A stretch of DNA of 64,000 bases from Roridomyces roridus (Eukaryota; Basidiomycota; Agaricomycetes; Agaricales; Mycenaceae), in contig JARKIF010000001.1 of assembly GCA_029378245.1 (NCBI GenBank), positions 248,001 to 312,000 on the forward strand, given 5' to 3'. Positions 1 through 64,000 of this stretch are shown one piece after another; positions within the stretch are counted from its first letter, which is position 1, and each line of letters opens with the position of its first letter. A program made the position numbers and the translations under genes. The notes beneath the pieces were generated by a model. That model did not search any database. It saw only the letters and a list, made by a program, of their open reading frames with translations, and was not told the origin of the DNA.

Positions 1-595
1 TCGGAACGTGTTCCGAGTTTTCCGAGTTTTCCGAGTTTCGATTTCGTTCCGAGTTTTTCGTTCCGGATACTTTGAACGCACCTAATTCCGAGATGGCGCC
101 ATCCTCTTTTTTCTTTCTCTCTCCGAGTCTCTCGCCGTCAAATCTTAACCCTCTCTCGCTCTCGCCTTCACCACCGCTGCCTGGCCTCACCTACCTCTCG
201 ATCATCCCATCAATCGATCTACATGCATGCATCAACGCGCACTGTGGATGGTTCCTCAATTGAAACGAATAATCTCATGCACGTCCCATTGAGTCCCATT
301 TGTTCTCAGTTCGGATGCCGAAATCGTATCGCTACCTGAGCCCACACGCTCTGCCCTTCCCCATCTCATCGACCAACCCGCCCATCCGAAACGCCGCGCC
401 TGCACCCGGGCATGCCGGCAATGCCGGATTCTTTCCCGGTGCGCTGCCGACCGCAATATGGATGCAATCAGGTGCGATGGAAAGCTATGTGGTGGGGCAG
501 TGCGGGCTCTCTGAGCGGCGGCTGGAGCGTAAGCGGCGTGGCGGGCGGCGGGGTACGGGGCGGGGCAGCGGCCGTAACCGAATCGCGGTTTTCGC

Positions 596-838
596 GTTGA
601 ACTCACGTTCAACGCGTTAATCAGTGCACTCTCGTTCAACGTGTTAACTGTGTTTAACGCGTTAAGCGCAAGAGTCACGTGTCGATGCGGCGGGGAGGCG
701 GGACGGCGAGCGGGCGGCGGCGTGGCTTAATCGGATGTTTCTCGCATTGAACGGGGCAACGTTCAACGCGTTAAATACCGTTAAATACCGGAGCGTTCAA
801 CGCGTTAACAGTTCAATTAACGCGTTGAATGCTCGGGT
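596..838. repeat. Cluster of short TTAACGCGTTAA-like words
   Basis: The word TTCAACGCGTTAA or a close variant recurs at least six times in about 240 bp, in both orientations because its core ACGCGT is self-complementary. The first 70 bases show another simple repetition of TCCGAG and TTTT. I see no credible gene between 1 and about 870. The ORFs there are arginine- and serine-rich and overlap on both strands, which points to chance reading of GC-rich repeat DNA. Confidence 0.6.
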
Positions 839-1000
839 CACGGGTATATTTGTATTTTGTATATTATTCTACTAATTAATTGTGAAAACCATTTGTTTTT
901 TTGCCGAGAGTCGAGTGTTCGGCAAGAGAAAGCCCCGGCAGCCTTGCCGTGGGCTCCCTTTGAGCCCCACAGATATAGCCCTGTTTAACGCATTCGACCC

Positions 1001-1882
1001 TTGGCTGATAACCCTATTTACCGCGATAAATTCACTGTACCAGCTGTTTATTGCCGTTATGGATGCCCTCGCCGCGTCATCACTGACAATGGTCCTGAAG
1101 TACGCGCCGGATTTGAGCAGCTGATGAAGACACTCAATATTCCACAGATCAAGATTTCTCCGTACAATAAACATGCCAATGGTGTTGTGGAACGTGGGCA
1201 TTTCACATTGCGAGAAGCATTGGTGACCTCCTGCAGTGGTGCAATAATTCAGTGGCCAGAAAAATTACCACTGGCTATTTTTGCCGATCGAATCACCGTC
1301 AGCCGCGTCACTGGTTTTTCCCCTTATCAACTTCTGCATGGGACGGACCCAATTTTGCCTTTCGACTTGACAGAGGCTACCTTTTTGGTCGAGGGATTTC
1401 ATTCTGGCATGACAACGGCAGAATTACTGAAGCTCCGAATTCGGCAATTGTCCAAACACGACCGAGATATTCACCACGCAGCAGAGACCCTGAAGAAGTC
1501 CCGTTTCTATTCAAAGGCGCAATTTGAACGGAAGTTCATCAAGAAGCTGCAGAGGGATGAATACAAGCCGGGTGAGTTGGTGTTGATTCGAAATGTGAGT
1601 TTGGAAATGGAAGTGAGTTCGAGGAGGAAAACATCGGACAGGTACATGGGACCATACAAAGTGGTGCGCAAGAACATGGGAGGTGCATATCTCCTTCAAG
1701 AATTGGATGGATCGCCACTTGCACACAATCCTATTGCCGCCTTTCGACTATACCCCTATATCACCCGTGACCATTGGTTCATGCACTCTGGTTGGATGGT
1801 GCCGGATGACGATAATGATGAAAATGGGGATGGAGAATCTCCATCAGAAATGGAGACATCGCCGGATTCTAGGGACGATTAA
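1001..1882 (+). pseudogene. Ty3/Gypsy retrotransposon pol, 3' integrase part
   Basis: This reading frame is the second half of a Ty3/Gypsy integrase. It starts inside the catalytic core: the second acidic residue is in the motif ITDNGPE (about residue 29) and the third is the Glu of NGVVERGH. A GPY/F-type C-terminal module follows (MGPYKVVRKNMGGAYLLQEL, then HNPIAAFRLYPYI) with an acidic tail. The first catalytic Asp, the zinc-binding domain, RNase H and reverse transcriptase are all missing. No ATG opens the frame, and the sequence upstream turns into the short-word repeat. The element is therefore a 5'-truncated relic. Family assignment is sound; the exact left boundary is not resolved. Confidence 0.85.
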
Positions 1883-2007
1883 GCTTGCTTGACTTCGCGA
1901 AGCTATTCGCACGACTCAAAGTCCAGCATGCAGATTTGATCCCCGTCTATTCAAGTCCTTTAATTAGCGGCGCAAGTTAAGGAGTATTCCTCGCCCCCGC
2001 CCTCACC

Positions 2008-3282
2008 ATGGCTAACCAAAAATTTGCTGACGACTTCGTTCTTCCCCGCATTCCTCCTGAAATCTATGAGCATCCTCGTTGCCTGGCTTCCCCCATACGC
2101 GCAGCTGCTGCCAATGAGTTTGACCGAATTTTCACATCAGACGTAGGATGATTGTGTCTGGGTTCCAATGGGTTATTAACACACTGGCGCTCATAGATAA
2201 CTCAAGCTGTCGAATATGAACAGAGTCGGCCGTGGGCCAGTTCATCCCGCCTTGCTACGATCATAGCACCCAAGTTGACCCCACCAACGTACGAGCCTTC
2301 GTCGTCCGCTCCCACCACTGCTCCCCACTTTCCTCCCCCTGTCGACACCCATGCTCCAGTTTCCAAGAAAAGCCGTTTCCAGTGTTTACTCAAGTTTTTG
2401 TGCTGTGTGCATGAATCCGTGGAACCTGTTGCTGGTGCTGATGGCCAGGAGTCGTTTGTCGATGCACGGCCCAGTACGCATCTCCAAGGTTCGGTGATGA
2501 TGCTTCATGGTCGACCTACGGATAAACCTCCAAAGTACCTCGCTATTCCTTTCTTGGTCCCGTATGATGGTGTGGTATACGGCGCGCTCATTCCCGAGTA
2601 CTCGTCACCGCCCGCTTCACTCCACTCGGAGTTATATCCAGACACTATGAGTGATGTTACTGGTGCTGAACCTCCTCGTTTGCATCCGGACCACTGGTAC
2701 AGAGTAATTCCGCGGCCAGAGCATTACGATCATATGGAAGATACCGCAGCTGCTCTGGCAGCAGAAAACATCCTTGCCTGTCCCAATCCCGAGACCCCTC
2801 GCGATGCCGATGGATTTGTTGTTCTTTATGTTTCCATCTCCACCGATAGCCGTCACACACTCGTCTACGAAGGCACACATCGTCTCCCAGGGCCTGTTCG
2901 AGTTGGGACCCTCCTTCACTTGATGGGCGCACTTGAGAACACGCTCTGGGAAGTACGACGATGGGGCGCGGCATTTATCGAAGGGTGTGCTTACTTGCAG
3001 CTGTGGGAGCTAGAGTTCGATGACCATACGCGCTACAGCGGCAAACACGTGGAGCTCCGGATAAATGCAGAAGATGTGGAGGATTTGGAATCCAGCATTT
3101 CGTTTCGTGACCCATCGCCGATTCCGATCATTGACGAGCTCCCAGCTGTGACTATGGACCAGCAGCACGTACAAGATTCTTTGTTCCTTGTTCGATCCCT
3201 TCACTACCTATCCACCTTCACCCGATTTGTTTACGACAGTTCGCATACCCTTGTTGAACCAAACACCACACCCTCCTTCTAG
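2008..3282 (+). CDS. Hypothetical protein, two exons, about 397 aa
   Basis: I do not recognise this protein. The start ATG sits in a good context (ACCATGG). Exon 1 (2008-2142) encodes 45 residues beginning MANQKFADDFVLPRIPPEIY. An 81-nt intron (2143-2223, GTAGGA...ACAG) joins it in frame to the long exon 2224-3282, which ends with a stop after a Ser/Phe tail. The product is soluble-looking and acidic, with no signal peptide or membrane segment and a proline-rich stretch near residue 70. It lies only 125 bp downstream of the Gypsy integrase stop and reads the same way. It may therefore be an accessory ORF of the same retroelement rather than a host gene. The splice model is my inference. Confidence 0.45.
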
Positions 3283-4709
3283 ATTCCTATGCTTTCGCTT
3301 CATGTACGACTCGGTATCCTGACAAATTGCGAAATGGATGATCTGCCCTTCTCCCCAACTGGGGACAGTTGGAATTTTTCCGTCCGCCGCGGATGTCGTG
3401 TTTGAAAAGTGTTCATTAGGAGGAAGGGCAGAAGAGGTATTTCACATTTATCAAGAAACCTGCCGTTGCAAGAATTTACGCGGAGTGAAGGTAGCGTTAA
3501 AAAGAATATTGGGTGGCTGTACACAGTTGTGGCTGTGTCTCATCAAATCATGGTGACATCAGCACGGCTTAATGATGAATCAGATGGACTGGTGGTGCAT
3601 TGTAGAGGTTTCCAGAACATTCTTTGGAACTATGGAGAAATTTCCAGAAGATGATGCGTACCGGCCGAACGACTCATATTCGCTTACATAGTCAGTATTG
3701 TAAAGGTATATAAGGCCAGCGTAATTACCCTTATCGACACCTGAATACAGTGAACCACTTTTCACTACCAAGTTCTCTCTATCTCTTGAATCTATTACCA
3801 CTACAATTGTAGTCGGTGCAATTCAACATTAACTTTCAAATTCTATTTGTTCGCCTGCTTCAAGCCAGCTGCTTGCTTCGTCTCGCGATCCATACCATCC
3901 AAAGGATTGTTTTTGTACTGCCAATCGACACCACAACCGTTCCGCTCACCGATCCCGAAGTTTTCATCTTTATTGTTCAAGCCTGACCAAGACGCGTCAC
4001 GGTTGTTAATAAAACCAACAACAAGTACAGTTACCCAACCAAATCAAGTTCAACCCACCGCATCCTGATCTTCTTAATTTTAAATCCAAATCGTCACAAC
4101 TCGCCTTCCCCGAACTCAAAGTGGTATTGGTTTAAATTTACTAATTTTACCAACCCACTAGGAATCGATTTATTCCGCCGACAATGCACGCACCCCGACA
4201 CCTCCCCCTTGTATTCCTCCAGTTGCTCGTAGCCTCCTTTGTCTCGCCGTAGGAATACACCGTGGTCCTGTCAACGTGTGCGTCACTGCACGTTTGGTTC
4301 GTCCGTTAGTGTCTGTCGTGAGAACGACAGCCTTTCATAGGTCAGTGCGTGACATTCACTGAGGGTACTGGGTCCCTGTGATGTGGGTTGCCCTGAAGCT
4401 TGGGACATATTCATGTGTACGGCACCTGTCCGAAAAATTGGAAAAATTCATAGCATTCAAAATTGAATGAACTCTGTGATGTATGCTCTTAGCCATCATA
4501 GTCCATCCCTTGTACCCACTGACAACAGAGTGTGATCCCAGGTCATGAATTTGTTGGTATATTGAACCCAGAGTTTTGTTTACTAGTTACTGCTGCTGTA
4601 GACTCAAAATCATCCAGGGTGCACCAAAGATAAGGAATTTCCTGTTATAGGAGGGGAGGGGGGTCCCTCCAAGGGCTGAAGAAAAAGTTTTGTACCAAAT
4701 TTCCACAGA
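3283..4709. other. No gene seen; LTR-like and old MITE remnants
   Basis: No convincing coding region. A TATATAAG box (3707-3714) is followed by a pyrimidine-rich leader, as in an LTR U3/R region or a lost promoter. The string ending at 4354 (AGGTCAGTGCGTGACA) nearly matches the 3' end of the complete solo LTR at 6880-7355, so an LTR of a related family may end here. Bases about 4636-4700 (TATAGGAGGGGAGG... then a poly-A-rich stretch) look like a decayed right end of the MITE family described at 4718. Confidence 0.4.
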
Positions 4710-4717
4710 TGCGAGCC

Positions 4718-5393
4718 CAAGGGGGCATCGGGATTGAAAATCCGTACCGGGGGAGGGGGAGGGGGGGGTCCCGAGCGGGCTCGAAAAAAACTTCTACCTG
4801 CATATTAGTAAAGTGTAAAGCCGCCTGTTTACATTACATCATCGATCACATAATCAGTAGCTAGCTCCTTGTCGTTCTCCACGTCTTTGTACCTCCTCGC
4901 TTCGTTCGTCAAATATATTGTGGTCTTATTGATCTCGGTGCGAGTTTCTCATTTAGTGTTTCCTATCCGGCCGATAGGCTTCCATAAAGGTGTTTTGGAG
5001 CATGTAAACACCATTCAACCAGTTCAGATTGTGCTATAACCACTCAGGGTAGCCTCCCAGCCACCAGAACTTTGAATTGATTGAAATTTCCAAATTGGGA
5101 CTGATATATTACATAATACAGCCTGTCCTGACAAGACATTCCCACAGAAAACAAGTGGATCATTGCTCAGGCAGACATGAGATGGGTCTAATTGACACTG
5201 GGGTCCTCTAATAAGTTTGTAAAACATATTTTTCCTATGGTTGGGAGCCACGGATTGCTCGGACCACCGGCAAATCACATGACTGTGGGAATGATCTGCC
5301 TTATATAGGAGGGGAGGGGGGGGGGGGGTCCAGCCAGGGTCGAAAAAAACTTTTCGACCCTATATCTGAAATTCGGATCCCGATGCCCCCTTG
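4718..5393 (+). mobile_element. Non-autonomous hAT-like MITE, copy A
   Basis: The element begins CAAGGGGGCATCGGGAT and ends with the exact reverse complement. It is flanked by a perfect 8-bp duplication TGCGAGCC (4710-4717 and 5394-5401). An 8-bp duplication and a CARNG-type terminus are typical of hAT transposons. It contains poly-G tracts next to both ends and no transposase. It is 676 bp long because a 171-bp solo LTR plus its duplication sits inside; without that it is about 500 bp, like copies B and C. It is inserted into the hAT transposase relic on the minus strand, just after the residues KEKAR. Confidence 0.9.
4814..4984. mobile_element. Solo LTR, 171 bp, inside MITE copy A
   Basis: The segment starts TGTAAAGCC and ends CTTCCA, giving the usual TG...CA LTR ends. 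It is bounded by a perfect 5-bp duplication TAAAG (4809-4813 and 4985-4989). Copies B and C of the host MITE run straight through the equivalent site (AGTAAAGGTGTTTTGG in copy B), which proves the insertion and its precise boundaries. Family is unknown; such short LTRs occur in Copia-like elements. It inserted after the MITE did. Confidence 0.85.
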
Positions 5394-5684
5394 TGCGAGC
5401 CTTCTCTTTTCGATCCTTGCCATTTGGGAGCTTACCGAACCAAGACAGGCCGAACCTCGGGTGGGGTACTGCAACCAGCATCGAATCAGCACTAAACGTA
5501 GAATAACAGACACGTACTGGTCGTTGAATTGGCACTTCAGAGCCCTGTTGTAGTATGTCGTCAGTTTCTCCAAACCGGCGGAGGCTGCAACACAGAGGGA
5601 TTGTAGTTGACTTTCATCGTCGCACGTTGTGGTGAGGTGCATGAGCATGTTCTCGTGCATTGGGATCACCCATGGCAGCGTCGG

Positions 5685-6456
5685 TAGTGTGTAGCACAAA
5701 TATATATATTGATGGCAAATATTCATGGATTAGTAAACAGCATCCTGGAAGACTGTCGGCCAGACAGACAACACTAAAGGCAGAAACACACCGAGCTCAA
5801 CAGAACCACAGTATATTCAACAGACGACGAGCGAGGCACGTACGACAAGACGAGACGAAGGTAGACGACAAGGGATGACTGACTACGTAATGTCCGTGAT
5901 CCGTCAGTAGTAAGCCGGCAGGCTTACACATCCGCAAATATTCGTGAGTGGCAACTATTCAGATTCAGCAAGTCTGAATACCCATTTGAAATGGTTTATT
6001 GCAAGCTGTTTGCAGGTAAGAGGTAAGACTCACTCAAAGTGCTATATCAGCTTCAGAGAGCAGTGTGGTGGTCTCAAATGAGGTTCCCAGCAAGTTCTCA
6101 GTGATGGTAGCTCGCAGTGGGAATTGGATCTTGACAGATTGACAGAAGGGCATGTCAAAATGGACAGATCACTGGGTATGTGTCATTGTACACAAAATAT
6201 TCTAATGACTGATGTGGGTGCATGGAACAAGCCGAGTTGGCTCAGTGATGCCGAGTGATGCCGACGGATCAATCTTCCAAATTGAGCTCTGATATCACGT
6301 TGATCAAGCCAGGATTAGCCAATGAATATTCATGAATAGTGACTTTTCCAAAACCTGATATTCGCATTCACGTGAATAGCACAGCCACAGCCATTCATAA
6401 ATACGAATATTTGTTATTCACGAATACACAGCCACGAACATTTGTGCTACACACTA
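5685..6456. mobile_element. 772-bp hAT-like TIR element
   Basis: Ends are TAGTGTGTAGCACAAAT and its exact reverse complement (17 bp). The element is flanked by the perfect 8-bp duplication AGCGTCGG (5677-5684 and 6457-6464). It has no coding capacity that I can recognise. Its removal joins two parts of one hAT transposase exon in frame, producing SKSSTPTLPWVIPM on the minus strand. TAGTG ends and an 8-bp duplication place it with hAT-like elements of a different group from the CAAGG family. Confidence 0.88.
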
Positions 6457-6879
6457 AGCGTCGGCGTAGAGGACTTGGACATTTGAAGAGTAACTTGCGT
6501 GAAGAGCTGGAAACAATAAACGGCAGAACAAAAATATATTGGGAACACACCTTGAGCATCGTCCGTAGAGAAGCCAGCATACTCCAATCTTCGTCCTTCA
6601 ACAGCAGAGGGTGGAGCTCCTCACGCTCGATCAGCCAACGGTGAATAGCCTGGCAACGGTGAATCAATTAGCGGCACGTCGAACACAGTGAGTAAGTACT
6701 CACCTTGGGTAGGATCAGTGCCCGTTTCAGCATCGCCTCCGTGTAATTCCAACGATGCTTGACGTCGCGGATGACCACCAAGCTCGAGATCTTACGACCA
6801 GACTTGTGGAGTTCGTCCCTGTAGATGGCGGCGGCGATGGCTTTGAAGCGGGCGCGGCGCTGGGGAGAGGCGCATATCC

Positions 6880-7355
6880 TGTCACGACAAGACTTGTTTC
6901 ACGCGTCCAACAGCGGTAAGATGCTGTGGATTGGGTAGTGCGCTACTAAAGCTCGTAAAATGAACTGAATAAAAGTCTAGGAGAGGGTACAGAATACGAC
7001 GACTAGCTACTGCTTTTATACTATGAGGAATAGATCTACGATGCTACACTAATTGTCCTGGCTTCCGACATGCACTATTGTTCTGCATCTTTGTCGTTTC
7101 CTATTGTCATGTCTACACCGTGTTCTTCATAGAAGCCTGTCATGATCTGACAGTTCACTGATCGAAAACTTCATCCCTCATCCACGCTGTCGTGCATAAA
7201 TATGAAACTTATCCCACGTCTTTAAATAATGTCTTCCTCGGCTTCTTCTTCAATCCGATCGAGACAGGGTTCCCATGACTTTAACGCTGTGCGGCGCCAA
7301 TGTATATCGGGTTTGTTTGGCGTTGTCACGTGCGCAAATAGGTCAGCGCGTGACA
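6880..7355. mobile_element. Solo LTR, 476 bp
   Basis: The LTR runs from TGTCACG to CGTGACA, a 7-bp terminal inversion with TG...CA ends. It is flanked by the perfect 5-bp duplication TATCC (6875-6879 and 7356-7360). It splits the hAT transposase exon at ...TTTR/ICASPQ.... Removing it plus one duplication restores that frame. Its last 16 bases closely resemble the sequence ending at 4354. Confidence 0.9.
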
Positions 7356-8262
7356 TATCCTGGTGGTGGTTAGTTGAAGCTGCAACATTGAATGATGAAT
7401 AAACCCCGCCGCAAAACCGAATCACGCACCTTCTGAAGAGGGCTTAGCTTCTCCAATTCAGCCGCCATATCCTGCATGACCTCGACATCCGCATCCTCCT
7501 CATCCGACGTCGTGGTCTCCGAGTCCGTGGTCGTTGGGGGAGCCTCGTTCTCCATTTGCTTGAGATCGGGGTCGTCGTCTGGATCGTAGTAGAAAGGGAG
7601 CTCCTTGTTGGGGAGGTAGTAGTCGATGACATCCGGGTCGTCGGCCTCGTTCAGCGTCGAAAGAATCTTCTGGACAACGAGGTTGACGACGTGCGCGAGA
7701 CAGCGTATCTGGGAGTTTTCGGGAGCGAACTGGATGTTGAATTTATCGGCCAAGATGCGCGGGAGTACGGCGATTAGGACGTCATTGGGTGAGGCGCTGT
7801 CGAAAGTACCTGCGGAGATGTAATGATATCGTAGCCAATGCGTGAGGAGTAAGAGGACGAAAGAGAGAGACGTATCTTTTCCAGGATTCCCAACTCTGAA
7901 AGCCGCCGCGCAAGCGCCGCGGCAGCGTACGCACCCTCGTGTTCCTTGTCCTCGATGGGATGGAAGTCGAGGACGCGCTCAACAAGCTCCCAGTCCTCGG
8001 TGATCCAAGAACCAATGGAGCCGGCGAACGTGAACATCATGAAACGCGTCGTCCATGTGTCCTCGGAAAAGGCGATCTTGGATTTAACCGTCTGGTAGAC
8101 GAGGATGCCGGGCTGCGCGCGCCGGTGTCAAAATCCTGCGCGTCGCCCTTTCTACTGACGGGAATCGCGACGAAGGCGGCTCCCACTCAGGGTGCCGCCC
8201 CGATTGGCATGCGGTCTCCGCGTCCCCCGCGTGGTGGCAGTTTCATGGGCGAGCATCGCAAC

Positions 8263-9714
8263 CAAGGGGGCACCGGGATCGAAAATTCGTACCGGGGGAG
8301 GGGGGGGGGGGGGTCCCGAGCAGGCTCGAAAAAAATTTCTACCTGTATATTAGTAAAGGTGTTTTGGAGCATGTAAACACCAGAACTTTAAATTGATCAA
8401 AATTTCCAAATTGGGACTGATATATTACATAATACAGCCTGTCCTGACAAGACATTCCCACAGAAAACAAGTGGATCATTGCTCAGGCAGACATGAGATG
8501 GGTCTGATTGACACTGGGGCCCTTCAACAAGCTTGTAATCAATATTTTTTGTATGGTTGGGAGCCGTGGATGGCTCGGACCACCGGCAAATCACATGATC
8601 GTGGGAATGATCTGCCTTATATAGGAGGGGAGGGGGGGGGGAGGGGGGGGGTCCAGCCGAGGGTCGAAAAAAAGTTTTCGACACTTGCGTACTTTCCGCC
8701 TCACACGTGCCGCTCGATATGGCAATTTGATGGGGGCAGTGCTTAGCTGTGCATGATCGGCAACAAATCGGCAACAGCTAGAGGTGATCAGATCAAACAG
8801 CAAGAAAACACAAATCACTAAGTCCACAGACAGCACAAGTACTTTGCCAAAGCAATTTACAAGCCAGAGGTACTTAGAGCACGGAATCATATACATTGAA
8901 AACATACACAGATACAGCGATAACTATGTGGCAAGCCAAAACAACCGCCGCCACGAGCGTACTGGGCCCTGGCCATTCGGCGGCCGAGTGGGGAGCGTGG
9001 ACAAAGGGTAGCAACTGGCGTGGGTGTGTACATACGGACGAGCGAGCCTGTGAAGCGAGATTGGCATGACTGACACGGCGTGAGCGCCTCACGCAGCCCG
9101 CCTCCGCTTCCCGAGCAAACGTCGCCGCAGCGAGTAGGAATGGACAGGATGAAGGTGTGTGACGAAATCCGCGGGGGAGCAATTCAGCGAGGTGTGACGA
9201 ACGATTGGGCGGGCGTGCAGGCGAGTGGTGGCGCACGGTCCAGTCAAGAGCTCGTGGGCGGGTGTAGCGTCATGGTGTGGGTGTGCGAGAGATGTGGGGG
9301 CCGGCGTGTGTTGCAAACGGGTTATGAGCGCCATACGACGGGCGTGGGCGCAATACAGCCCTTGGTGAAGGCCCAAGGGGCAGGTGGAACGAAAGTTGGC
9401 GTCGAATGTGCGAGGAAGAGGACATGACGCGAAGCTGATAGGGTACGGCGAAAGCGAGCGGTTGCGACGGGCGGCGCCGGGCGGGGTAGCGATGAGCGGG
9501 CAGCATCGAGGGAGGATGGCGGTGAGAACGACTGACAGGGTGTTTGTCGCACACAAACAGACCATTGACGGCCGAAAGGATGGCCGAGAGTTGGCCGAGA
9601 GCACCGCCTCGCACTGCCCCCATCAAATTACCATATCGAGCGGCACGTGTGAGGCGGAAAGTCAGGAGTGGTTTTCGACCCTATATCCGAAATTCGGATC
9701 CCGATGCCCCCTTG
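8263..9714 (+). mobile_element. Non-autonomous hAT-like MITE, copy B, with nested insertion
   Basis: The ends are CAAGGGGGCACCGGGAT and the reverse complement of CAAGGGGGCATCGGGAT, so they differ from each other at one position. They are flanked by a perfect 8-bp duplication ATCGCAAC (8255-8262 and 9715-9722). The internal sequence matches copy A and copy C. The total of 1,452 bp is explained by a 989-bp element (8682-9670) plus its 8-bp duplication inserted in the right arm. The remaining 455 bp is a standard copy with long poly-G runs. Confidence 0.9.
8682..9670. mobile_element. 989-bp TIR element nested in MITE copy B
   Basis: The two ends form about 60-bp inverted repeats (8682-8742 and 9611-9670) that are nearly identical apart from a few positions near the very tip. 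The shared core includes ACTTTCCGCCTCACACGTGC. A perfect 8-bp duplication GTTTTCGA (8674-8681 and 9671-9678) flanks it and lies inside the right arm of copy B, where copies A and C are uninterrupted. No transposase is evident. The interior is GC-rich with overlapping meaningless ORFs on both strands. The class is probably hAT-like on duplication length alone. Confidence 0.87.
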
Positions 9715-9722
9715 ATCGCAAC

Positions 9723-10375
9723 CTCGCCGAGCCCCTTGCCCCTGCGCTCGCGATGGAGGCACCTCGTCCAGGCGTCGTGCGTGACCTCGCGCGCGGGGAG
9801 ATGCTTGACGGCGCTGCGTAGTGCAGGCACATGCATAACAAGGCATGGGCATGATTCCCATTGAATCTACTGCACTTATACCCATCCAAGCGTTACAAGA
9901 CACTGATTGCGAGACAAGGATTGCGAGAGTCGTTGAGCATGAAGCAAGGTCACATTATTACTATTCGAGTGTACACTGTCTTCCCAACTTCACGAGAGAG
10001 AGCTGGGGGCAAATCAGTCCAGAGGTCCAAGAAGAGTGGGCAGAGGTAACGGACGAAGGAACGGGCAGCAACAGTAGTGACCACGACCCATCGTTCCCAA
10101 AAGAGACCCACCCACTGGCCGTTCCCACCAGTCGGACGTCTTACGATCTTCGACTCGGATATCGCGTCAACTGTGTGCAGCATGCGCGTCGACCGGACAG
10201 GCAATGATACCCCCGAGAGTACATACACCGCTTCAGCTGGACGGACCCGTGCGCAGCATGCTCAACGAACCGAAGGTGTGCCCGTGCAACACCCCGGGTG
10301 TACATCTACCGCGCACGGGCTTGCCAATATGTCTTGACCGAGATCTTTCTTGAGGATAAGACGGGCTTGAGGGTG
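9723..10375. other. No recognisable gene
   Basis: GC-rich sequence with overlapping short ORFs on both strands and no family resemblance. A plus-strand frame (9845-10207) is open for 120 codons but has no known motif, and an antisense frame overlaps it. The first 130 bases may continue the 5' part of the hAT relic, but I cannot show this. Confidence 0.4.
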
Positions 10376-10739
10376 CATCAGACTTTTAACAGTTTGATTG
10401 TCAGGTCGTACGACCTGACAACCTCTGCCAAAATGCGACAACCAGCCGATTTTCCACAACCTCACAACCTTATGTCCAAAAGCCACGAGGTCCACTGTTC
10501 GACTCTCGATCAGCGCATCATTTCATTTTTCTATTTCTTCCGTGGAGGCTCTGATACTGTCAGTCTGCTGGTGAAAAATGCGGGGACAGTCTTTGCAATG
10601 TATTTTGTGAACTCTAATGGATCCCCATTACATTGTGGAAAGATAAAATTAAAGGTCTCCGTTTGGATTCGAACTCGTGAGGTTGTCCACAACCTCACGA
10701 CCGCCAAAACCCGGCAATCAGATGGTTAAAAGGCTGATG
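10376..10739. mobile_element. Candidate 364-bp TIR element
   Basis: The left end (10376 onward) and the reverse complement of the right end (back from 10739) align as CATCAGACTTTTAAC and CATCAGCCTTTTAAC. Weaker similarity continues for another 15 bases (TGATTGTC against TGATTGCC). Unlike its neighbours it has no clean target duplication; the flanking octamers TGAGGGTG and TGGGGGAT match at only five of eight positions. There is no coding capacity. It could be an old MITE whose duplication has decayed. Confidence 0.55.
10398..10421. repeat. Perfect 24-bp palindrome
   Basis: The 24 bases centred on GTCGTACGAC read identically on both strands and would form a 12-bp stem. It lies inside the left terminal repeat of the candidate TIR element. 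A second imperfect inverted repeat with the same AGGTTGT/ACAACCT words occurs at 10675-10700 near the other end. Confidence 0.8.
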
Positions 10740-12237
10740 TGGGGGATGTCGACGACGAAGGAGGGGGTGTCGATGGGTTTCTAGGTGGACGTTAGTTGTG
10801 GGAAGGATGATGCAGGATAGAGGACATACTGGTCGTCGTGGTCGGCATTGATGTGGGGCCAATGAGTGGTGGCACGATACTGGTCGATAATCGACGAGCG
10901 TGTGGCCAGCAACGACGGCGAGTGTCTGTGGGTGTGATGAGCGACGTCAGGGAGTATGAAGAGGCTCGGGTACCTCAGAGTGAGGCCGATAATATCGTCG
11001 ACGATATTTGTGGGTCCACGTGTGGCGCTGGATGGCGACGGGGTCGGTGAGCGCTGAGGGCCATGAGCGAGAGCAGAGGAGCTGGGGGGAAGTCGAGGTA
11101 CCCTACAGCGATGCCAGCGATGTCGAGAATGGCGTCGACTGGACGTCTGGGTCCATGAGGGTGACGACGACAATCTAGAAGGGAGATGAGCTGGTAGGCG
11201 ACGATGAGGAGGAGAATGGGCATACCACGATAAGCGACGACTTCCCCACGTGAGAGGGGAAGGTGGTGGTAGAAGAGAAAGAGCTCTTGAGGTCGCTTGA
11301 GGAGCGAGGCGGCCTTTTATACCCCTGGCGCTTTGGTGCGTCCACCCATCAGTCACTCGCGTCACTCGCCCGTTTTGAGAACAAGGAGTGAAGGAGTCAC
11401 CCACGCCGCCCAATCGGCGGAGAAGGATGTGACGAGGCGGCTCCGAGGGCGCAAGGAGGAGAATCCGCCTGTGGCCGTGCTTCGAGGCCGCCGCGCCATC
11501 GGTGCGAGCCATGGCGCGACGGGCAAACACTCGCTTCACCGCAGCGAGGTGTGGATATGAGCGAGGGGAGATATTGACGCCGTGTATCTCGACACAGACA
11601 CGATGTGGCCGTGCCTGTTTCCGAGGAGGAGTGGGGGTGCATGTTCGTGGACCCAGTGGAAAACTGCGACCAAGCAAGGGTGTCGGAAACATCGAATTCG
11701 AAGCGATCCATTATGTGTCCGATACGTGTGACGGTGGAGTGGTGAGGTGCCGAAGCGTGCAAGCAAGAGTTTGTTCATCGAGCGGCTAGCCGACCATCCA
11801 CAAGAGGTGTCATGTCGTAGCAAGTCGCCGCGGGATTGGAAGCGCGAACTGGAGCTGAAGGACGGATACAGCAGACCCCGTCTTCAAGCCGCCTTCTCGC
11901 AACGCGTTCAAGACGCGCACGTCTTGCCGAATTCAACAGCATCTGAGTGAGATGTTGCTTCAGAACACTGCAGGAAAGTTTCGGAGAGCCTTCCACTCTG
12001 GTCGTCCATCCGCTACTGGAAAAGTCTGCCAAGGGTCGATATGCAGTGTGAAGGAGACGTACTGCACCGCTTCCCGACGAAAACGCCTGGTTATGAGCAG
12101 CTCCAGAGTACTTCATATCCCTAACCGGGCCTTGAAGAGAAAAGAGGTCGACACGACTGATGACGGTGGTCACGGATCAAAAGGCGGACTCTTCTCCTTC
12201 ACTCCCTTCACTTTGGTTCACTTGCCCTGTGAGACTT
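10740..12237. other. Mostly non-coding; possible small minus-strand gene
   Basis: On the minus strand a TATAAAAG box (around 11317) lies upstream of an ATG at 11223 that opens a hydrophobic start, MPILLLIVAYQLISLL. After that the frame becomes arginine/proline-rich, and I could not build a convincing spliced product. A short, possibly decayed membrane-anchored gene at about 10800-11223 is possible. A 303-codon frame on the same strand (10781-11692) has a composition typical of non-coding GC-rich DNA. Nothing else is recognisable up to the MYND gene. Confidence 0.3.
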
Positions 12238-14204
12238 ATGGCCCAATCCATAGCGGCTGCCACTCGAAATGTAATCGAAGATTTCGAGGACCAGGACGTC
12301 TGAACTGACATCCAAACAGCTTATATCGTCCGAACGGTACTACTCGCCGCGGCGACGAGCAAGCACTTCCGACGCGCTCATCCTTCTTCTGGCCGAACTA
12401 ATCCGAGCATTTGAGGCATGTACCGTCGTCGATTTTGAACCAGCCCAGTGCCTAGACGCTCTGATTCCTTACTACGCGCCCGTGGGGATGCAGTACGGCG
12501 ACGCTGTACCCGAGGAAACCCCAACAGACATGTACCACACGAAACTATCGGGGGCAGCCATCACCGCACTGGCTTGTATCGTCCGAAAGCTCAGTGCGCC
12601 TTCGTTCCGCCTCCCCATCCTCGGGAAGCTGCGGGAATGCTGGACGACTCTGTGCATGGGACTATTGCTCTATGCGAGAGTACTTTACCGGAAAGGCGAG
12701 CCTGCTCCGGCGACCGAAAACGAGTCGCCTGGCCACACGTTCACTGCCATCGTTACGGTGCTCCAGATCTACGCTGGAGAGGAGTCTTTGCTGGCATTAG
12801 TCCGCAATACACCCGAAGCACTCAATCTCATCTTCAACCTTTGGGTCTTCGAAATAAAACACCCTCACCTCTCAACACAGCTCGCGGAAATGTTCCCAGA
12901 ATCTTTCAAACCGACCGCGACCGTTCTCCTCCTCGTTACACGCAAAGATCCAGCCGACCATGGTCCCAAACTTGTCGAGGCACTTGCATCCGACCAGCGC
13001 GGGAGCGCGTTCGTGCCTTTGGAGCACATGCGTCGGAGCATACTCAGCATCTACCAATACGGCGAAATCCCCGCCGACGCTATGCATGCCCACTTGTTTC
13101 ACTTGACTGCACTCCACACGACTGCGGCCCATCATCTCCTCTTGCAAGATTCTGTCCGAATCGTGACCGAGGCGCTGATGGCTGTAACCTCGCAGCCATT
13201 CGATTCTGCGACAGCGCAGGGTACGACGCGATGCATTCGAAGAATGTGTGCGTATTTGTGCAAATACGTAGCCGGGGGTGGACTGGTTTCCTTGAACCAA
13301 TCCCTCGAGGCCGGCCTTCTCGTTGGGCTGCTAAAGGCACATCCATGGCTCAAGAGCCAGTCGAGTACAGCGCTATATGAGGAAGCTGCTGCCCTCCTAA
13401 CCGTCCACCTCCCACCGTACCTGATCTACATCTCTGTCCTCCGCCAAGCCCGCCAACCTATTCACCTCATTCAAGAGTATATCCTCAAAAACAACATCGA
13501 GGAATCATTTCTCGAGAAATGGCGCATTTTCGAAACACATGTGCACGCTACATCGAAATTGGCCATCGGCAACGAATTTGTAGAGCCTACATGCGAGGTG
13601 AGCTCAAAGTCTTTGTACATCATACTTACTGACGATATTTCAGTGCACGATCCATAGGGCCGTTTTGCGTTGTAGTACCTGCTGGGAAGCCGCATACTGC
13701 TCGCAGCAGTGCCAAATTGTTGCCTGGAACGCCCATCGTCTGCCATGCGCAAAGAAACAAGCGGCTCGTCAAGGTGAGGATAAACAATCTCCCACTTCTT
13801 CCACTGCTCAATATCTCCTAGCCGGCATCCTTCCTGACCTCTCATCCGAAGACACCCACTTTGCACTCCGAGTCGCACAAAACGATTTCGAAAAGCACAA
13901 AGTCGCCGTCTGCGAGAAGTGGCTCGAATCTGGGACGCTCCCGCTCGTGGCCGGGATCGACTACACGGTGTTCCCCCCTGTCGTGTCTACAAACTCACAG
14001 GACATTCCGGCGGAGGTGAAGACAAGGATGGCATCGGATGCTGCAATTTACACTGTTTTCCCGACAGGGAGCAGTGGGAGGGAGTGTTATATGTGTGATT
14101 TGGGGCTGACGCATGCACCTGGGGAGCCGGATGGCGAGACCATCAAGGTTGTGGTACAGGTTGTCAAGGCTCAGAGGGTGCCGGCCTTTTTGAGGATAGA
14201 TTAG
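12238..14204 (+). CDS. MYND-type zinc-finger protein, about 623 aa
   Basis: Three exons fit well: 12238-12270 (MAQSIAAATRN), a 49-nt intron with a CTGAC branch site, 12320-13597, a 46-nt intron (GTGAGC...TTTCAG), and 13644-14204. The long N-terminal part is helical and soluble with no clear domain. The second splice joins the Cys-rich run CECTIHRAVLRCSTCWEAAY to CSQQCQIVAWNAHRLPC, which is a MYND finger (about residues 435-475) with the expected CxxC, CxxxC and HxxxC spacing. MYND fingers bind proline-rich peptides in partner proteins; in fungi most of these proteins are uncharacterised. An extended alpha/beta tail follows. The start was chosen because exon 1 splices in frame and no earlier ATG does. 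Function beyond the finger is unknown. Confidence 0.8.
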
Positions 14205-14639
14205 TCGTGTGGGCCCATGGGCAAAATTGTTTGGTCGAGAGTTGGCGCATCAATGATGCATTGATCTCAAATTGATCTCCGTCGTAACTTGTTTCTGACC
14301 ATCATTGTCGACAGCTTGGCGCGCATCCCGAGCCGCGCGCTCGTTCGATGACTCTCTTTGCATGGTGTTCACTGCGGCGGCAACACTGCGGACACAGCCT
14401 TCAGTACCCCTTCCGAGTCACGACGATCCGCAGGCGGCAGGCCGCCACAGGAGTCTGCCCGCGCGCTCAGTCTACAGCTTGAAGGCGTTTCAATTTGGAC
14501 TGCGCCCCAGTCGTCATTGTTCGCTTTGACTTGGCCAAGCCCGCAGCTCGCAGTCGTGGGCCCCGGTTATAAGAGATGGGGCGGCAGTCATCTAGGGCAT
14601 TGACTTCCATTTCCCTCTACGCCTTATCATCATCAAACT
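14205..14639. other. Intergenic, 5' region of the actin-like gene
   Basis: No gene seen. The stretch carries the upstream region of the actin-like gene, with GC-rich sequence and a TATA element near its right end. Confidence 0.5.
14567..14573 (+). promoter_or_regulatory. TATA box of the actin-like gene
   Basis: TTATAAG, 67 bp before the start codon at 14640, is followed by a pyrimidine-rich leader (CCATTTCCCTCTAC). Position and sequence fit a core promoter. Confidence 0.55.
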
Positions 14640-16113
14640 ATGGACGACGACGTAGCTGCCCTCGTCCGTGATTTCTTTCTTGTCCATTCCTTTCACCAAC
14701 AGCATCTTTCAGGTAATCGACAATGGCTCGGGCATGTGCAAAGCTGGATGTAGGCCGTTCACGTTCTTGGATTTCGTCCTGGACTGACTTTTTTTCCACA
14801 GTCGCAGGGGAAGATGCACCGCGCGCTATCTTTCCGTGAGTCTGGAATCTCTGTTAAACGCGGCAGACCGTTGATGAATCATTGTAGGTCAGTTGTGGGA
14901 CGGACTCGATATACGAGTGTCATGATTGGCTCTGGGCACAAAGACTGCTACGTTGGGTGAGTGATCTATATGCTATGCTCGACCGTCAACTGACTAGCTG
15001 CAGAGACGAAGCACAAGCCAAGCGCGGGATTCTCAACTTACAGTACCCCGTCGAGCACGGCATCGTCACGAACTGGGACGACATGGAGAAAATCTGGCAC
15101 CACACCTTCTACAACGAGCTGCGCGTCGCACCCGAGGAACACCCCGTACTACTCACCGAGGCTCCACTAAATCCCAAATCCAATCGCGAGAAAATGACCC
15201 AGCTCATGTTCGACACTTTCAACGCTCCGGCGTTCTACGTCCAAATCCAGGCGGTCCTCTCGCTGTACACCTCGGGTCGGACGACGGGTATCGTGATGGA
15301 CTCTGGCGACGGCGTCTCTCACGTTGTACCGATCTACGAAGGTTTCGCGCTCCCGCATGCCATTTCCCGTTTGGACATCGCCGGGCGGGATCTGACTGCC
15401 CACCTCGTCAAGAATCTCGGGGAACGAGGGTACCCGTTCCATACGAGTGCAGAACGCGAGATTGTGCGGGATATCAAGGAGAGACTGTGTTATGTTGCGC
15501 TGGACTTTGACGAAGAGCTCCGGACGGCGGCTCAGTCTTCGGCGATCGAGAAGGATTACGAGTTGCCTGATGGGCAAATTATCACTGTCGGGAACGAACG
15601 GTAGGTCCTAATATTTCACAATTGATTTTCACTCACCCAGCTAGTTTCCGAGCGCCGGAGGCGTTGTTCAAGCCGTCCATGATCGGTAGCGAATCAGCAG
15701 GTATTCATGAAACGACGTGAGGTCTTTGAACTTTATCCTTTCCTCGTACTAAATCGTCCACTTAGATTCAACTCGATCCGAAAATGCGATCTCGATGTCC
15801 GGCGGGACCTCTTTAGCAACATCGTGCTCTCTGGCGGAAGCACCATGTTCCCCGGCATCGCCGACCGTCTGCAGAAAGAGTTGACGATGCTCGCGCCGCC
15901 GAGTATGAAGGTCAAGATCTACGCCCCGCCGGAGAGGAAGTACTCTGTTTGGATTGGAGGGTCAATCTTGGCGTCTCTCAGTACGTTCCAGAATTTGTGG
16001 ATTTCGAAGCAGGAGTACGACGAGTCTGGACCTGGCATTGTGCATCGCAGTGAGTTGGAAACTTTTTTGCGGGTTTTTGTTTATCATTGACGTTTTCGTT
16101 AGAGTGTTTCTGA
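14640..16113 (+). CDS. Actin-like protein (divergent actin), eight exons
   Basis: Eight exons splice perfectly: 14640-14663, 14713-14749, 14802-14835, 14888-14956, 15004-15600, 15645-15716, 15766-16049 and 16103-16113. The last encodes the canonical end KCF-stop. The product is about full actin length (roughly 375 aa) and starts [20 protein letters not shown]. Nucleotide-binding motifs are intact (DNGSG, DSGDG, the [10 protein letters not shown] region), as is the VEHGI histidine loop. The DNase-I-binding loop is unusual: GRPRHQGVMVGMGQK of normal actin is replaced by [15 protein letters not shown], so His40, Gln41, Gly42 and Met47 are all changed. These residues make longitudinal contacts in F-actin. 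It is probably a divergent paralogue rather than the housekeeping actin. A decayed tandem copy follows immediately. Confidence 0.92.
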
Positions 16114-16388
16114 GAGGTTATTCTGACGGACATCTATCGTATATTAGAGTATAGCAGTATAATATTTAATGGACTGCGGCCTCCGCCAATCAGATCAAAA
16201 CTTCTTTCTTTCGCACCATCACCAAGTTCTGCAGGATAAGGCAGTGCAGGCGCTACGCCCTGAGCCGACCTCTTCTCTTCTCACTAATCGCGCAGCAACG
16301 AAAGATTACATATGGTCAGCGACTTCCGACAAGCCGTTGTCAGTACACGAACTCGCTATACTACCCTTTCACGACACTTTTTCCGCAG

Positions 16389-17747
16389 GTCATCGACGCT
16401 GGTTCAGCGTCATTCAAAGCTGGATGTGAGTTAGCGAATGTGAAATCTTCAGAGCACTCATTCTCTACAGTCGCTGGTGAAAAGGCACCCCAGGCGATTT
16501 TCCCGTGAGTATAGCATGCGTATACTCCACCGTTTTGGCATGCTCGGACAGCCCAGTGATAGGTCGCCCTCGTCATGGGGCACCTCGAATGGGACCGGGA
16601 TGGGGACCCCTGTGGTATTACTTCGGGTGGGATCGCTGTTTAGCTGCCAGCTTTGCCTTGAATTTCTTCCTAGCGACAAGGCTCTTGCCTTATCCCACGT
16701 CCTCACCATGAAATGCCCCCTCGAGGACGGTATCATCATCAACTGGGACGACATGGAGAAAGTCTGGTGGCACACATTCCACGATTTGCTCCATGTGGAG
16801 CTAGAGCACTCGGAGCATCCAATCCTCATCACCGAACCGCCTCTTAATCCCAAATCGCAACGCAAGCTCATGATGCAGATCTTCTTCGAGACCTTTGACG
16901 TCCCGGCGTTCTGCGTGATGAACGAAGCCGCCCTCTCGCTGTGTGCATCCGGCCGGACGACGGGGATCGTCGTGACTTCTGGCTACGGTGTATCTCACGC
17001 CGTTCCCATTTACGAGGGCTTTGCGCTCCCGCATGTTATTTCGAAGGTGGATATCGCTGGTCGGGCGCTGACTGAGGAACTGGGGAAGCTGTGCTCTCTC
17101 GAACGCGGGAAGCTGTACTCTGTCGAGCGGAGGATCGTCCAGGATATCAAGGAACGGCTGTGTTATGTCGCTCTGGATTTTGAGGAGGAAAGGATTGGGA
17201 CGAGTGAATATGCCCTTCCCGATGGGAAAGTACTCAGCGTCGGGAATGAGCGGTGGGTATCATCGAATGAATTGCTGCCCTCATTGACCGAGTCTCTAGC
17301 TTTCGTGTACCGGAGGCTCTATTCAAGCCATCTTTCATGGGGAGCGAATCATTGGGCATCCACGAGGCGACGTAAGTTAAAATTTTGTTCACTTGTCCCT
17401 GACGCAAATATTTCCTACCAGATACAACTCGATCCAGAAATGCGATGCAGATTTGCACAAAAACCTCTTCGGGAATGTCCTCCTTTCAGGTGGAAGCACC
17501 ATGTTCCCCGGTTTCGCGGAGAGAATGCAGAAGGAACTGAATCTACTCGCATCTCAAAATGTCAAGGTACGCAACTTGTTGTCCCGGTGGAACGAGAATG
17601 AATCAGAATTTGTAATAGGTCCAAGCTCCGCCCGAGCGACAGGATCTCGCCTGGATCGGCGGCTCTATTTGGGCGGCTCTGAGTACATTCCCACGGTTGT
17701 GTATTTCGAGGCAAGATTATGATGAGTATGTTTTTAGCGGCGACTAG
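16389..17747 (+). pseudogene. Tandem actin copy, decayed
   Basis: Exon-by-exon similarity to the preceding gene starts at VIDAGSASFKAG (16389-16425) and [11 protein letters not shown] (16471-16504). It continues with VIGRPRH, loses coherence where the DEAQSKRG region should be, then resumes at [20 protein letters not shown] and runs to [20 protein letters not shown]. The final exon reads [14 protein letters not shown] and ends early with YVFSGD-stop at 17747, without the KCF end. The phosphate-binding loop DSGDG has become TSGYG, removing both conserved aspartates; the first loop NGSGM is ASGA-like. It has no obvious first exon. Whether it is transcribed or a true pseudogene cannot be told from sequence, but it cannot be a normal ATP-hydrolysing actin. 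Confidence 0.8.
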
Positions 17748-18556
17748 GAGGTTACGGAGCCACGGTCTGTTGAGAGAGACTGGACTCTCTATTCACCGGA
17801 GATGCCACCGTGAAAAGTTGCTTAGGCACAGATGCTGTGCCCGCAATCATCCATCTCCGATCGCTAGAACTTGACTCCTCGTCGATTCGAGGCGGGGTGA
17901 AGAGCCTGGTATCGTCAGCCGGACATGATTTCTTTCCTGGCCAAGTCTGCGTGCTCGGCGGAGCATTCGCGCTTCAAGTGTTGTGGCATTCGGTGGTTTG
18001 TTCTTCTCCAAATCTTCGAATCTCTAGATCGGGTTCCAGATATCACCGTCCGGCTGGACATTGATTCTTCACGCGGCGATCCCGGTCTGTTTGTTGCGTT
18101 GAAGCGAGAGCAGGGAATTGTCCCGAATGTCCGACCATTAATATTCGATCTTGCGGGTGTGTATCTCGGCTGAAACAAGTGTTATCGTGGGAGAAAGAGT
18201 TGGATCAAATACCTGGACGTGACTTGGACGCGATCTGATTTGATCATGATCCATTGAAACACTGCGTCACGCCACCGTTTCCTCTTGACCACCATCTTGC
18301 ATAATCATACATTCACGCCTGCCTAAGACCTTCGTCGATGCTCTCAATAACTTCCGTTTTTCTCGTCTCGTCTATGAGAGGAGCTCTGGAGGCCAAAGCG
18401 GGAATATTAATCGGGAAAGCTACCGCTCGGGACTGCAACCGTGTTGTAATTATGATTATTTCCCCGACCTTCTACCTGATTCTATTTACTCAGCTATTAC
18501 TAAGTCTCTCTTCACTATAGTAGAATATTCTAGATATTATCCATGGTATATAAGCC
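17748..18556. other. No gene seen, AT-rich toward the transposon
   Basis: Short ORFs on both strands with no recognisable motif. The right part is AT-rich (TTACTAAGTCTCTCTTCACTATAG and similar) and contains the insertion site of the large transposon, whose target duplication starts at 18557. Confidence 0.45.
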
Positions 18557-18562
18557 TGTAGT

Positions 18563-18660
18563 TATGACGGTCACTTTGTATATTAAATTTACACACACAC
18601 ACGGACATAAATTCACACACACACACACCTGGATTTTCACACACAAACACCTAAAGCGGA
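18563..18660 (+). repeat. Left TIR and subterminal CA repeats
   Basis: TIR TATGACGGTCACTTTGTA (18563-18580) is followed by AT-rich sequence. Runs of ACACAC and the word TTCACACACA or TTTTCACACAC then repeat at 18591-18650. The same words occur in inverted orientation near the right end, which is typical of transposase-binding subterminal repeats. Confidence 0.8.
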
Positions 18661-18988
18661 TAGTTACCTTATTTGGAAGGCCCGGAGTTTATCCGCCCGC
18701 CTCCCGCCATCATCTCTGCCGCCATCATTTCCATGATCAGAGTCCCCGACAACCTGCATACCTTGGAGCGTGAGGCGTATGCAAGAGGATGATTCAGACT
18801 AAAGAAGGCCTTGAGGACCCTCTATATTTCATACACTAAATTACTAGCCTCTCAGTGGGCAACATCAACGCTTACTACTGCAAAACTCAGGACTTGAAAT
18901 TGGAACTAGTCAGTCACAACTCGGCTGAATTGTAAACAAACATACTTGGACTTTAACCACCACCATCGCTTTTTTCCCCTCCCCAAAA

Positions 18989-20848
18989 ATGTCTGACACT
19001 ACACGCTGCCGCGGCCTGGACTCTGACGGCCAGCAATGCATCTGCCTGCGCGCCGACACCACCTATGTGGATGAAAACAACAAAACCAAATGTACCGACT
19101 GCGACCATATTGCCAGTGCTCACCCGCAGGCCAAGGCCAATTTCAGCACTCTCATCAGGGGCTTCCGGGATGCTGCCAAGCTTCCCAACCCCTCTTCTAC
19201 CCCTCTCAAGGCTTCCCAGGCGGACGCTGAGGCTGAAACAGCAGCTGGGCTCCGTGGAGGCTCTGTCAACAAAAAGCGCAAGAAGGATTCCCAAGCTACC
19301 TCGGGAGAGTCCTCATCCAAGAAGCCTAACCCCCCGATTCAAAAGGTGACTGACTCTCTTCCCTTTGAAAGATCTTCTATTTATCCATTTTCCTCAGACG
19401 CCTGCTGCACCTCCCCCTACCTCATCCCAGACCAAGGTCAAATATTGCCACGCTTTCCTACTTCCCTACGGTCTTGTGCGTCTTTTGCTTCTCCCCCAAT
19501 TCTTTATCTGACTTCAATATCTAGACAGCGGATGGTGCACTTTCCAAGGGCACCCTTCCTGATGCTGCGGAAAGACAAAAGCTGGAGTCTGCCAAACTCA
19601 TTGTCCATCGCAGCACTGCAAACCCGTTCATCATCAATACTACTTGGAACAACGATTCTGCCAAGGCCGCAGTGGCCGACCTCTTCCCTCAAGCCCACCG
19701 TTACATGGAACACCATTTCCCCTGGGAGATGCAGCCTTGGTCGGTGGTGACTGCTTTCAAGAGTGTCCTTACTCTGCGGGGGGAGCAATTTCCTGACGGG
19801 GAAGACCTTGGTCGCCATGTCTTGGAGCCTTTTAAAGGCCGTGTCATACAAGACCGCACTCTATACCTTGGTGAGTCATCCATCTCCTAGTAGCTTCCAT
19901 ACTCTAATGTTTTTTACACAGTTTCCAAGGAAAGAATACCACGGGCTCACTGGAAGGACTGGGATACGTACATGCTGGATAGCGATTTGGGAAGTGACAT
20001 TGACACCGTTCCCTCTGAAGACATCAAACACACTCCCGTCAAAGCCCGCCCTGGTATTTACTCCTACCACCACATTTCGCCTTCTGATTTGTTGTCCAGC
20101 GTACAAAGGCAAGGGCAAAGGGAAAGCCAATGACCCTATCAAAGAGGAGACTGAGGACATCCCCGTCAAGGAAGAAAAGTCTTTCACCTCTTGTGCGTCT
20201 TTTTTATCTTTCTCCAATTCACATCCATTCATCGGCATTGCATTAGTGGATTATTCAGAGTCTGACATGAGGAAGGCTGCCAGAATCAGAACCCGCCTTT
20301 CTAGTGGTGTGTGACATTCACATATTCTAAATGCATTGCTCATTCCAGTCTTAGGCGCTATTGAGAAACAGACATTTTCCATCCCTGGTAGCAGCCCCGA
20401 ACCCGAGGCTTCCGGTAGCCAGGAGGTCACGGTCATCAGCGACGACGAGGATCTTCCCCCTCTTTTCCTTGCACAGAACTCCCCTTCCCCTCCCTCCCCT
20501 TCCCCTCCCTCCCCTTCTCCTCCGCCGTTCATGACCCAGACTCCCCATGCCTCCACCTTTGGTGGCATGAGCACGGCGCCCTCTTTTACAGGGGGACTGG
20601 CGCCTCCCGCCACTGCTGGGCCTGCTACTCCCGCCAGCTTGACCGCAGCTCCCGTGGCCCCTCTTCCCCCTGCACCCGCTCCAGCAGTCCCATTGGCAGC
20701 TCTATTCCCCACCATTCCTAGCTTTGCCGCTGCTGGTGTGGTTATCCCCCAAATGCCAGACAATGGAGGGGAGACGCCGGCTCCTCCTTCTGCCGGCTCC
20801 TCAGCTACCCATCGTTTCCGCAGAATGGGCAGGGGCCGCCATGAGTAA
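18989..20848 (+). CDS. Transposon-borne Cys-cluster protein, Pro-rich tail
   Basis: First gene of the large transposon. About seven exons can be joined with good splice sites. The first (18989 to about 19345) encodes a compact Cys/His cluster near the N-terminus: TTRCRG, QQCICLR, then KCTDCDHIASAHP. It looks like a zinc-binding domain. A lysine-rich segment (NKKRKKD) follows as a probable nuclear signal. The middle exon encodes a globular region with HRYMEHHFPWEMQPWSVV. The last exon (about 20348-20848) has TVISDDEDLPP, which resembles a SUMO-interaction motif, and then a low-complexity Pro/Ala/Ser tail ending RFRRMGRGRHE. I do not know the family by name. Small Cys-cluster proteins often accompany agaric DNA transposons. 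A DNA- or SUMO-binding role is inference. Confidence 0.6.
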
Positions 20849-21054
20849 AGCTTAAAACATATACCGCATTATCTATTTATTGAATCTTGAATAACCCCTA
20901 CTCCTTGATTACGCTTCCTTCTACTTATTTATTTATTGACCTCTGTCCCTAGGCTACCTTCTCTCCCCTACTTTACATTCGGCCTTCTCTTCTCTCTTCT
21001 TACTTGCCGTACCATTAATAAAACCTAATTTTTCATTATACCAAGTGTTCTAAG

Positions 21055-24000
21055 CTAATGCCTGACAAAATGAGACGCCCATCCATTGAAGTCATCAACC
21101 CACTGATCCCCGTGGCGGTCAGAATGAAGGACCAGTGTCCCCCTCATCCCCGTGAAATGGAGATTAAAGTGAGTGAGGTCACAAGAAGGAAAGACCAAGC
21201 CGTCCCCCATTTTCAAATCCAAGCACAAACCCGCCTCGTACAGACAGAGGCCGCCACCCTGGAAGTTCCCAAAGGGAATGACGAAACAGAGGATCTTGTC
21301 CCCGACGTCACGGTGCGCCCAGGTACAAGCACGTAGATTGATGACGAAGCCACCAAAGGGGAAGCAAGGAGAGGATGCGCCCAAAGGCAGGTGCTCAACA
21401 AATATGCTGAGCTCATCGTATTCCGCGGGCAGGTACTGCTTGAGCTACAGAGAAGTTATAAAGGAAAGGAACCTTGAGTAAACACGCACCGCTACTCTGA
21501 GAATCTCGAAAAAGTCCATATACGCTTCAACAAGCAAAGGATACTCGTTTGGATTCTTCATGTCTTTGGAACGCCTAGCATTACGCTGCTCAAAATTGAC
21601 ACGCCCTTGTCCCTTGCGAAGGGTGTCAGGATGAGCATCCGTTGGGGCTCCAGTACCCTATTTCAGTAACGTCAAACTCTGAGGTGCGGCAGAGCTGAAT
21701 GATTACCTTTTCCCCGTAACGCGCATACCAGGAGTAATGGCAGGCCAGATATCGAAAAAACCTTTCTCTTGAATCGGCGTCTGTGAATTCACCAGGCATG
21801 CAGATATGAATACGAAGAATAGCATCCTCCAAGAGTTTGCGGTATTCCGGTGGGACACTGAATACCAGGGCGAGAAGCTTGGCATTGGCATCCTCAATAC
21901 GGAGAGCTTGCCTGAGGAGCAGATTTAGAGGGACTTGAGCTACAAGACAAGATACATACCCTTCCAGGATGTCGGTGTTTATTCTGACGTACTGCCCTAA
22001 TTTACATGTTCCTCCAAAGTGCAGATCTTGCAGCTACAGTAAGCGTCAGCTAGACAACCTTCGCTTTCAAGAAAGAACACACCTTCTTTTCCAAATCATC
22101 CAGACTAGAAGCAACTTCCCCCCTTTCCGCTTTCAAACGCTCCTCTTCAGTAAATTCGTCCCGGTTCTCCTCGTTCACAGGGCTGGGGCTCTTTTGTAAC
22201 CGTAAAGGTGTTCTTATGGTACGTAGAGGCCCCAAGGAAGGGCTGGGAAGCACCAGCCATGCGGGTACTGAGGAAGACGTCCATGCATCAGATCTCCGAG
22301 CAAGTCTGGGATAGCTGCATGCACTTCTTCAGAAACAAGGACGCTTGCAAGTCAAAGAAGTTCCTTACTTGGTTTCAACGCTATCAAAAACCTTGTCGCT
22401 GGTCTCCCATTCACTGAATCCAAAGGAAATAACCTCCGGCGGCGCTCCTTCCATTTTGGGAACATTGCGGTGGAGGCGGAGCGTAGAAAGATATCCGCCA
22501 GACAAATGCCGCATATGGAATAGAGGTACCATTAACTGCTGTACCCCGGCGTCCCATTGTCCCTCTGAGAAGGATAAACATGAGGCGGAAGAGTGGCAGG
22601 AGCAGGTTGGCTCACCTTTCACCCGTCTCAAAGCATTGGCAAGAACAAGAAGCTGCTCAGGCCCCGCGTGTGTAAGGAAATCCGTTCTTAGGTTGAGCAC
22701 GGCAAGGATGGGAAGGAGGTACAAAGAGCCTCGAGAGACATCAGCTTCTAATCATACATAACGGCAACGAGATTGACCTGCGGCAGAAAGAATCACCAGC
22801 CTCTTGCCGAAATGTACCCAGTCCTGGAATGTTCTAGCAGCAACACCGGGCGGCGCATATTTGGTGGCCAAAACTTCATAAGAACTGTGTTTCTTGGGCA
22901 GATTCTTGAGTTGATATTCCGCACGCTCACTACAGAATTGATCAAGTGACTATCAAGGAAAGATATTCCAGCCATACCTATCGCAGTTCAGAGCCAGCTG
23001 AATATAATCCAGCATAAGATGGAGCTCTTTGAAATGAATGTCGGCCTGGTAGGTATGAATTCTAGCTGCCACACTGGCGGTGTCGAAGGAAGTCGTTTGA
23101 AAGACAGAGGAATCCGGCGGTCCTTGAAGAAGCTTGTCTAGACGCTCACGGTGGGCGGAGGTAAAGATGGCCAGTAACTTGGCCAAGAGAATCCCCGGTT
23201 CCTGCATAACTGGCACAACCACATCATCCACTCGCCAAGCTTCTTTGCCTCCCTTTTTACTGTGTTTGCTGCCTCCCTGCGCTCCCCCACGCCCACGCCC
23301 ACGCCCTCCAAGCCCACGTCGACCACGGCCCATTCCGGATGAGTTATCTTCCTCCTCCTCATCCCCTTGCTGCGCGCCCCCAACGGCTGGCATATACCCA
23401 ATATCCGCTGCTTGTCCGCGGCGTGGAGCGTCTCCACGTCGCCCCTTGCATTTCTTGGTTGGTTGGGCATTGACTGGGCCACCTGCCGCACCAGCTCCAT
23501 GACCACCACCAGCACCACCAGCACCCCCACGAATAACCATCCTAATTCCCGTCCATTCGTCATCCTTCTGCTGTCGCTCCCTCTCCCTCCGCACCCAATC
23601 CATTGTTGGGAGCGGCCACAATCGGCGTGAAGGCGTGTCTTCAGCGTCTTCAGGGTCTTCAGCGTCTTCATCTTCATCTCCCTGCCAATAATCATCGTCA
23701 TCTGCGCCTTCTCCAAATCCCGCCGCAGTAGAGCTTCTTTTCTGGGGAAGCGTTGACACGGGAGATCCAGGTACGATCAACGGCGACAAGAAACGTGCTA
23801 GTAGATGTTGAGTAAGATGGTCTTCAGAGAGACAATGTGGATACATACGGGGTGTATCTCCAGGTGGTGCTGCAAGAGTATCTGTGGCCATTTTGAGCAG
23901 CTGTGGACTGGATGAGGTCGGCAGGTACACACTTTGAGTATCCAGCGAACCCTGTGGTGAGGGCGGCGTTAAAGGCGCGTGACGCGGTGCGGGCAACGTG

Positions 24001-24390
24001 GGAAGAGGAGTGAACAACTCTCGGGGCGGTGTGGAGAGCGTGTCTGCATGGCCAAGGTCAGGGAAGATTAAAAAGAAACGACAAGCATATACCCCGAGAG
24101 GCCCAACTATTCTCAATTGGTACGCTGCGTGCCCTCTCTAAGACACGGCCACGTCGAACAGACGGCACCGGAGCGCTCTGCAAGGTTGATAGCGACGTGG
24201 TGGAAGGGATTTCGGTGGAGGGATGGCGCCTAGTAGCAGCCACATCGTTCCGCGGGACAGATGCAGGCACAGTAAAGACTGCACTGAGCCTGTTGCCAAT
24301 GGAGGCGAAGGAAGGGGGTAACGCGTCGCCCTGGGAAGCAACATATGCGGTGAAGAGGTCGGCAAGGTCGTCTGGAACAATGAAGGGCAT
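21055..24390 (-). CDS. TET/JBP-like 2-oxoglutarate/Fe(II) dioxygenase
   Basis: Multi-exon minus-strand gene with start MPFIVPDDLADLFTAY at 24390. Intron 24044-24092 is clear; several others are inferred. The N-terminal half is low-complexity: acidic (DEDEDAEDPEDAED), Gly-rich with an RGG-like block (GRGRRGLGGRGRGRGG). The last exon carries the catalytic core: INLRACTWAHRDVGDK (the HxD iron motif), FGNFQGGGLCLYEAGL, then PSCDLTHFNLHFTGMRG (third iron ligand His and the Arg that binds 2-oxoglutarate) and HSDRHGDQWVDD. The pattern fits the TET/JBP family, which oxidises 5-methylcytosine or thymine in DNA and is expanded in Agaricomycetes beside KDZ transposons. It lies back-to-back with the Cys-cluster gene's 3' end. 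A role in modifying host or element DNA is inference. Confidence 0.68.
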
Positions 24391-24870
24391 AGTCTGTAGA
24401 CAGCGGTAGCCGGAAGAGCTTGATGGACAAGGACAGCAGGGAGCTGCAGATTCTCGCGGGCGTCCGCGAGTTTTTGACGCGTGGGGTCACAGACAGCCCT
24501 GGGTGTGACTCAGTAAACAAGCAGGCAAGGAGGAGGGAGAGGAGAACGCGTTTGTTGATTGTTGATGTCCCAAAAGGGAAACCCCGTCTTTACTTCCGTC
24601 TCTCCTCCTTCACCCTCTCGGTTTGGTCTCCTCCTGCTGCCCTCAACCTCTCTGCTGTTCATCCACATGCCCAAAACGATCCAGAACGTCGCTTACCAAG
24701 GCCCACCAGCCCCAAGAACCTGCATTGCCCGGTGCACCAAATTCAGAGCAAAACCTTCGGCAATGATTTGGAACTTGAATGGCTGTAGTCAAGCGGACGA
24801 AGAAGACGAAATGGATACACAACGCTGTTCCTTGGGTGGGGAATTCCTCTAGTGAAGGAGAGAGGAGGAG

Positions 24871-26147
24871 ATGAATGTGGTGCGGCAGACAAAGAGGTGT
24901 GTGTCCTATGATCTTTTTTTTTTTTCGGATTCTCTTGTGACTGGACCCCAGTCTCCACCTCCCAATGGATATTGGGCACTCTCAATCGACTCCCTTGGGG
25001 CGCGCTGGCCGGCCCTGCCCTGTATGTGCCTTGGTAGGATACCAGACTACATGCATCTTACACAAAGTAAGACTCCTGGCTGCACCTTTGTCTTGTCTCG
25101 TCTAACTGGGCGTTTTACAGCCTCTGCACGTTTCCATACGCCCAAATATAACGCTCCGATGCTCTCGTTCATCATCTCACGCCCACGCCACTTTGGAAAC
25201 GAAGATCTTACTTCAGTTGTGCTGTATGACAAAAGTGAGTATTGTACCTCCAATTCTCATCCATTCAAGCTGAAATACATACTCTCCCCTTCCTCAGCAT
25301 ACTCCCCAACGCCCTCTTAAGACCTCTCGCGCTGGCCATATCTTGAAGTCTCGGCGCCGGCGCTGCAGTGTATCACATGACCAAGAGGCAGACTTTGCAC
25401 AAAATTCAGTTGTTCTTCGCCATGCCTCAACCAATTCGGGTGAGTCTTGCACCAACCTGTACCTTGGCATAACCCTCATGCATGCATACAGTTAGTTCTG
25501 CAGTCCGCAGTCGGCGTCGTCGTCCCACAGCCACACGTCACCAGTGTTTATGCTGTCGGACAAAAGTAAGTACTGCACGTCCAATTCTCATTCATTCGAG
25601 CTGAAATGTGTACTCTCCCCTTCCTCAGCTTACTCCCCAACGCCCTCCCAAGACCGCTCGGGCCGGCAAGGTCTTGAGGTCTCGGCGTCGGCGCTACAGC
25701 CCATCACATGACCAAGAATCAGATTTCTGCACAAAAGTCAGTCGGTCTTCACCGTGCCTCAACCAATTCATGTGAGTCTTGCTACCACATGTACTCTGGA
25801 ATAACCCTGATGCATGCATACAGTTCGTTTGGGTCACCCGTGCGTTTCGCTTTTCTTCGGCGATGCTTTTGATGGAAGACACAGAACAGACATTCGTCAA
25901 AGTCAGTGTTTTTAATTCCAATTCTCTTCATCTGTCCTCACCACGGCATTTTTCCTATTCCTGAGTGATCTCTCAACGACTACCTAAGGCCATAATCCGC
26001 CGTACCGCGGTCCTTGGTCGGCGTCGTCTTTCCACAGCCACATGTCCAGCAGCGGCGCTTGGAAAAGTAAGTCAACTCTTACAATCCTGCATAGATATCC
26101 CTAATCCTGGCATAGATCTGGACACCCGCATATTCATTCCTGCTTGA
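24871..26147 (+). CDS. Possible basic protein with duplicated exons
   Basis: Low-confidence gene between the dioxygenase and the transposase. Two 330-bp direct repeats (starting near 25228 and 25558) each contain a splice-like donor, an intron ending CCTCAG and an exon in the same open frame. Unit 1 reads HTPQRPLKTSRAGHILKSRR and unit 2 LTPQRPPKTARAGKVLRSRR, both followed by SHDQE. A linking exon gives AVRSRRRRPTATRHQC. The product would be very basic, with several RSRRRR nuclear-signal-like blocks. Coordinates are outer limits; the first exon and the 3' end are uncertain. I know no family for it. Conservation of the frame, rather than only of the DNA, between the two units favours a real gene. 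Confidence 0.35.
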
Positions 26148-26213
26148 TAAAATACAATCTCCAACTTCGGTACATGTACATACACCGAGAAGAATAGCAT
26201 TACTACATTACAA

Positions 26214-28255
26214 TCAATCTGAATCACCGTCCGCATCTGAAACGTCTTCCTCTTCCAGCTCGTGTAGAATCCTCGACATGAAGTCCAGAGCCTGAGCCCA
26301 GCGCGCAGCCCGAGGATACCATATCTGCCTAGGGAGAATAATTGAAAGCTCCTTCCCTTGGGTACCAGGACGGAATACTTCAATCTCAGGGTAGTCCTCT
26401 TCCTCCCACTCTTCCTCCAAGATGCCGTAGTCCTCGGGGAGGACGTCGGGCTGCAACTGGAGGGCTTCAAGCTGCTGCACAAATAGATCTTGGAGCTCTG
26501 CATCTTTGAACGGTGAACGGTGGCGGGGAACTTTGACAGGCTCATGGCGAATGTTCTTTTGCAGATCGGCTCCTATCTGATTCTCCAGCTCCTCCTCATC
26601 AGAGACATCCACCGCGCCTACGTCCTCCTCTTCAACTTCTTCCGGGTCATTGCCAGCACCAGTCTGATTCCGTGGACGGCGCAGACGGGGACCATGCACC
26701 CCGTAGTAACGGTTGATGGCGTCTGGATGAATTCCATCCAACGGGTCTTCACGGTAGACGCCCTCCGTGAGCTGTCCAAGGAAGCGGAGGTCCTGTACTT
26801 ACAAGTTAGATGGAGACAAGCCGGAGCATGATAGAATTACCGCTGGGCTCTGGTTCTTGGTCTGGACGCCTTCAATGGGATGCAGATTCCAGTCGTCTTG
26901 AAAGTCTCTGCAGTCCTGATTGATCTCCTCAAGAAAGAGAAGGTGGAGGAGCCATAGATGACTTGGGTTCTTGCGGTCAAGGCAGTGAAGCCTTCCAAGA
27001 CGTGTGAAGAAAGCTCTCCATGCACGGGCGAACTGAGTGCCGACTTCAACCCAAAGACGCTCTATGCGGGTGTTGCGGGTAGACCTAGGTGTGAATGAGA
27101 CGCAAAAGCAGAATTAAAAAGGTACCTGAGCACGCACGAGCCCCACATAAAGGAAGCCCTTCCTGGTCCACGATGCATGACCATCCAGATGGCGACCTTG
27201 GTGTTTTCCCCGCCTCTATCCCCCCGCATACGGGACGGCGTGCCGTACCTCTGGATTGCCTCCATGAAAACATCCAGCACGGTGGCAGCTTTGTTGTTAT
27301 TGCTCGCACGTAGGCCAGTAATCTTGAGGAAGGGCTGTTAGCAAAGCTCAGATGAAAGGTATCACATACGCACTGTACGACAAAACCCATCCACAAATCC
27401 ATGGATGACTATTCCCCACCAGATGAGCTTATGATGTCCGTCCCCATGCCACAAGTAGTTTGGCCTTGGAACATGGTAGCGGCGGCGTCGCAGAGCAACA
27501 CGGCGGCGCAGGGCTTGCCCAAGGGCGTCAACCCTTCTGAGAGAATGGCGGGCACGTTCTCTCTGAATGCGGAGCCCATGCCTCCTAAAATGGCCACGCA
27601 GATAACGTAGACCGGAAGTGGGCTTCCTCGACTTGTACTCCCGCGTGAGGGTGTCCAAATCCTCATCGTGCAGGTCATCAAAGCGCTTGGCTAGACCCAG
27701 CTCCCGGAGGCGCTTACGCAAAGTATGGCGATGAATCTTCAAAGCAGAAGCCAGTGCGCCCAGCTTGATATCCCTGTTGGCGGCTACAGCCTCCCTGAGG
27801 TATTCGGAGGAAATCTCCTTCCGCGGCCGTCCTCTGCTGCCTGTAGATTCAGCCGTCACGGGTTCCAGAAGTACAATATTGTCCCTTTCTCTGCAAGGAA
27901 TGGTTGTCAATGAGTGGAATCAAAAGAGGAAAAAGATAGCGTACACTCCTTCTGCTGCAAGCGCACCAACCTGGAGCTCGTAGACTAGCGGTCCCAGTAT
28001 ATTGGCGCAGTCTTCTACCCACTGCCTTGGTACCTCCCCCTCCAGTCCCTCCAGAATGGGAACCATATTGTCGACAATGTTGGAAGCCAAGAGTTTGTAG
28101 CGCAAAGAATCGTTCTCCTCTTGGCGCAAGGCTTGGAAAGAGTGAGTGTAGGCATTGTTGAGGGCCTGGCGACCAGCCACGGCGTTGGCACTCCACGCAT
28201 TGTGCTCCGCGGGAGGTAGAGGAGGAAGTGCTTGAGGGAAATCAAAAGCTTCCAT
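26214..28255 (-). CDS. IS3EU-like DDE transposase (integrase fold)
   Basis: Five exons on the minus strand, starting MEAFDFPQALPPLP at 28255. After a helical N-terminus comes a helix-turn-helix region (LGALASALKIHRHTLRKRLR) and a second one (GLRYLRGHFRRHGLRIQRER), as in IS3-type integrases. The catalytic core has Asp in NYLWHGDGHHKLIWWG, Asp in RMRGDRGGEN and Glu in STRNTRIERLWVEV, a complete DDE triad. A 41-nt or so intron interrupts the core just before the Glu motif, joining GS to STRN. The C-terminal exon holds GVYREDPLDGIHPDAI and a strongly acidic tail. Total length is roughly 600 aa. No inactivating change is visible, so the element may be autonomous. This gene defines the transposon's superfamily. 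Confidence 0.85.
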
Positions 28256-28313
28256 GGTCGTCAGGAGTAAAATGTAATAAGTGATCGGCGTGCCTTTTCT
28301 TCATCCCACCTCC

Positions 28314-29346
28314 ATGCCGAGACATCCAAAGTTTTATATGAGAGACGGGACTCTCGTCTTGAAGGTAAATCCATGGTCAAAGAGGAATATGTCCCTGCTA
28401 ACTCTCCTCAGGCTGGAGACGGCTCGGAAGTGCTTTACAGAGTCTACAGAGCCGTTCTGGAAAATCAGAGCGTATTCTTTGAGGGATTGCTTAGCTTGCC
28501 CAATTCCAAGGTGGATTCTCTTGCTGGGGATGGAAAGAAATGGCTGGAGGAGGTGAGAGCGGCAGGGGTGGATGGGACCACGGATGAGACTGCACTGGTT
28601 CTTCCTGCTCAGCTGGCTACAAAAGAGCTTGACGCTTTCTTTGATTTAATGTTCTATGGATCGTGAGTGGCAAGCCTTGGGACTCTGGTGCAACTGACTC
28701 ACGGAATACTAGGTGGATGGATGCGCAACCCGCTACTGTGGATGCCTGTGCTATTCTCAAGATAAGCCACTTTCTGGTTGTCGACAGAGGCATCCGCTTC
28801 GCCAAACGCCATCTGGACAAAGAAGATGCTCTGCCTGCAGTTCAGCGTTTGAGCCTCGGATTCAGCTACGGCTTCGGGGATTGGGTTAGGATGGCATTCG
28901 ATGAGTTGATGTCTGTCCCAATCAATGAACTGACGCCGGAGGAAGAGGAGACAATGGGGTGGAAAGCCTACCGGGCTTTGGCCAGGGCTCAAGCGGAAGT
29001 TCTTGATGTGCGTCTCCGCCTTGCAGTCGCACGCATCCCCGTGGTAAACCACGTCAACTGGTGCTACAACCATACCTGGTGTCAGGCTGAGTGGACCAAG
29101 ATGTGGACTTCCATGTCTGGGGTGCTGGGCGCCTTGATTAAAGAGGATGCTCCTGGTGCGCAAATATTGGAGAACCTAGCAACCTACGACAGGGGCGGCA
29201 CCACCGAGGAATGTTTTCGTCGCACTTGCGAGGGCCTCCAGGACACGCCCGAGAAGGTCAGTATCTTGAAGGAGGAAGAGGGTGTAGTGGACAGGGAGGT
29301 CGAGAAGCTGCTCCAGGCGCTAGGAATACCTTCCAAGTGGACTTAG
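28314..29346 (+). CDS. Transposon-borne BTB/POZ-domain protein, about 310 aa
   Basis: Three exons: 28314-28364 (MPRHPKFYMRDGTLVLK), 28412-28662 and 28713-29346, with introns of 47 and 50 nt. The first two exons give a BTB/POZ fold: FYMRDGTLVLK, then a variable loop, LYRVYRAVLENQSVFFEGLL, TALVLPAQLATKELDAFFDL and MFYGSW. This matches the many agaric BTB proteins that keep DG..VL, HR..L..S..F and F..alYd patterns. The C-terminal 200 residues are helical and Cys/Trp-rich (NHVNWCYNHTWCQAEW) and resemble the tail of the same family. BTB domains mediate dimerisation or recruit cullin-3. Its job in the element is unknown. The stop is 180 bp from the transposon's right end. Confidence 0.7.
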
Positions 29347-29365
29347 AAAGAAATAGAAATCCTCT

Positions 29366-29526
29366 TTGTGTGCGCAAATCAATTATTGTGTGTGAAAAAT
29401 ACAGAAATCTCTTTGAGTGTGTGAAAAGGTGCTTTGTGTGTGTGAGAGAGAAGGTTCGCTTTGTGTGTGAGAGAAAGTTTGCTTGTGTGTGTGTGCATTT
29501 ATTAAATGTACAAAGCGACCGTCATA
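29366..29526 (-). repeat. Right TIR and subterminal TG repeats
   Basis: Reading inward on the minus strand the end is TATGACGGTCGCTTTGTA, one change from the left TIR over 18 bases. At least five TGTGTGAGA/TGTGTGAAA words lie between 29366 and 29495, mirroring the CA repeats at the left end. Confidence 0.8.
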
Positions 29527-29532
29527 TGTAGT

Positions 29533-30710
29533 TGTACCACTGAATGCATTATTCTTCTCTTGTTCACACTCATCGAACATCATCCAACAATAAACCTCAA
29601 GATCATCCAAGTGATTCGGATACCGAGTGTGCACTCAAAACGGCCACGGACCACGGACGGACAACTCCGCCTCCACTGGTGGCTTCCATCTGCTCATCTA
29701 CGATCTGCCAAATACACTACTTATCATGAAGTGAGTCAAGTGACAGTGAAGACCAACGTTGCGGCAACTTGAAGCATGTAAATTCTCATGATCAGGCCTC
29801 ATGCATCAAGGACCGGTATAAGTAGATGACGTGGCGGAAACAACTGACCGGTTGGGACAGCTCTATTTCAGATGAGGGGTTTCCGAAGCCAACAGGGCTC
29901 GGGCCTATTCTTTCCTGCGCAGCCACGGCCCCGGCTTCACACCCAGCGAGAGTCCGACCGCAGCAAGAGATTACTTATTCTACGGCTTCTACAACTCTCT
30001 CTTCTCCGTTATCGGCGCCCCCGAGCTCATGGGTGTGCTGGCCACGGATCTCATTAATATTTCATCATAGACCGGCGACAAACAGGATCTGCTATTTAGA
30101 CAGACACCGGAACGATCTGTCTGCAGCTGCCAGCCAATGGCTGGGGCCTGTCGTAAGTTGCGCTTCTTCCGATGGACCGTGACAGACGACGACTCTAACA
30201 GGTCGAGCAAATCTTCTTTTCCTAACCCTGACAGATCGAGGAACGAGATCCATGTCATAGTGTCTGTCTACTGCATGACCCTTGATCACAGCCAAATCAT
30301 GTTTCTGACCGATGCCTTGCCTCCGAGGCATCCCGGAAGGCAAGGTGGTCAAAGCAGGAGGGAGAGTTGAAAGAGCCGTCGTCGTAAGTGACTCGGATTC
30401 CTCTGACGCTGCGATCTGAAGCACGATGTTCGCGGACGGGGTCCGGTACAGGTTTCAGCCGAAACATTCTCTCAAGGTCCGATTTTGAACCAGCTTCCTT
30501 TTTCCACTCCATCTCGAGCTGTTCTTCACTTCATCTTGATTCTGTCCCTAGGCTATCTTCGTGCCCCTCAAGTACGATCTTGGTTTATAAGGCAAGGGCG
30601 ATGCACACTACCAATTTGCGCCTGCTAGCTACTGCCAACGCCGGCCCCAGTACGTTGTGCTACGTCCACCGGACTTGTTCAAACTCGTTCCTGTCCCAGA
30701 AACCGTTCTC
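29533..30710. other. No gene seen
   Basis: About 1.2 kb right of the transposon with only short overlapping ORFs lacking any family signature. The last 100 bp form the 5' region of the membrane-protein gene. Confidence 0.4.
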
Positions 30711-32753
30711 ATGTCCACCATTTCTCCCGCCACCACCGCCGCTGGGGAAGCGGCGCTATTCCAGCTAATCGCGGACTCGCAGACGACGAACTACTTGGCT
30801 GGTGAGCTCTCTCGTGGATCTAATGTATCGAAACTCAGGTGCTCTGAAGCGGCGGCTATTACTTTGGTCATGTCAGCCGTCTGCAATTCTGCTCTGCAGC
30901 GCGTGGCTGAACTCGAATCACAGTCTTGAGCATATCTCTGCGTTCAAAGAGGAGGTTCGTGGTCTTCTGATCCTTCGAAAAACAGCTGACGATGAGAGGC
31001 AGATCGAATACGTCTGGAAAAGTCGACTCAGTCTCTGGAGCGTCCTCTATGTAAGCAAACTCTAAGGCTCTCGTTCAATGCTGATTTTGTCTTAGGTGTG
31101 GGTGAGTCCTCTCAGACTCGTCTGTGACCGCACGGGAAGAATGACTCATTGACACAGACTCGCTATGCAACACTCACTTTATTGGTGTGCGTCAAAGAAG
31201 CTTGTTGTGCACTCCTACTCCTGAAGACCTTGCTTCCAGGGTCGATGCTATCTGTAAGTTCATCTGCCAGGATCTCCAAACTCACGAGATGAGTCCCTTC
31301 CCAGTTATGTTCCGACCGATGAGCACCTCCAAAGTTGGTGGCTTTCTCTCTCTTGCCGGCAAAATATTGAACACATTCAAATTTACCTTTCTCCGTCGTC
31401 TCAGTTGTGAGTGTCTGCATTCGGGATTTGGGTGACTGGATACCTGCTGACAAGTTTGTAATGCAGATGCCAAACTCTTCTCCTGGTACAGTCATTCTCA
31501 GGACAGTGAAAAGAGTTGTCTCTCAATCGGTACTCCGCAGTCTGAAGTGTTTTCGTCTACGATGATGATAATCAGCGTCGATTGCGTTCTCGTCCTCAGG
31601 TAACTATTACCCAGGTATTCTGGTTTTGATTCCATGTGAAGTGCTTGCTAGGGTTTGGTTGCTACTTGGCAGAGCAAAGAAGTTTCCGTTTATCATGATT
31701 CCTTTGCTCATAGGCAGGTCATGTTCTATAATATATCTATCTGTATTTACTCAGTGCTGCAGTCGAGGGGCTGGTCATGTCGGCCTTTTCCTATTTGAAT
31801 CTTCTGGAAAAACTGACCAAGTTGACGTCAGGGTCACCTTTGGTATCCTTACAATTCTCCCTATAAAGGGTATACAGGCCGAAACATCGCAGTTCAATCT
31901 GACTCACAACGGAGGTAGATTTTGTAGACGTCGGGCAAGTTCGCTTGAATTTCAACCTCCCATCCGACTGACAGCAATACGGACAGGCCAATTCTAAACG
32001 GCTGCTATGCATTCGGTGTGCATTCACGTTCAAGTTTGAAGTAACCTTCCTAAAGACTAATGCATCGCACAGAGGTCCCTCGTGTGATGACCTTCTACCC
32101 CGTCGCCCCTTTCTTGATGGCCCTGCTCATGTTTTCCATCACTGTGTACAAATGCGGACAGCACATACAGGTTAGTCTCTTACAAACAGACACTGTATAG
32201 CATTAATTGGTACCTCGTTAGTATATCATGCGGGTGAGAAGCAACACGGAACCGATGTCCATGATTACCCTGTTTCTGAGAGACGGTGTCTTTTTGTTCT
32301 TGTGGCTTGTGGGTAAGTTGCCACAATTCTTCACGTCTGCGGAGTTACCTAACTGCGAATGACCCTTGCGCAAAGTGGTTGCCACGGCGGAAATTATCAT
32401 TTGGCGCAAGGACCGCCCAACCCTGGCTGAGATCCCCATCATGTGCGTGTCTGAAAGCTTTAATTCCATCCTCTAAATCTCATCCAATCACACAGTCCTG
32501 CCACAGCGTCAGCTTTTTCCCGCATTGAACTTGATCCCCGTTTGAACACTTGCACAGAATACCAGCCGTGCTCGCGGCACGCATCCTACTCAACATAAAA
32601 AATCTGGCCTATCACACTGATTCAACCGTAGCGGGTACCTCCATTGAGTTCACGACGGTACTATCGCAGTCACTTCCGCCCAGCCGTGGGATTCGTGTTC
32701 CGTGGTACCTTCGAACCGGGGAGGTCAACGATATCCGGAGCGAGGAAATGTGA
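30711..32753 (+). CDS. DUF6533-type integral membrane protein
   Basis: Many small exons of a fungal multi-pass membrane protein. The start MSTISPATTAAGEAALFQLI (30711) and the exon with IEYVWKSRLSLWSVLYV match the N-terminal DUF6533 pattern (a membrane helix, then EV..IW...W...K.LYL..RY). Later hydrophobic exons include VPRVMTFYPVAPFLMALLMF with SITVYKCGQHIQ, MSMITLFLRDGVFLFLWLVV, VVATAEIIIWRKDRP and the conserved C-terminal AARILLNIKNLAYHTDST. The stop is at 32753. These proteins are expanded in mushrooms and have seven predicted helices; their function is unknown. Exon boundaries between 31070 and 32050 are unclear, and I could not rule out a lesion there. Confidence 0.55.
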
Positions 32754-32922
32754 TTCGAGGCGGCGTTACAGAGGAAAGGATGTCCGATGTGTACCTTCAC
32801 ACGCAAATATACATGTATGTATGTACTCGCAAAACGTTGACTTGCAAAGTGATGTTGGCCCCGATTTCTGTCTTTTTCTCGGAAGCTTCAAAGACCTCCC
32901 AGGCGGGAACGCTTTCAAAAAT

Positions 32923-33110
32923 TCAGTGCTCGTTCGTTACTGAGTAGACGGACCTGGACGTCGTGGCCAGATTTTCGCAATGCGATGGCATCGCAGCAGT
33001 CAGTCCGCCGAGACCTGCACCGACGATTGAGACTTGCAAAAGACGCGGAGAAGCAACTTCGCTGGACGGCAGTAGCACTGTAGCATAGTCTATGGCGCCA
33101 TTCAAGTACC
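32923..33110 (-). pseudogene. FAD monooxygenase fragment (exon 1 and start of intron 1)
   Basis: The minus strand carries VSIVGAGLGGLTAA, the FAD-binding GxGxxG motif, and is very close at DNA level to 55205-55345 of the intact monooxygenase. The match runs through the exon end into the first bases of its intron (GTCCGTCTACTCAGTAAC against GTCCGTCAACTCAGCAAC). A 4-base insertion after the motif shifts the frame. Nothing of the remaining gene is present, so this is a DNA-level duplicated scrap. Confidence 0.8.
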
Positions 33111-33542
33111 TTCCAACCCATGGTAAGATGCTACGCTTCAGCGGTTTTAAGAGGCGTCAAAAGATCTTGGCCGAGACTAGTTCGAAGTCTGAGTTGATTG
33201 GGTCCACGATCGAAGCTGGAAGAACAGATTTGAGGTGGGCCGCGCACAAGTCGCGCAGGTCAGGTGAATTCGGGCCAGATTGTGATTCATGCAGAGTTGA
33301 ACGTTGAGTGCCCTAGTAGAAAAACTCGTCAAGTTGAAATACACGTACAAGTCGACGTATTGAACCTTGACCAGTCTGGCGTCGGATATGGGACCATTCA
33401 CTCGTAAGTTCAAGGAAAACAAACAACGAGGCGATGGTACCGCTCGGTCCCAAGACTCCACTCGCCCTCACTCACAGTTGCTTTGCCGATTGCGACGCCA
33501 TCAAGGTTGGAAAGTTGGCTTGAATTTGATATCATTTTGCAA
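33111..33542. other. No gene seen
   Basis: Intergenic sequence between the monooxygenase scrap and the convergent F-box gene end. Short ORFs only. Confidence 0.4.
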
Positions 33543-35337
33543 CTACACTCGCTGCACAGAAACCCTCGTCACCACCTCCTTCAACGACCCCAGCTCCGCC
33601 CCACTCAAAGAACACCTAATCAATCTCACCTCCTCAATACCCACATTCAACCTCTTCCGCTGCGCCAACCAATCAAGTATCGCCTCCATCTCCTGCTCGA
33701 ATACAATGTCGTGAAAATGAATCTTCCTGAGCGCGGGGAAGTACACCCTAGACACCGCATCGAACCTCGTCGGATCGCCTGCGGCCAGAAGAGGGTCCGA
33801 GTCGAGCTGCTGCGTGAACGGCTCGACGTGTCTGTGGAGTATGAGTGTCCGCACAGTCGCGTGATGGATAATCGGCGGCGGGAACCTCCACAGGGATGCA
33901 CAGTTGATGGTCAAGGTGGTGAGCGAATCGAGAGACATCACGAGTGCCGCGGCGCTCAGGATGTTCTCCCTACACGGCTGCATGGGAGATAAATCGTAAT
34001 CAAAGCGGGCTGTGTAACGAGAGAGCCTCTCGCATGTGCGATCAAATAAACCCACTTCCAGCGTACCCTCCTTGGTTGTCGGAGGGAGGTCGGTGAGCGT
34101 GACGGCGCAAATTTGGAATTGGTCGGCACGGACCCGCTGCTCTTCGAGCGCACGCCAGGTGTGCTTGATATCGCCAGCGTACGGCACGTGAACGGTGATG
34201 CGACATTTTGGGAGGATGAGGTTCCGCAGGAACCAGTAGATGGGCCAGTTGCTCGAGTTGAGCTCGAGCGTTTCCAAGTCGAGTCGAACAGGCATTTCCA
34301 AAGGTTTTCCAAAGAAAGCCAGAGAGGTCTCCGTCATGCACCAGGACAGCGCACGAAGACGCGGCATTCGGGTGGCTAGGAAGGTGAAGAGGTCACACCC
34401 CGTGGGGAGCTGGGTGACCTTGATGAGTTCGAGCGATACAATGTTGTTCCACAGGGGCGAGTCGGGATGAATTTGACAAGACCGAAGTGAGAGGTGGCGA
34501 AGCGCAGGAGCTTCACCGCCGAACAACGAGGCGGGTGCTATAGAATTGACCCGCCCGAAGCTCCAAAAATAAAAAGCTTCAAGGACCGGCGCCGGCTTGA
34601 AAAGCGAAGGCGGGAGCATAGAGTCGAACATGGGCAAAGTGAGATGCAGCTCACGAATTCTGTGTACCTGCCCCAGAACTTGATGGCGGGCAGCGACCGT
34701 TTTCTTCTCCCCCGAAGCCATATCCACGCCGACCGTGAGGGGTGCATTTCGAGACCGCTCCAACATCTCGAGGGCCCAACGAGGACTAGAAAGGACGATG
34801 CACGACCAGAACGCCGCGCTCGCCAACGCAACGTGCCGCCATCGGCGGCATACATGGGTGATCTTGAGGACAGGGATGAATCTCCGCGTCCGAAATTTCG
34901 GCTCGTCATCGTCAATCGAGCGGCACAGCTCCAGAATCACAGCGAGGAGCTCGGGAGGTAGGCGGGAGACGACGGCCAGGCTGTTCCTCCGCGCGCAGAG
35001 GGCCTGTTGGAGTATCGATAGCTCGAAAGACGGGAATGAATCCAAATCTTTCCCAGACACGACTTCCCGTGCGAGCTCCTCCGCGGTGGGTGCAGAGTCA
35101 GAGCCGAGCTTGGTCGGGCGACTGCGGAAGAGTTTCAAGGCTTGCAGGACGGGTGACGTCGTGCTAGCCTGCGCGATGTCGTCCAGCGCAAGGTCGATGT
35201 CCCGGATGAGTTGCAGTCTCGTGTCGTGTGCACTGAAAGCGGAGACGCTCTCGGTATCTGTGAGCAGGACTTGCAGAGAGGCCTGGATCGTGAATTTGGT
35301 GAGATTTTGGGGCAGGGAAAGCTAGAACGCGCACCAT
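33543..35337 (-). CDS. F-box/LRR-like protein, about 580 aa
   Basis: One long minus-strand frame (stop at 33543) encodes an F-box near residue 110: SRLPPELLAVILELC followed by VCRRWRHVALASAAFWSCIVL. The rest is leucine-rich with irregular repeats (LRHLSLRSCQIH, LRALSWCMTETSL, LETLELNSSNW), as in the large agaric F-box family. F-box proteins recruit substrates to SCF ubiquitin ligases. The frame is open upstream of the first in-frame Leu through ASLQVLLTDTESVSAFSAHD. A 52-nt intron (35334-35283) can join this to an ATG at 35337, so I extend the gene there. That tiny first exon is inference; the main exon is secure. Confidence 0.78.
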
Positions 35338-35578
35338 GGGATGATGGAGGACAGTGGCAACGAAGGAGATCGTCAGGTGACATCCCGCACGGTCCCATGA
35401 TCGGTGATCCGACCGACGCGTTGCGTCATGTCGATCTCAACGCAATCTCAACGAAGCAACAACGAAGCGCAAAAGCAAAGAAAAGTCACCCTAGTACCAC
35501 GCAGGTTTCGTCATCCACTGCCACCACCCCGAGTCCAGTCAAGCCTCCTCGGTCGATTGTTGAGCATCCTGTGAGGCC

Positions 35579-36071
35579 CAAGGGGGCACCGGGATCGAAA
35601 ATCCGTACCGGGGGAGGGTCCCAAGAAGGCTCGAAAAAAATTTCTATATGTATATTAGTAAATGTGTTTTGGAGCATATTGGACACCCTTCTACCAGTCC
35701 AGATTGTGCCAGAGCTTCTTGGTGTAGCCTCTCAACCACCAAAGCTTTAAAGTGATTGAAATTTCCAAATCGGGACTGATATATTACATAATACAGCTGA
35801 TCTCACTGACTCTCACAAGAAATTGCCACAGACAACAATTGTATCATTGCTCAAGTACACATGAGATGGGTCTAATTGACACTGGGGTCCTCTAATAAGT
35901 TTGTAATACATATTTTTCCTATGGTTGGGAGCTGCGGATTGCTCGGACCGCCGGTAAATCACATGACCGTGGAAATTATCTGCCTTATATAGGAGGGGAG
36001 GGGGGGTCCAGCCAGGGTCGAAAAAAACTTTTCGACCCTATATCCGAAATTCGGATCCCGATGCCCCCTTG
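35579..36071 (+). mobile_element. Non-autonomous hAT-like MITE, copy C
   Basis: 493 bp from CAAGGGGGCACCGGGAT to ATCCCGATGCCCCCTTG, with a perfect 8-bp duplication GTGAGGCC (35571-35578 and 36072-36079). The interior is collinear with copies A and B (central words TTGGGAGCTGCGGATTGCTC and TTATATAGGAGGGGAGG), with shorter poly-G tracts. It carries no insertion and serves as the reference copy. It lies upstream of the F-box and monooxygenase genes. Confidence 0.92.
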
Positions 36072-36079
36072 GTGAGGCC

Positions 36080-36639
36080 CTTAAAAAAATTGCCTCCATT
36101 CGAGATTGCCCGAAACAAGCCGTGGTCGTGACTGAAAGGGAAGTGGTAGATGGAGAGCTAAAGTGAGCTTGCATGAGCCTATATTGTCGTTCATGGAGTC
36201 CCAAGCTTGGGTGGCCAGTTCAGACTGGTAGCCGTTGATGACGAGCCTCGACAAGCGGTGTTCCGAATCAACTCTTGTCATCAACTTTCATCTTCTCCAA
36301 ATATTCTCGGGCTTTCTGCTTCAAGCGACTTCATGGGCGACTCAGTTCTCAGTCTCGGTGTTCACCTTGCCCTTGAGATTCTAATCCAACTTGTCAATGT
36401 TTCAATCTCGTGCCGACGCTGTTGTTGACCGCAGTCCACCGCAATTCCTCCCGTCAAACTATCTTTGAACTTCTTTCGGCGAAAAATTCGGCCGCTTACG
36501 CCTCTCAAATCGCTCATGTCTACTGCAAGGAAAAACGGGGACTGCTGACTCTGGGTCTTCGTCAAACTATCCCACTGGCCCGCAGTGCGCCGTCTCTGGT
36601 TATAAGGATGCGCTGGCTGAGCTTGACTGTCATACCACG
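36080..36639. other. Intergenic, 5' region of the monooxygenase
   Basis: No gene seen. The right end carries the TATA element listed at 36601. Confidence 0.45.
36601..36607 (+). promoter_or_regulatory. TATA box of the FAD monooxygenase gene
   Basis: TATAAGG lies 39 bp upstream of the start codon at 36640, preceded by GC-rich sequence. Confidence 0.55.
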
Positions 36640-38151
36640 ATGCAACCTCAAGTAACTCCCCCGCGTCCGAGCCCTTTGAAAGTGTCTGTCGTCGGTGCAG
36701 GCCTTGGAGGACTAACCGCTGCTCTGGGACTTCGTAGGAGCGGCCACAGTGTCCAGGTACGTTCAACTCTAAATGAAACAGACATTCATGCTATCTACAG
36801 ATTTTCGAAGCCTCTCAAATCAAGACAGAAACCGCCGCCGGGCTGGGGATTCAGACCAATCCGTTGCGTGTCTTGCGCGCCTTTGGATTTTCTAAAGACA
36901 ATTTGGAATGCAATGCAAACGAAGGGGTCACCGTTTTCGACGCGGAGACAGGACTTGGGTCAGCGCACCCATGGTCCGGACACAAGAATGTGCACGATCT
37001 GGAGCTTCGAGTGAGTTTCGATGGACGCAAACGCAGCTTGTGGCTTACTTGGTCTGTTCAGTCTGTGATGTGCCATCGAAGCGACCTTCACGACGAACTC
37101 AAGCGTCTGGCAATGGGAGAAGGTCGTGGCCTGCCCGTGCAGCTCCATCTTGATAGCAAAGCCGTGGCCTGCGAGCCTGAGTCTGGGACTATCACGCTGG
37201 CCAACGGGGAAACAATCGCTGCGGATCTCGTCATTGCGGCCGACGGACTGCATGTGCGTATTCACAATTCGCTGCAACACAAGTAGTCTAACAACAAGCA
37301 GTCTACCAGCCGTACCAGCATTGTGGGATACCCGGTGAATCCACCCCTCTCGGGGTACACCTGCTTCCGCTTCCTCTTGGATGCATCGAGCTTGCCTGAC
37401 ATCGCCGATCTCGCGTGGCTCACGGACAGCGGTGTCCCTGGGCCCAGAGCCATCTTCTGGAAAACCAAATCACTCAAGCTCTTGTTCGTTTACCCCGTCC
37501 GAAATGGTGCTCTCATCAACGTCGCCGCATTCTTCGAGGACGCGGACCAATTGGAATCCGGAAAACCGGGAACGGCGACTCGTGAAGAAGTGCTTGAGAT
37601 TTTCCGCGACGCGCAGCCCAAGTTTCTACGCATAATGGACCTGCCTCTCGTTGGCCCCATCGCAAAGTGGCCGCTGCGCGCGGTACCTGTGCTGCCGACT
37701 TGGATCCGGGGTCGGGCGGCTCTCCTCGGAGATGCGGCTCATGGGACTCTACCGCTACTCGGTCAAGGTACGTAGGCAGTCTTACCTTCAATGATTCAAC
37801 CTGTTCAAATTTCAAAGGCGCGGCGATGGCAATCGAAGACGCCGGTGTCCTCTCTGCCCTTCTTCCATTTGGAACCAAGGCAGAAGACATCCCCGCTCGC
37901 CTCGAAGCGTACCAAGAGCTAAGGAAAGCACGAGGAGAGTTCATCAACATTGAATCCATTGAGCAAGCAACCGTCCCACAAAAGCGGGGCTTCTTTTCGC
38001 GATGTGAGTGATACGTGGGTATCAGGTTGCGATACTTACTGACATTGACCCAGCTGCGGAGATGCAGGCCCTCTTGTTCGAATACGATGCAATTCAGGTA
38101 GGGGAGGATTACTTGAAGGAGCATTTCAATGGCGACTGCGAATTCGAATAG
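36640..38151 (+). CDS. FAD-dependent monooxygenase, salicylate-hydroxylase-like
   Basis: Six or seven exons. Start MQPQVTPPRPSPLKVSVVGA leads directly into the Rossmann motif VVGAGLGGLTAALGLRRSG. Downstream are CHRSDLHDELKRLA, the DG motif LVIAADGLH, and the FAD-contacting GD motif GRAALLGDAAHGTLPLLGQG, followed by AAMAIEDAGVLSALL. The gene ends with EYDAIQVGEDYLKEHF. This is a group A aromatic hydroxylase that uses NAD(P)H and O2, like salicylate hydroxylase. Introns are 45-60 nt (for example GTACGTTCAAC...CTACAG). It converges with the P450 gene, whose stop lies 17 bp beyond. A paralogue with 5'-exon identity is at 55209. Tailoring of the nearby polyketide is possible but unproved. Confidence 0.85.
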
Positions 38152-38168
38152 TTTCATACAACGTAGAT

Positions 38169-40026
38169 TTATAACTCATACACCCTCATCTCCTCCTGCG
38201 CCATCGCATTCTCCCTTTCGATAATCGCAACATGCCCCGCCGACCTCGGCGTGATCTGAATCCTAAACGGCCTCGGCATGCTGTTAAATCCATCCGTATA
38301 CGCCATCGTGTCGACGTCGATTTCGTTCCCGTGCTCGTCGAGCGCTTTGCCGAGGTTGAAGGCCCAGAGGATGCGTGCGATGCTGTGGACTTGTTTAGAA
38401 AAATATTCATGGATAGATAGAATGACTCTGCGCACTTGATGTAGATGCTGTTCACCCCGAGGAACTGCCCAGGGCAGACGCGCCGTCCATAACCAAAGGC
38501 CGAGTGCTGCCATGGACCGGGGTAGTCGCGTTTCGTCATGAACCTAAGTCGCTATATTCAGTCTGAATGAAATCCAAGAACCAGCGCTACGCACCGTTCA
38601 GGATCAAACCGATGTGGATCAGGAAAATCCTTCGGGTTCAAATGAATGCCCCACAAATTCGCGATAATCGTGCTCCCTTTGGGGATGAACATCCCCTCAT
38701 AAGTGAAATCCTCCGTACTCGCATGCGACGTTCCACCAAGTACAGCAACAGGGCGCCACCTCAGCGTCTCGTTCACCACCGCGCGGATGTACGGCAACGA
38801 ATCAGAGTCTTCGAATGTGGGCATCCGGTCTGGACCTACGACTGCGTCCAATTCCGCCTGTGCCTTCGGGATGAACGAAGATCCGAAAGCGGCACAGGCG
38901 AGCATGAATGACGCCAAGGTCCCAGCTGTGGTCTCCACACCCGCGCCAAAGGGTGTCCCGCATGCATAGGCCATCTCGAGCTCGGACATGCCGTGCTTTT
39001 CTCGGTCTTCGAGTAGTTGACGGCAGAATGACGGTTGGGCGCGGCCGGAATCCAGTTTGGATTTTACTTCCCTGACGAGGCGGGTGAGGTATTCCTTGTC
39101 GCGTTCGCGCTGTGCGAGGGCTTCGGTTCGCCAGGGAGTCAGGAAATTCGGAAGGTAGAGTAATGCGGGGACACTCTCCACGAGGTATTTTCCTGGGATA
39201 CTTGAAGAGGTTGGAACACGTCTAATAAAAGAAACGGCAACTCACTTGATGCTCATTAAATAATTCTGAGTCTCTCGATTGAGACAAACGACTTCATCAT
39301 TGTAGATATCATGCACTCTTCTGCCGTAGGTGATGACGACGGCGACGGAGGTGGCGTATCGTTCGAGGTGCTCGCGGTAGTCTAGCGGCGTTTTGATGAG
39401 TTCGGACATGAGTTGCTTGGATTCGAGGCTCTGGATTGGCTTGTACGTGTCCGATGCCTTCTGCATGAAAGAACCTGATTTCAAGTCAATCCCCGGTCAT
39501 ACAGGAGCTGCTGGCATACCGTGAAGGACCTTGGTTTCATTCAGTCATTATTTCCAGTCGAATACAAGCACTCACCCGACGCCATCGTCTCCAGAACGGA
39601 CCATTGCTCGCCATTAGCCCACGCAAATTGTTGCTCATGATTTCTTGACCCATGATAAACCGAGGTCGGGAGCTGGTCACGGGAGACTTCTTCTCAAGAA
39701 TATCCCAAGCGGCCTGGGCCGACCCGATGACAATGGTAGGCGTCCGACCCAGCAGCAGATACACCACCGGCCCATACTGCTCGTTAAGCTCCAAGAACCA
39801 CCGCCACGGTTTCTCTCGAGGAACCTGATTTCGATTACCGACGAGCCAGCTGGTGGGCGCTGATTCGCCGAATGAGCGAGTGAGTCGAGTCTTCTTCGTC
39901 TGAGAACCAGTACGTACCAGGACCGGGAGGTAGATCCTTGGCCTTCTTGAGCGGGCGAAGGACGAGGATGGCGACGAGCACAGCGGTGAGAGAAGCAGCT
40001 GCGATCCTGAGCTCGCGGGAAGACAT
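38169..40026 (-). CDS. Cytochrome P450 monooxygenase
   Basis: Minus-strand gene of several exons, start MSSRELRIAAASLTAVLVAI (40026), which forms an N-terminal membrane anchor, then DLPPGPG, the proline-rich hinge. Middle exons carry WFLELNEQYGPVVYLLLGR and the I-helix AGVETTAGT. The ExxR motif is in VVNETLRWRPVAV, and the haem loop FGYGRRVCPG gives the invariant cysteine. The C-terminus is RPFRIQITPRSAG and the gene ends at 38169. Length is about 500 aa, usual for microsomal P450s. The type resembles the agaric CYP family often labelled O-methylsterigmatocystin oxidoreductase; substrate is unknown. All catalytic motifs are intact. Confidence 0.88.
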
Positions 40027-40536
40027 GACGGGGGAAGAGAAGAGTGTGTGATCATTCCGTTACTTGTACTTCCCGGCTCGCACACATGACCCACGATTGT
40101 GTAAGATGCTTCTATGCGCGTCTGGAAAGGGAAGTATCTCCTCGGGACTGCGGCTGGCTGTTCGCATCTCCGTTGTGGATGATGGTGGTGGTTCAAGAGA
40201 AAGGTACGGAAATGATCCCACGCTCGGCTGCTCCATTCTTCATGTTGATCCACGATTGGGAAGTACTTCCTCCCCCATGGCTTCCACACCAAGAATCTCC
40301 TCCTGAACGGCCAAGTCAACGCGTCTTCGCAAAATTCCGGCACACGGCCTCCTTTTTACGTCCAAGGCCAGAGTTTATCGTCTCTGGTTCCTGCCCGGAT
40401 CCTTCGCTTGTCTGACAGGCCCACGATGCGAAAAGCTAGCCTGTCCCTCTCAGTCTGAGTAAATAATTAGCTTTTTTGCTCCTCTCCGTCTCCCACTCCC
40501 ACTCCCTGCCCTTGATCACGCACACCCACACTCGCA
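40027..40536. other. Intergenic, 5' region of the P450 gene
   Basis: No gene seen; likely upstream control region of the P450 (minus) and of whatever lies to the right. Confidence 0.4.
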
Positions 40537-40938
40537 TTATGCTCCCCACTGTGGTCTCTCGATTCAAAGCAGTCATGCGTATATTCCGTGGGCGGTCCGC
40601 CGGTGAGTACTTACTCGGCCTGCGCCTTGATAGGATCGTCCTTATGTACATACTAATGAGCGGCGGGTCCAGGCCAGGCGCGAGTTGGCATCTCCATTGT
40701 ATGTGAAACACAAGTCGCAACCAAATATTCTGAACCGGAGCTGTGAGTTCTTGTTCTCTTGGACTTTATGAAAAGTGCATGCTGAAGGATTTTTCCCAGA
40801 CCCCCTCATCATTTCCGATCTGTACACGCATGCGTGGAGAGACCGACGAGGCATCGAAGGGCGTCCTCTGTTTCTTTCGTTTCTATTCCCCCGGTTGCGG
40901 TGGTCTGATTGACCAGGGTGTGGTGGGGAATGACTGTG
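40537..40938 (+). CDS. Possible short gene or 5' exons, uncertain
   Basis: An ATG at 40537 opens MLPTVVSRFKAVMRIFRGRS, then a GTGAGT donor and a CCAG acceptor lead to GQARVGISIVCETQVATKYS, and another intron to a third exon. In one frame the third exon reads DPLIISDLYTHAWRDRRGIE and LFLSFLFPRLRW, which looks like real protein, but the splice phase I can find does not deliver that frame. It may be a decayed gene or the 5' part of the NTPase gene at 41075. Low confidence. Confidence 0.28.
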
Positions 40939-41074
40939 GTTGGCTTAGATATTAGACGGTTTTGTTGTCAAAGGGAATGGCAAGATGGGCAGAGCCCAAA
41001 GCCCCTAAGTGTGCTGTGAGACGGATCAATATTTTGTCGGTAGATCAAATGATGCGCCCGCTGACAATCGCTTG

Positions 41075-42872
41075 ATGTCTGCAGCCTTGCCACAATTCGC
41101 CTGGGACTCGCTCTTCGACGCCCTCCACCTCTCCCTCTGGCCCGCCGAAGCTGACCCCGCAGAAGTCGAGTCTGCATGGAACGAACCCCGCTCCCTCTTC
41201 GACCGCATCGAGACCCTCACCCGCGACTCGGAGCGATGGCTCACCCCTGATCACACCGGCTCAAGCAACAGTCGCAATTCCGCCGCAGACCCAGACCGCG
41301 AACCCGGACCTCAGAGCATCCGCTACATCTCCCTTGCAGCACATCCCGACCTCGCAGTCGAAAAGCTCGCGACGGAGCTCGACTGGCGCGGTGACGCCGC
41401 TTCGTTCGTCATCCGACACGAATATGTGCTGTTCATGAAGCACGCGATGGCCCGCATATCCAGCCCCCCGGACGACAGCTACCGCGGCAGGTTCTTTGTC
41501 ACAGGGCAGTCTGGCATCGGTGCGTGTGGCAGTGGTTTGCGGCTTGGATGACGCTGATCAATTTTACAGGGAAGAGCCTGGGCTGCTACTACCTGCTGTT
41601 CAGACTGCTTGCTACAGGGCAGTCGGTGTTCTTCCTGAACAGCTCCAGCAACGTCTACTACTTTTCGCGCGACGGCGTCCAACGAGCGAGCGAGGTGTCG
41701 GAGGCGTGGCCAAGGATGGTAGAGGCCCTCCGGAATAGCTGGGTCCTCATCGACGTCGACGATAAACCCAATTGGATGCCGCCTTCCATCTTCAATCGCG
41801 CACATTGCATCGTCTGGACGGCGTCAGAGTCGGATGGCACGCGGAGGTTCGTCAAGACGTTTGGTGCGGAAAAGTGGTACATGAAGGGGTGGTCATCGAC
41901 GGAAATCGAGGCTCTAACGTGCGTTACTACCCTCTGGCCCTCGTTTTATGTACTGATTCGAGAAGGGAACGACTCTCGGTTAAACGCAAGAGGGTCGCGG
42001 AACGGCTGGCCATGGGCGGGCCCGTAGCACGCAGCCTCTTTGGCGGCGTACCGATCCCTACCCGCGAGTCGATGGAGACAGACATCCAAGCTGCCCTCCG
42101 CGACAACATCTTTGCCTTTGACTCTGGCGATTCACCCATCTTCATCATCCAGCCTCGTGTCAGCACGAACGGTCTCCAACGGACGGACTATGCGGCTGAA
42201 TTCGTCTCTGACCGTATAGCACACCTCACGTTCGATATCGCGCAGGACCATCTCGAGCGGATACAGGGCCAGCTCGGGGCAGCGCTCGACGCGCCCAGCA
42301 CGTCTACCGTCGCAGGCGAATTCCTCGAAGGAATGATCCACCGTGCGCTCAACCGCGGCGTCCGACTACCGGTCATCTTCGGTGCAGGCACTCTCGCCGG
42401 CACGTTCCCACTGGACGACATCCAATCCGGGACACCTGCAGCCTCCGAATCAGCCGCAGCCAAACGGCCGTTATACCTCCGGCCCACGTCGGCCAATTTC
42501 GCGATTCTAGCTACGGACGACAAGCTCGGGTTCGTTCACTGTGCGTCTGGGGGCGGTGACTATTTCACGCACCGGAGGGATATTTTCCGGACGTTGTTGA
42601 GGATTGTTACGAGGTTGCCGAGGGGGATGAGGAGGTCTGAGATGCCTGTTGTGTATTGTGTTGTGGGGACTCAGCATGCGCGGGTGAGGGCGCTTGTTGG
42701 TGAGGCGAAGAGGAGGTTGGAGGAGCTCAAGGGGTTGGAGGCGCGTGAGCTTGGGGAGGAGATGTATGTGAGGGAGGCGGATGCGGAGGAGGCGAGGAGG
42801 AGGATTGGGATGTTTGGAGTTGTGGGGTATACGTTTCATTATCGGTTGGGGTTCGTTGAGGTGTCGGAGTGA
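41075..42872 (+). CDS. P-loop NTPase of the agaric CRN-associated type
   Basis: Three exons (introns 41520-41569 and 41919 to about 41962). The N-terminal region PQFAWDSLFDALHLSLWPAE and FVIRHEYVLFMKHAM precedes a Walker A motif FVTGQSGIGKS; the first intron falls inside it, between IG and KS. The motif WVLIDVDDKP is a candidate Walker B. The second half has RESMETDIQAALRDNIF and a long helical C-terminus ending FHYRLGFVEVSE. The layout matches a large uncharacterised agaric family often annotated as Crinkler-like or RHS-associated NTPases, believed to derive from a P-loop domain of Crinkler proteins. No toxin-type C-terminal domain is recognised. Function is unknown. Confidence 0.7.
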
Positions 42873-43050
42873 GGGTTTCGTTTGCTTTATTTCGTCTTTT
42901 ATTTATTTTATTTATCGTAGATGATGCTGGGCCACTGAGTGCTCGAACCGAGTGTGTTCCCGTGGAAAGCGTTAAGCGTGCGGTCTTCGCGGGCAAGTAA
43001 TTTTTTCAGCGTTCAGAAGGCGACTCTCGCTCTCCTTTGGAGATCAGCTC

Positions 43051-43412
43051 TAGTGATGGCCACGGGTAACCCGTGAGGTGCCGAGGACCCACCCGTACCC
43101 GTACCCGCGCTTGACCCGTCCCCGTGGTCGCGGGTACGGGTACCCGTCGGCTAGGCACGGGTGGCTGATCGCCGGTGTGCCGTGACTTCTGGCGGTTGCT
43201 GGCACCGCTCTTTGGCATTCAAAATGCAAAGTAAGGGTACATTTAAATTACTGGCGTCGCTTTCAGCTCTCACAGACGTCGCTTGCAGATGCCAGAGACC
43301 CACGGGTCGGCCACGGGTCAGTCCACGGGTCCGAGTCCTTGACCCGTACCCGTACCCGCCGCCACCCGTACCCGTGACCCGTCGCGGGTCACCGCACCCG
43401 TGGCCATCACTA
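43051..43412. mobile_element. GC-rich 362-bp hAT-like MITE
   Basis: Ends are TAGTGATGGCCACGGGT and its exact reverse complement. A perfect 8-bp duplication ATCAGCTC flanks the element (43043-43050 and 43413-43420). Both arms are filled with CCCGTACCCGTACCCG-type words in opposite orientation, so nearly the whole element could fold into a hairpin. The TAGTG tip is shared with the 772-bp element at 5685. Confidence 0.9.
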
Positions 43413-43420
43413 ATCAGCTC

Positions 43421-44059
43421 CGTCCGTTGCTTCTGGCTTTAGCCTCGATGTCCTCCCCTGGGCCGAGATTTTGGTGGTGGTGTGACAGCTATCTGCAAAA
43501 CTCTGGAGCACTTCCAAAAAAAAGTTCACTCGAACTTTTGACAGCTCTCCAGCAATCTCCGTGCTTGCTACTGTGGAGCGGAGACCTCATTAGGAAGGTC
43601 GATGTCATTCATTGCCATTTATGGCCGGTGAACTTTTTTTCGAAGCGCTCCAGAGTTATGCAGTTAGCTGGAATGTGGGGTATTCTGTTCCACCAAGGGA
43701 AGGCGAACACAATATGCACATGGTGAGCTGGAAAAACTCGGGGAGGCCCCAGGGAGTCCGTTCAACTTTTTCAACTGATGGCGCCGCAATCTCGGCAAAC
43801 CTTCGAAAAGGTCCGAGTCTCGTTGATGCCGTCGTCGTCACGACGACCGGCGGCCGCGAGACAGCGCGGAATCCCGTCGCGTGGCCTTTCCAGCTTTTCA
43901 CCCTTCTTCCTCTCTCCTTCCACATTCCCTGCATCCGCGCAAGTCGCTTTTGAGCCTTCACCGTTCTTTCAACCCCGTTCTTTCAAGCTTCAATCTCATC
44001 TCAAGGTACGTCCAATCCGCCCCCCTTCTACGTTTCCCGCCCACAAAGTTCCTTTCCAG
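43421..44059. other. Intergenic, 5' region of the secreted-protein gene
   Basis: No gene seen. A long frame (43778-44371) runs into the signal peptide of the next gene but its upstream part is Ser/Pro-rich and probably untranslated leader; a pyrimidine-rich stretch just before 44060 fits a 5' UTR. Confidence 0.45.
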
Positions 44060-44718
44060 ATGTTCTTCGCCCAGCTCTCCGTCTTCGTCTCGGCCCTCGC
44101 CCTTTTCTCCGTCAGCAATGCCGCTGCGCTCCCTGTGAGGCCGCGCGCTACTGCTCTCAATGTTGCGACTTGCACCTCCCCGTCGACCCAGTTTGTCGAG
44201 CATGATTGTAACGTGGCCTTGCTTGGGGTATGTCCCTTCCTGGGTGCCAAGTATCATCAAGCTGACCTTCTCGCTAGCTCGGTGGAGGAATCGCAGGCGC
44301 CATGTACGTTTTATTACTTCTCTCCCTTCTTCTGTGTGCTTATTTCCTGCTCAGCGAGTTCCTCCGCGTAAGCGCAAGTTCTACTACTGCTGTTAGTGGA
44401 ACCTGCAGAGTCACCGCTACCGCGGTCGACGGTGGTATGTTCAGCCCCTTCTATTCCACCCATCGACACGACAAGTTGATTCTCAATCCGACCCGCAGGC
44501 ACGACGATTGATATCAGCAAGGGCCGTCTCGAAGGGCACGGGTCGACGAATGGTGGCTTTGACGTGCGTTCCAAGCTCCCTTTTGTTTGGTTCCCAACCG
44601 CATCTCATCGCTCTCCTAGAACCTCCTCACCGCCTGTGGACCTTCCCCCGGATCCATGATCATCGGCGGTGGCGCTCTGCCCAGCGGGAACATTGAGATC
44701 GCCATTTCTGCGCCTTGA
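44060..44718 (+). CDS. Small secreted protein
   Basis: Start MFFAQLSVFVSALALFSVSN gives a clear signal peptide, probably cut after NAA-A. Five or six small exons follow: PRATALNVATCTSPSTQFVE, HDCNVALLGLGGGIAGA, a Ser/Thr-rich exon with SGTCRVTATAVDGG, TIDISKGRLEGHGSTNGGF, and NLLTACGPSPGSMIIGGGAL ending SAP-stop at 44716-44718. Mature length is about 130 residues with at least four cysteines (positions suggest two disulphides). I do not recognise the family. Small secreted cysteine-containing proteins are common in wood- and litter-decaying agarics. The short third and fourth exons are uncertain. Confidence 0.55.
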
Positions 44719-44924
44719 GTTTTTGGCGAATTCGTTCATTCATTTCGATTCGATTCATGGAACAGGCTTCACTAGTGTTTTTTCTTTTGTTGGTACTTTG
44801 CAGTGGTGTCAATGTGCAATGCTGTTTGTGGTCAACTGTGTAAGTGAGGGCGAGTTGAGTCTCGGGAGCTTAGTACCGAGAGGGAGAGGAAGCTTGTTTT
44901 CTTACCCCGGCTGAATTTATGTAG

Positions 44925-45045
44925 TGGATGACCCCGTGGTCTGCCCACCGCCGCCGCCAGAGTCGCCACGGACGGTTCAATACTTCTGTCGACGGGTTTT
45001 TTCTACGGCACTCAACTTTGCATTGTGCATTACAGCGGGGGAGAC
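44925..45045 (+). pseudogene. GH16-like C-terminal fragment
   Basis: DNA similarity to 47206-47340, the last exon of the intact GH16-like gene: GCCACGG..GGTTCAATAC followed by a diverged TTT..CTACGGC..TCAACTTTGC. Indels break the frame. It lies directly upstream of a monooxygenase fragment, a junction that does not exist in either intact gene. Confidence 0.65.
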
Positions 45046-45100
45046 ACCGAAGTTTCATACGCATTCAAGTTTATAAGGCACAATTGTTGCGGACCCTAAC

Positions 45101-45440
45101 GAAATCCCAGCCCATGGGACTCTCCCGCAGCTTGGTCAAGGCGTAGCGATGGCGATCGAAGACGCTGTCGTCTTGGGAGCTTTGCTTCCCCAGGAACGAC
45201 GACAGGAAATTCCAGAAGTTGCGGCAGGAACGGGGAGAGTTCGTCCGTACAGGGCGGTTGAGCGCTTGAGCAGGCAGCGGTTCCGGCGAAGAGAGCGAAG
45301 AGTGAGTATTTACTTGCCGTTGCCACTGGTTCTACGAGGGTTTTTGATCCAGGGTTTCATACAGCGCGGGAGCTTCAAGAGATGATACTTGAGTGTGATG
45401 CGCTCAAGGCTGCACAGAACTACTTGGGCATGTTTCGTGG
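45101..45440 (+). pseudogene. FAD monooxygenase C-terminal fragment
   Basis: AHGTLPQLGQGVAMAIEDAV and VVLGALL correspond to the GD-motif exon end and next exon of the intact monooxygenases. The intron that both intact copies carry after LGQ/MGQ is absent here. A later intron-like segment (GTGAGTATTTAC...CAG) is retained before ILECDALKAAQNYLG, equivalent to FEYDAIQVGEDYL. The stretch between is frame-damaged and the N-terminal two thirds are missing. Confidence 0.75.
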
Positions 45441-46157
45441 GTTTGATTTCTATGCGCGCATCAAATTTGATCTTGTTTGCATGCTCTCTTCCAGAACCAC
45501 CACAACCACATGCTTCAGGATCACGCATAGCAGATAGCAATGCCAAGGGGCCCCGGACACTCCCTACGAGCTACCTCCAGGTTTTTTTCTCGATCCAAGG
45601 CTGTTTTTCTGTGCCTTCGAGGCTTGATTTACTCTATCCCGAAGCGGAAGGGTCATTTCCACGGTTCCGTTTCTGGTAATTTCCGCGGCCCTCGCCATTC
45701 TCTGCCTGATTTTTAGCCCTTCCAATTCTGTTTTCTTTTGCCCCGCTGAGCGGTTCTCACCCGCAAATTCCGGTTTGCCCCTCCACCTAAATTGTAAGAA
45801 CGAAAAAAAAACCCTGGTATTCTATCCCGGAGCGGTTCGATTCAACTTCGACCGGCCCGAGCCCTGATTTACTCTATCTCCCGGAGTGAAAGTCACCCAT
45901 TCTGAAGCCTTGATTTACTCTATCACGGAGGTAGCTCATAGTGAGTGTCCCGGGGCCTGGTGAAAGCGATCCGGTGCCTCTGCCAAGCCTCTGTTGTTCA
46001 CTTGGTTCATCCCAGTTGGGTCTAATCACGGACCGATGATAGATCGATGCGCGGTCGCCGGTGAAAAGCACTCAAAATGGAATACTCAGCATACATATTA
46101 CGCCGCGTGTGACCTCGGGCTTCCAGTATATAACTCGTTTCACCTCCTCTTCGCAAC
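45441..46157. other. No gene seen; repeated GATTTACTCTATC word
   Basis: The word GATTTACTCTATC recurs three times (near 45624, 45866 and 45910), each next to CCCGGAG/CACGGAG. Otherwise featureless up to the GH16-like promoter. Confidence 0.4.
46127..46133 (+). promoter_or_regulatory. TATA box of the GH16-like gene
   Basis: TATATAA begins 31 bp before the ATG at 46158, so the leader would be very short. The signal peptide that starts at this ATG still makes it the best start. Confidence 0.5.
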
Positions 46158-47349
46158 ATGTCTTCCCTTACTCTCAGTTTCCTCGTCGCTCTGGCAATCT
46201 CCGGAGTGCAGGTTACTGCGAACTGTGCTTGTGGGTACAAGGACTCGAGTGGACACGTTTGGGTACGCAATTCTCCTGTGGCTCGATGCAGAACTCTCAA
46301 TGTCGTTCGACACAGCGGGAAGCCATCATCTCGACCTTCACTCAAAGTGCCGGCGCTCTCGCCGCAGTCAACAACGACTGGATCATCGCTACGGATTTTG
46401 AAGCCCAGGGTGGTACTGCGACTGCCAACATCCAATACACCGCAGCCAACGTATTCCAGTATCAAGACGCGCTGGGATTGAAGGCCTCGGCACACACTGG
46501 CGGCGGCTCTGTCAATTGTGCCGAGATTTTCACCAAGAGGAGCGATATCCTGTATGGATCGTTCAGGATGCAGGCTCAGGTGCCGTCGGTGCCGGGTGCC
46601 GTCTTTGGTTCGTTGCATTAGGGCTACAGCTGCAAGTTTCATCTATTCAATTCTAAATCCACTCACAGGTTTCTTCACGTATATCTCCGACACGCAAGAA
46701 CAGGACATTGAATTCCTTTCGTCCGATGTTGACTACTACCAGCAAGTGCACTACACCAATCAGCCTGGGCTTCTGAACGGAAATACGGACCCTAATGCTG
46801 CCAAGGTGGGTGCTACGCCCGCCGGTCAATCGAGCCACCAGCTAACGCCGTTGGGTCGCCTAGGATGTAACAATTCCTGGGGCGGATTTCACGTACGTCT
46901 AGCAGTCTCACTCTGCATTTCTTCATCCTTGATCTTACAACTCACGAAGGACCTTTGGTGTGCACCGCTTCGACTGGCTTCCCACGCAGACCGTGTACTC
47001 TTACGCCGGATCGGGGCTCACGGTAAGTCCTCGTGCAATTCGAGAGCTGTTGAGTGCTGAGGCACTTCTGGAACTTTGCCAGTCCCAAACCATTATCTCC
47101 AAAAATGTGCCTACGACTGCATCTGAGTTCATTCTGAATGTGTGGAGCAACGGCGATCCGTAAGTCCCTTGGTTGGTATCTCTTCCTCAACTAAATTTTT
47201 GTAGCGAATGGTCCCATGGCCCGCCAACCGCCGACGCCATCGCCACGGTTCAATACGTCAACTTGTACTTCAACTCGACGAGTTTCTCTGCCACAGCGTT
47301 CAACTCTGCCTGCAGTGCGGCTGGTCATATCGCTCCTTGCAGTGTTTGA
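46158..47349 (+). CDS. GH16-like secreted glycoside hydrolase
   Basis: Start MSSLTLSFLVALAISGVQVT is a signal peptide followed by ANCACGYKDSSGHVW. Intron 1 joins W to REAIISTFTQSAGAL. The concanavalin-A-like core includes VNCAEIFTKRSDILYGSFRM, VPGAVFGFFTYISD and the catalytic signature QEQDIEFLSSD, which keeps the ExDxE spacing of GH16 nucleophile and acid/base. Later exons give GVHRFDWLPTQTVYSYAG, VWSNGDPEWSHGPP and a C-terminal Cys pair ending APCSV. GH16 enzymes cut beta-1,3- or mixed-linked glucans; this subgroup is common in mushroom cell-wall remodelling. The length of about 280 aa is in the usual range. Some intron edges between 46620 and 47200 are inferred. Confidence 0.82.
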
Positions 47350-47424
47350 GGCTGTCTTATTATTGTAAAGCGAATCGACTGTCAGTACGGTACCAAGATG
47401 TAATGGGGATTCAAAGACAAAAAA

Positions 47425-48806
47425 CTATTTGAGAATGACAACGTCCAATCCACCCTCGAGATCCTTCTCCGGAAAATCCCATTCCCAGCGCATGAACGAC
47501 TCGATGCGAACGGTAGGATTCCTGGCAGCAAGGGCATTCTTGAATATGGATCTAGACACCTCGACCTTCTTGTTACCCCGGATAGCCAAAGTACGAAGGT
47601 TCGGAACGATATCGGTCCTCGCCAAGGCTTTCAACCAAACAGCCGAATCTGACGGGTCGCAGAAGGATATATCCAACCGCATAATATCGCGTGCGACAGG
47701 GGAATCGAGGGTTCCAATCCAAATTAAAAGCTCGTGTTATCGCTTTGTCGGATGCGTAGGCGCTCCAAATGGCATGGCGCGCTCGGGAAACTCATGAAGG
47801 TAGTAATGTATCCTCCGTCCTGCCCGGTTGCGAGGCGTTCGATCACATCGAGCTTCTTCAGCATTGGGGCGACCAGTCCCGTGAGGACAACGCTGGAATT
47901 TTCGAGCGCGAGGGACCGGATCTTGGACGCTCTGAGTATTGTTGTCGGGCTGACCGATCGGTTGGCGTCGACGAGGATGATGCGGGCAGTGGATGTGAGG
48001 AAGGGGAGTATCCGCTGCTGGACATCGTCTACACGAACCCCCCGAAGCACGCACAAGGTCAGCTGCCACCATGGAAGACGCAGCTTTTTGGGGAAGGCGG
48101 GAGCGTTCCAGAAGAGTTCAGTCAGCGCGGGGAGCGAGCCGCTCATATCAGCGTCGAGAGGCAGGGTTAGCCTTGACCAAGAATGCTCTGACTCCCAGAA
48201 ATTCAATTTCCCGAGCAGCGGATAGTGGGAATGATATTTTGTGAAGCGGGACAATTGGGTCTCCGTTGATAAAGCTACAGTCTCCCACCGGGCAGCCGCG
48301 GAAAGGAGAACATCCATGAGATCGAGCATTGCTGGCCCGGCGGGGAGCTGGATGGAAAGGCGTGCGCGACGAACACGCGCTAGCTGCACCGTGAGAACGG
48401 GTTTCAAGTAGCTGGTCTAGAAACCGCTCTTCGGAACGAAGAAGTGGCGCCATAGCTCTGCGGTGTTCATCGCGACGGCGCGCCATTGACGGCATACTCG
48501 TGCCACGACCCAAGCACCGCGACGACGAGGATTGAAAGGGTCGCCACACACACAGAGGGCGAAGATTTCCGAGAGGATTTCGGGCGGCAAACGGCGGATG
48601 GCTGATAAAATGGACGAGTTCTTCTGAACGAAGACCTTCAGCTGTGAACGTTTCGCGGCCAACTGCTTCATGGCAATCTCGATGCGGCCGATATCCATTC
48701 TTGCTCCTTGGATAGCTTCCCAGATGGTGGCAGATTGGAGATCGGTGCAAGGCGCCGAGTTGCTGGAGAGCAATTCGGGAAATGGACTTTGCACGGGTGG
48801 AGTCAT
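47425..48806 (-). pseudogene. F-box/LRR-like gene, two inactivating lesions
   Basis: Minus-strand copy of the F-box gene at 49216. It starts MTPPVQSPFPELLSSNSAPC (48806) and has the F-box IRRLPPEILSEIFALC and VARVCRQWRAVAMNTAELW. A TAG stop at 48417-48419 interrupts the frame after FVPKSGF. Translation then resumes in phase (RARLSIQLPAGPAMLDLMD) to RIRQSDNTSF, where a one-base loss in a T run creates a stop. The true frame continues as LIWIGTLDSP to the natural end DLEGGLDVVILK at 47425. The two lesions make a full product impossible without readthrough and frameshifting. Confidence 0.85.
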
Positions 48807-49215
48807 GAGACAATGGGCACGGCAGGAAGAGTCGCAGCGAGTCCTAGGTATTCTGGATTCCGCTATATCTTCACGGGTACCGATTGAACGCACATTTCGG
48901 GGAGATTTCCAGAGTGAGAAAGAAGAGGAAGAGTGACGGACTCGGATCAATTAATCACTGTGCTACGCGTGATCTGCCTATCCTCGGCTTGTCCTCTTCC
49001 TTCTCCATCACCTCGAATGTACGTCCGATCCCTGACAGCCATGGACGCATCGCTCAATCTACATACGCAGGACGTCTTGCAACTCTTCTTGCCCTGTCCA
49101 TTGCGGCGCGACTCTACCATTACAAAGCCCGTTTCCAGAATTACTTTCCAGCAACATCGCACCTTCCACCGATGCCCATTCTGCCATCATCTACGAGGCC
49201 ATTCAGAAAGCAAGA
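48807..49215. other. Shared upstream region of two head-to-head F-box copies
   Basis: No separate gene. The plus strand from about 49105 can be read as SPFPELLSSNIAPSTDAHSA in frame with the 49216 gene, matching the N-terminus of the broken copy. The equivalent of its start ATG is GCG here, so the intact gene probably starts at 49216 or uses an unseen upstream exon. Confidence 0.5.
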
Positions 49216-50496
49216 ATGGATGCTGCTCGCGTCGAGACCGCCTTCGTGCAATTGAGCGCGCGGCGATCAGAGCTGAATGACTTCATTCGCAAGAACTCGT
49301 CCATCCTGTCACCCATCCGTCGTTTCCCTGCCGAGATCCTCTCGCAAATCTTCGGCCGCTGCGTCCGCCCCAATGACACATTCAATCCCCGTCGTCACGC
49401 TGCTTGGGTCGTGGCTCGAGTGTGTCGTCGATGGCGCGCCGTCGCCCTGGACACGCCGGAGCTCTGGTGCCATTTCGTCGTTCCGGACAGCCGATTTCCC
49501 CAGTTGCCCCAGAGGAACCTGGAGACCCTTTTGAAGATGCAATTGAACCGTTCCCGTCACGCGCAGCTTTCCATTGAGCTTGCGGCCGGGCCAACAATGC
49601 TGGATGTCATGGATATCCTCGCTGCGTCGGCTCGGTGGGGAGCAGTCACCCTTCTCAACGAGGCCCAATTCCATCGCTTCGCTAAACATCACTCAGCCCA
49701 TTATCCGCAACTCCAGAGATTATGTTTCTCGGAGCCAGATACGATGCAGCGATCACGAACTCCATCCCTACCTCTCGACGCTGACATGGTCAACTCTCTC
49801 CCCGCCCTGACGGAACTTCTCTGGGACGCACCCATCTTCCGTAAACAGCTGATGCTTCCATGGGCACAGTTGAGCTTGTGCGAGCTGCGTCGAGTCCAAA
49901 TAGCGGATTTCCAGTGGATTGTTTCCTTCCTTCCACCCACGGCACACGTCACTGCAATCAAAATTGGACGCTGGTTCCACCCCTCGCTGATCGCAAAGGA
50001 GTCACAAATCCAGTCCCTCCGGCTCGAGCATTCTAGCATCGTCCTCATCGCACTCATCGCACCGATGCTGAAGAAGCTCGATCTGGATGAGCACCTGACG
50101 AATGAGGACGTCTCATTCATCACAAGTTTTATGAATCCTTCGAAGTCGACTCCGCCGAGTCTTTTGGAGCACCTACGCATCCGATCAGGCGATATTTCGG
50201 CCTTTTGGATTAAAATGCTCGACTCTACTTGCGCTCGGGATGTTGTGCGGCTGGATATATCCTGCAGAGATCCTCGGGGGTTCTTGGAAGCGTTAGGGAG
50301 CGGCGATCTCGTTCCGAGTCTTCGTACTTTGGCAATCCGAGTGCATGGTACAGGTAACACGGACATCGAGCTAGTGCGTAGAATGCTCGCGGCACGGAAA
50401 CCTACCGTTCGCACCGAGTCGTTCAAGCGCTGGGAATGGGATTTCCCGGAGAGGAATGATCTTGAGGGTGGATTGGATGTCGTCTTTCTCGAATAA
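49216..50496 (+). CDS. F-box/LRR-like protein, 426 aa
   Basis: Single intact exon. The F-box lies at residues 28-80: SPIRRFPAEILSQIFGRCV, VARVCRRWRAVALDTPELW. Leucine-rich stretches follow (LPALTELLWDAPIF, IQSLRLEHSSIVLIALIAPM, LEHLRIRSGDISAF) and the C-terminus is RWEWDFPERNDLEGGLDVVF. It would act as the substrate receptor of an SCF ubiquitin ligase; the target is unknown. It lies head-to-head with the dead copy at 47425-48806, and a third C-terminal scrap is at 54700. The first ATG is used because the one in the paralogue is lost here. Confidence 0.85.
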   Translation: MDAARVETAFVQLSARRSELNDFIRKNSSILSPIRRFPAEILSQIFGRCVRPNDTFNPRRHAAWVVARVCRRWRAVALDTPELWCHFVVPDSRFPQLPQRNLETLLKMQLNRSRHAQLSIELAAGPTMLDVMDILAASARWGAVTLLNEAQFHRFAKHHSAHYPQLQRLCFSEPDTMQRSRTPSLPLDADMVNSLPALTELLWDAPIFRKQLMLPWAQLSLCELRRVQIADFQWIVSFLPPTAHVTAIKIGRWFHPSLIAKESQIQSLRLEHSSIVLIALIAPMLKKLDLDEHLTNEDVSFITSFMNPSKSTPPSLLEHLRIRSGDISAFWIKMLDSTCARDVVRLDISCRDPRGFLEALGSGDLVPSLRTLAIRVHGTGNTDIELVRRMLAARKPTVRTESFKRWEWDFPERNDLEGGLDVVFLE

Positions 50497-50830
50497 TAAG
50501 TGCTTTTTCTACCGTCGTTGTCCATACGTTGGTCAAATTCTGAATACAGTTCCATAGTAAATATGGCCTCTGGGAGAGCTTGCGAACAAGGTATCTGACG
50601 GCTGTGGTTCTCCAGGAATATCAACCAAATCTGCCGACCGACGACCCGAATTCTACCCTCGGTTCCACGTCTCCTTGGGACATTTCCCAACTTTGCTGGG
50701 ATTCTACTTACATACTCTTTTTTGGTGTGTCTCGGTACATAGCCCGAGTGGCTGTTCTGGCGCTTCACACAATGACAGCTTGCTTGCTACAGCTTTGCGC
50801 TTTCTGCTTCCCTTTCTCCCTCCCTCTCAG
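50497..50830. other. Intergenic
   Basis: 3' region of the F-box gene and 5' region of the next gene; a pyrimidine-rich stretch (CTTTCTCCCTCCCTCTCAG) precedes the ATG at 50831. Confidence 0.45.
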
Positions 50831-52982
50831 ATGGCTTTTATCTCGAACGCCAGTGGCTTCACGCTGGGCGAAGGCACTTTCAACAACATCCACGCGAATG
50901 TGGTGAATATACACCACGGAGTCAAACACCGGCGAGGAGAGCACGACGGTCAAGATTCTGCTCTCCTGCCCGCAGAGCTAATCCTTTCTCTTCAGATGAT
51001 CCAGATGTTGAATTGAGCCGTGGAGAACCCACTCAACGCCGAACACGAAGGCACGAGGAAGAAGGAGATGGACTCAAGGTGCGTGGTGGTTTACGGCTTC
51101 ACCATTGTGGAATCTTAAACCGACACAGATCATGCGGACCAAGCACCTCAGGCTCAATCATCAGCTCGAGACCGGGGTCAGGTCAGAGTATCTGCTCCAC
51201 ACAGGCGAAATCAAGGGCCGAGCAGTCATAGTCAAGGTGTTTCACGCAGACTCTAGGGCTCGTGAGGTGTGTTAATATTACGTGGAATTCGCCCATTGGT
51301 GTTGATCAAATTTGCATAGCATTTGGAGGAGACGGTATCGCTATCCAAGGGACTCTTGTAAGTGCAGACGGGAAAACTTGGACAGTATTTAATGACTCTT
51401 CAATTCAGACACCCCAATCTCGCACGGATTGTGGGAATATCCTCGCCTACGTCTCCAACTCATTTCATAGCGTACGAGAACGGTAATACCCAGACAGAAT
51501 CAAAGTTGTGCGGCTGATGCTTGCACCAGGTGGTTGGCAAACAGCGGACAGACTGCTCGCAACTGCGCTAAGGGATGATCTTGAGAGGAGCATCGTGTTA
51601 GGATTTAAAATGGTCCGTTTCTTCTGTAGCGGCAGCTTGTTGCAGCGACTCACTGGTTTACAGGTTTCTAACCTCTCTGTAGGTTGTCTACTGGCGTTAC
51701 ATTCATAACCAGTGCTGAATTGCATCTCAAGTCGGGATTGAACTATCTAAATTTGCAGGGCATGCGTTTGGGGGCTCAGGTATTTTTCATCCCTTGCTCT
51801 TTCGTTTACTTTGCGTCGAATTCAACAGAGTTTCGACGTTTTCTTGGACATCAACGACCGATTTTTTATTAGCCTCAGTCCCCCTGCTCCATCCTCGATC
51901 GTCAACGGTTCGGAACAAGATCAAGTAGATGATCCGGGCAGCGTCTGGGATCACTTCAACGCGTTGTGCCAGAAGGTATGAGTTTTGCCATCAATGGATG
52001 CACGATGTTGAACTTCGCCGCGATACCCACGTAGGTTTTGAGATCTGCGAACCGCGTGTTGCATAGTCGGTTAATTTCTGGCACGCATTGACAAAATTCT
52101 GAAATTCCCGGTAGACGAAGATCTTGAAAGGACACCTGTCGATTTCGATTCACCGTCTCCCTCAAACTCGACCCATCCGCCTTCTGTGTCTTCGGTAGCT
52201 CCACAGGACCAAGATCGACAACCAAAATCCCTTCCCAATGATAAAGAGGAGCTTGCTCCTGCTCCGCCGATCCCGCCGCGGCGAGAGTACGTCTGGCGAC
52301 CGACGGGGCTGCCCCAACCTTTGGGCACCATTGCCGCCCAGATCAGTCGAGATCTCGATGTGCGCCGGGCCATTGTCCATAGGCTGACTAGGAGCGATGG
52401 CAGCAGCCGACACCGCTGCCCAGGCTATGTACGTGAGGAGATAACGCTCGCACCTAGCCCGGCCGATAGCGCGGTCGTATCTCATGATACACCCACGCTC
52501 CAGGAAGTGTGCTTGATTTGCCACCAGGTCGTTGACTCAAGTGATTTCGAGTGGTGGAGAAGTGTGGATGCTATTGAGAAAGGGGTCTATCTGGGCAAGT
52601 CAGTGGTTTCTTCCTCGAGTTCAAGAGCTTTTATCAGGTGCTAAAAACCATCTATTCAGCCTTGTGGCCGCCCGTTCCATCAGATCGTTAACAGGTTCGT
52701 TCCTTTCATGGTCGATGTCACTCGACTGACTGGGACCGACAAACCGTAGAGCGGCGCATCACCCATGTTTTATCTGTCTGTACCGATGCATTACCAGCGG
52801 AGTTGCCGCAATCTGGATTTCAGCACATGCGCATCCCTATCGAGGATGTGGATTCTGCAGATCTTCTGGTCCATCTTCCTGCAGCTTGCCAATTCATTAA
52901 TCATGCGTTGCAAACCGGGGGAGCAATTTTGGTCCACTCTGTTCAGGCTCGTGATTTGTTTATTCGGGTTCAGCTGACCTGA
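50831..52982 (+). CDS. Kinase-like protein joined to a truncated DUSP domain
   Basis: The first part belongs to an agaric kinase-like family: start MAFISNASGFTLGEGTFNNI, then TRRHEEEGDGLK, the N-lobe IMRTKHLRLNHQLETG with HTGEIKGRAVIVKVF (Lys of the ATP site), HPNLARIVGISSPTS, RSIVLGFKMVAG, FDVFLDINDRFFIS, SANRVLHNEDLERT, and RCPGYVREEITLAPSP to VCLICHQVV. No HRD or DFG motif is seen, so it is a pseudokinase. Where a Cys-rich finger should follow, the sequence switches in the same orientation to a dual-specificity phosphatase: SVDAIEKGVYLGN, LVAARSIRSLT, ERRITHVLSVCTDALPAELP, FQHMRIPIEDVDSADLLVHL and GGAILVHSVQ. It then stops at 52982 before the active-site loop is complete. Whether one transcript covers both is inference. 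Confidence 0.55.
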
Positions 52983-54699
52983 TGACTTGACGCCAGGGTA
53001 TTATCTGAGACTGGGATCTGGGCCACCTAAGGGGTTTGACGATTTTTGCGAGGGATAGGTTTGTTTTGCTGGTTGTTTTGGACCCCAGGGAGGTAGACTA
53101 GGTTCCTACGAGCAGAACGAGGCCCGGGGCTTGGCATTCTGTCAAGGTTTGAGGTCATGGGAAGAAATTTGCCGAGACAGGTCCAAAATTGGCTCAAACG
53201 GGCTAGTGGGCCACACGTGGGAAGCACCCCGCCTGTGGGAAGCACCCCGCCTGTGGCGCGCAGAGGCAGCGGCGCAGCTGCAACTTGAATTAGGGACACT
53301 GAGAGGGCATGGGGAGTCCCAATGCACACATTATTACCCCTCATCTCAGCCAAACTCAAGCCCGAACGCTGTTGGCACGAACTGGACGTCGCACATATCA
53401 CACGGGAGAATTTCAAGTCTAGGCCTCTCGAATTGTGTCGGATATCGACCAGGGGGTCATAGATGGTGTATTGGAACAACGTAGGACATGTTTTAGCTAC
53501 AACCGAGACGATATTCGGGAGGTAGGGAAAACCGGGTTTTGATGGGTCCGACGGCGAGCTCCCATCCAGCCCGGAAAGAGATGGGGAGAGCGGGGTAAGC
53601 TCATGGATGCAAGTTCAATATTTTCGGAACGCACCTGGTTCACTAGCTCCACCACCGAGGTCCTCTATTCCTCGCAAAAAGTTCCAAATGGCGCCATAGT
53701 GAAAATCGGGGGTTTGCGGAAGATTACGGTGATGACAAGATACGAAGACAGTTGAGAGGGAGCGAGAGCAGCCAAATCTAAGCTTGACATGTGCCGAGTG
53801 GGTGTGCAAAGACCTGAGAGCAAAGGACCAGCACGTCGTCCGATGCAAGGGTGGCAAGCGGGCGCCCATGTCGACACGTAAGCTCTGATTCACTGCGTCT
53901 GGCGACATGGAGCGGGCAAATCGGGGGGTAGGAGGAGTGTTGGTGGGTAGCCAGGGGTCTTCCGAGAAGAATGAGTCCCGCAGGTCGTGAGACGGTGCCG
54001 TGGTCGTGGAGAAAGAGGCTGATGAGTGAGACCAAATTAAGAAATCACGTTTTTTGTTCGCACGCGCCTCCGTCTGACAGCCACAGCCTCACGTCAACTT
54101 CACCAATCTTCACCAAAATCGGTGTCCGAGGACGTCTGCATATGTCCTTCATTATACCGACAACATTTGGGAGGTAGCTCAACTCGACACCGTTATAATT
54201 GCCTAGTGGCCCACTAGGCAGTCGCTGATAATATTTCTCGGAGTGCCGCAGTCGTGGCGGCCTACCGTAGGCTCTTTTTATTGCTAGCTCATTCGATTGA
54301 CGAGTCGCCGTCAAGTTATGTGGTTTCAGCGTATTGCACTGACTCAAGCATTGCAAGCAATTCGAAAAGGTCAAGTCAATCCTTCTGGTTCAAGCAGCCG
54401 GTCCTGATGTGTCGAGTAGCGCGGCCCCAAATTTGGCCGAACAGGGGCTTTCAGGAACAACTTGTGCTTTTCGAACTTTGTCAATATGCACCGTCGCCGG
54501 CAAACGGTATTTATCAGAGCTGGAGATACAAGGTCGATCGCCAGCTCAGGGCCAGAGGTGAGCGATCTTATTGATCGCGACGCAGACCTCTCTGACAGGA
54601 AACCCCTCCAAGTGGATAGCCGACAGCCATCAGCAGTTTTCATCAGGCCTACCCGTCGATTTTTTAAACCGCTCTCATTCTGCGTCTAATTCTACGTGT
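52983..54699. other. No recognisable gene
   Basis: About 1.7 kb with overlapping short ORFs on both strands. A short direct repeat of TGGGAAGCACCCCGCCTG occurs twice in tandem at 53218-53253. No domain, TIR or LTR boundary could be established. Confidence 0.4.
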
Positions 54700-55020
54700 T
54701 TGAACGTGTGCCGCGATTCGGGGGAACTGTTGGAAGCATTGGCGACTCGGAAGGGGAATTTCTTCCCTAGTCTTCGTACTTTGGCTATTCGCGGTACGGG
54801 TACTGGTACAGGTAACACGAACGTTCAAGTCCCGAGGACTTTTTCTTGCAGCCCGGAATCCCAGTATACGTATTCGCACCGAGTCGTTCAAGCGCTGGGA
54901 CTGGGATTTCCCGGAGATGGATGATCTTGAGCTTGAGGGTGGATTGGATGTCGTCTTTCTCGAATAATAAGTAGTTTTTCTACCTCCATGTCCGTTTGGT
55001 CAAATTCTGAATACAATTTG
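54700..55020 (+). pseudogene. F-box/LRR-like C-terminal and 3' UTR fragment
   Basis: High DNA identity to 50280-50550 of the intact F-box gene: CGTACTTTGGC, GGTACAGGTAACACG, CGCACCGAGTCGTTCAAGCG, then GAGGGTGGATTGGATGTCGT and the same AATAATAAGT terminus and downstream bases. Indels put it out of frame, and the F-box itself is absent. Identity past the stop shows DNA-level duplication. Confidence 0.8.
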
Positions 55021-55208
55021 AAACGGCCGCCTTGATTTTGGACTAGCGCACAGTCCGTCCATTAACTGAGCTTCGAATTAATCTCGCTCGTAATGGGCCC
55101 CCTGAAGTCCTTCTAGATGCCTCTCAAACCCCGAAGGCCGTCCACGCATCTTACGATGGGCTGGACGATACTTGAAGGGACGCTGTGAGCATCATCCTTC
55201 TTGACTCA

Positions 55209-56740
55209 ATGGCGCATACCCACGAAGTTGCTTCCCCACGTCCTTTGCAAGTGTCGATCGTCGGTGCAGGTCTCGGCGGACTGACTGCTGCCATCGCACT
55301 ACGAAGATCCGGCCACAACGTCCAGGTCCGTCAACTCAGCAACCAGCCTCACTATATTTCTTGAAACTGTTCCACCCAGGTCTTTGAATCTGCTGAGATC
55401 AAAAGAGAAATCGGGGCCGGCATCACTGTGCAAAGCAGTGCTGTGCGAGTTCTACGCCACCTGGGCGTTCGCGTGATGAGTTTGCGGGGCGTAGAATACG
55501 ATGGGGTACGTCTCCGAATTGCTCCGGGTGGACTTTCAAATGTTCAAGTCTGATTCCACTTCAGATGGCACGGTTTGATGCTAGGACTGGATTAGGACAG
55601 GTGCATTCCTGGGGCGTTCACAAGGCCGAAGGTTCTTTACCTCTCGCTTGCCATCGAAGTGATCTTCACGACGAGCTCGGGCATTTGGCGACTGCCGGGG
55701 AAGGTGAAGGCACGCCCGTGCAGCTCCACCTTGGCAGCAAAGTCGTGGTTTGCGATCCAGACGCTGGGAGCATCACTCTAGCAAATGGCGAGACCATTGC
55801 GGCGGACGTTGTCGTTGGCGCTGACGGAATTCATGTGCGTATCTTGCTTTGTTATACATTTCGAAACTGAGCTGCTCCCAACTTGAAGTCAACGATACGA
55901 AGCAGCATCATGGGACGCCCGGTGCAACCTCTTGCCTGTGGAATATCCTGTTTCCGTCTCCTCCTTGATGCCTCGGGTTTGGACGACATCCCTGATCTTG
56001 GTTGGTACACAGAAAACCCCCATGCCAACAAAGCCATCGTTTGGACTGGCTCAGAGTCGTTCCGGATGATATTCACGTACCCGGTGCGAGATTGGACTCT
56101 CATCAACCTTGTTGGGTCCTTCGCAGATGAGGACCAGGAGCAGCCAGACTGGGTTCCCAGTGCCACTCGCCAGGAAGTGCTCGACAAATTCCACGACGCG
56201 CACCCCAAATTCCTCCGCCTCCTGGATCTGCCCATCGTCTCGCCCATTTCGAAATGGAAGCTTCGGACGGTACCCGCACTACCAACCTGGGTGCGAGGCC
56301 GCGCGGTGCTCCTTGGTGATTCCGCGCATGCCACAGTGCCCTTCATGGGACAAGGCATGTACATGCACTCTTATCTCTATCTGCCTAGAGGTCTGATTTG
56401 GCGGGCTACTAGGCGCAGCGATGGCACTAGAAGACGCCGGCGCATTGGGCGCACTGCTTCCCCTCGGAACCACGAAAGACGAGGTCCCCGCCCGCCTAGC
56501 GGCGTACGAGACGCTGAGGAAGGAGCGGGGAGAGATTGTCAACCAGCAATCTCTGGCGCGTGCTTCGAACCAGTCTGGACCGCCATGTGAGTAACTTTGT
56601 GTATCATTATTCGGACTTGTCTGAACATCTGGTTAGTCCAAGGCCAAGAGTTACAGACTTTTCTCTTCGGCTACGACGCCGTTCAAGTTGCGCAAGAGTA
56701 CTTCAGCACACACTTCAGTGGCGGAGCCGGCGTCGTTTGA
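55209..56740 (+). CDS. FAD-dependent monooxygenase, second copy
   Basis: Start MAHTHEVASPRPLQVSIVGA. The FAD motif SIVGAGLGGLTAAIALRRSG is followed by an intron at the same place as in the first copy. Exons continue with VFESAEIKREIGAGITVQSS, CHRSDLHDELGHLAT, the DG motif VVVGADGIH, then IRSSIMGRPVQPLACGISCF. The GD motif is GRAVLLGDSAHATVPFMGQG, followed by AAMALEDAGALGALLPLG. The end is FLFGYDAVQVAQEYFSTHFS and stop at 56740. The intron after MGQ starts with GCATGT, a GC-AG intron; the first copy has GTACGT there. It is a group A flavin hydroxylase of the salicylate-hydroxylase type, about 420 aa, intact. It sits 3 kb from the polyketide synthase end, with the dioxygenase between. Confidence 0.86.
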
Positions 56741-57600
56741 ATTTCGAGTGATTATTGCCAATCAAAATAATCAGTACATTGGTATCCCTGCGGCTCCCGT
56801 TGTGCAACATGTATCGTATCCTCAACCAGCCTCAACCAGAGTAACTTTGATTTGTCTCTTCGTAATTGATCCTACATCACCCATCACGACACTACGACAC
56901 TACAACACGTGATTGGTTCAACTTGTGGCTCAATTGAACCCTCGTCAATATAGTCAATATGCTTGCCTGCAGTCGACTTCAGACTTCTTTTCTACTCGTC
57001 GAAGGGCTTCAAATGATAAATCTGACAAATCTGAAACGACAATAGCCCAACTTGCCGGTTTCAACCCAACACGTGATCGGTTCAAAATTCAACTTCAACT
57101 CCGCTGTTACAAAATAAGGTGTACTAGAGAAACCATGTTGCAAGTGGTATTATTACCACCATCCTCGTAATGATGGGCTAATGCCTTAAATATACCAACA
57201 CCCGCTCTGAACCCGCTATCACCTTGTCTTAATCCTCCTGTGTCTTTCTCCCTGTATCGGTAAAACAACTTGCGCTCGGCTAAACGGAGTTTCCTTTGGA
57301 AAAGTCCCTGCTTGAAACCAAAACTAGAACGTCGTTCTAGCACCTTTAGCTTCATTCATTTGCTCATTTCTTATTACCTGGGACTCTTATCTACGCGTGT
57401 GGTCCTCATTGCGCGAGTCAAGTATTATTAACCCTAGCCTAATACAGATCAGGATCCGTTTTACCGGCCATAAAGCCGCGGCCGCTCCGTTCGAGAAGAG
57501 ACGAACATTTACTCCTCGGACAGCGTTGATACCTGGGAGATGAGTTAATTCACCTATCAAATAACGAAGTTGCCTTCTATCGTACGTTTTCTGGCAGCCG
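56741..57600. other. No gene seen
   Basis: AT-richer intergenic sequence between the monooxygenase and dioxygenase genes, with no ORF of recognisable family. Confidence 0.45.
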
Positions 57601-57607
57601 TATAAAG
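57601..57607 (+). promoter_or_regulatory. TATA box of the dioxygenase gene
   Basis: TATAAAG lies 23 bp before the first ATG (57624) and 59 bp before the second in-frame ATG (57660). A TATA-directed start of transcription about 30 bp downstream would miss the first ATG and favours the second, MATFDLPAMQMEWRKVLDEL. Confidence 0.5.
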
Positions 57608-57659
57608 TTCACTTCCAATCTCGATGTCTCATCCTCTCCACCGCACATCCAAGAGACAC

Positions 57660-58697
57660 ATGGCAACCTTCGACCTCCCGGCGATGCAAATGGAATGGCG
57701 AAAAGTTCTCGACGAGCTCCCCGATACTCCAAAGAAGATCCCCGCCTTTTTCTTTGGCCATGGGGGGTCCGTGACAATAGGTCCGGACTCTGATTCGGTT
57801 GGTCCCGTCCCCGCGTCTATTGCCCTGGGCTGGTGCGAGCGGGCCATTAGCGACATTTCTCAAGGACTTCGGGCCCGCACTCCTCAAGAAATACCAACCC
57901 AAAGGCATCGTCGTGTTCAGTGCTCATTGGGAAACGGACGGGGAACGTCTAGGCGCGTCCCCTTGCTTCTCCTCAAATTTGGTATCTTGCTAATTGAATC
58001 TTTCAGTAACCGACTATGGCGAGACGAACCCCTTGTTGTACGACTACTCGGTCTGCCTCGCGCCCAGTTTCTACGAAATCGACTTTGAATCCCGCGGCGA
58101 CACTGCCCTCGCCCAACGCGTTGTAGACCTCTACAAAGCCGCTGGGCAACGCGCGCGCCTCACTCCCAAAACTGAGGCCCGCGGCAAAGACGGTCGTGGA
58201 TTCAGTGGACCGGGGTTCGATCACGGCGTCTTCATCCCCTTCCGCATCATGTTCGGGAACGTCTTCAAAGATATCCCGATTGTGGAGGTCTCAATCGACT
58301 CGAGCTTGAGCCCCGAGGTCAACTGGGACGAGGGAGGAAGGCATTCTCGTCCTATCGGGCGGTTTTACGGTGCATAACCTTCAGGACTTCGGCTGCTTTG
58401 CACCAGAGACCGCCAAGCCTGTGCATATCGAATTCGACCGCGCCGTTGTACAGGCGGTGAAGGTCGAGGATGTACGCTCTCCTATCCCTCTTTCTGGTTG
58501 CAGTACTGACTACTCTTTAGGACGAAGCTCGTAAAACCGCCCTGATAAACCTCGTCCAGCACCCCGGCTTCCACGAGTGTCACCCGCGAGCTGAGCACTT
58601 TGTGCCCATTTACGTCGCCGCAGGGGCAGGCGATGGTGGCGCTGTACGCCTCATAACGGAAATATACAGTACTGAGACTATCGCCTTCGGGCTCTGA
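57660..58697 (+). CDS. LigB-type extradiol dioxygenase (DOPA-dioxygenase-like), frameshifted
   Basis: Family of DOPA 4,5-dioxygenase and related enzymes that cleave catechols with Fe(II). Seen motifs: IPAFFFGHGG (first iron His), SGPLATFLKDFGPALLKKY, GIVVFSAHWETDGE (second His), DHGVFIPFRIMFG, and after the last intron FHECHPRAEHFVPIYVAAGA. Introns of 42, about 50 and about 50 nt fit. At LSPEVNWD a segment corresponding to IGKA..LREE of relatives (about 10-12 residues) is missing. The frame then shifts, so the uninterrupted reading ends in GRFYGA-stop at 58377 while the conserved GILVLSGGFTVHNLQDF lies in another frame. It may be a recent pseudogene, an assembly error or an unrecognised splice. 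It lies tail-to-tail with the PKS. Confidence 0.72.
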
Positions 58698-59309
58698 GTG
58701 AATCTCTACTTATCTACATTCATTTTTCTTCTCTGCGCTTGCTCAGCGCTAGGTGTATCATTGGTGTGCCAAATGGTAGAAATTTAATCCCGTATCTTGC
58801 TCGTAGCAACCTGTGGTGAGGTCGGATTCTGATTGTTGGGTCAAGTTCAATTCTGCTGCCTTGTCAGTCTAAATTCCGCCATCATGATCCGATTTCTCGT
58901 CGTCCCCTCGACCTCTCCGACGAAGTCCTTCCTGAAGCTCTGCGAACGAGACAAGATTCGGCCCATTTTCCATCGAGAAACCCATGCAATTTGACTCATC
59001 GCGAGTGTTGGCCCGTTTGCAGTCTGGCTTGACGAACAGACAACACAGGCGCGAGTGAAAGTTCAACAGGTTAATGTTGCCGAAATTTTCCATAACATGC
59101 ATTTCCTTCTTCCGACCACTGACCGCTTTCTATTTACAAGAATGCCGATATCCGAAAAGACGATAGAACAGTGTAGACCCGAGAGATGACCAGATACTAA
59201 CAGAAACTTTGCAAATTAAAACCCTACACTTCTAGACTTTCTATGTGTTCGCACGCTTCTGCAAGCCGACACGATACTTCCGAGATCTGTACACCAGTTC
59301 AGCAAAGGC
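58698..59309. other. Intergenic between convergent genes
   Basis: 3' regions of the dioxygenase (plus) and the polyketide synthase (minus). No gene seen. Confidence 0.5.
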
Positions 59310-62300
59310 TCAACACAACAGAGATTCACATACATTGGAAGGATGGAACACCGAGAAGTGATGTCCTGGAATGTCGAGAACCTTGACCGGGCGGTTCGTC
59401 AGCTTCTGCCACCCCCGCACAGACGCCTGGGGGTTAGTGCGGTCCGAAAACCACGCCGGCACATCCGGCACACCCTCAGGGCGGAAACCCTCTGTGGATC
59501 GGAGTAAGACCAGGGGCGGAGACAGCTCCGGAGCCCACTCCGCCGTGTATCGTTGTAGCATAGGCGCATTCATGGAAAACTGCCGCCGGACCAGGACGCC
59601 GAGGTCAGAGAACACCACGCGCTCGTCCAGCCCAAGGATGGCGTCCAGAAGGCAGTCGGAGAGAGGGGTATGGTCTCCAGGGCAAGAAGAATCGATGAGC
59701 ACAATGCCCTTGACAGCGACACCACGATTTGCGAGCTGGAGAGAAATCTCATAGGCAACAACACCGCCAAATGACCATCCTGACGGGACCTTAGAACGAA
59801 ACAGAAGGGCCACGGAAGCTCAAGCGCTCACCTCCCAATATGACAGGACCGGTGGTCACGCCAAAAATGTACTCTGCATAGGCTGCGGCCATATCACCGA
59901 CAGAGTCCCAGGGCTGCCCGTTAATAAATCTGGGATTGTGAATACCCCAGACAGCACGGTCGAGCGAAGAAATGTGATGATAAGAGTTGATCAGGCCGCT
60001 ACCGTCATGGACGAGGAAAAGAGGAAGACGGCCGGTCGCCACTTGCGGGTTTTGGATGGGCAGGGGGACGGTATTGAGCTGCAGAGCTTCCGCGATTCTG
60101 GCGTAACTTGCTTCGGAGATATCGGCCAGAAAGTCGGTCGCACTGCCGGGGCGTGGCATGTCTACTCTTAGCGCCGAGCAAGCCTTGGAGACCTCACGGC
60201 AGATATCCCCAACAACGGCACACAACCCCAAGAAGTGCACGTCAAGGCCAGCTTGCGGGAACGCCAGCCGCAAGCCACCAAAGATCTCGATAGACATCAT
60301 CGAGTCAATACCAATCGAGGCAAGGTCGGTGGTAAGATTAACGGCGCTCAAGGGAAGATCGCAGGCGTCAGACACGAGCTTCAGAATGGTGGCATCGACT
60401 GAGGAGGGAGAGCGCGCCGCGATGACCGTAGGTTTAGGGACCGCTGGCACGGATACGGCTGCTGGGCGTGTCAGACTCTTCTTGAAGCTGCTGAGCCGTA
60501 TCCGGTGAAAATGAATGCCCTGCATATGAGCGACAATCCGACGTTCCTCTCCCGCCACCTGCACCGCATACACCTCCCCGACAATGGCTTTCTCGCCAGG
60601 CAGCCAAACGTTCTTGAAATACATGAGATATGGCGCTTCGTTGTCCACCAGCTCAGTAAAGACCTCCGTAAGCCCGATCTGTGTGCAGATGAAGGCGTCG
60701 TTGGCGTTGCCCTGTTTGTTTGCGATCAAGCCCGCAACGTGCCCGAGGGTGTCCAGCCAGACGGGATGGATGACGAACTTGCCGCGCTCATAGTCATTGG
60801 GTAGCTGGATGGTCGCATAGCCCTCCATGTTATGGGCAGCGAGCGTGAGAGTCTGAATCGTGTGGTACGGCTTGGCGTACTGAACGACGCGGGGGAAGAT
60901 CACCTCGTACGCCTCTTCAGTCGATATGATCTCGACTTCTGCGGACGGCGAAACCACAGTACACATACGCTGAGTAATATCGAGTAGCGTCTGATCGAAT
61001 TTGGCCGTCGTTTCCGAAGTGGACCGATACCCGAATTCGCCATGAGCAGAGATAGACTCCTCGCCCGTCGAGTCGAGCCTGGAGCTGATACTGAACGTGC
61101 CCCCGTCCTTGCCCAGCGAGATCTGCGTGCACACAGTGAGCTCCACCTTCTCGTCATACGGCAGTGCCTTGTCAAACTCGATATGGGCAATGACGACGTG
61201 GCTTCCATTGCGCAGTGTCTGAAGATGCCGCTCGCTGAGATCCACCCCCGCCCATACGAGCTCGCTGTACAGCGATGCGGGGCAGAGCGGGATTCCACCA
61301 ACTCGGTGGCCGACAATCCACTTGGCCAGGTTGCTGATCGGCGTCTCGAAACGTGCTTCAAAGTCGTTGGTAGCGGAGGGGTACTGCGCCCAGCTGTAGA
61401 GCAACGGATACTCTGTAATCAAATCCCGCGCGGCTGCGACGGACGTAGAGGAGGCCGCGGGTTCTCGGTATGGGACCCAATACTTTGTCTTTGCGAACGG
61501 ATACGAAGGCAGGCTGACACAGCCAGGACGAGGGAGATGCGCAAACACCGCACGCCATTTGAGCGCAAGGTTAGAAGTATACAGCTGCGCAAGACTACTG
61601 GCAATCGTCGTATATGGCAACTGCTTCTTTCGCAGAGATCCGAGAAGTAGCGTTCCCGGCGCAGCGAGCACGGCGGGATTAGACTTGAGCATTGGGAGGC
61701 AGGTCGTATGAGGCCCAATTTCAATCCAGGCAGCGATATTGCTAAATTCGGGCCGGGACAGCAACGCCCGCACGCCTCGGTCGAACTGTACCGGCTCAGC
61801 GCAATGGCGGGAAAAGTACGCCGGCGTGAAGACGGAGGCGTTCCCAGGGAGGATGACATCACCCAGGACGTTGGAGATGATAGGGATAGTGGGCGCGCGA
61901 AGCGGGGCGTTCTTGACAAATAAAGTAAGGTCGTCGAGGAGCGGTGTCATGGCAGGACTGTGACAGCCAAAGGGCATCGGCAGCATGACGCTCTTGCAAC
62001 CGACTTCAGCAGCGAGATGCTCTTTGAAATCCATGAGCTGGGTGAGCGGGCCGGCGACCACGCAGTCGACGGGGCTGTTGTAGCACGCGATATTGAGGTC
62101 CGCAAAGTCGCTCGATTGACGGAGGATCTCCTGGATGGCTTCTGCGCCAAGATTGACAGCAATCATGGTACTCGAGTTGATGGCGCATGTCTGCACCATG
62201 AGTCGGACCCGATGGGCAACGATGAGCAGGGCGTCCTTGAGCTTGAGAACGCCAGCGGTGACCAGGGCCGCATACTCCCCAAGACTATAGAACGTCAGAA

Positions 62301-64000
62301 TGCGGATATAGATCAAAGAAGAACGCACCTGTGCCCGACGACCGCAGACGGCACTACGCCCCACGAAGTCCACATTTGCGTCAAGCCATACTCGATAGCA
62401 AAGATCGCAGAGTGGTACTTTTCAAACTCCTGCAGAGGCCCCAATCCAGAATCACCCGACCCCAAGATAATATCGTCTCGCATGCCAGGGAACCCAGCAC
62501 AGACGAGAATCACCTCACACTCGTCGATACAGGCACGGAAGAGTGGAGACTCGTGATACAGCCGGCCACCCATGCCGACGTACTGCCCCCCGTTACCCGA
62601 GTACACAAAGACAACGGATGGCGGGCCATCCGGCGGTGGGACGAGAACCGGAGCTGTTGTCGTGAGCTTTTCGAGCAACGCCTGGTGACTGGAAGCCGTA
62701 ACAGCGAGGCGATAGCTGTAAAGCTGCCTCCGAGCCGTCATCGTGTAGGCGATATCCCCGAGGGAAAGTGCGGCAGAAGCAGGGCTGCGCAGCCAGTCTA
62801 GGTATTTCACTCGCAGCTCTTCGAGAGCGGTGAGCGTCTTGGCCGAGAGACCAAAGACGAAAGACATGTCGCTAGGTGTGAGGGCGGTCACGGGTTTGAC
62901 ATGCTCCTCGAGAATCAATGCGGTGTTGGAGCCAGAGGCACCAAAGTTATTCAGCAGCGCCACGCGTGGTTTTCCCGGATAGCTCGACACCCACTCGGCG
63001 TCCGCCGTGTCGATGACGACGTTGTCGTGGTCAAGCGCCGTGAGCAGGGGATTGAGGTTCTTCAACGAGATCTGGCGCGGAATCTTGTTGTGCTGGAGCA
63101 TAAGCAGAAGCTTGACTAGGCCAACACCGCCGGACGCAGCCTCGAGGTGACCGACGTTTGCTTTGATGCTGGTGAGATGCAACGGGTTGTCCTTGGACCG
63201 GTTGATCGCGAGGACGGCTCGAAGACTCTGCACCTCGTTGGGGTCGCCCGCTTGGGTACCCGTTCCGTGTGCTTCCACCACGTTGACTCGGTTGGGCTCA
63301 ATCCTCGCATTGGCGAGGACCTGACGGAAGAGGGTTGCCTGCGTTTCTGCGTGCGGGTAGGTGATGCTGGAGGCAAGCCCGCTCTGATTGACCTCAATAC
63401 CCCGGATGACACCGAGGATGTTGTCGTTCTCCGCAAGGGCGTCGCTAAGGCGCTTGACGATGAAGACGGTGCAGCCCTCGCTCCGAGAGTAGCCGTCCGC
63501 GGAGGCGTCAAAGGGTTTGCACTGGCCTGTGGGGCTGAGGAAGTGACCGCGATCCAAGCCAAGGAAAATCCGTAAAAGTGAGTTCGGAGATTCATAAAGG
63601 AGGGAGAGAAGACATACATCGGGGCTGGTGATGGTATTGACACCACCGACAAGCGCAGCGTCGCAGTCTCCGTTCATCAGAGCGCGGGAAGCTTGATAGA
63701 GCGCCACGTTTCCAGACGAGCACGCGGTATCGACGACCATAGACGGGCCGCTGAGCTGCATGACAAAGGAAACCCGCCCACTCAAAAAAGACCTCAAAGT
63801 CCCTGCGACTATCAGTTCAGATAAAAGAATCAGACGAAACCAACGCACCTGTACTGTAGTACACATCTATCTCGTCCCGAAGATTGTGTACATAGTCATC
63901 AGCGACGGCGCCGATGTAGCAGCCAAAACGATGGGGATTTGAGGTTGGAGTGGCGTTAGGGACGTAGCCAGAGTCCTCCAAGGCCTCGTATGCGACCTGG
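59310..64000 (-). CDS. Non-reducing polyketide synthase, C-terminal part (KS-AT-PT-ACP-TE)
   Basis: Partial gene running off the right edge; the N-terminal SAT region lies outside. Introns 63803-63848, 62285-62328 and 59780-59831 are clear. The ketosynthase has the active-site Cys in [15 protein letters not shown] and histidines in [12 protein letters not shown] and [10 protein letters not shown]. The acyltransferase motif [11 protein letters not shown] is split by an intron. The product-template domain has [18 protein letters not shown] and [14 protein letters not shown], the His and Asp of the hot-dog fold. One acyl carrier has [12 protein letters not shown]. The thioesterase has [13 protein letters not shown] (Ser) and IPGHHFSVF (His). 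There are no reducing domains, so an aromatic product such as an orsellinate is likely. The gene stands beside flavin and ring-cleaving enzymes that could tailor it. No catalytic loss is visible. Confidence 0.9.

Follow-up and report, generated by a model that had tools for sequence, protein, structure and literature searches.

An IS3EU-like transposon with a predicted TET/JBP-like dioxygenase gene in the mushroom Roridomyces roridus

Introduction

In Roridomyces roridus (Mycenaceae, Agaricales), a gene for a putative DNA-modifying dioxygenase lies beside a transposase gene, between what look like transposon ends. This raises two questions: whether these genes form a single mobile unit, and what such an enzyme would do for the transposon that carries it. 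An earlier note on the locus described an 11-kb element with five genes and suggested that the dioxygenase edits base methylation to escape host silencing. Here, we examine the locus in the window, that is, the whole stretch of 64,000 nucleotides analysed (C1:248001-312000; contigs are designated by C and a number), and in the 90.8-Mb, 501-contig genome of R. roridus that was searched for related copies. Positions without a contig name are those of the window.

Results

The unit, its ends and its insertion site

The left terminal inverted repeat (TIR), TATGACGGTCACTTTGTATATT, is located at 18563..18584 on the forward strand and is followed by subterminal CA runs; the right TIR, TATGACGGTCGCTTTGTACATT, is located at 29505..29526 on the reverse strand and is preceded by subterminal TG runs. 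The two ends share the consensus TATGACGGTC[A/G]CTTTGTA[T/C]ATT, and the termini read TATG..CATA, with the TA..TA feature present. When up to 3 mismatches are allowed, the 22-mer is found at 12 places in the genome, versus 1 for its reversed control. The matching TIRs and subterminal repeats described earlier are both confirmed. The bare 10-mer TATGACGGTC shows no enrichment across the whole genome (106 places versus 160 for its control), and pairs of it on C159 and C235 were rejected as copies of the element, the sequence past the 10-mer being unrelated to the TIR.

The TIRs are flanked by two copies of TGTAGT (18557..18562 and 29527..29532), and an empty site with one copy is present on C190. 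When the flanks are joined (500 + 500 bp with one TGTAGT), query bases 100-1000 (901/1,000) match C190:284213-285090 at 97%, and the letters at the site, AAGCC-TGTAGT-TGTACC, contain a single TGTAGT and no insert. This comparison sets the insert at exactly 18563-29526, or 10,964 bp, plus the 6-bp duplication, in agreement with the unit that the earlier note had delimited; the single-hexamer empty site that it had proposed to look for thus exists. Evidently, the target site duplication (TSD) and the empty site together establish a past insertion of the element. Furthermore, the 3,001 bases at window positions 30600-33600 match C190 along their full length at 100% (rounded). Two pairs of repeat matches are also similarly spaced on C1 and C190 (16.6 and 18.1 kb; 24.5 and 26.9 kb). 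Given the matches in the flanks, in this stretch and in the repeat spacing, C190 probably represents the same locus without the element, either as an allele or as a recent duplicate. The insertion site itself lies within a dispersed repeat of ~180 bp, with 37 further matches among those listed; 11 pairs of these matches are 4.4-4.6 kb apart, an LTR-like spacing.

Gene content

Hand-made splicing gives four gene models, all with unbroken reading frames. The leftmost is the Cys-cluster gene (18989..20848, forward strand; 508 aa), whose predicted product has an N-terminal Cys/His cluster and no Pfam match; it has 7 exons (18989-19345, 19398-19436, 19525-19870, 19922-20053, 20100-20192, 20247-20306 and 20349-20848). 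It is followed by the TET/JBP-like dioxygenase gene (21055..24390, reverse strand; 953 aa), with 11 exons (24093-24390, 23849-24043, 22978-23797, 22778-22929, 22616-22747, 22369-22564, 22083-22314, 21960-22033, 21707-21911, 21490-21657 and 21055-21444). Its public model (P0001, 930 aa) agrees nearly with ours, and the protein is identical to FB45DRAFT_1075268 of R. roridus (100% over the part searched). The IS3EU-like transposase gene (26214..28255, reverse strand; 611 aa) has 5 exons (27945-28255, 27374-27890, 27138-27322, 26841-27084 and 26214-26792), and its public model (P0026) is a fragment of 341 aa. Finally, the BTB/BACK-fold gene (28314..29346, forward strand; 311 aa) has 3 exons (28314-28364, 28412-28662 and 28713-29346), is arranged head-to-head with the transposase gene and agrees fully with its public model (P0133, 311 aa).

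The fifth gene of the earlier note, for a "basic repeat protein" at about 24.4-26.1 kb, is not supported, as seven candidate ORFs show no clear codon periodicity when compared with the diverged copy L027. The differences by codon position number 20/20/24 and 16/14/20 in the two repeat ORFs; two other candidates have a slight excess at third positions (10/5/15 and 28/23/35). For exon 5 of the transposase, the same comparison gives 10/5/57. Two direct repeats of ~282 bp, 83% identical (25217..25829, forward strand), are read as non-coding. Judged from reading frames and codon patterns, the supported genes are four, not five.

The transposase and the class of element

The transposase matches the Pfam families rva_4 (E 2.4e-59) and rve (2.2e-8), and its DDE residues, D254, D311 and E346, are invariant in 27/27 aligned transposases (the window's plus 26 picked from 114 matches). 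The TA..TA ends and 6-bp TSDs are published marks of IS3EU elements (PMC10045372). Together with the TATG..CATA termini, these features bear out the proposal of an intact, IS3EU-like DDE transposase. GingerRoot elements also have an integrase-type DDE transposase and a 6-bp TSD, and they group with IS3EU (PMC10045372); Ginger1 and Ginger2 share the integrase-type DDE transposase but have TSDs of 4-5 bp (PMC10045372). The 6-bp TSD likewise sets the element apart from KDZ transposons, whose TSDs are 7 or 8 bp (PMC12730594).

In a tree of the window's transposase and 26 fungal homologues found here, with the root chosen on Ceratobasidium, the window groups with Mycena sanguinolenta and 4/8 Favolaschia sequences (support 1.0). 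We classify the element as IS3EU-like by its predicted domain and DDE residues, its TA..TA ends and its 6-bp TSD, the tree being one of fungal homologues only.

Identity of the dioxygenase

The catalytic exon (21055..21444, reverse strand) contains HxD (AHRD), the second metal His (THFN) and the 2-oxoglutarate-binding Arg (RGTLVLHSD), an HxD..H triad plus Arg that is read from motifs and not from a structure. HxD is found in 13/18 members of the dioxygenase family, including the window's; the remaining 5 models are without that stretch and HxE occurs in none at this position, so that the PE type, which has HxE, is ruled out. Against the Tet_JBP profile the window protein scores 22 bits, below the Pfam cut-off of 34.9; of 17 family members, 11 reach E <= 0.01 (best 1.6e-7). 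The predicted structure is poor (pLDDT 53.5). Its nearest folds are CcTet, the best structural match, and NgTET1; the fold alignment with CcTet has only 10-11% identity, and a plain Foldseek comparison to CcTet is not significant (E 0.14). A PDB sequence search with the dioxygenase returned low-complexity matches only, and a Tet_JBP family search of the genome returned nothing; its controls were equally silent, hence that search is uninformative. On the strength of the family matches, the nearest folds and the motifs, the enzyme is probably TET/JBP-like, as claimed, and we predict it to be of the Fe(II)/2-oxoglutarate type.

The likeliest role of such an enzyme would be escape from methylation-based silencing. 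Alternatively, the dioxygenase may write rather than erase. Its product would then be a modified base, e.g. oxidised 6mA or a hypermodified pyrimidine, serving as a mark on, or protection for, the DNA or the ends of the element. The TET/JBP relatives JBP and CMD1 do make other products (PMC12730594), and Gly331 and Asp337 of CcTet are reported to be important for 6mA and 5mC (PMC12730594). Counted ungapped from the HxD His, the window protein has D and V at these two positions, which would suit a writer, although such offsets are not a structural alignment. Moreover, Pfam recognises no further modifying enzyme, e.g. a glycosyltransferase, among the four proteins. We consider a writing role improbable, and prefer the erosion of silencing.

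Copies and linkage within the genome

In the R. roridus genome, 89 transposase matches reduce to 41 loci, a count that, like those below, rests on the best-scored candidates and refers to loci found rather than totals. The dioxygenase is present at 6/41 of these transposase-like loci (the window, C156, C469, C13, C68 and C442:2157685-2159350), and as a fragment at one more (C442:241638). Each of the seven dioxygenase loci, the fragment included, has a transposase from the closest families nearby. The earlier note had held that a dioxygenase at orthologous host positions without the element would point to accidental capture or a host gene; none was found away from such transposases in this genome. 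Hence, the association of the TET/JBP-like gene with the transposase in R. roridus is repeated, not accidental. Since only 6/41 loci and one fragment have it, the dioxygenase is not needed for the wider transposase lineage.

Twelve BTB loci were found in the genome, and each of the 12 stands head-to-head with a transposase about 1 kb away or less. Six of them are only 26-29% identical to the window's BTB protein, which argues that the BTB-transposase pairing is old. The BTB/BACK protein has the BTB fold; a PDB sequence search with the BTB alignment gave no match. A genome search for the Cys gene (E <= 0.001) gave the window as its only locus, but a 3' remnant lies on C156, tail-to-tail with the dioxygenase (tblastn E 0.004). 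This one remnant suggests that the order BTB-transposase-dioxygenase-Cys is older than the divergence of the two families.

These data also bear on whether the dioxygenase and BTB genes serve the host, the transposon merely adjoining them or having been domesticated. Fungal genomes have large BTB families, and the dioxygenase family occurs in many Mycena species (17 genes; 18 matches with the window), as might be expected of host genes. Nevertheless, every BTB and dioxygenase locus found is near a transposase, and the entire unit is missing from the sister contig C190. A host gene beside an element is disfavoured by this linkage, and we regard it as very improbable.

The earlier note had also asked whether other copies of the TIRs enclose the transposase alone. 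No such TIR-bounded copy (<=3 mismatches) was seen in the genome; three, however, enclose none of the four genes (C268, 4.5 kb, TSD CCCGAT; C449, 14.9 kb, TSD GCTTCC; C68, 7.8 kb, no TSD) and look like non-autonomous relatives. C442:245097 marks an end of a decayed copy in which pieces of transposase and dioxygenase are present; L027, a decayed copy, keeps the dioxygenase as a fragment. The expected co-occurrence of five genes is therefore seen in part: dioxygenase and BTB loci lie near transposases, whereas three TIR copies are gene-free and the fifth gene is unsupported.

A sister family consists of five near-identical copies, represented by C156. In 4/5 of these the dioxygenase is downstream of the transposase on the same strand, and in the C442 copy it is 10.5 kb away and reversed. 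The left end reads TATGGTGTTC.., with TATGG at the sole end seen; neither a pattern search nor the C156 stretch that was read yielded a right end or TIR. The five copies agree at 99-100% over the 373 bp outside the left end, and this flank recurs at 87-88% in seven more places, where the sequence next to it is not the one found beside the five copies. With shared outer flanks and no right end found, the sister copies were rejected as plain insertions; in C156 the Cys gene is reduced to a remnant.

Other species and selection

Co-location in other species was compared for all 18 dioxygenase matches, 33/35 BTB matches (two unnamed ones left out) and 22/114 transposase matches (those of Roridomyces, Favolaschia, M. 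sanguinolenta, M. vulgaris and M. alexandri). Among these, no contig outside R. roridus pairs a dioxygenase with a transposase. In M. sanguinolenta, one dioxygenase match and a BTB match are on the same contig, and 3/3 Favolaschia BTB matches are on a contig with a transposase match; as the shared contigs measure 1.75-5.05 Mb, both are weak indications. Favolaschia claudopus has transposases 66-68% identical to the window's and no dioxygenase match, suggesting that the dioxygenase is an optional aid and not a part of the transposition machinery.

The absence of a match in Favolaschia, where transposases share contigs with BTB matches, would also be expected of a dioxygenase that was captured by chance, does nothing to evade silencing and has been kept because the transposon around it is successful. 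So would its absence from most transposase loci, and TET/JBP genes are described as passively transferred between superfamilies (PMC12730594). Such a passenger is harder to reconcile with the substitution patterns. Between the window and C156 families, the dioxygenase has pN 0.35 and pS 0.80, with synonymous sites saturated and pN inflated, the segments being tblastn matches with introns unmasked; the BTB gene has pN 0.33 and pS 0.81, its synonymous sites also saturated. The dioxygenase's pN has thus stayed far below its pS since the families split, its catalytic residues are intact in both the window and C156 copies, and both families have it together with the transposase, as does L027 in the form of a fragment. 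In exon 1, the comparison with L027 gives dN/dS 0.32 over just 53 codons. For the transposase, dN/dS is 0.08 against L027 and 0.05 against C156, where dS, at 4.0, is close to saturation. These patterns fit purifying selection, and chance capture strikes us as unlikely.

Discussion

Taken together, our results are best explained by a cut-and-paste IS3EU transposon whose TET/JBP-like dioxygenase erodes silencing, with BTB/BACK and Cys-cluster proteins as further cargo; we give this reading a probability of about 60%. Judging from its family, the DDE integrase-type transposase would move the 11-kb unit and generate the 6-bp duplications. For the dioxygenase, the most likely activity is the oxidation of methylated bases in the element or close to it, which would loosen methylation-based silencing of the transposase gene. 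With less confidence, the BTB protein may be a Cullin-3 adaptor that tags a host factor for destruction, and the Cys protein may, at a guess, bind DNA or aid the dioxygenase. Against this explanation stand the 6/41 loci, Favolaschia without a dioxygenase match, the Tet_JBP score below cut-off and the poor model, as well as the gene-free TIR relatives, the unclean sister copies and the 53-codon dN/dS.

A bolder version is a Mycenaceae IS3EU lineage with a two-part anti-silencing kit, in which a fourth TET/JBP type, with HxD and a long N-terminus, is joined by a BTB/BACK protein; this protein would recruit Cullin-3, and a host silencing factor would be degraded as a result. We regard this version as doubtful.

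The locus offers a test of methylation escape: the element is intact, the same assembly includes its empty counterpart, and the cargo of a diverged sister family bears the mark of selection. In addition, the regular BTB partner could act on a host protein. The same escape from silencing has been proposed by Kojima (December 2025) for transposon TET genes, with no experimental validation yet according to that paper (PMC12730594).

The linkage of a TET/JBP gene to IS3EU, which the earlier note thought possibly undescribed, is already known: Kojima reports TET+ IS3EU families from seven rust (Pucciniales) species, plus one from Tuber indicum (PMC12730594). In every such family, according to the paper, the TET gene is flanked by the transposase on one side and, on the other, by an alpha-kinase gene of opposite orientation (PMC12730594). 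The R. roridus element resembles those of the Pucciniales in its class, 6-bp TSD and TA..TA ends, and in having the TET/JBP gene between the transposase and an oppositely running third gene (PMC12730594). It differs in that the third gene is a Cys-cluster gene without any Pfam domain rather than an alpha-kinase, in its ends (TATGACGG..CCGTCATA versus TAYGG..CCRTA, with TIRs >30 bp in the Pucciniales; PMC12730594), and in the added BTB gene on the transposase's other side. The main text of that paper has no mention of BTB (PMC12730594).

The Tuber indicum element also combines IS3EU with TET/JBP, but it is of the PE type, with HxE, and resides in an ascomycete (PMC12730594), whereas the R. roridus enzyme has HxD and an Agaricomycete host. 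Conversely, Agaricomycete KDZ elements (Kyakuja/Zisupton), with the AG type that includes CcTet, share the host class and a transposon-borne HxD TET/JBP gene and differ in their longer TSDs (PMC12730594). The TET+ transposons that Kojima lists for Agaricomycetes are Kyakuja, Zisupton, EnSpm, Plavaka and Helitron2 (PMC12730594); no TET+ IS3EU is reported for this class in the available text of that paper or in the other literature searched. The R. roridus locus thus extends TET+ IS3EU elements to mushrooms, and what is new in it compared with the known systems is the Agaricomycete host, the HxD, non-PE dioxygenase, and the BTB and Cys-cluster partners.

Insertion site and surroundings of the element

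The element is inserted in a dispersed repeat of ~180 bp, the two parts of which now lie at window positions 18441-18562 and 29533-29592. Among the matches listed, this repeat is found at 37 more places, and 11 pairs are spaced 4.4-4.6 kb apart, a distance that would be as expected of LTRs. Elsewhere in the R. roridus assembly (G000), the stretch C190:280301-285090 represents the same locus as that of the window, without the element; we infer that C190 carries either an allele or a recent duplication of the window locus.

The stretch adjoining the element (window 30600-33600) has nine long relatives on the same contig at C1:596-682 kb (1.4-2.2 kb each, 69-86% identity); shorter relatives occur as far as the 700-kb position. 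The window also contains an actin-family ORF (16444-17601), a P450 piece (39537-40355), an F-box-like ORF (49036-50496) and polyketide synthase domains (59791-63866).

Sister and gene-less copies

The five sister copies, which carry the transposase, are located at C442:2168300, C68:1214694, C469:2171596, C156:13685 and C13:267570. All five have in common an outer flank of 373 bp (99-100% identity), which occurs at seven further places at 87-88%. Downstream of the C442 sister transposase lies an ORF that resembles a reverse transcriptase and, as read by eye, belongs to a LINE (L074, C442:2174100-2178300); it spans 1,400 codons or more and extends past the edge of the fetched piece.

The TIR-bounded copy on C449 (L023/L024), which holds none of the element's genes, exceeds its C68 relative in length by ~7 kb; ORFs inside it appear on visual reading to resemble a RecQ-type helicase.

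A dioxygenase relative in Mycena galericulata

In the M. galericulata protein P0017, a relative of the element's dioxygenase is fused in a single gene model with PF18721 and PF18718, which we take to be KDZ-linked Cys clusters. This joint gene model hints that, in M. galericulata, the same dioxygenase lineage is also found near KDZ transposons.
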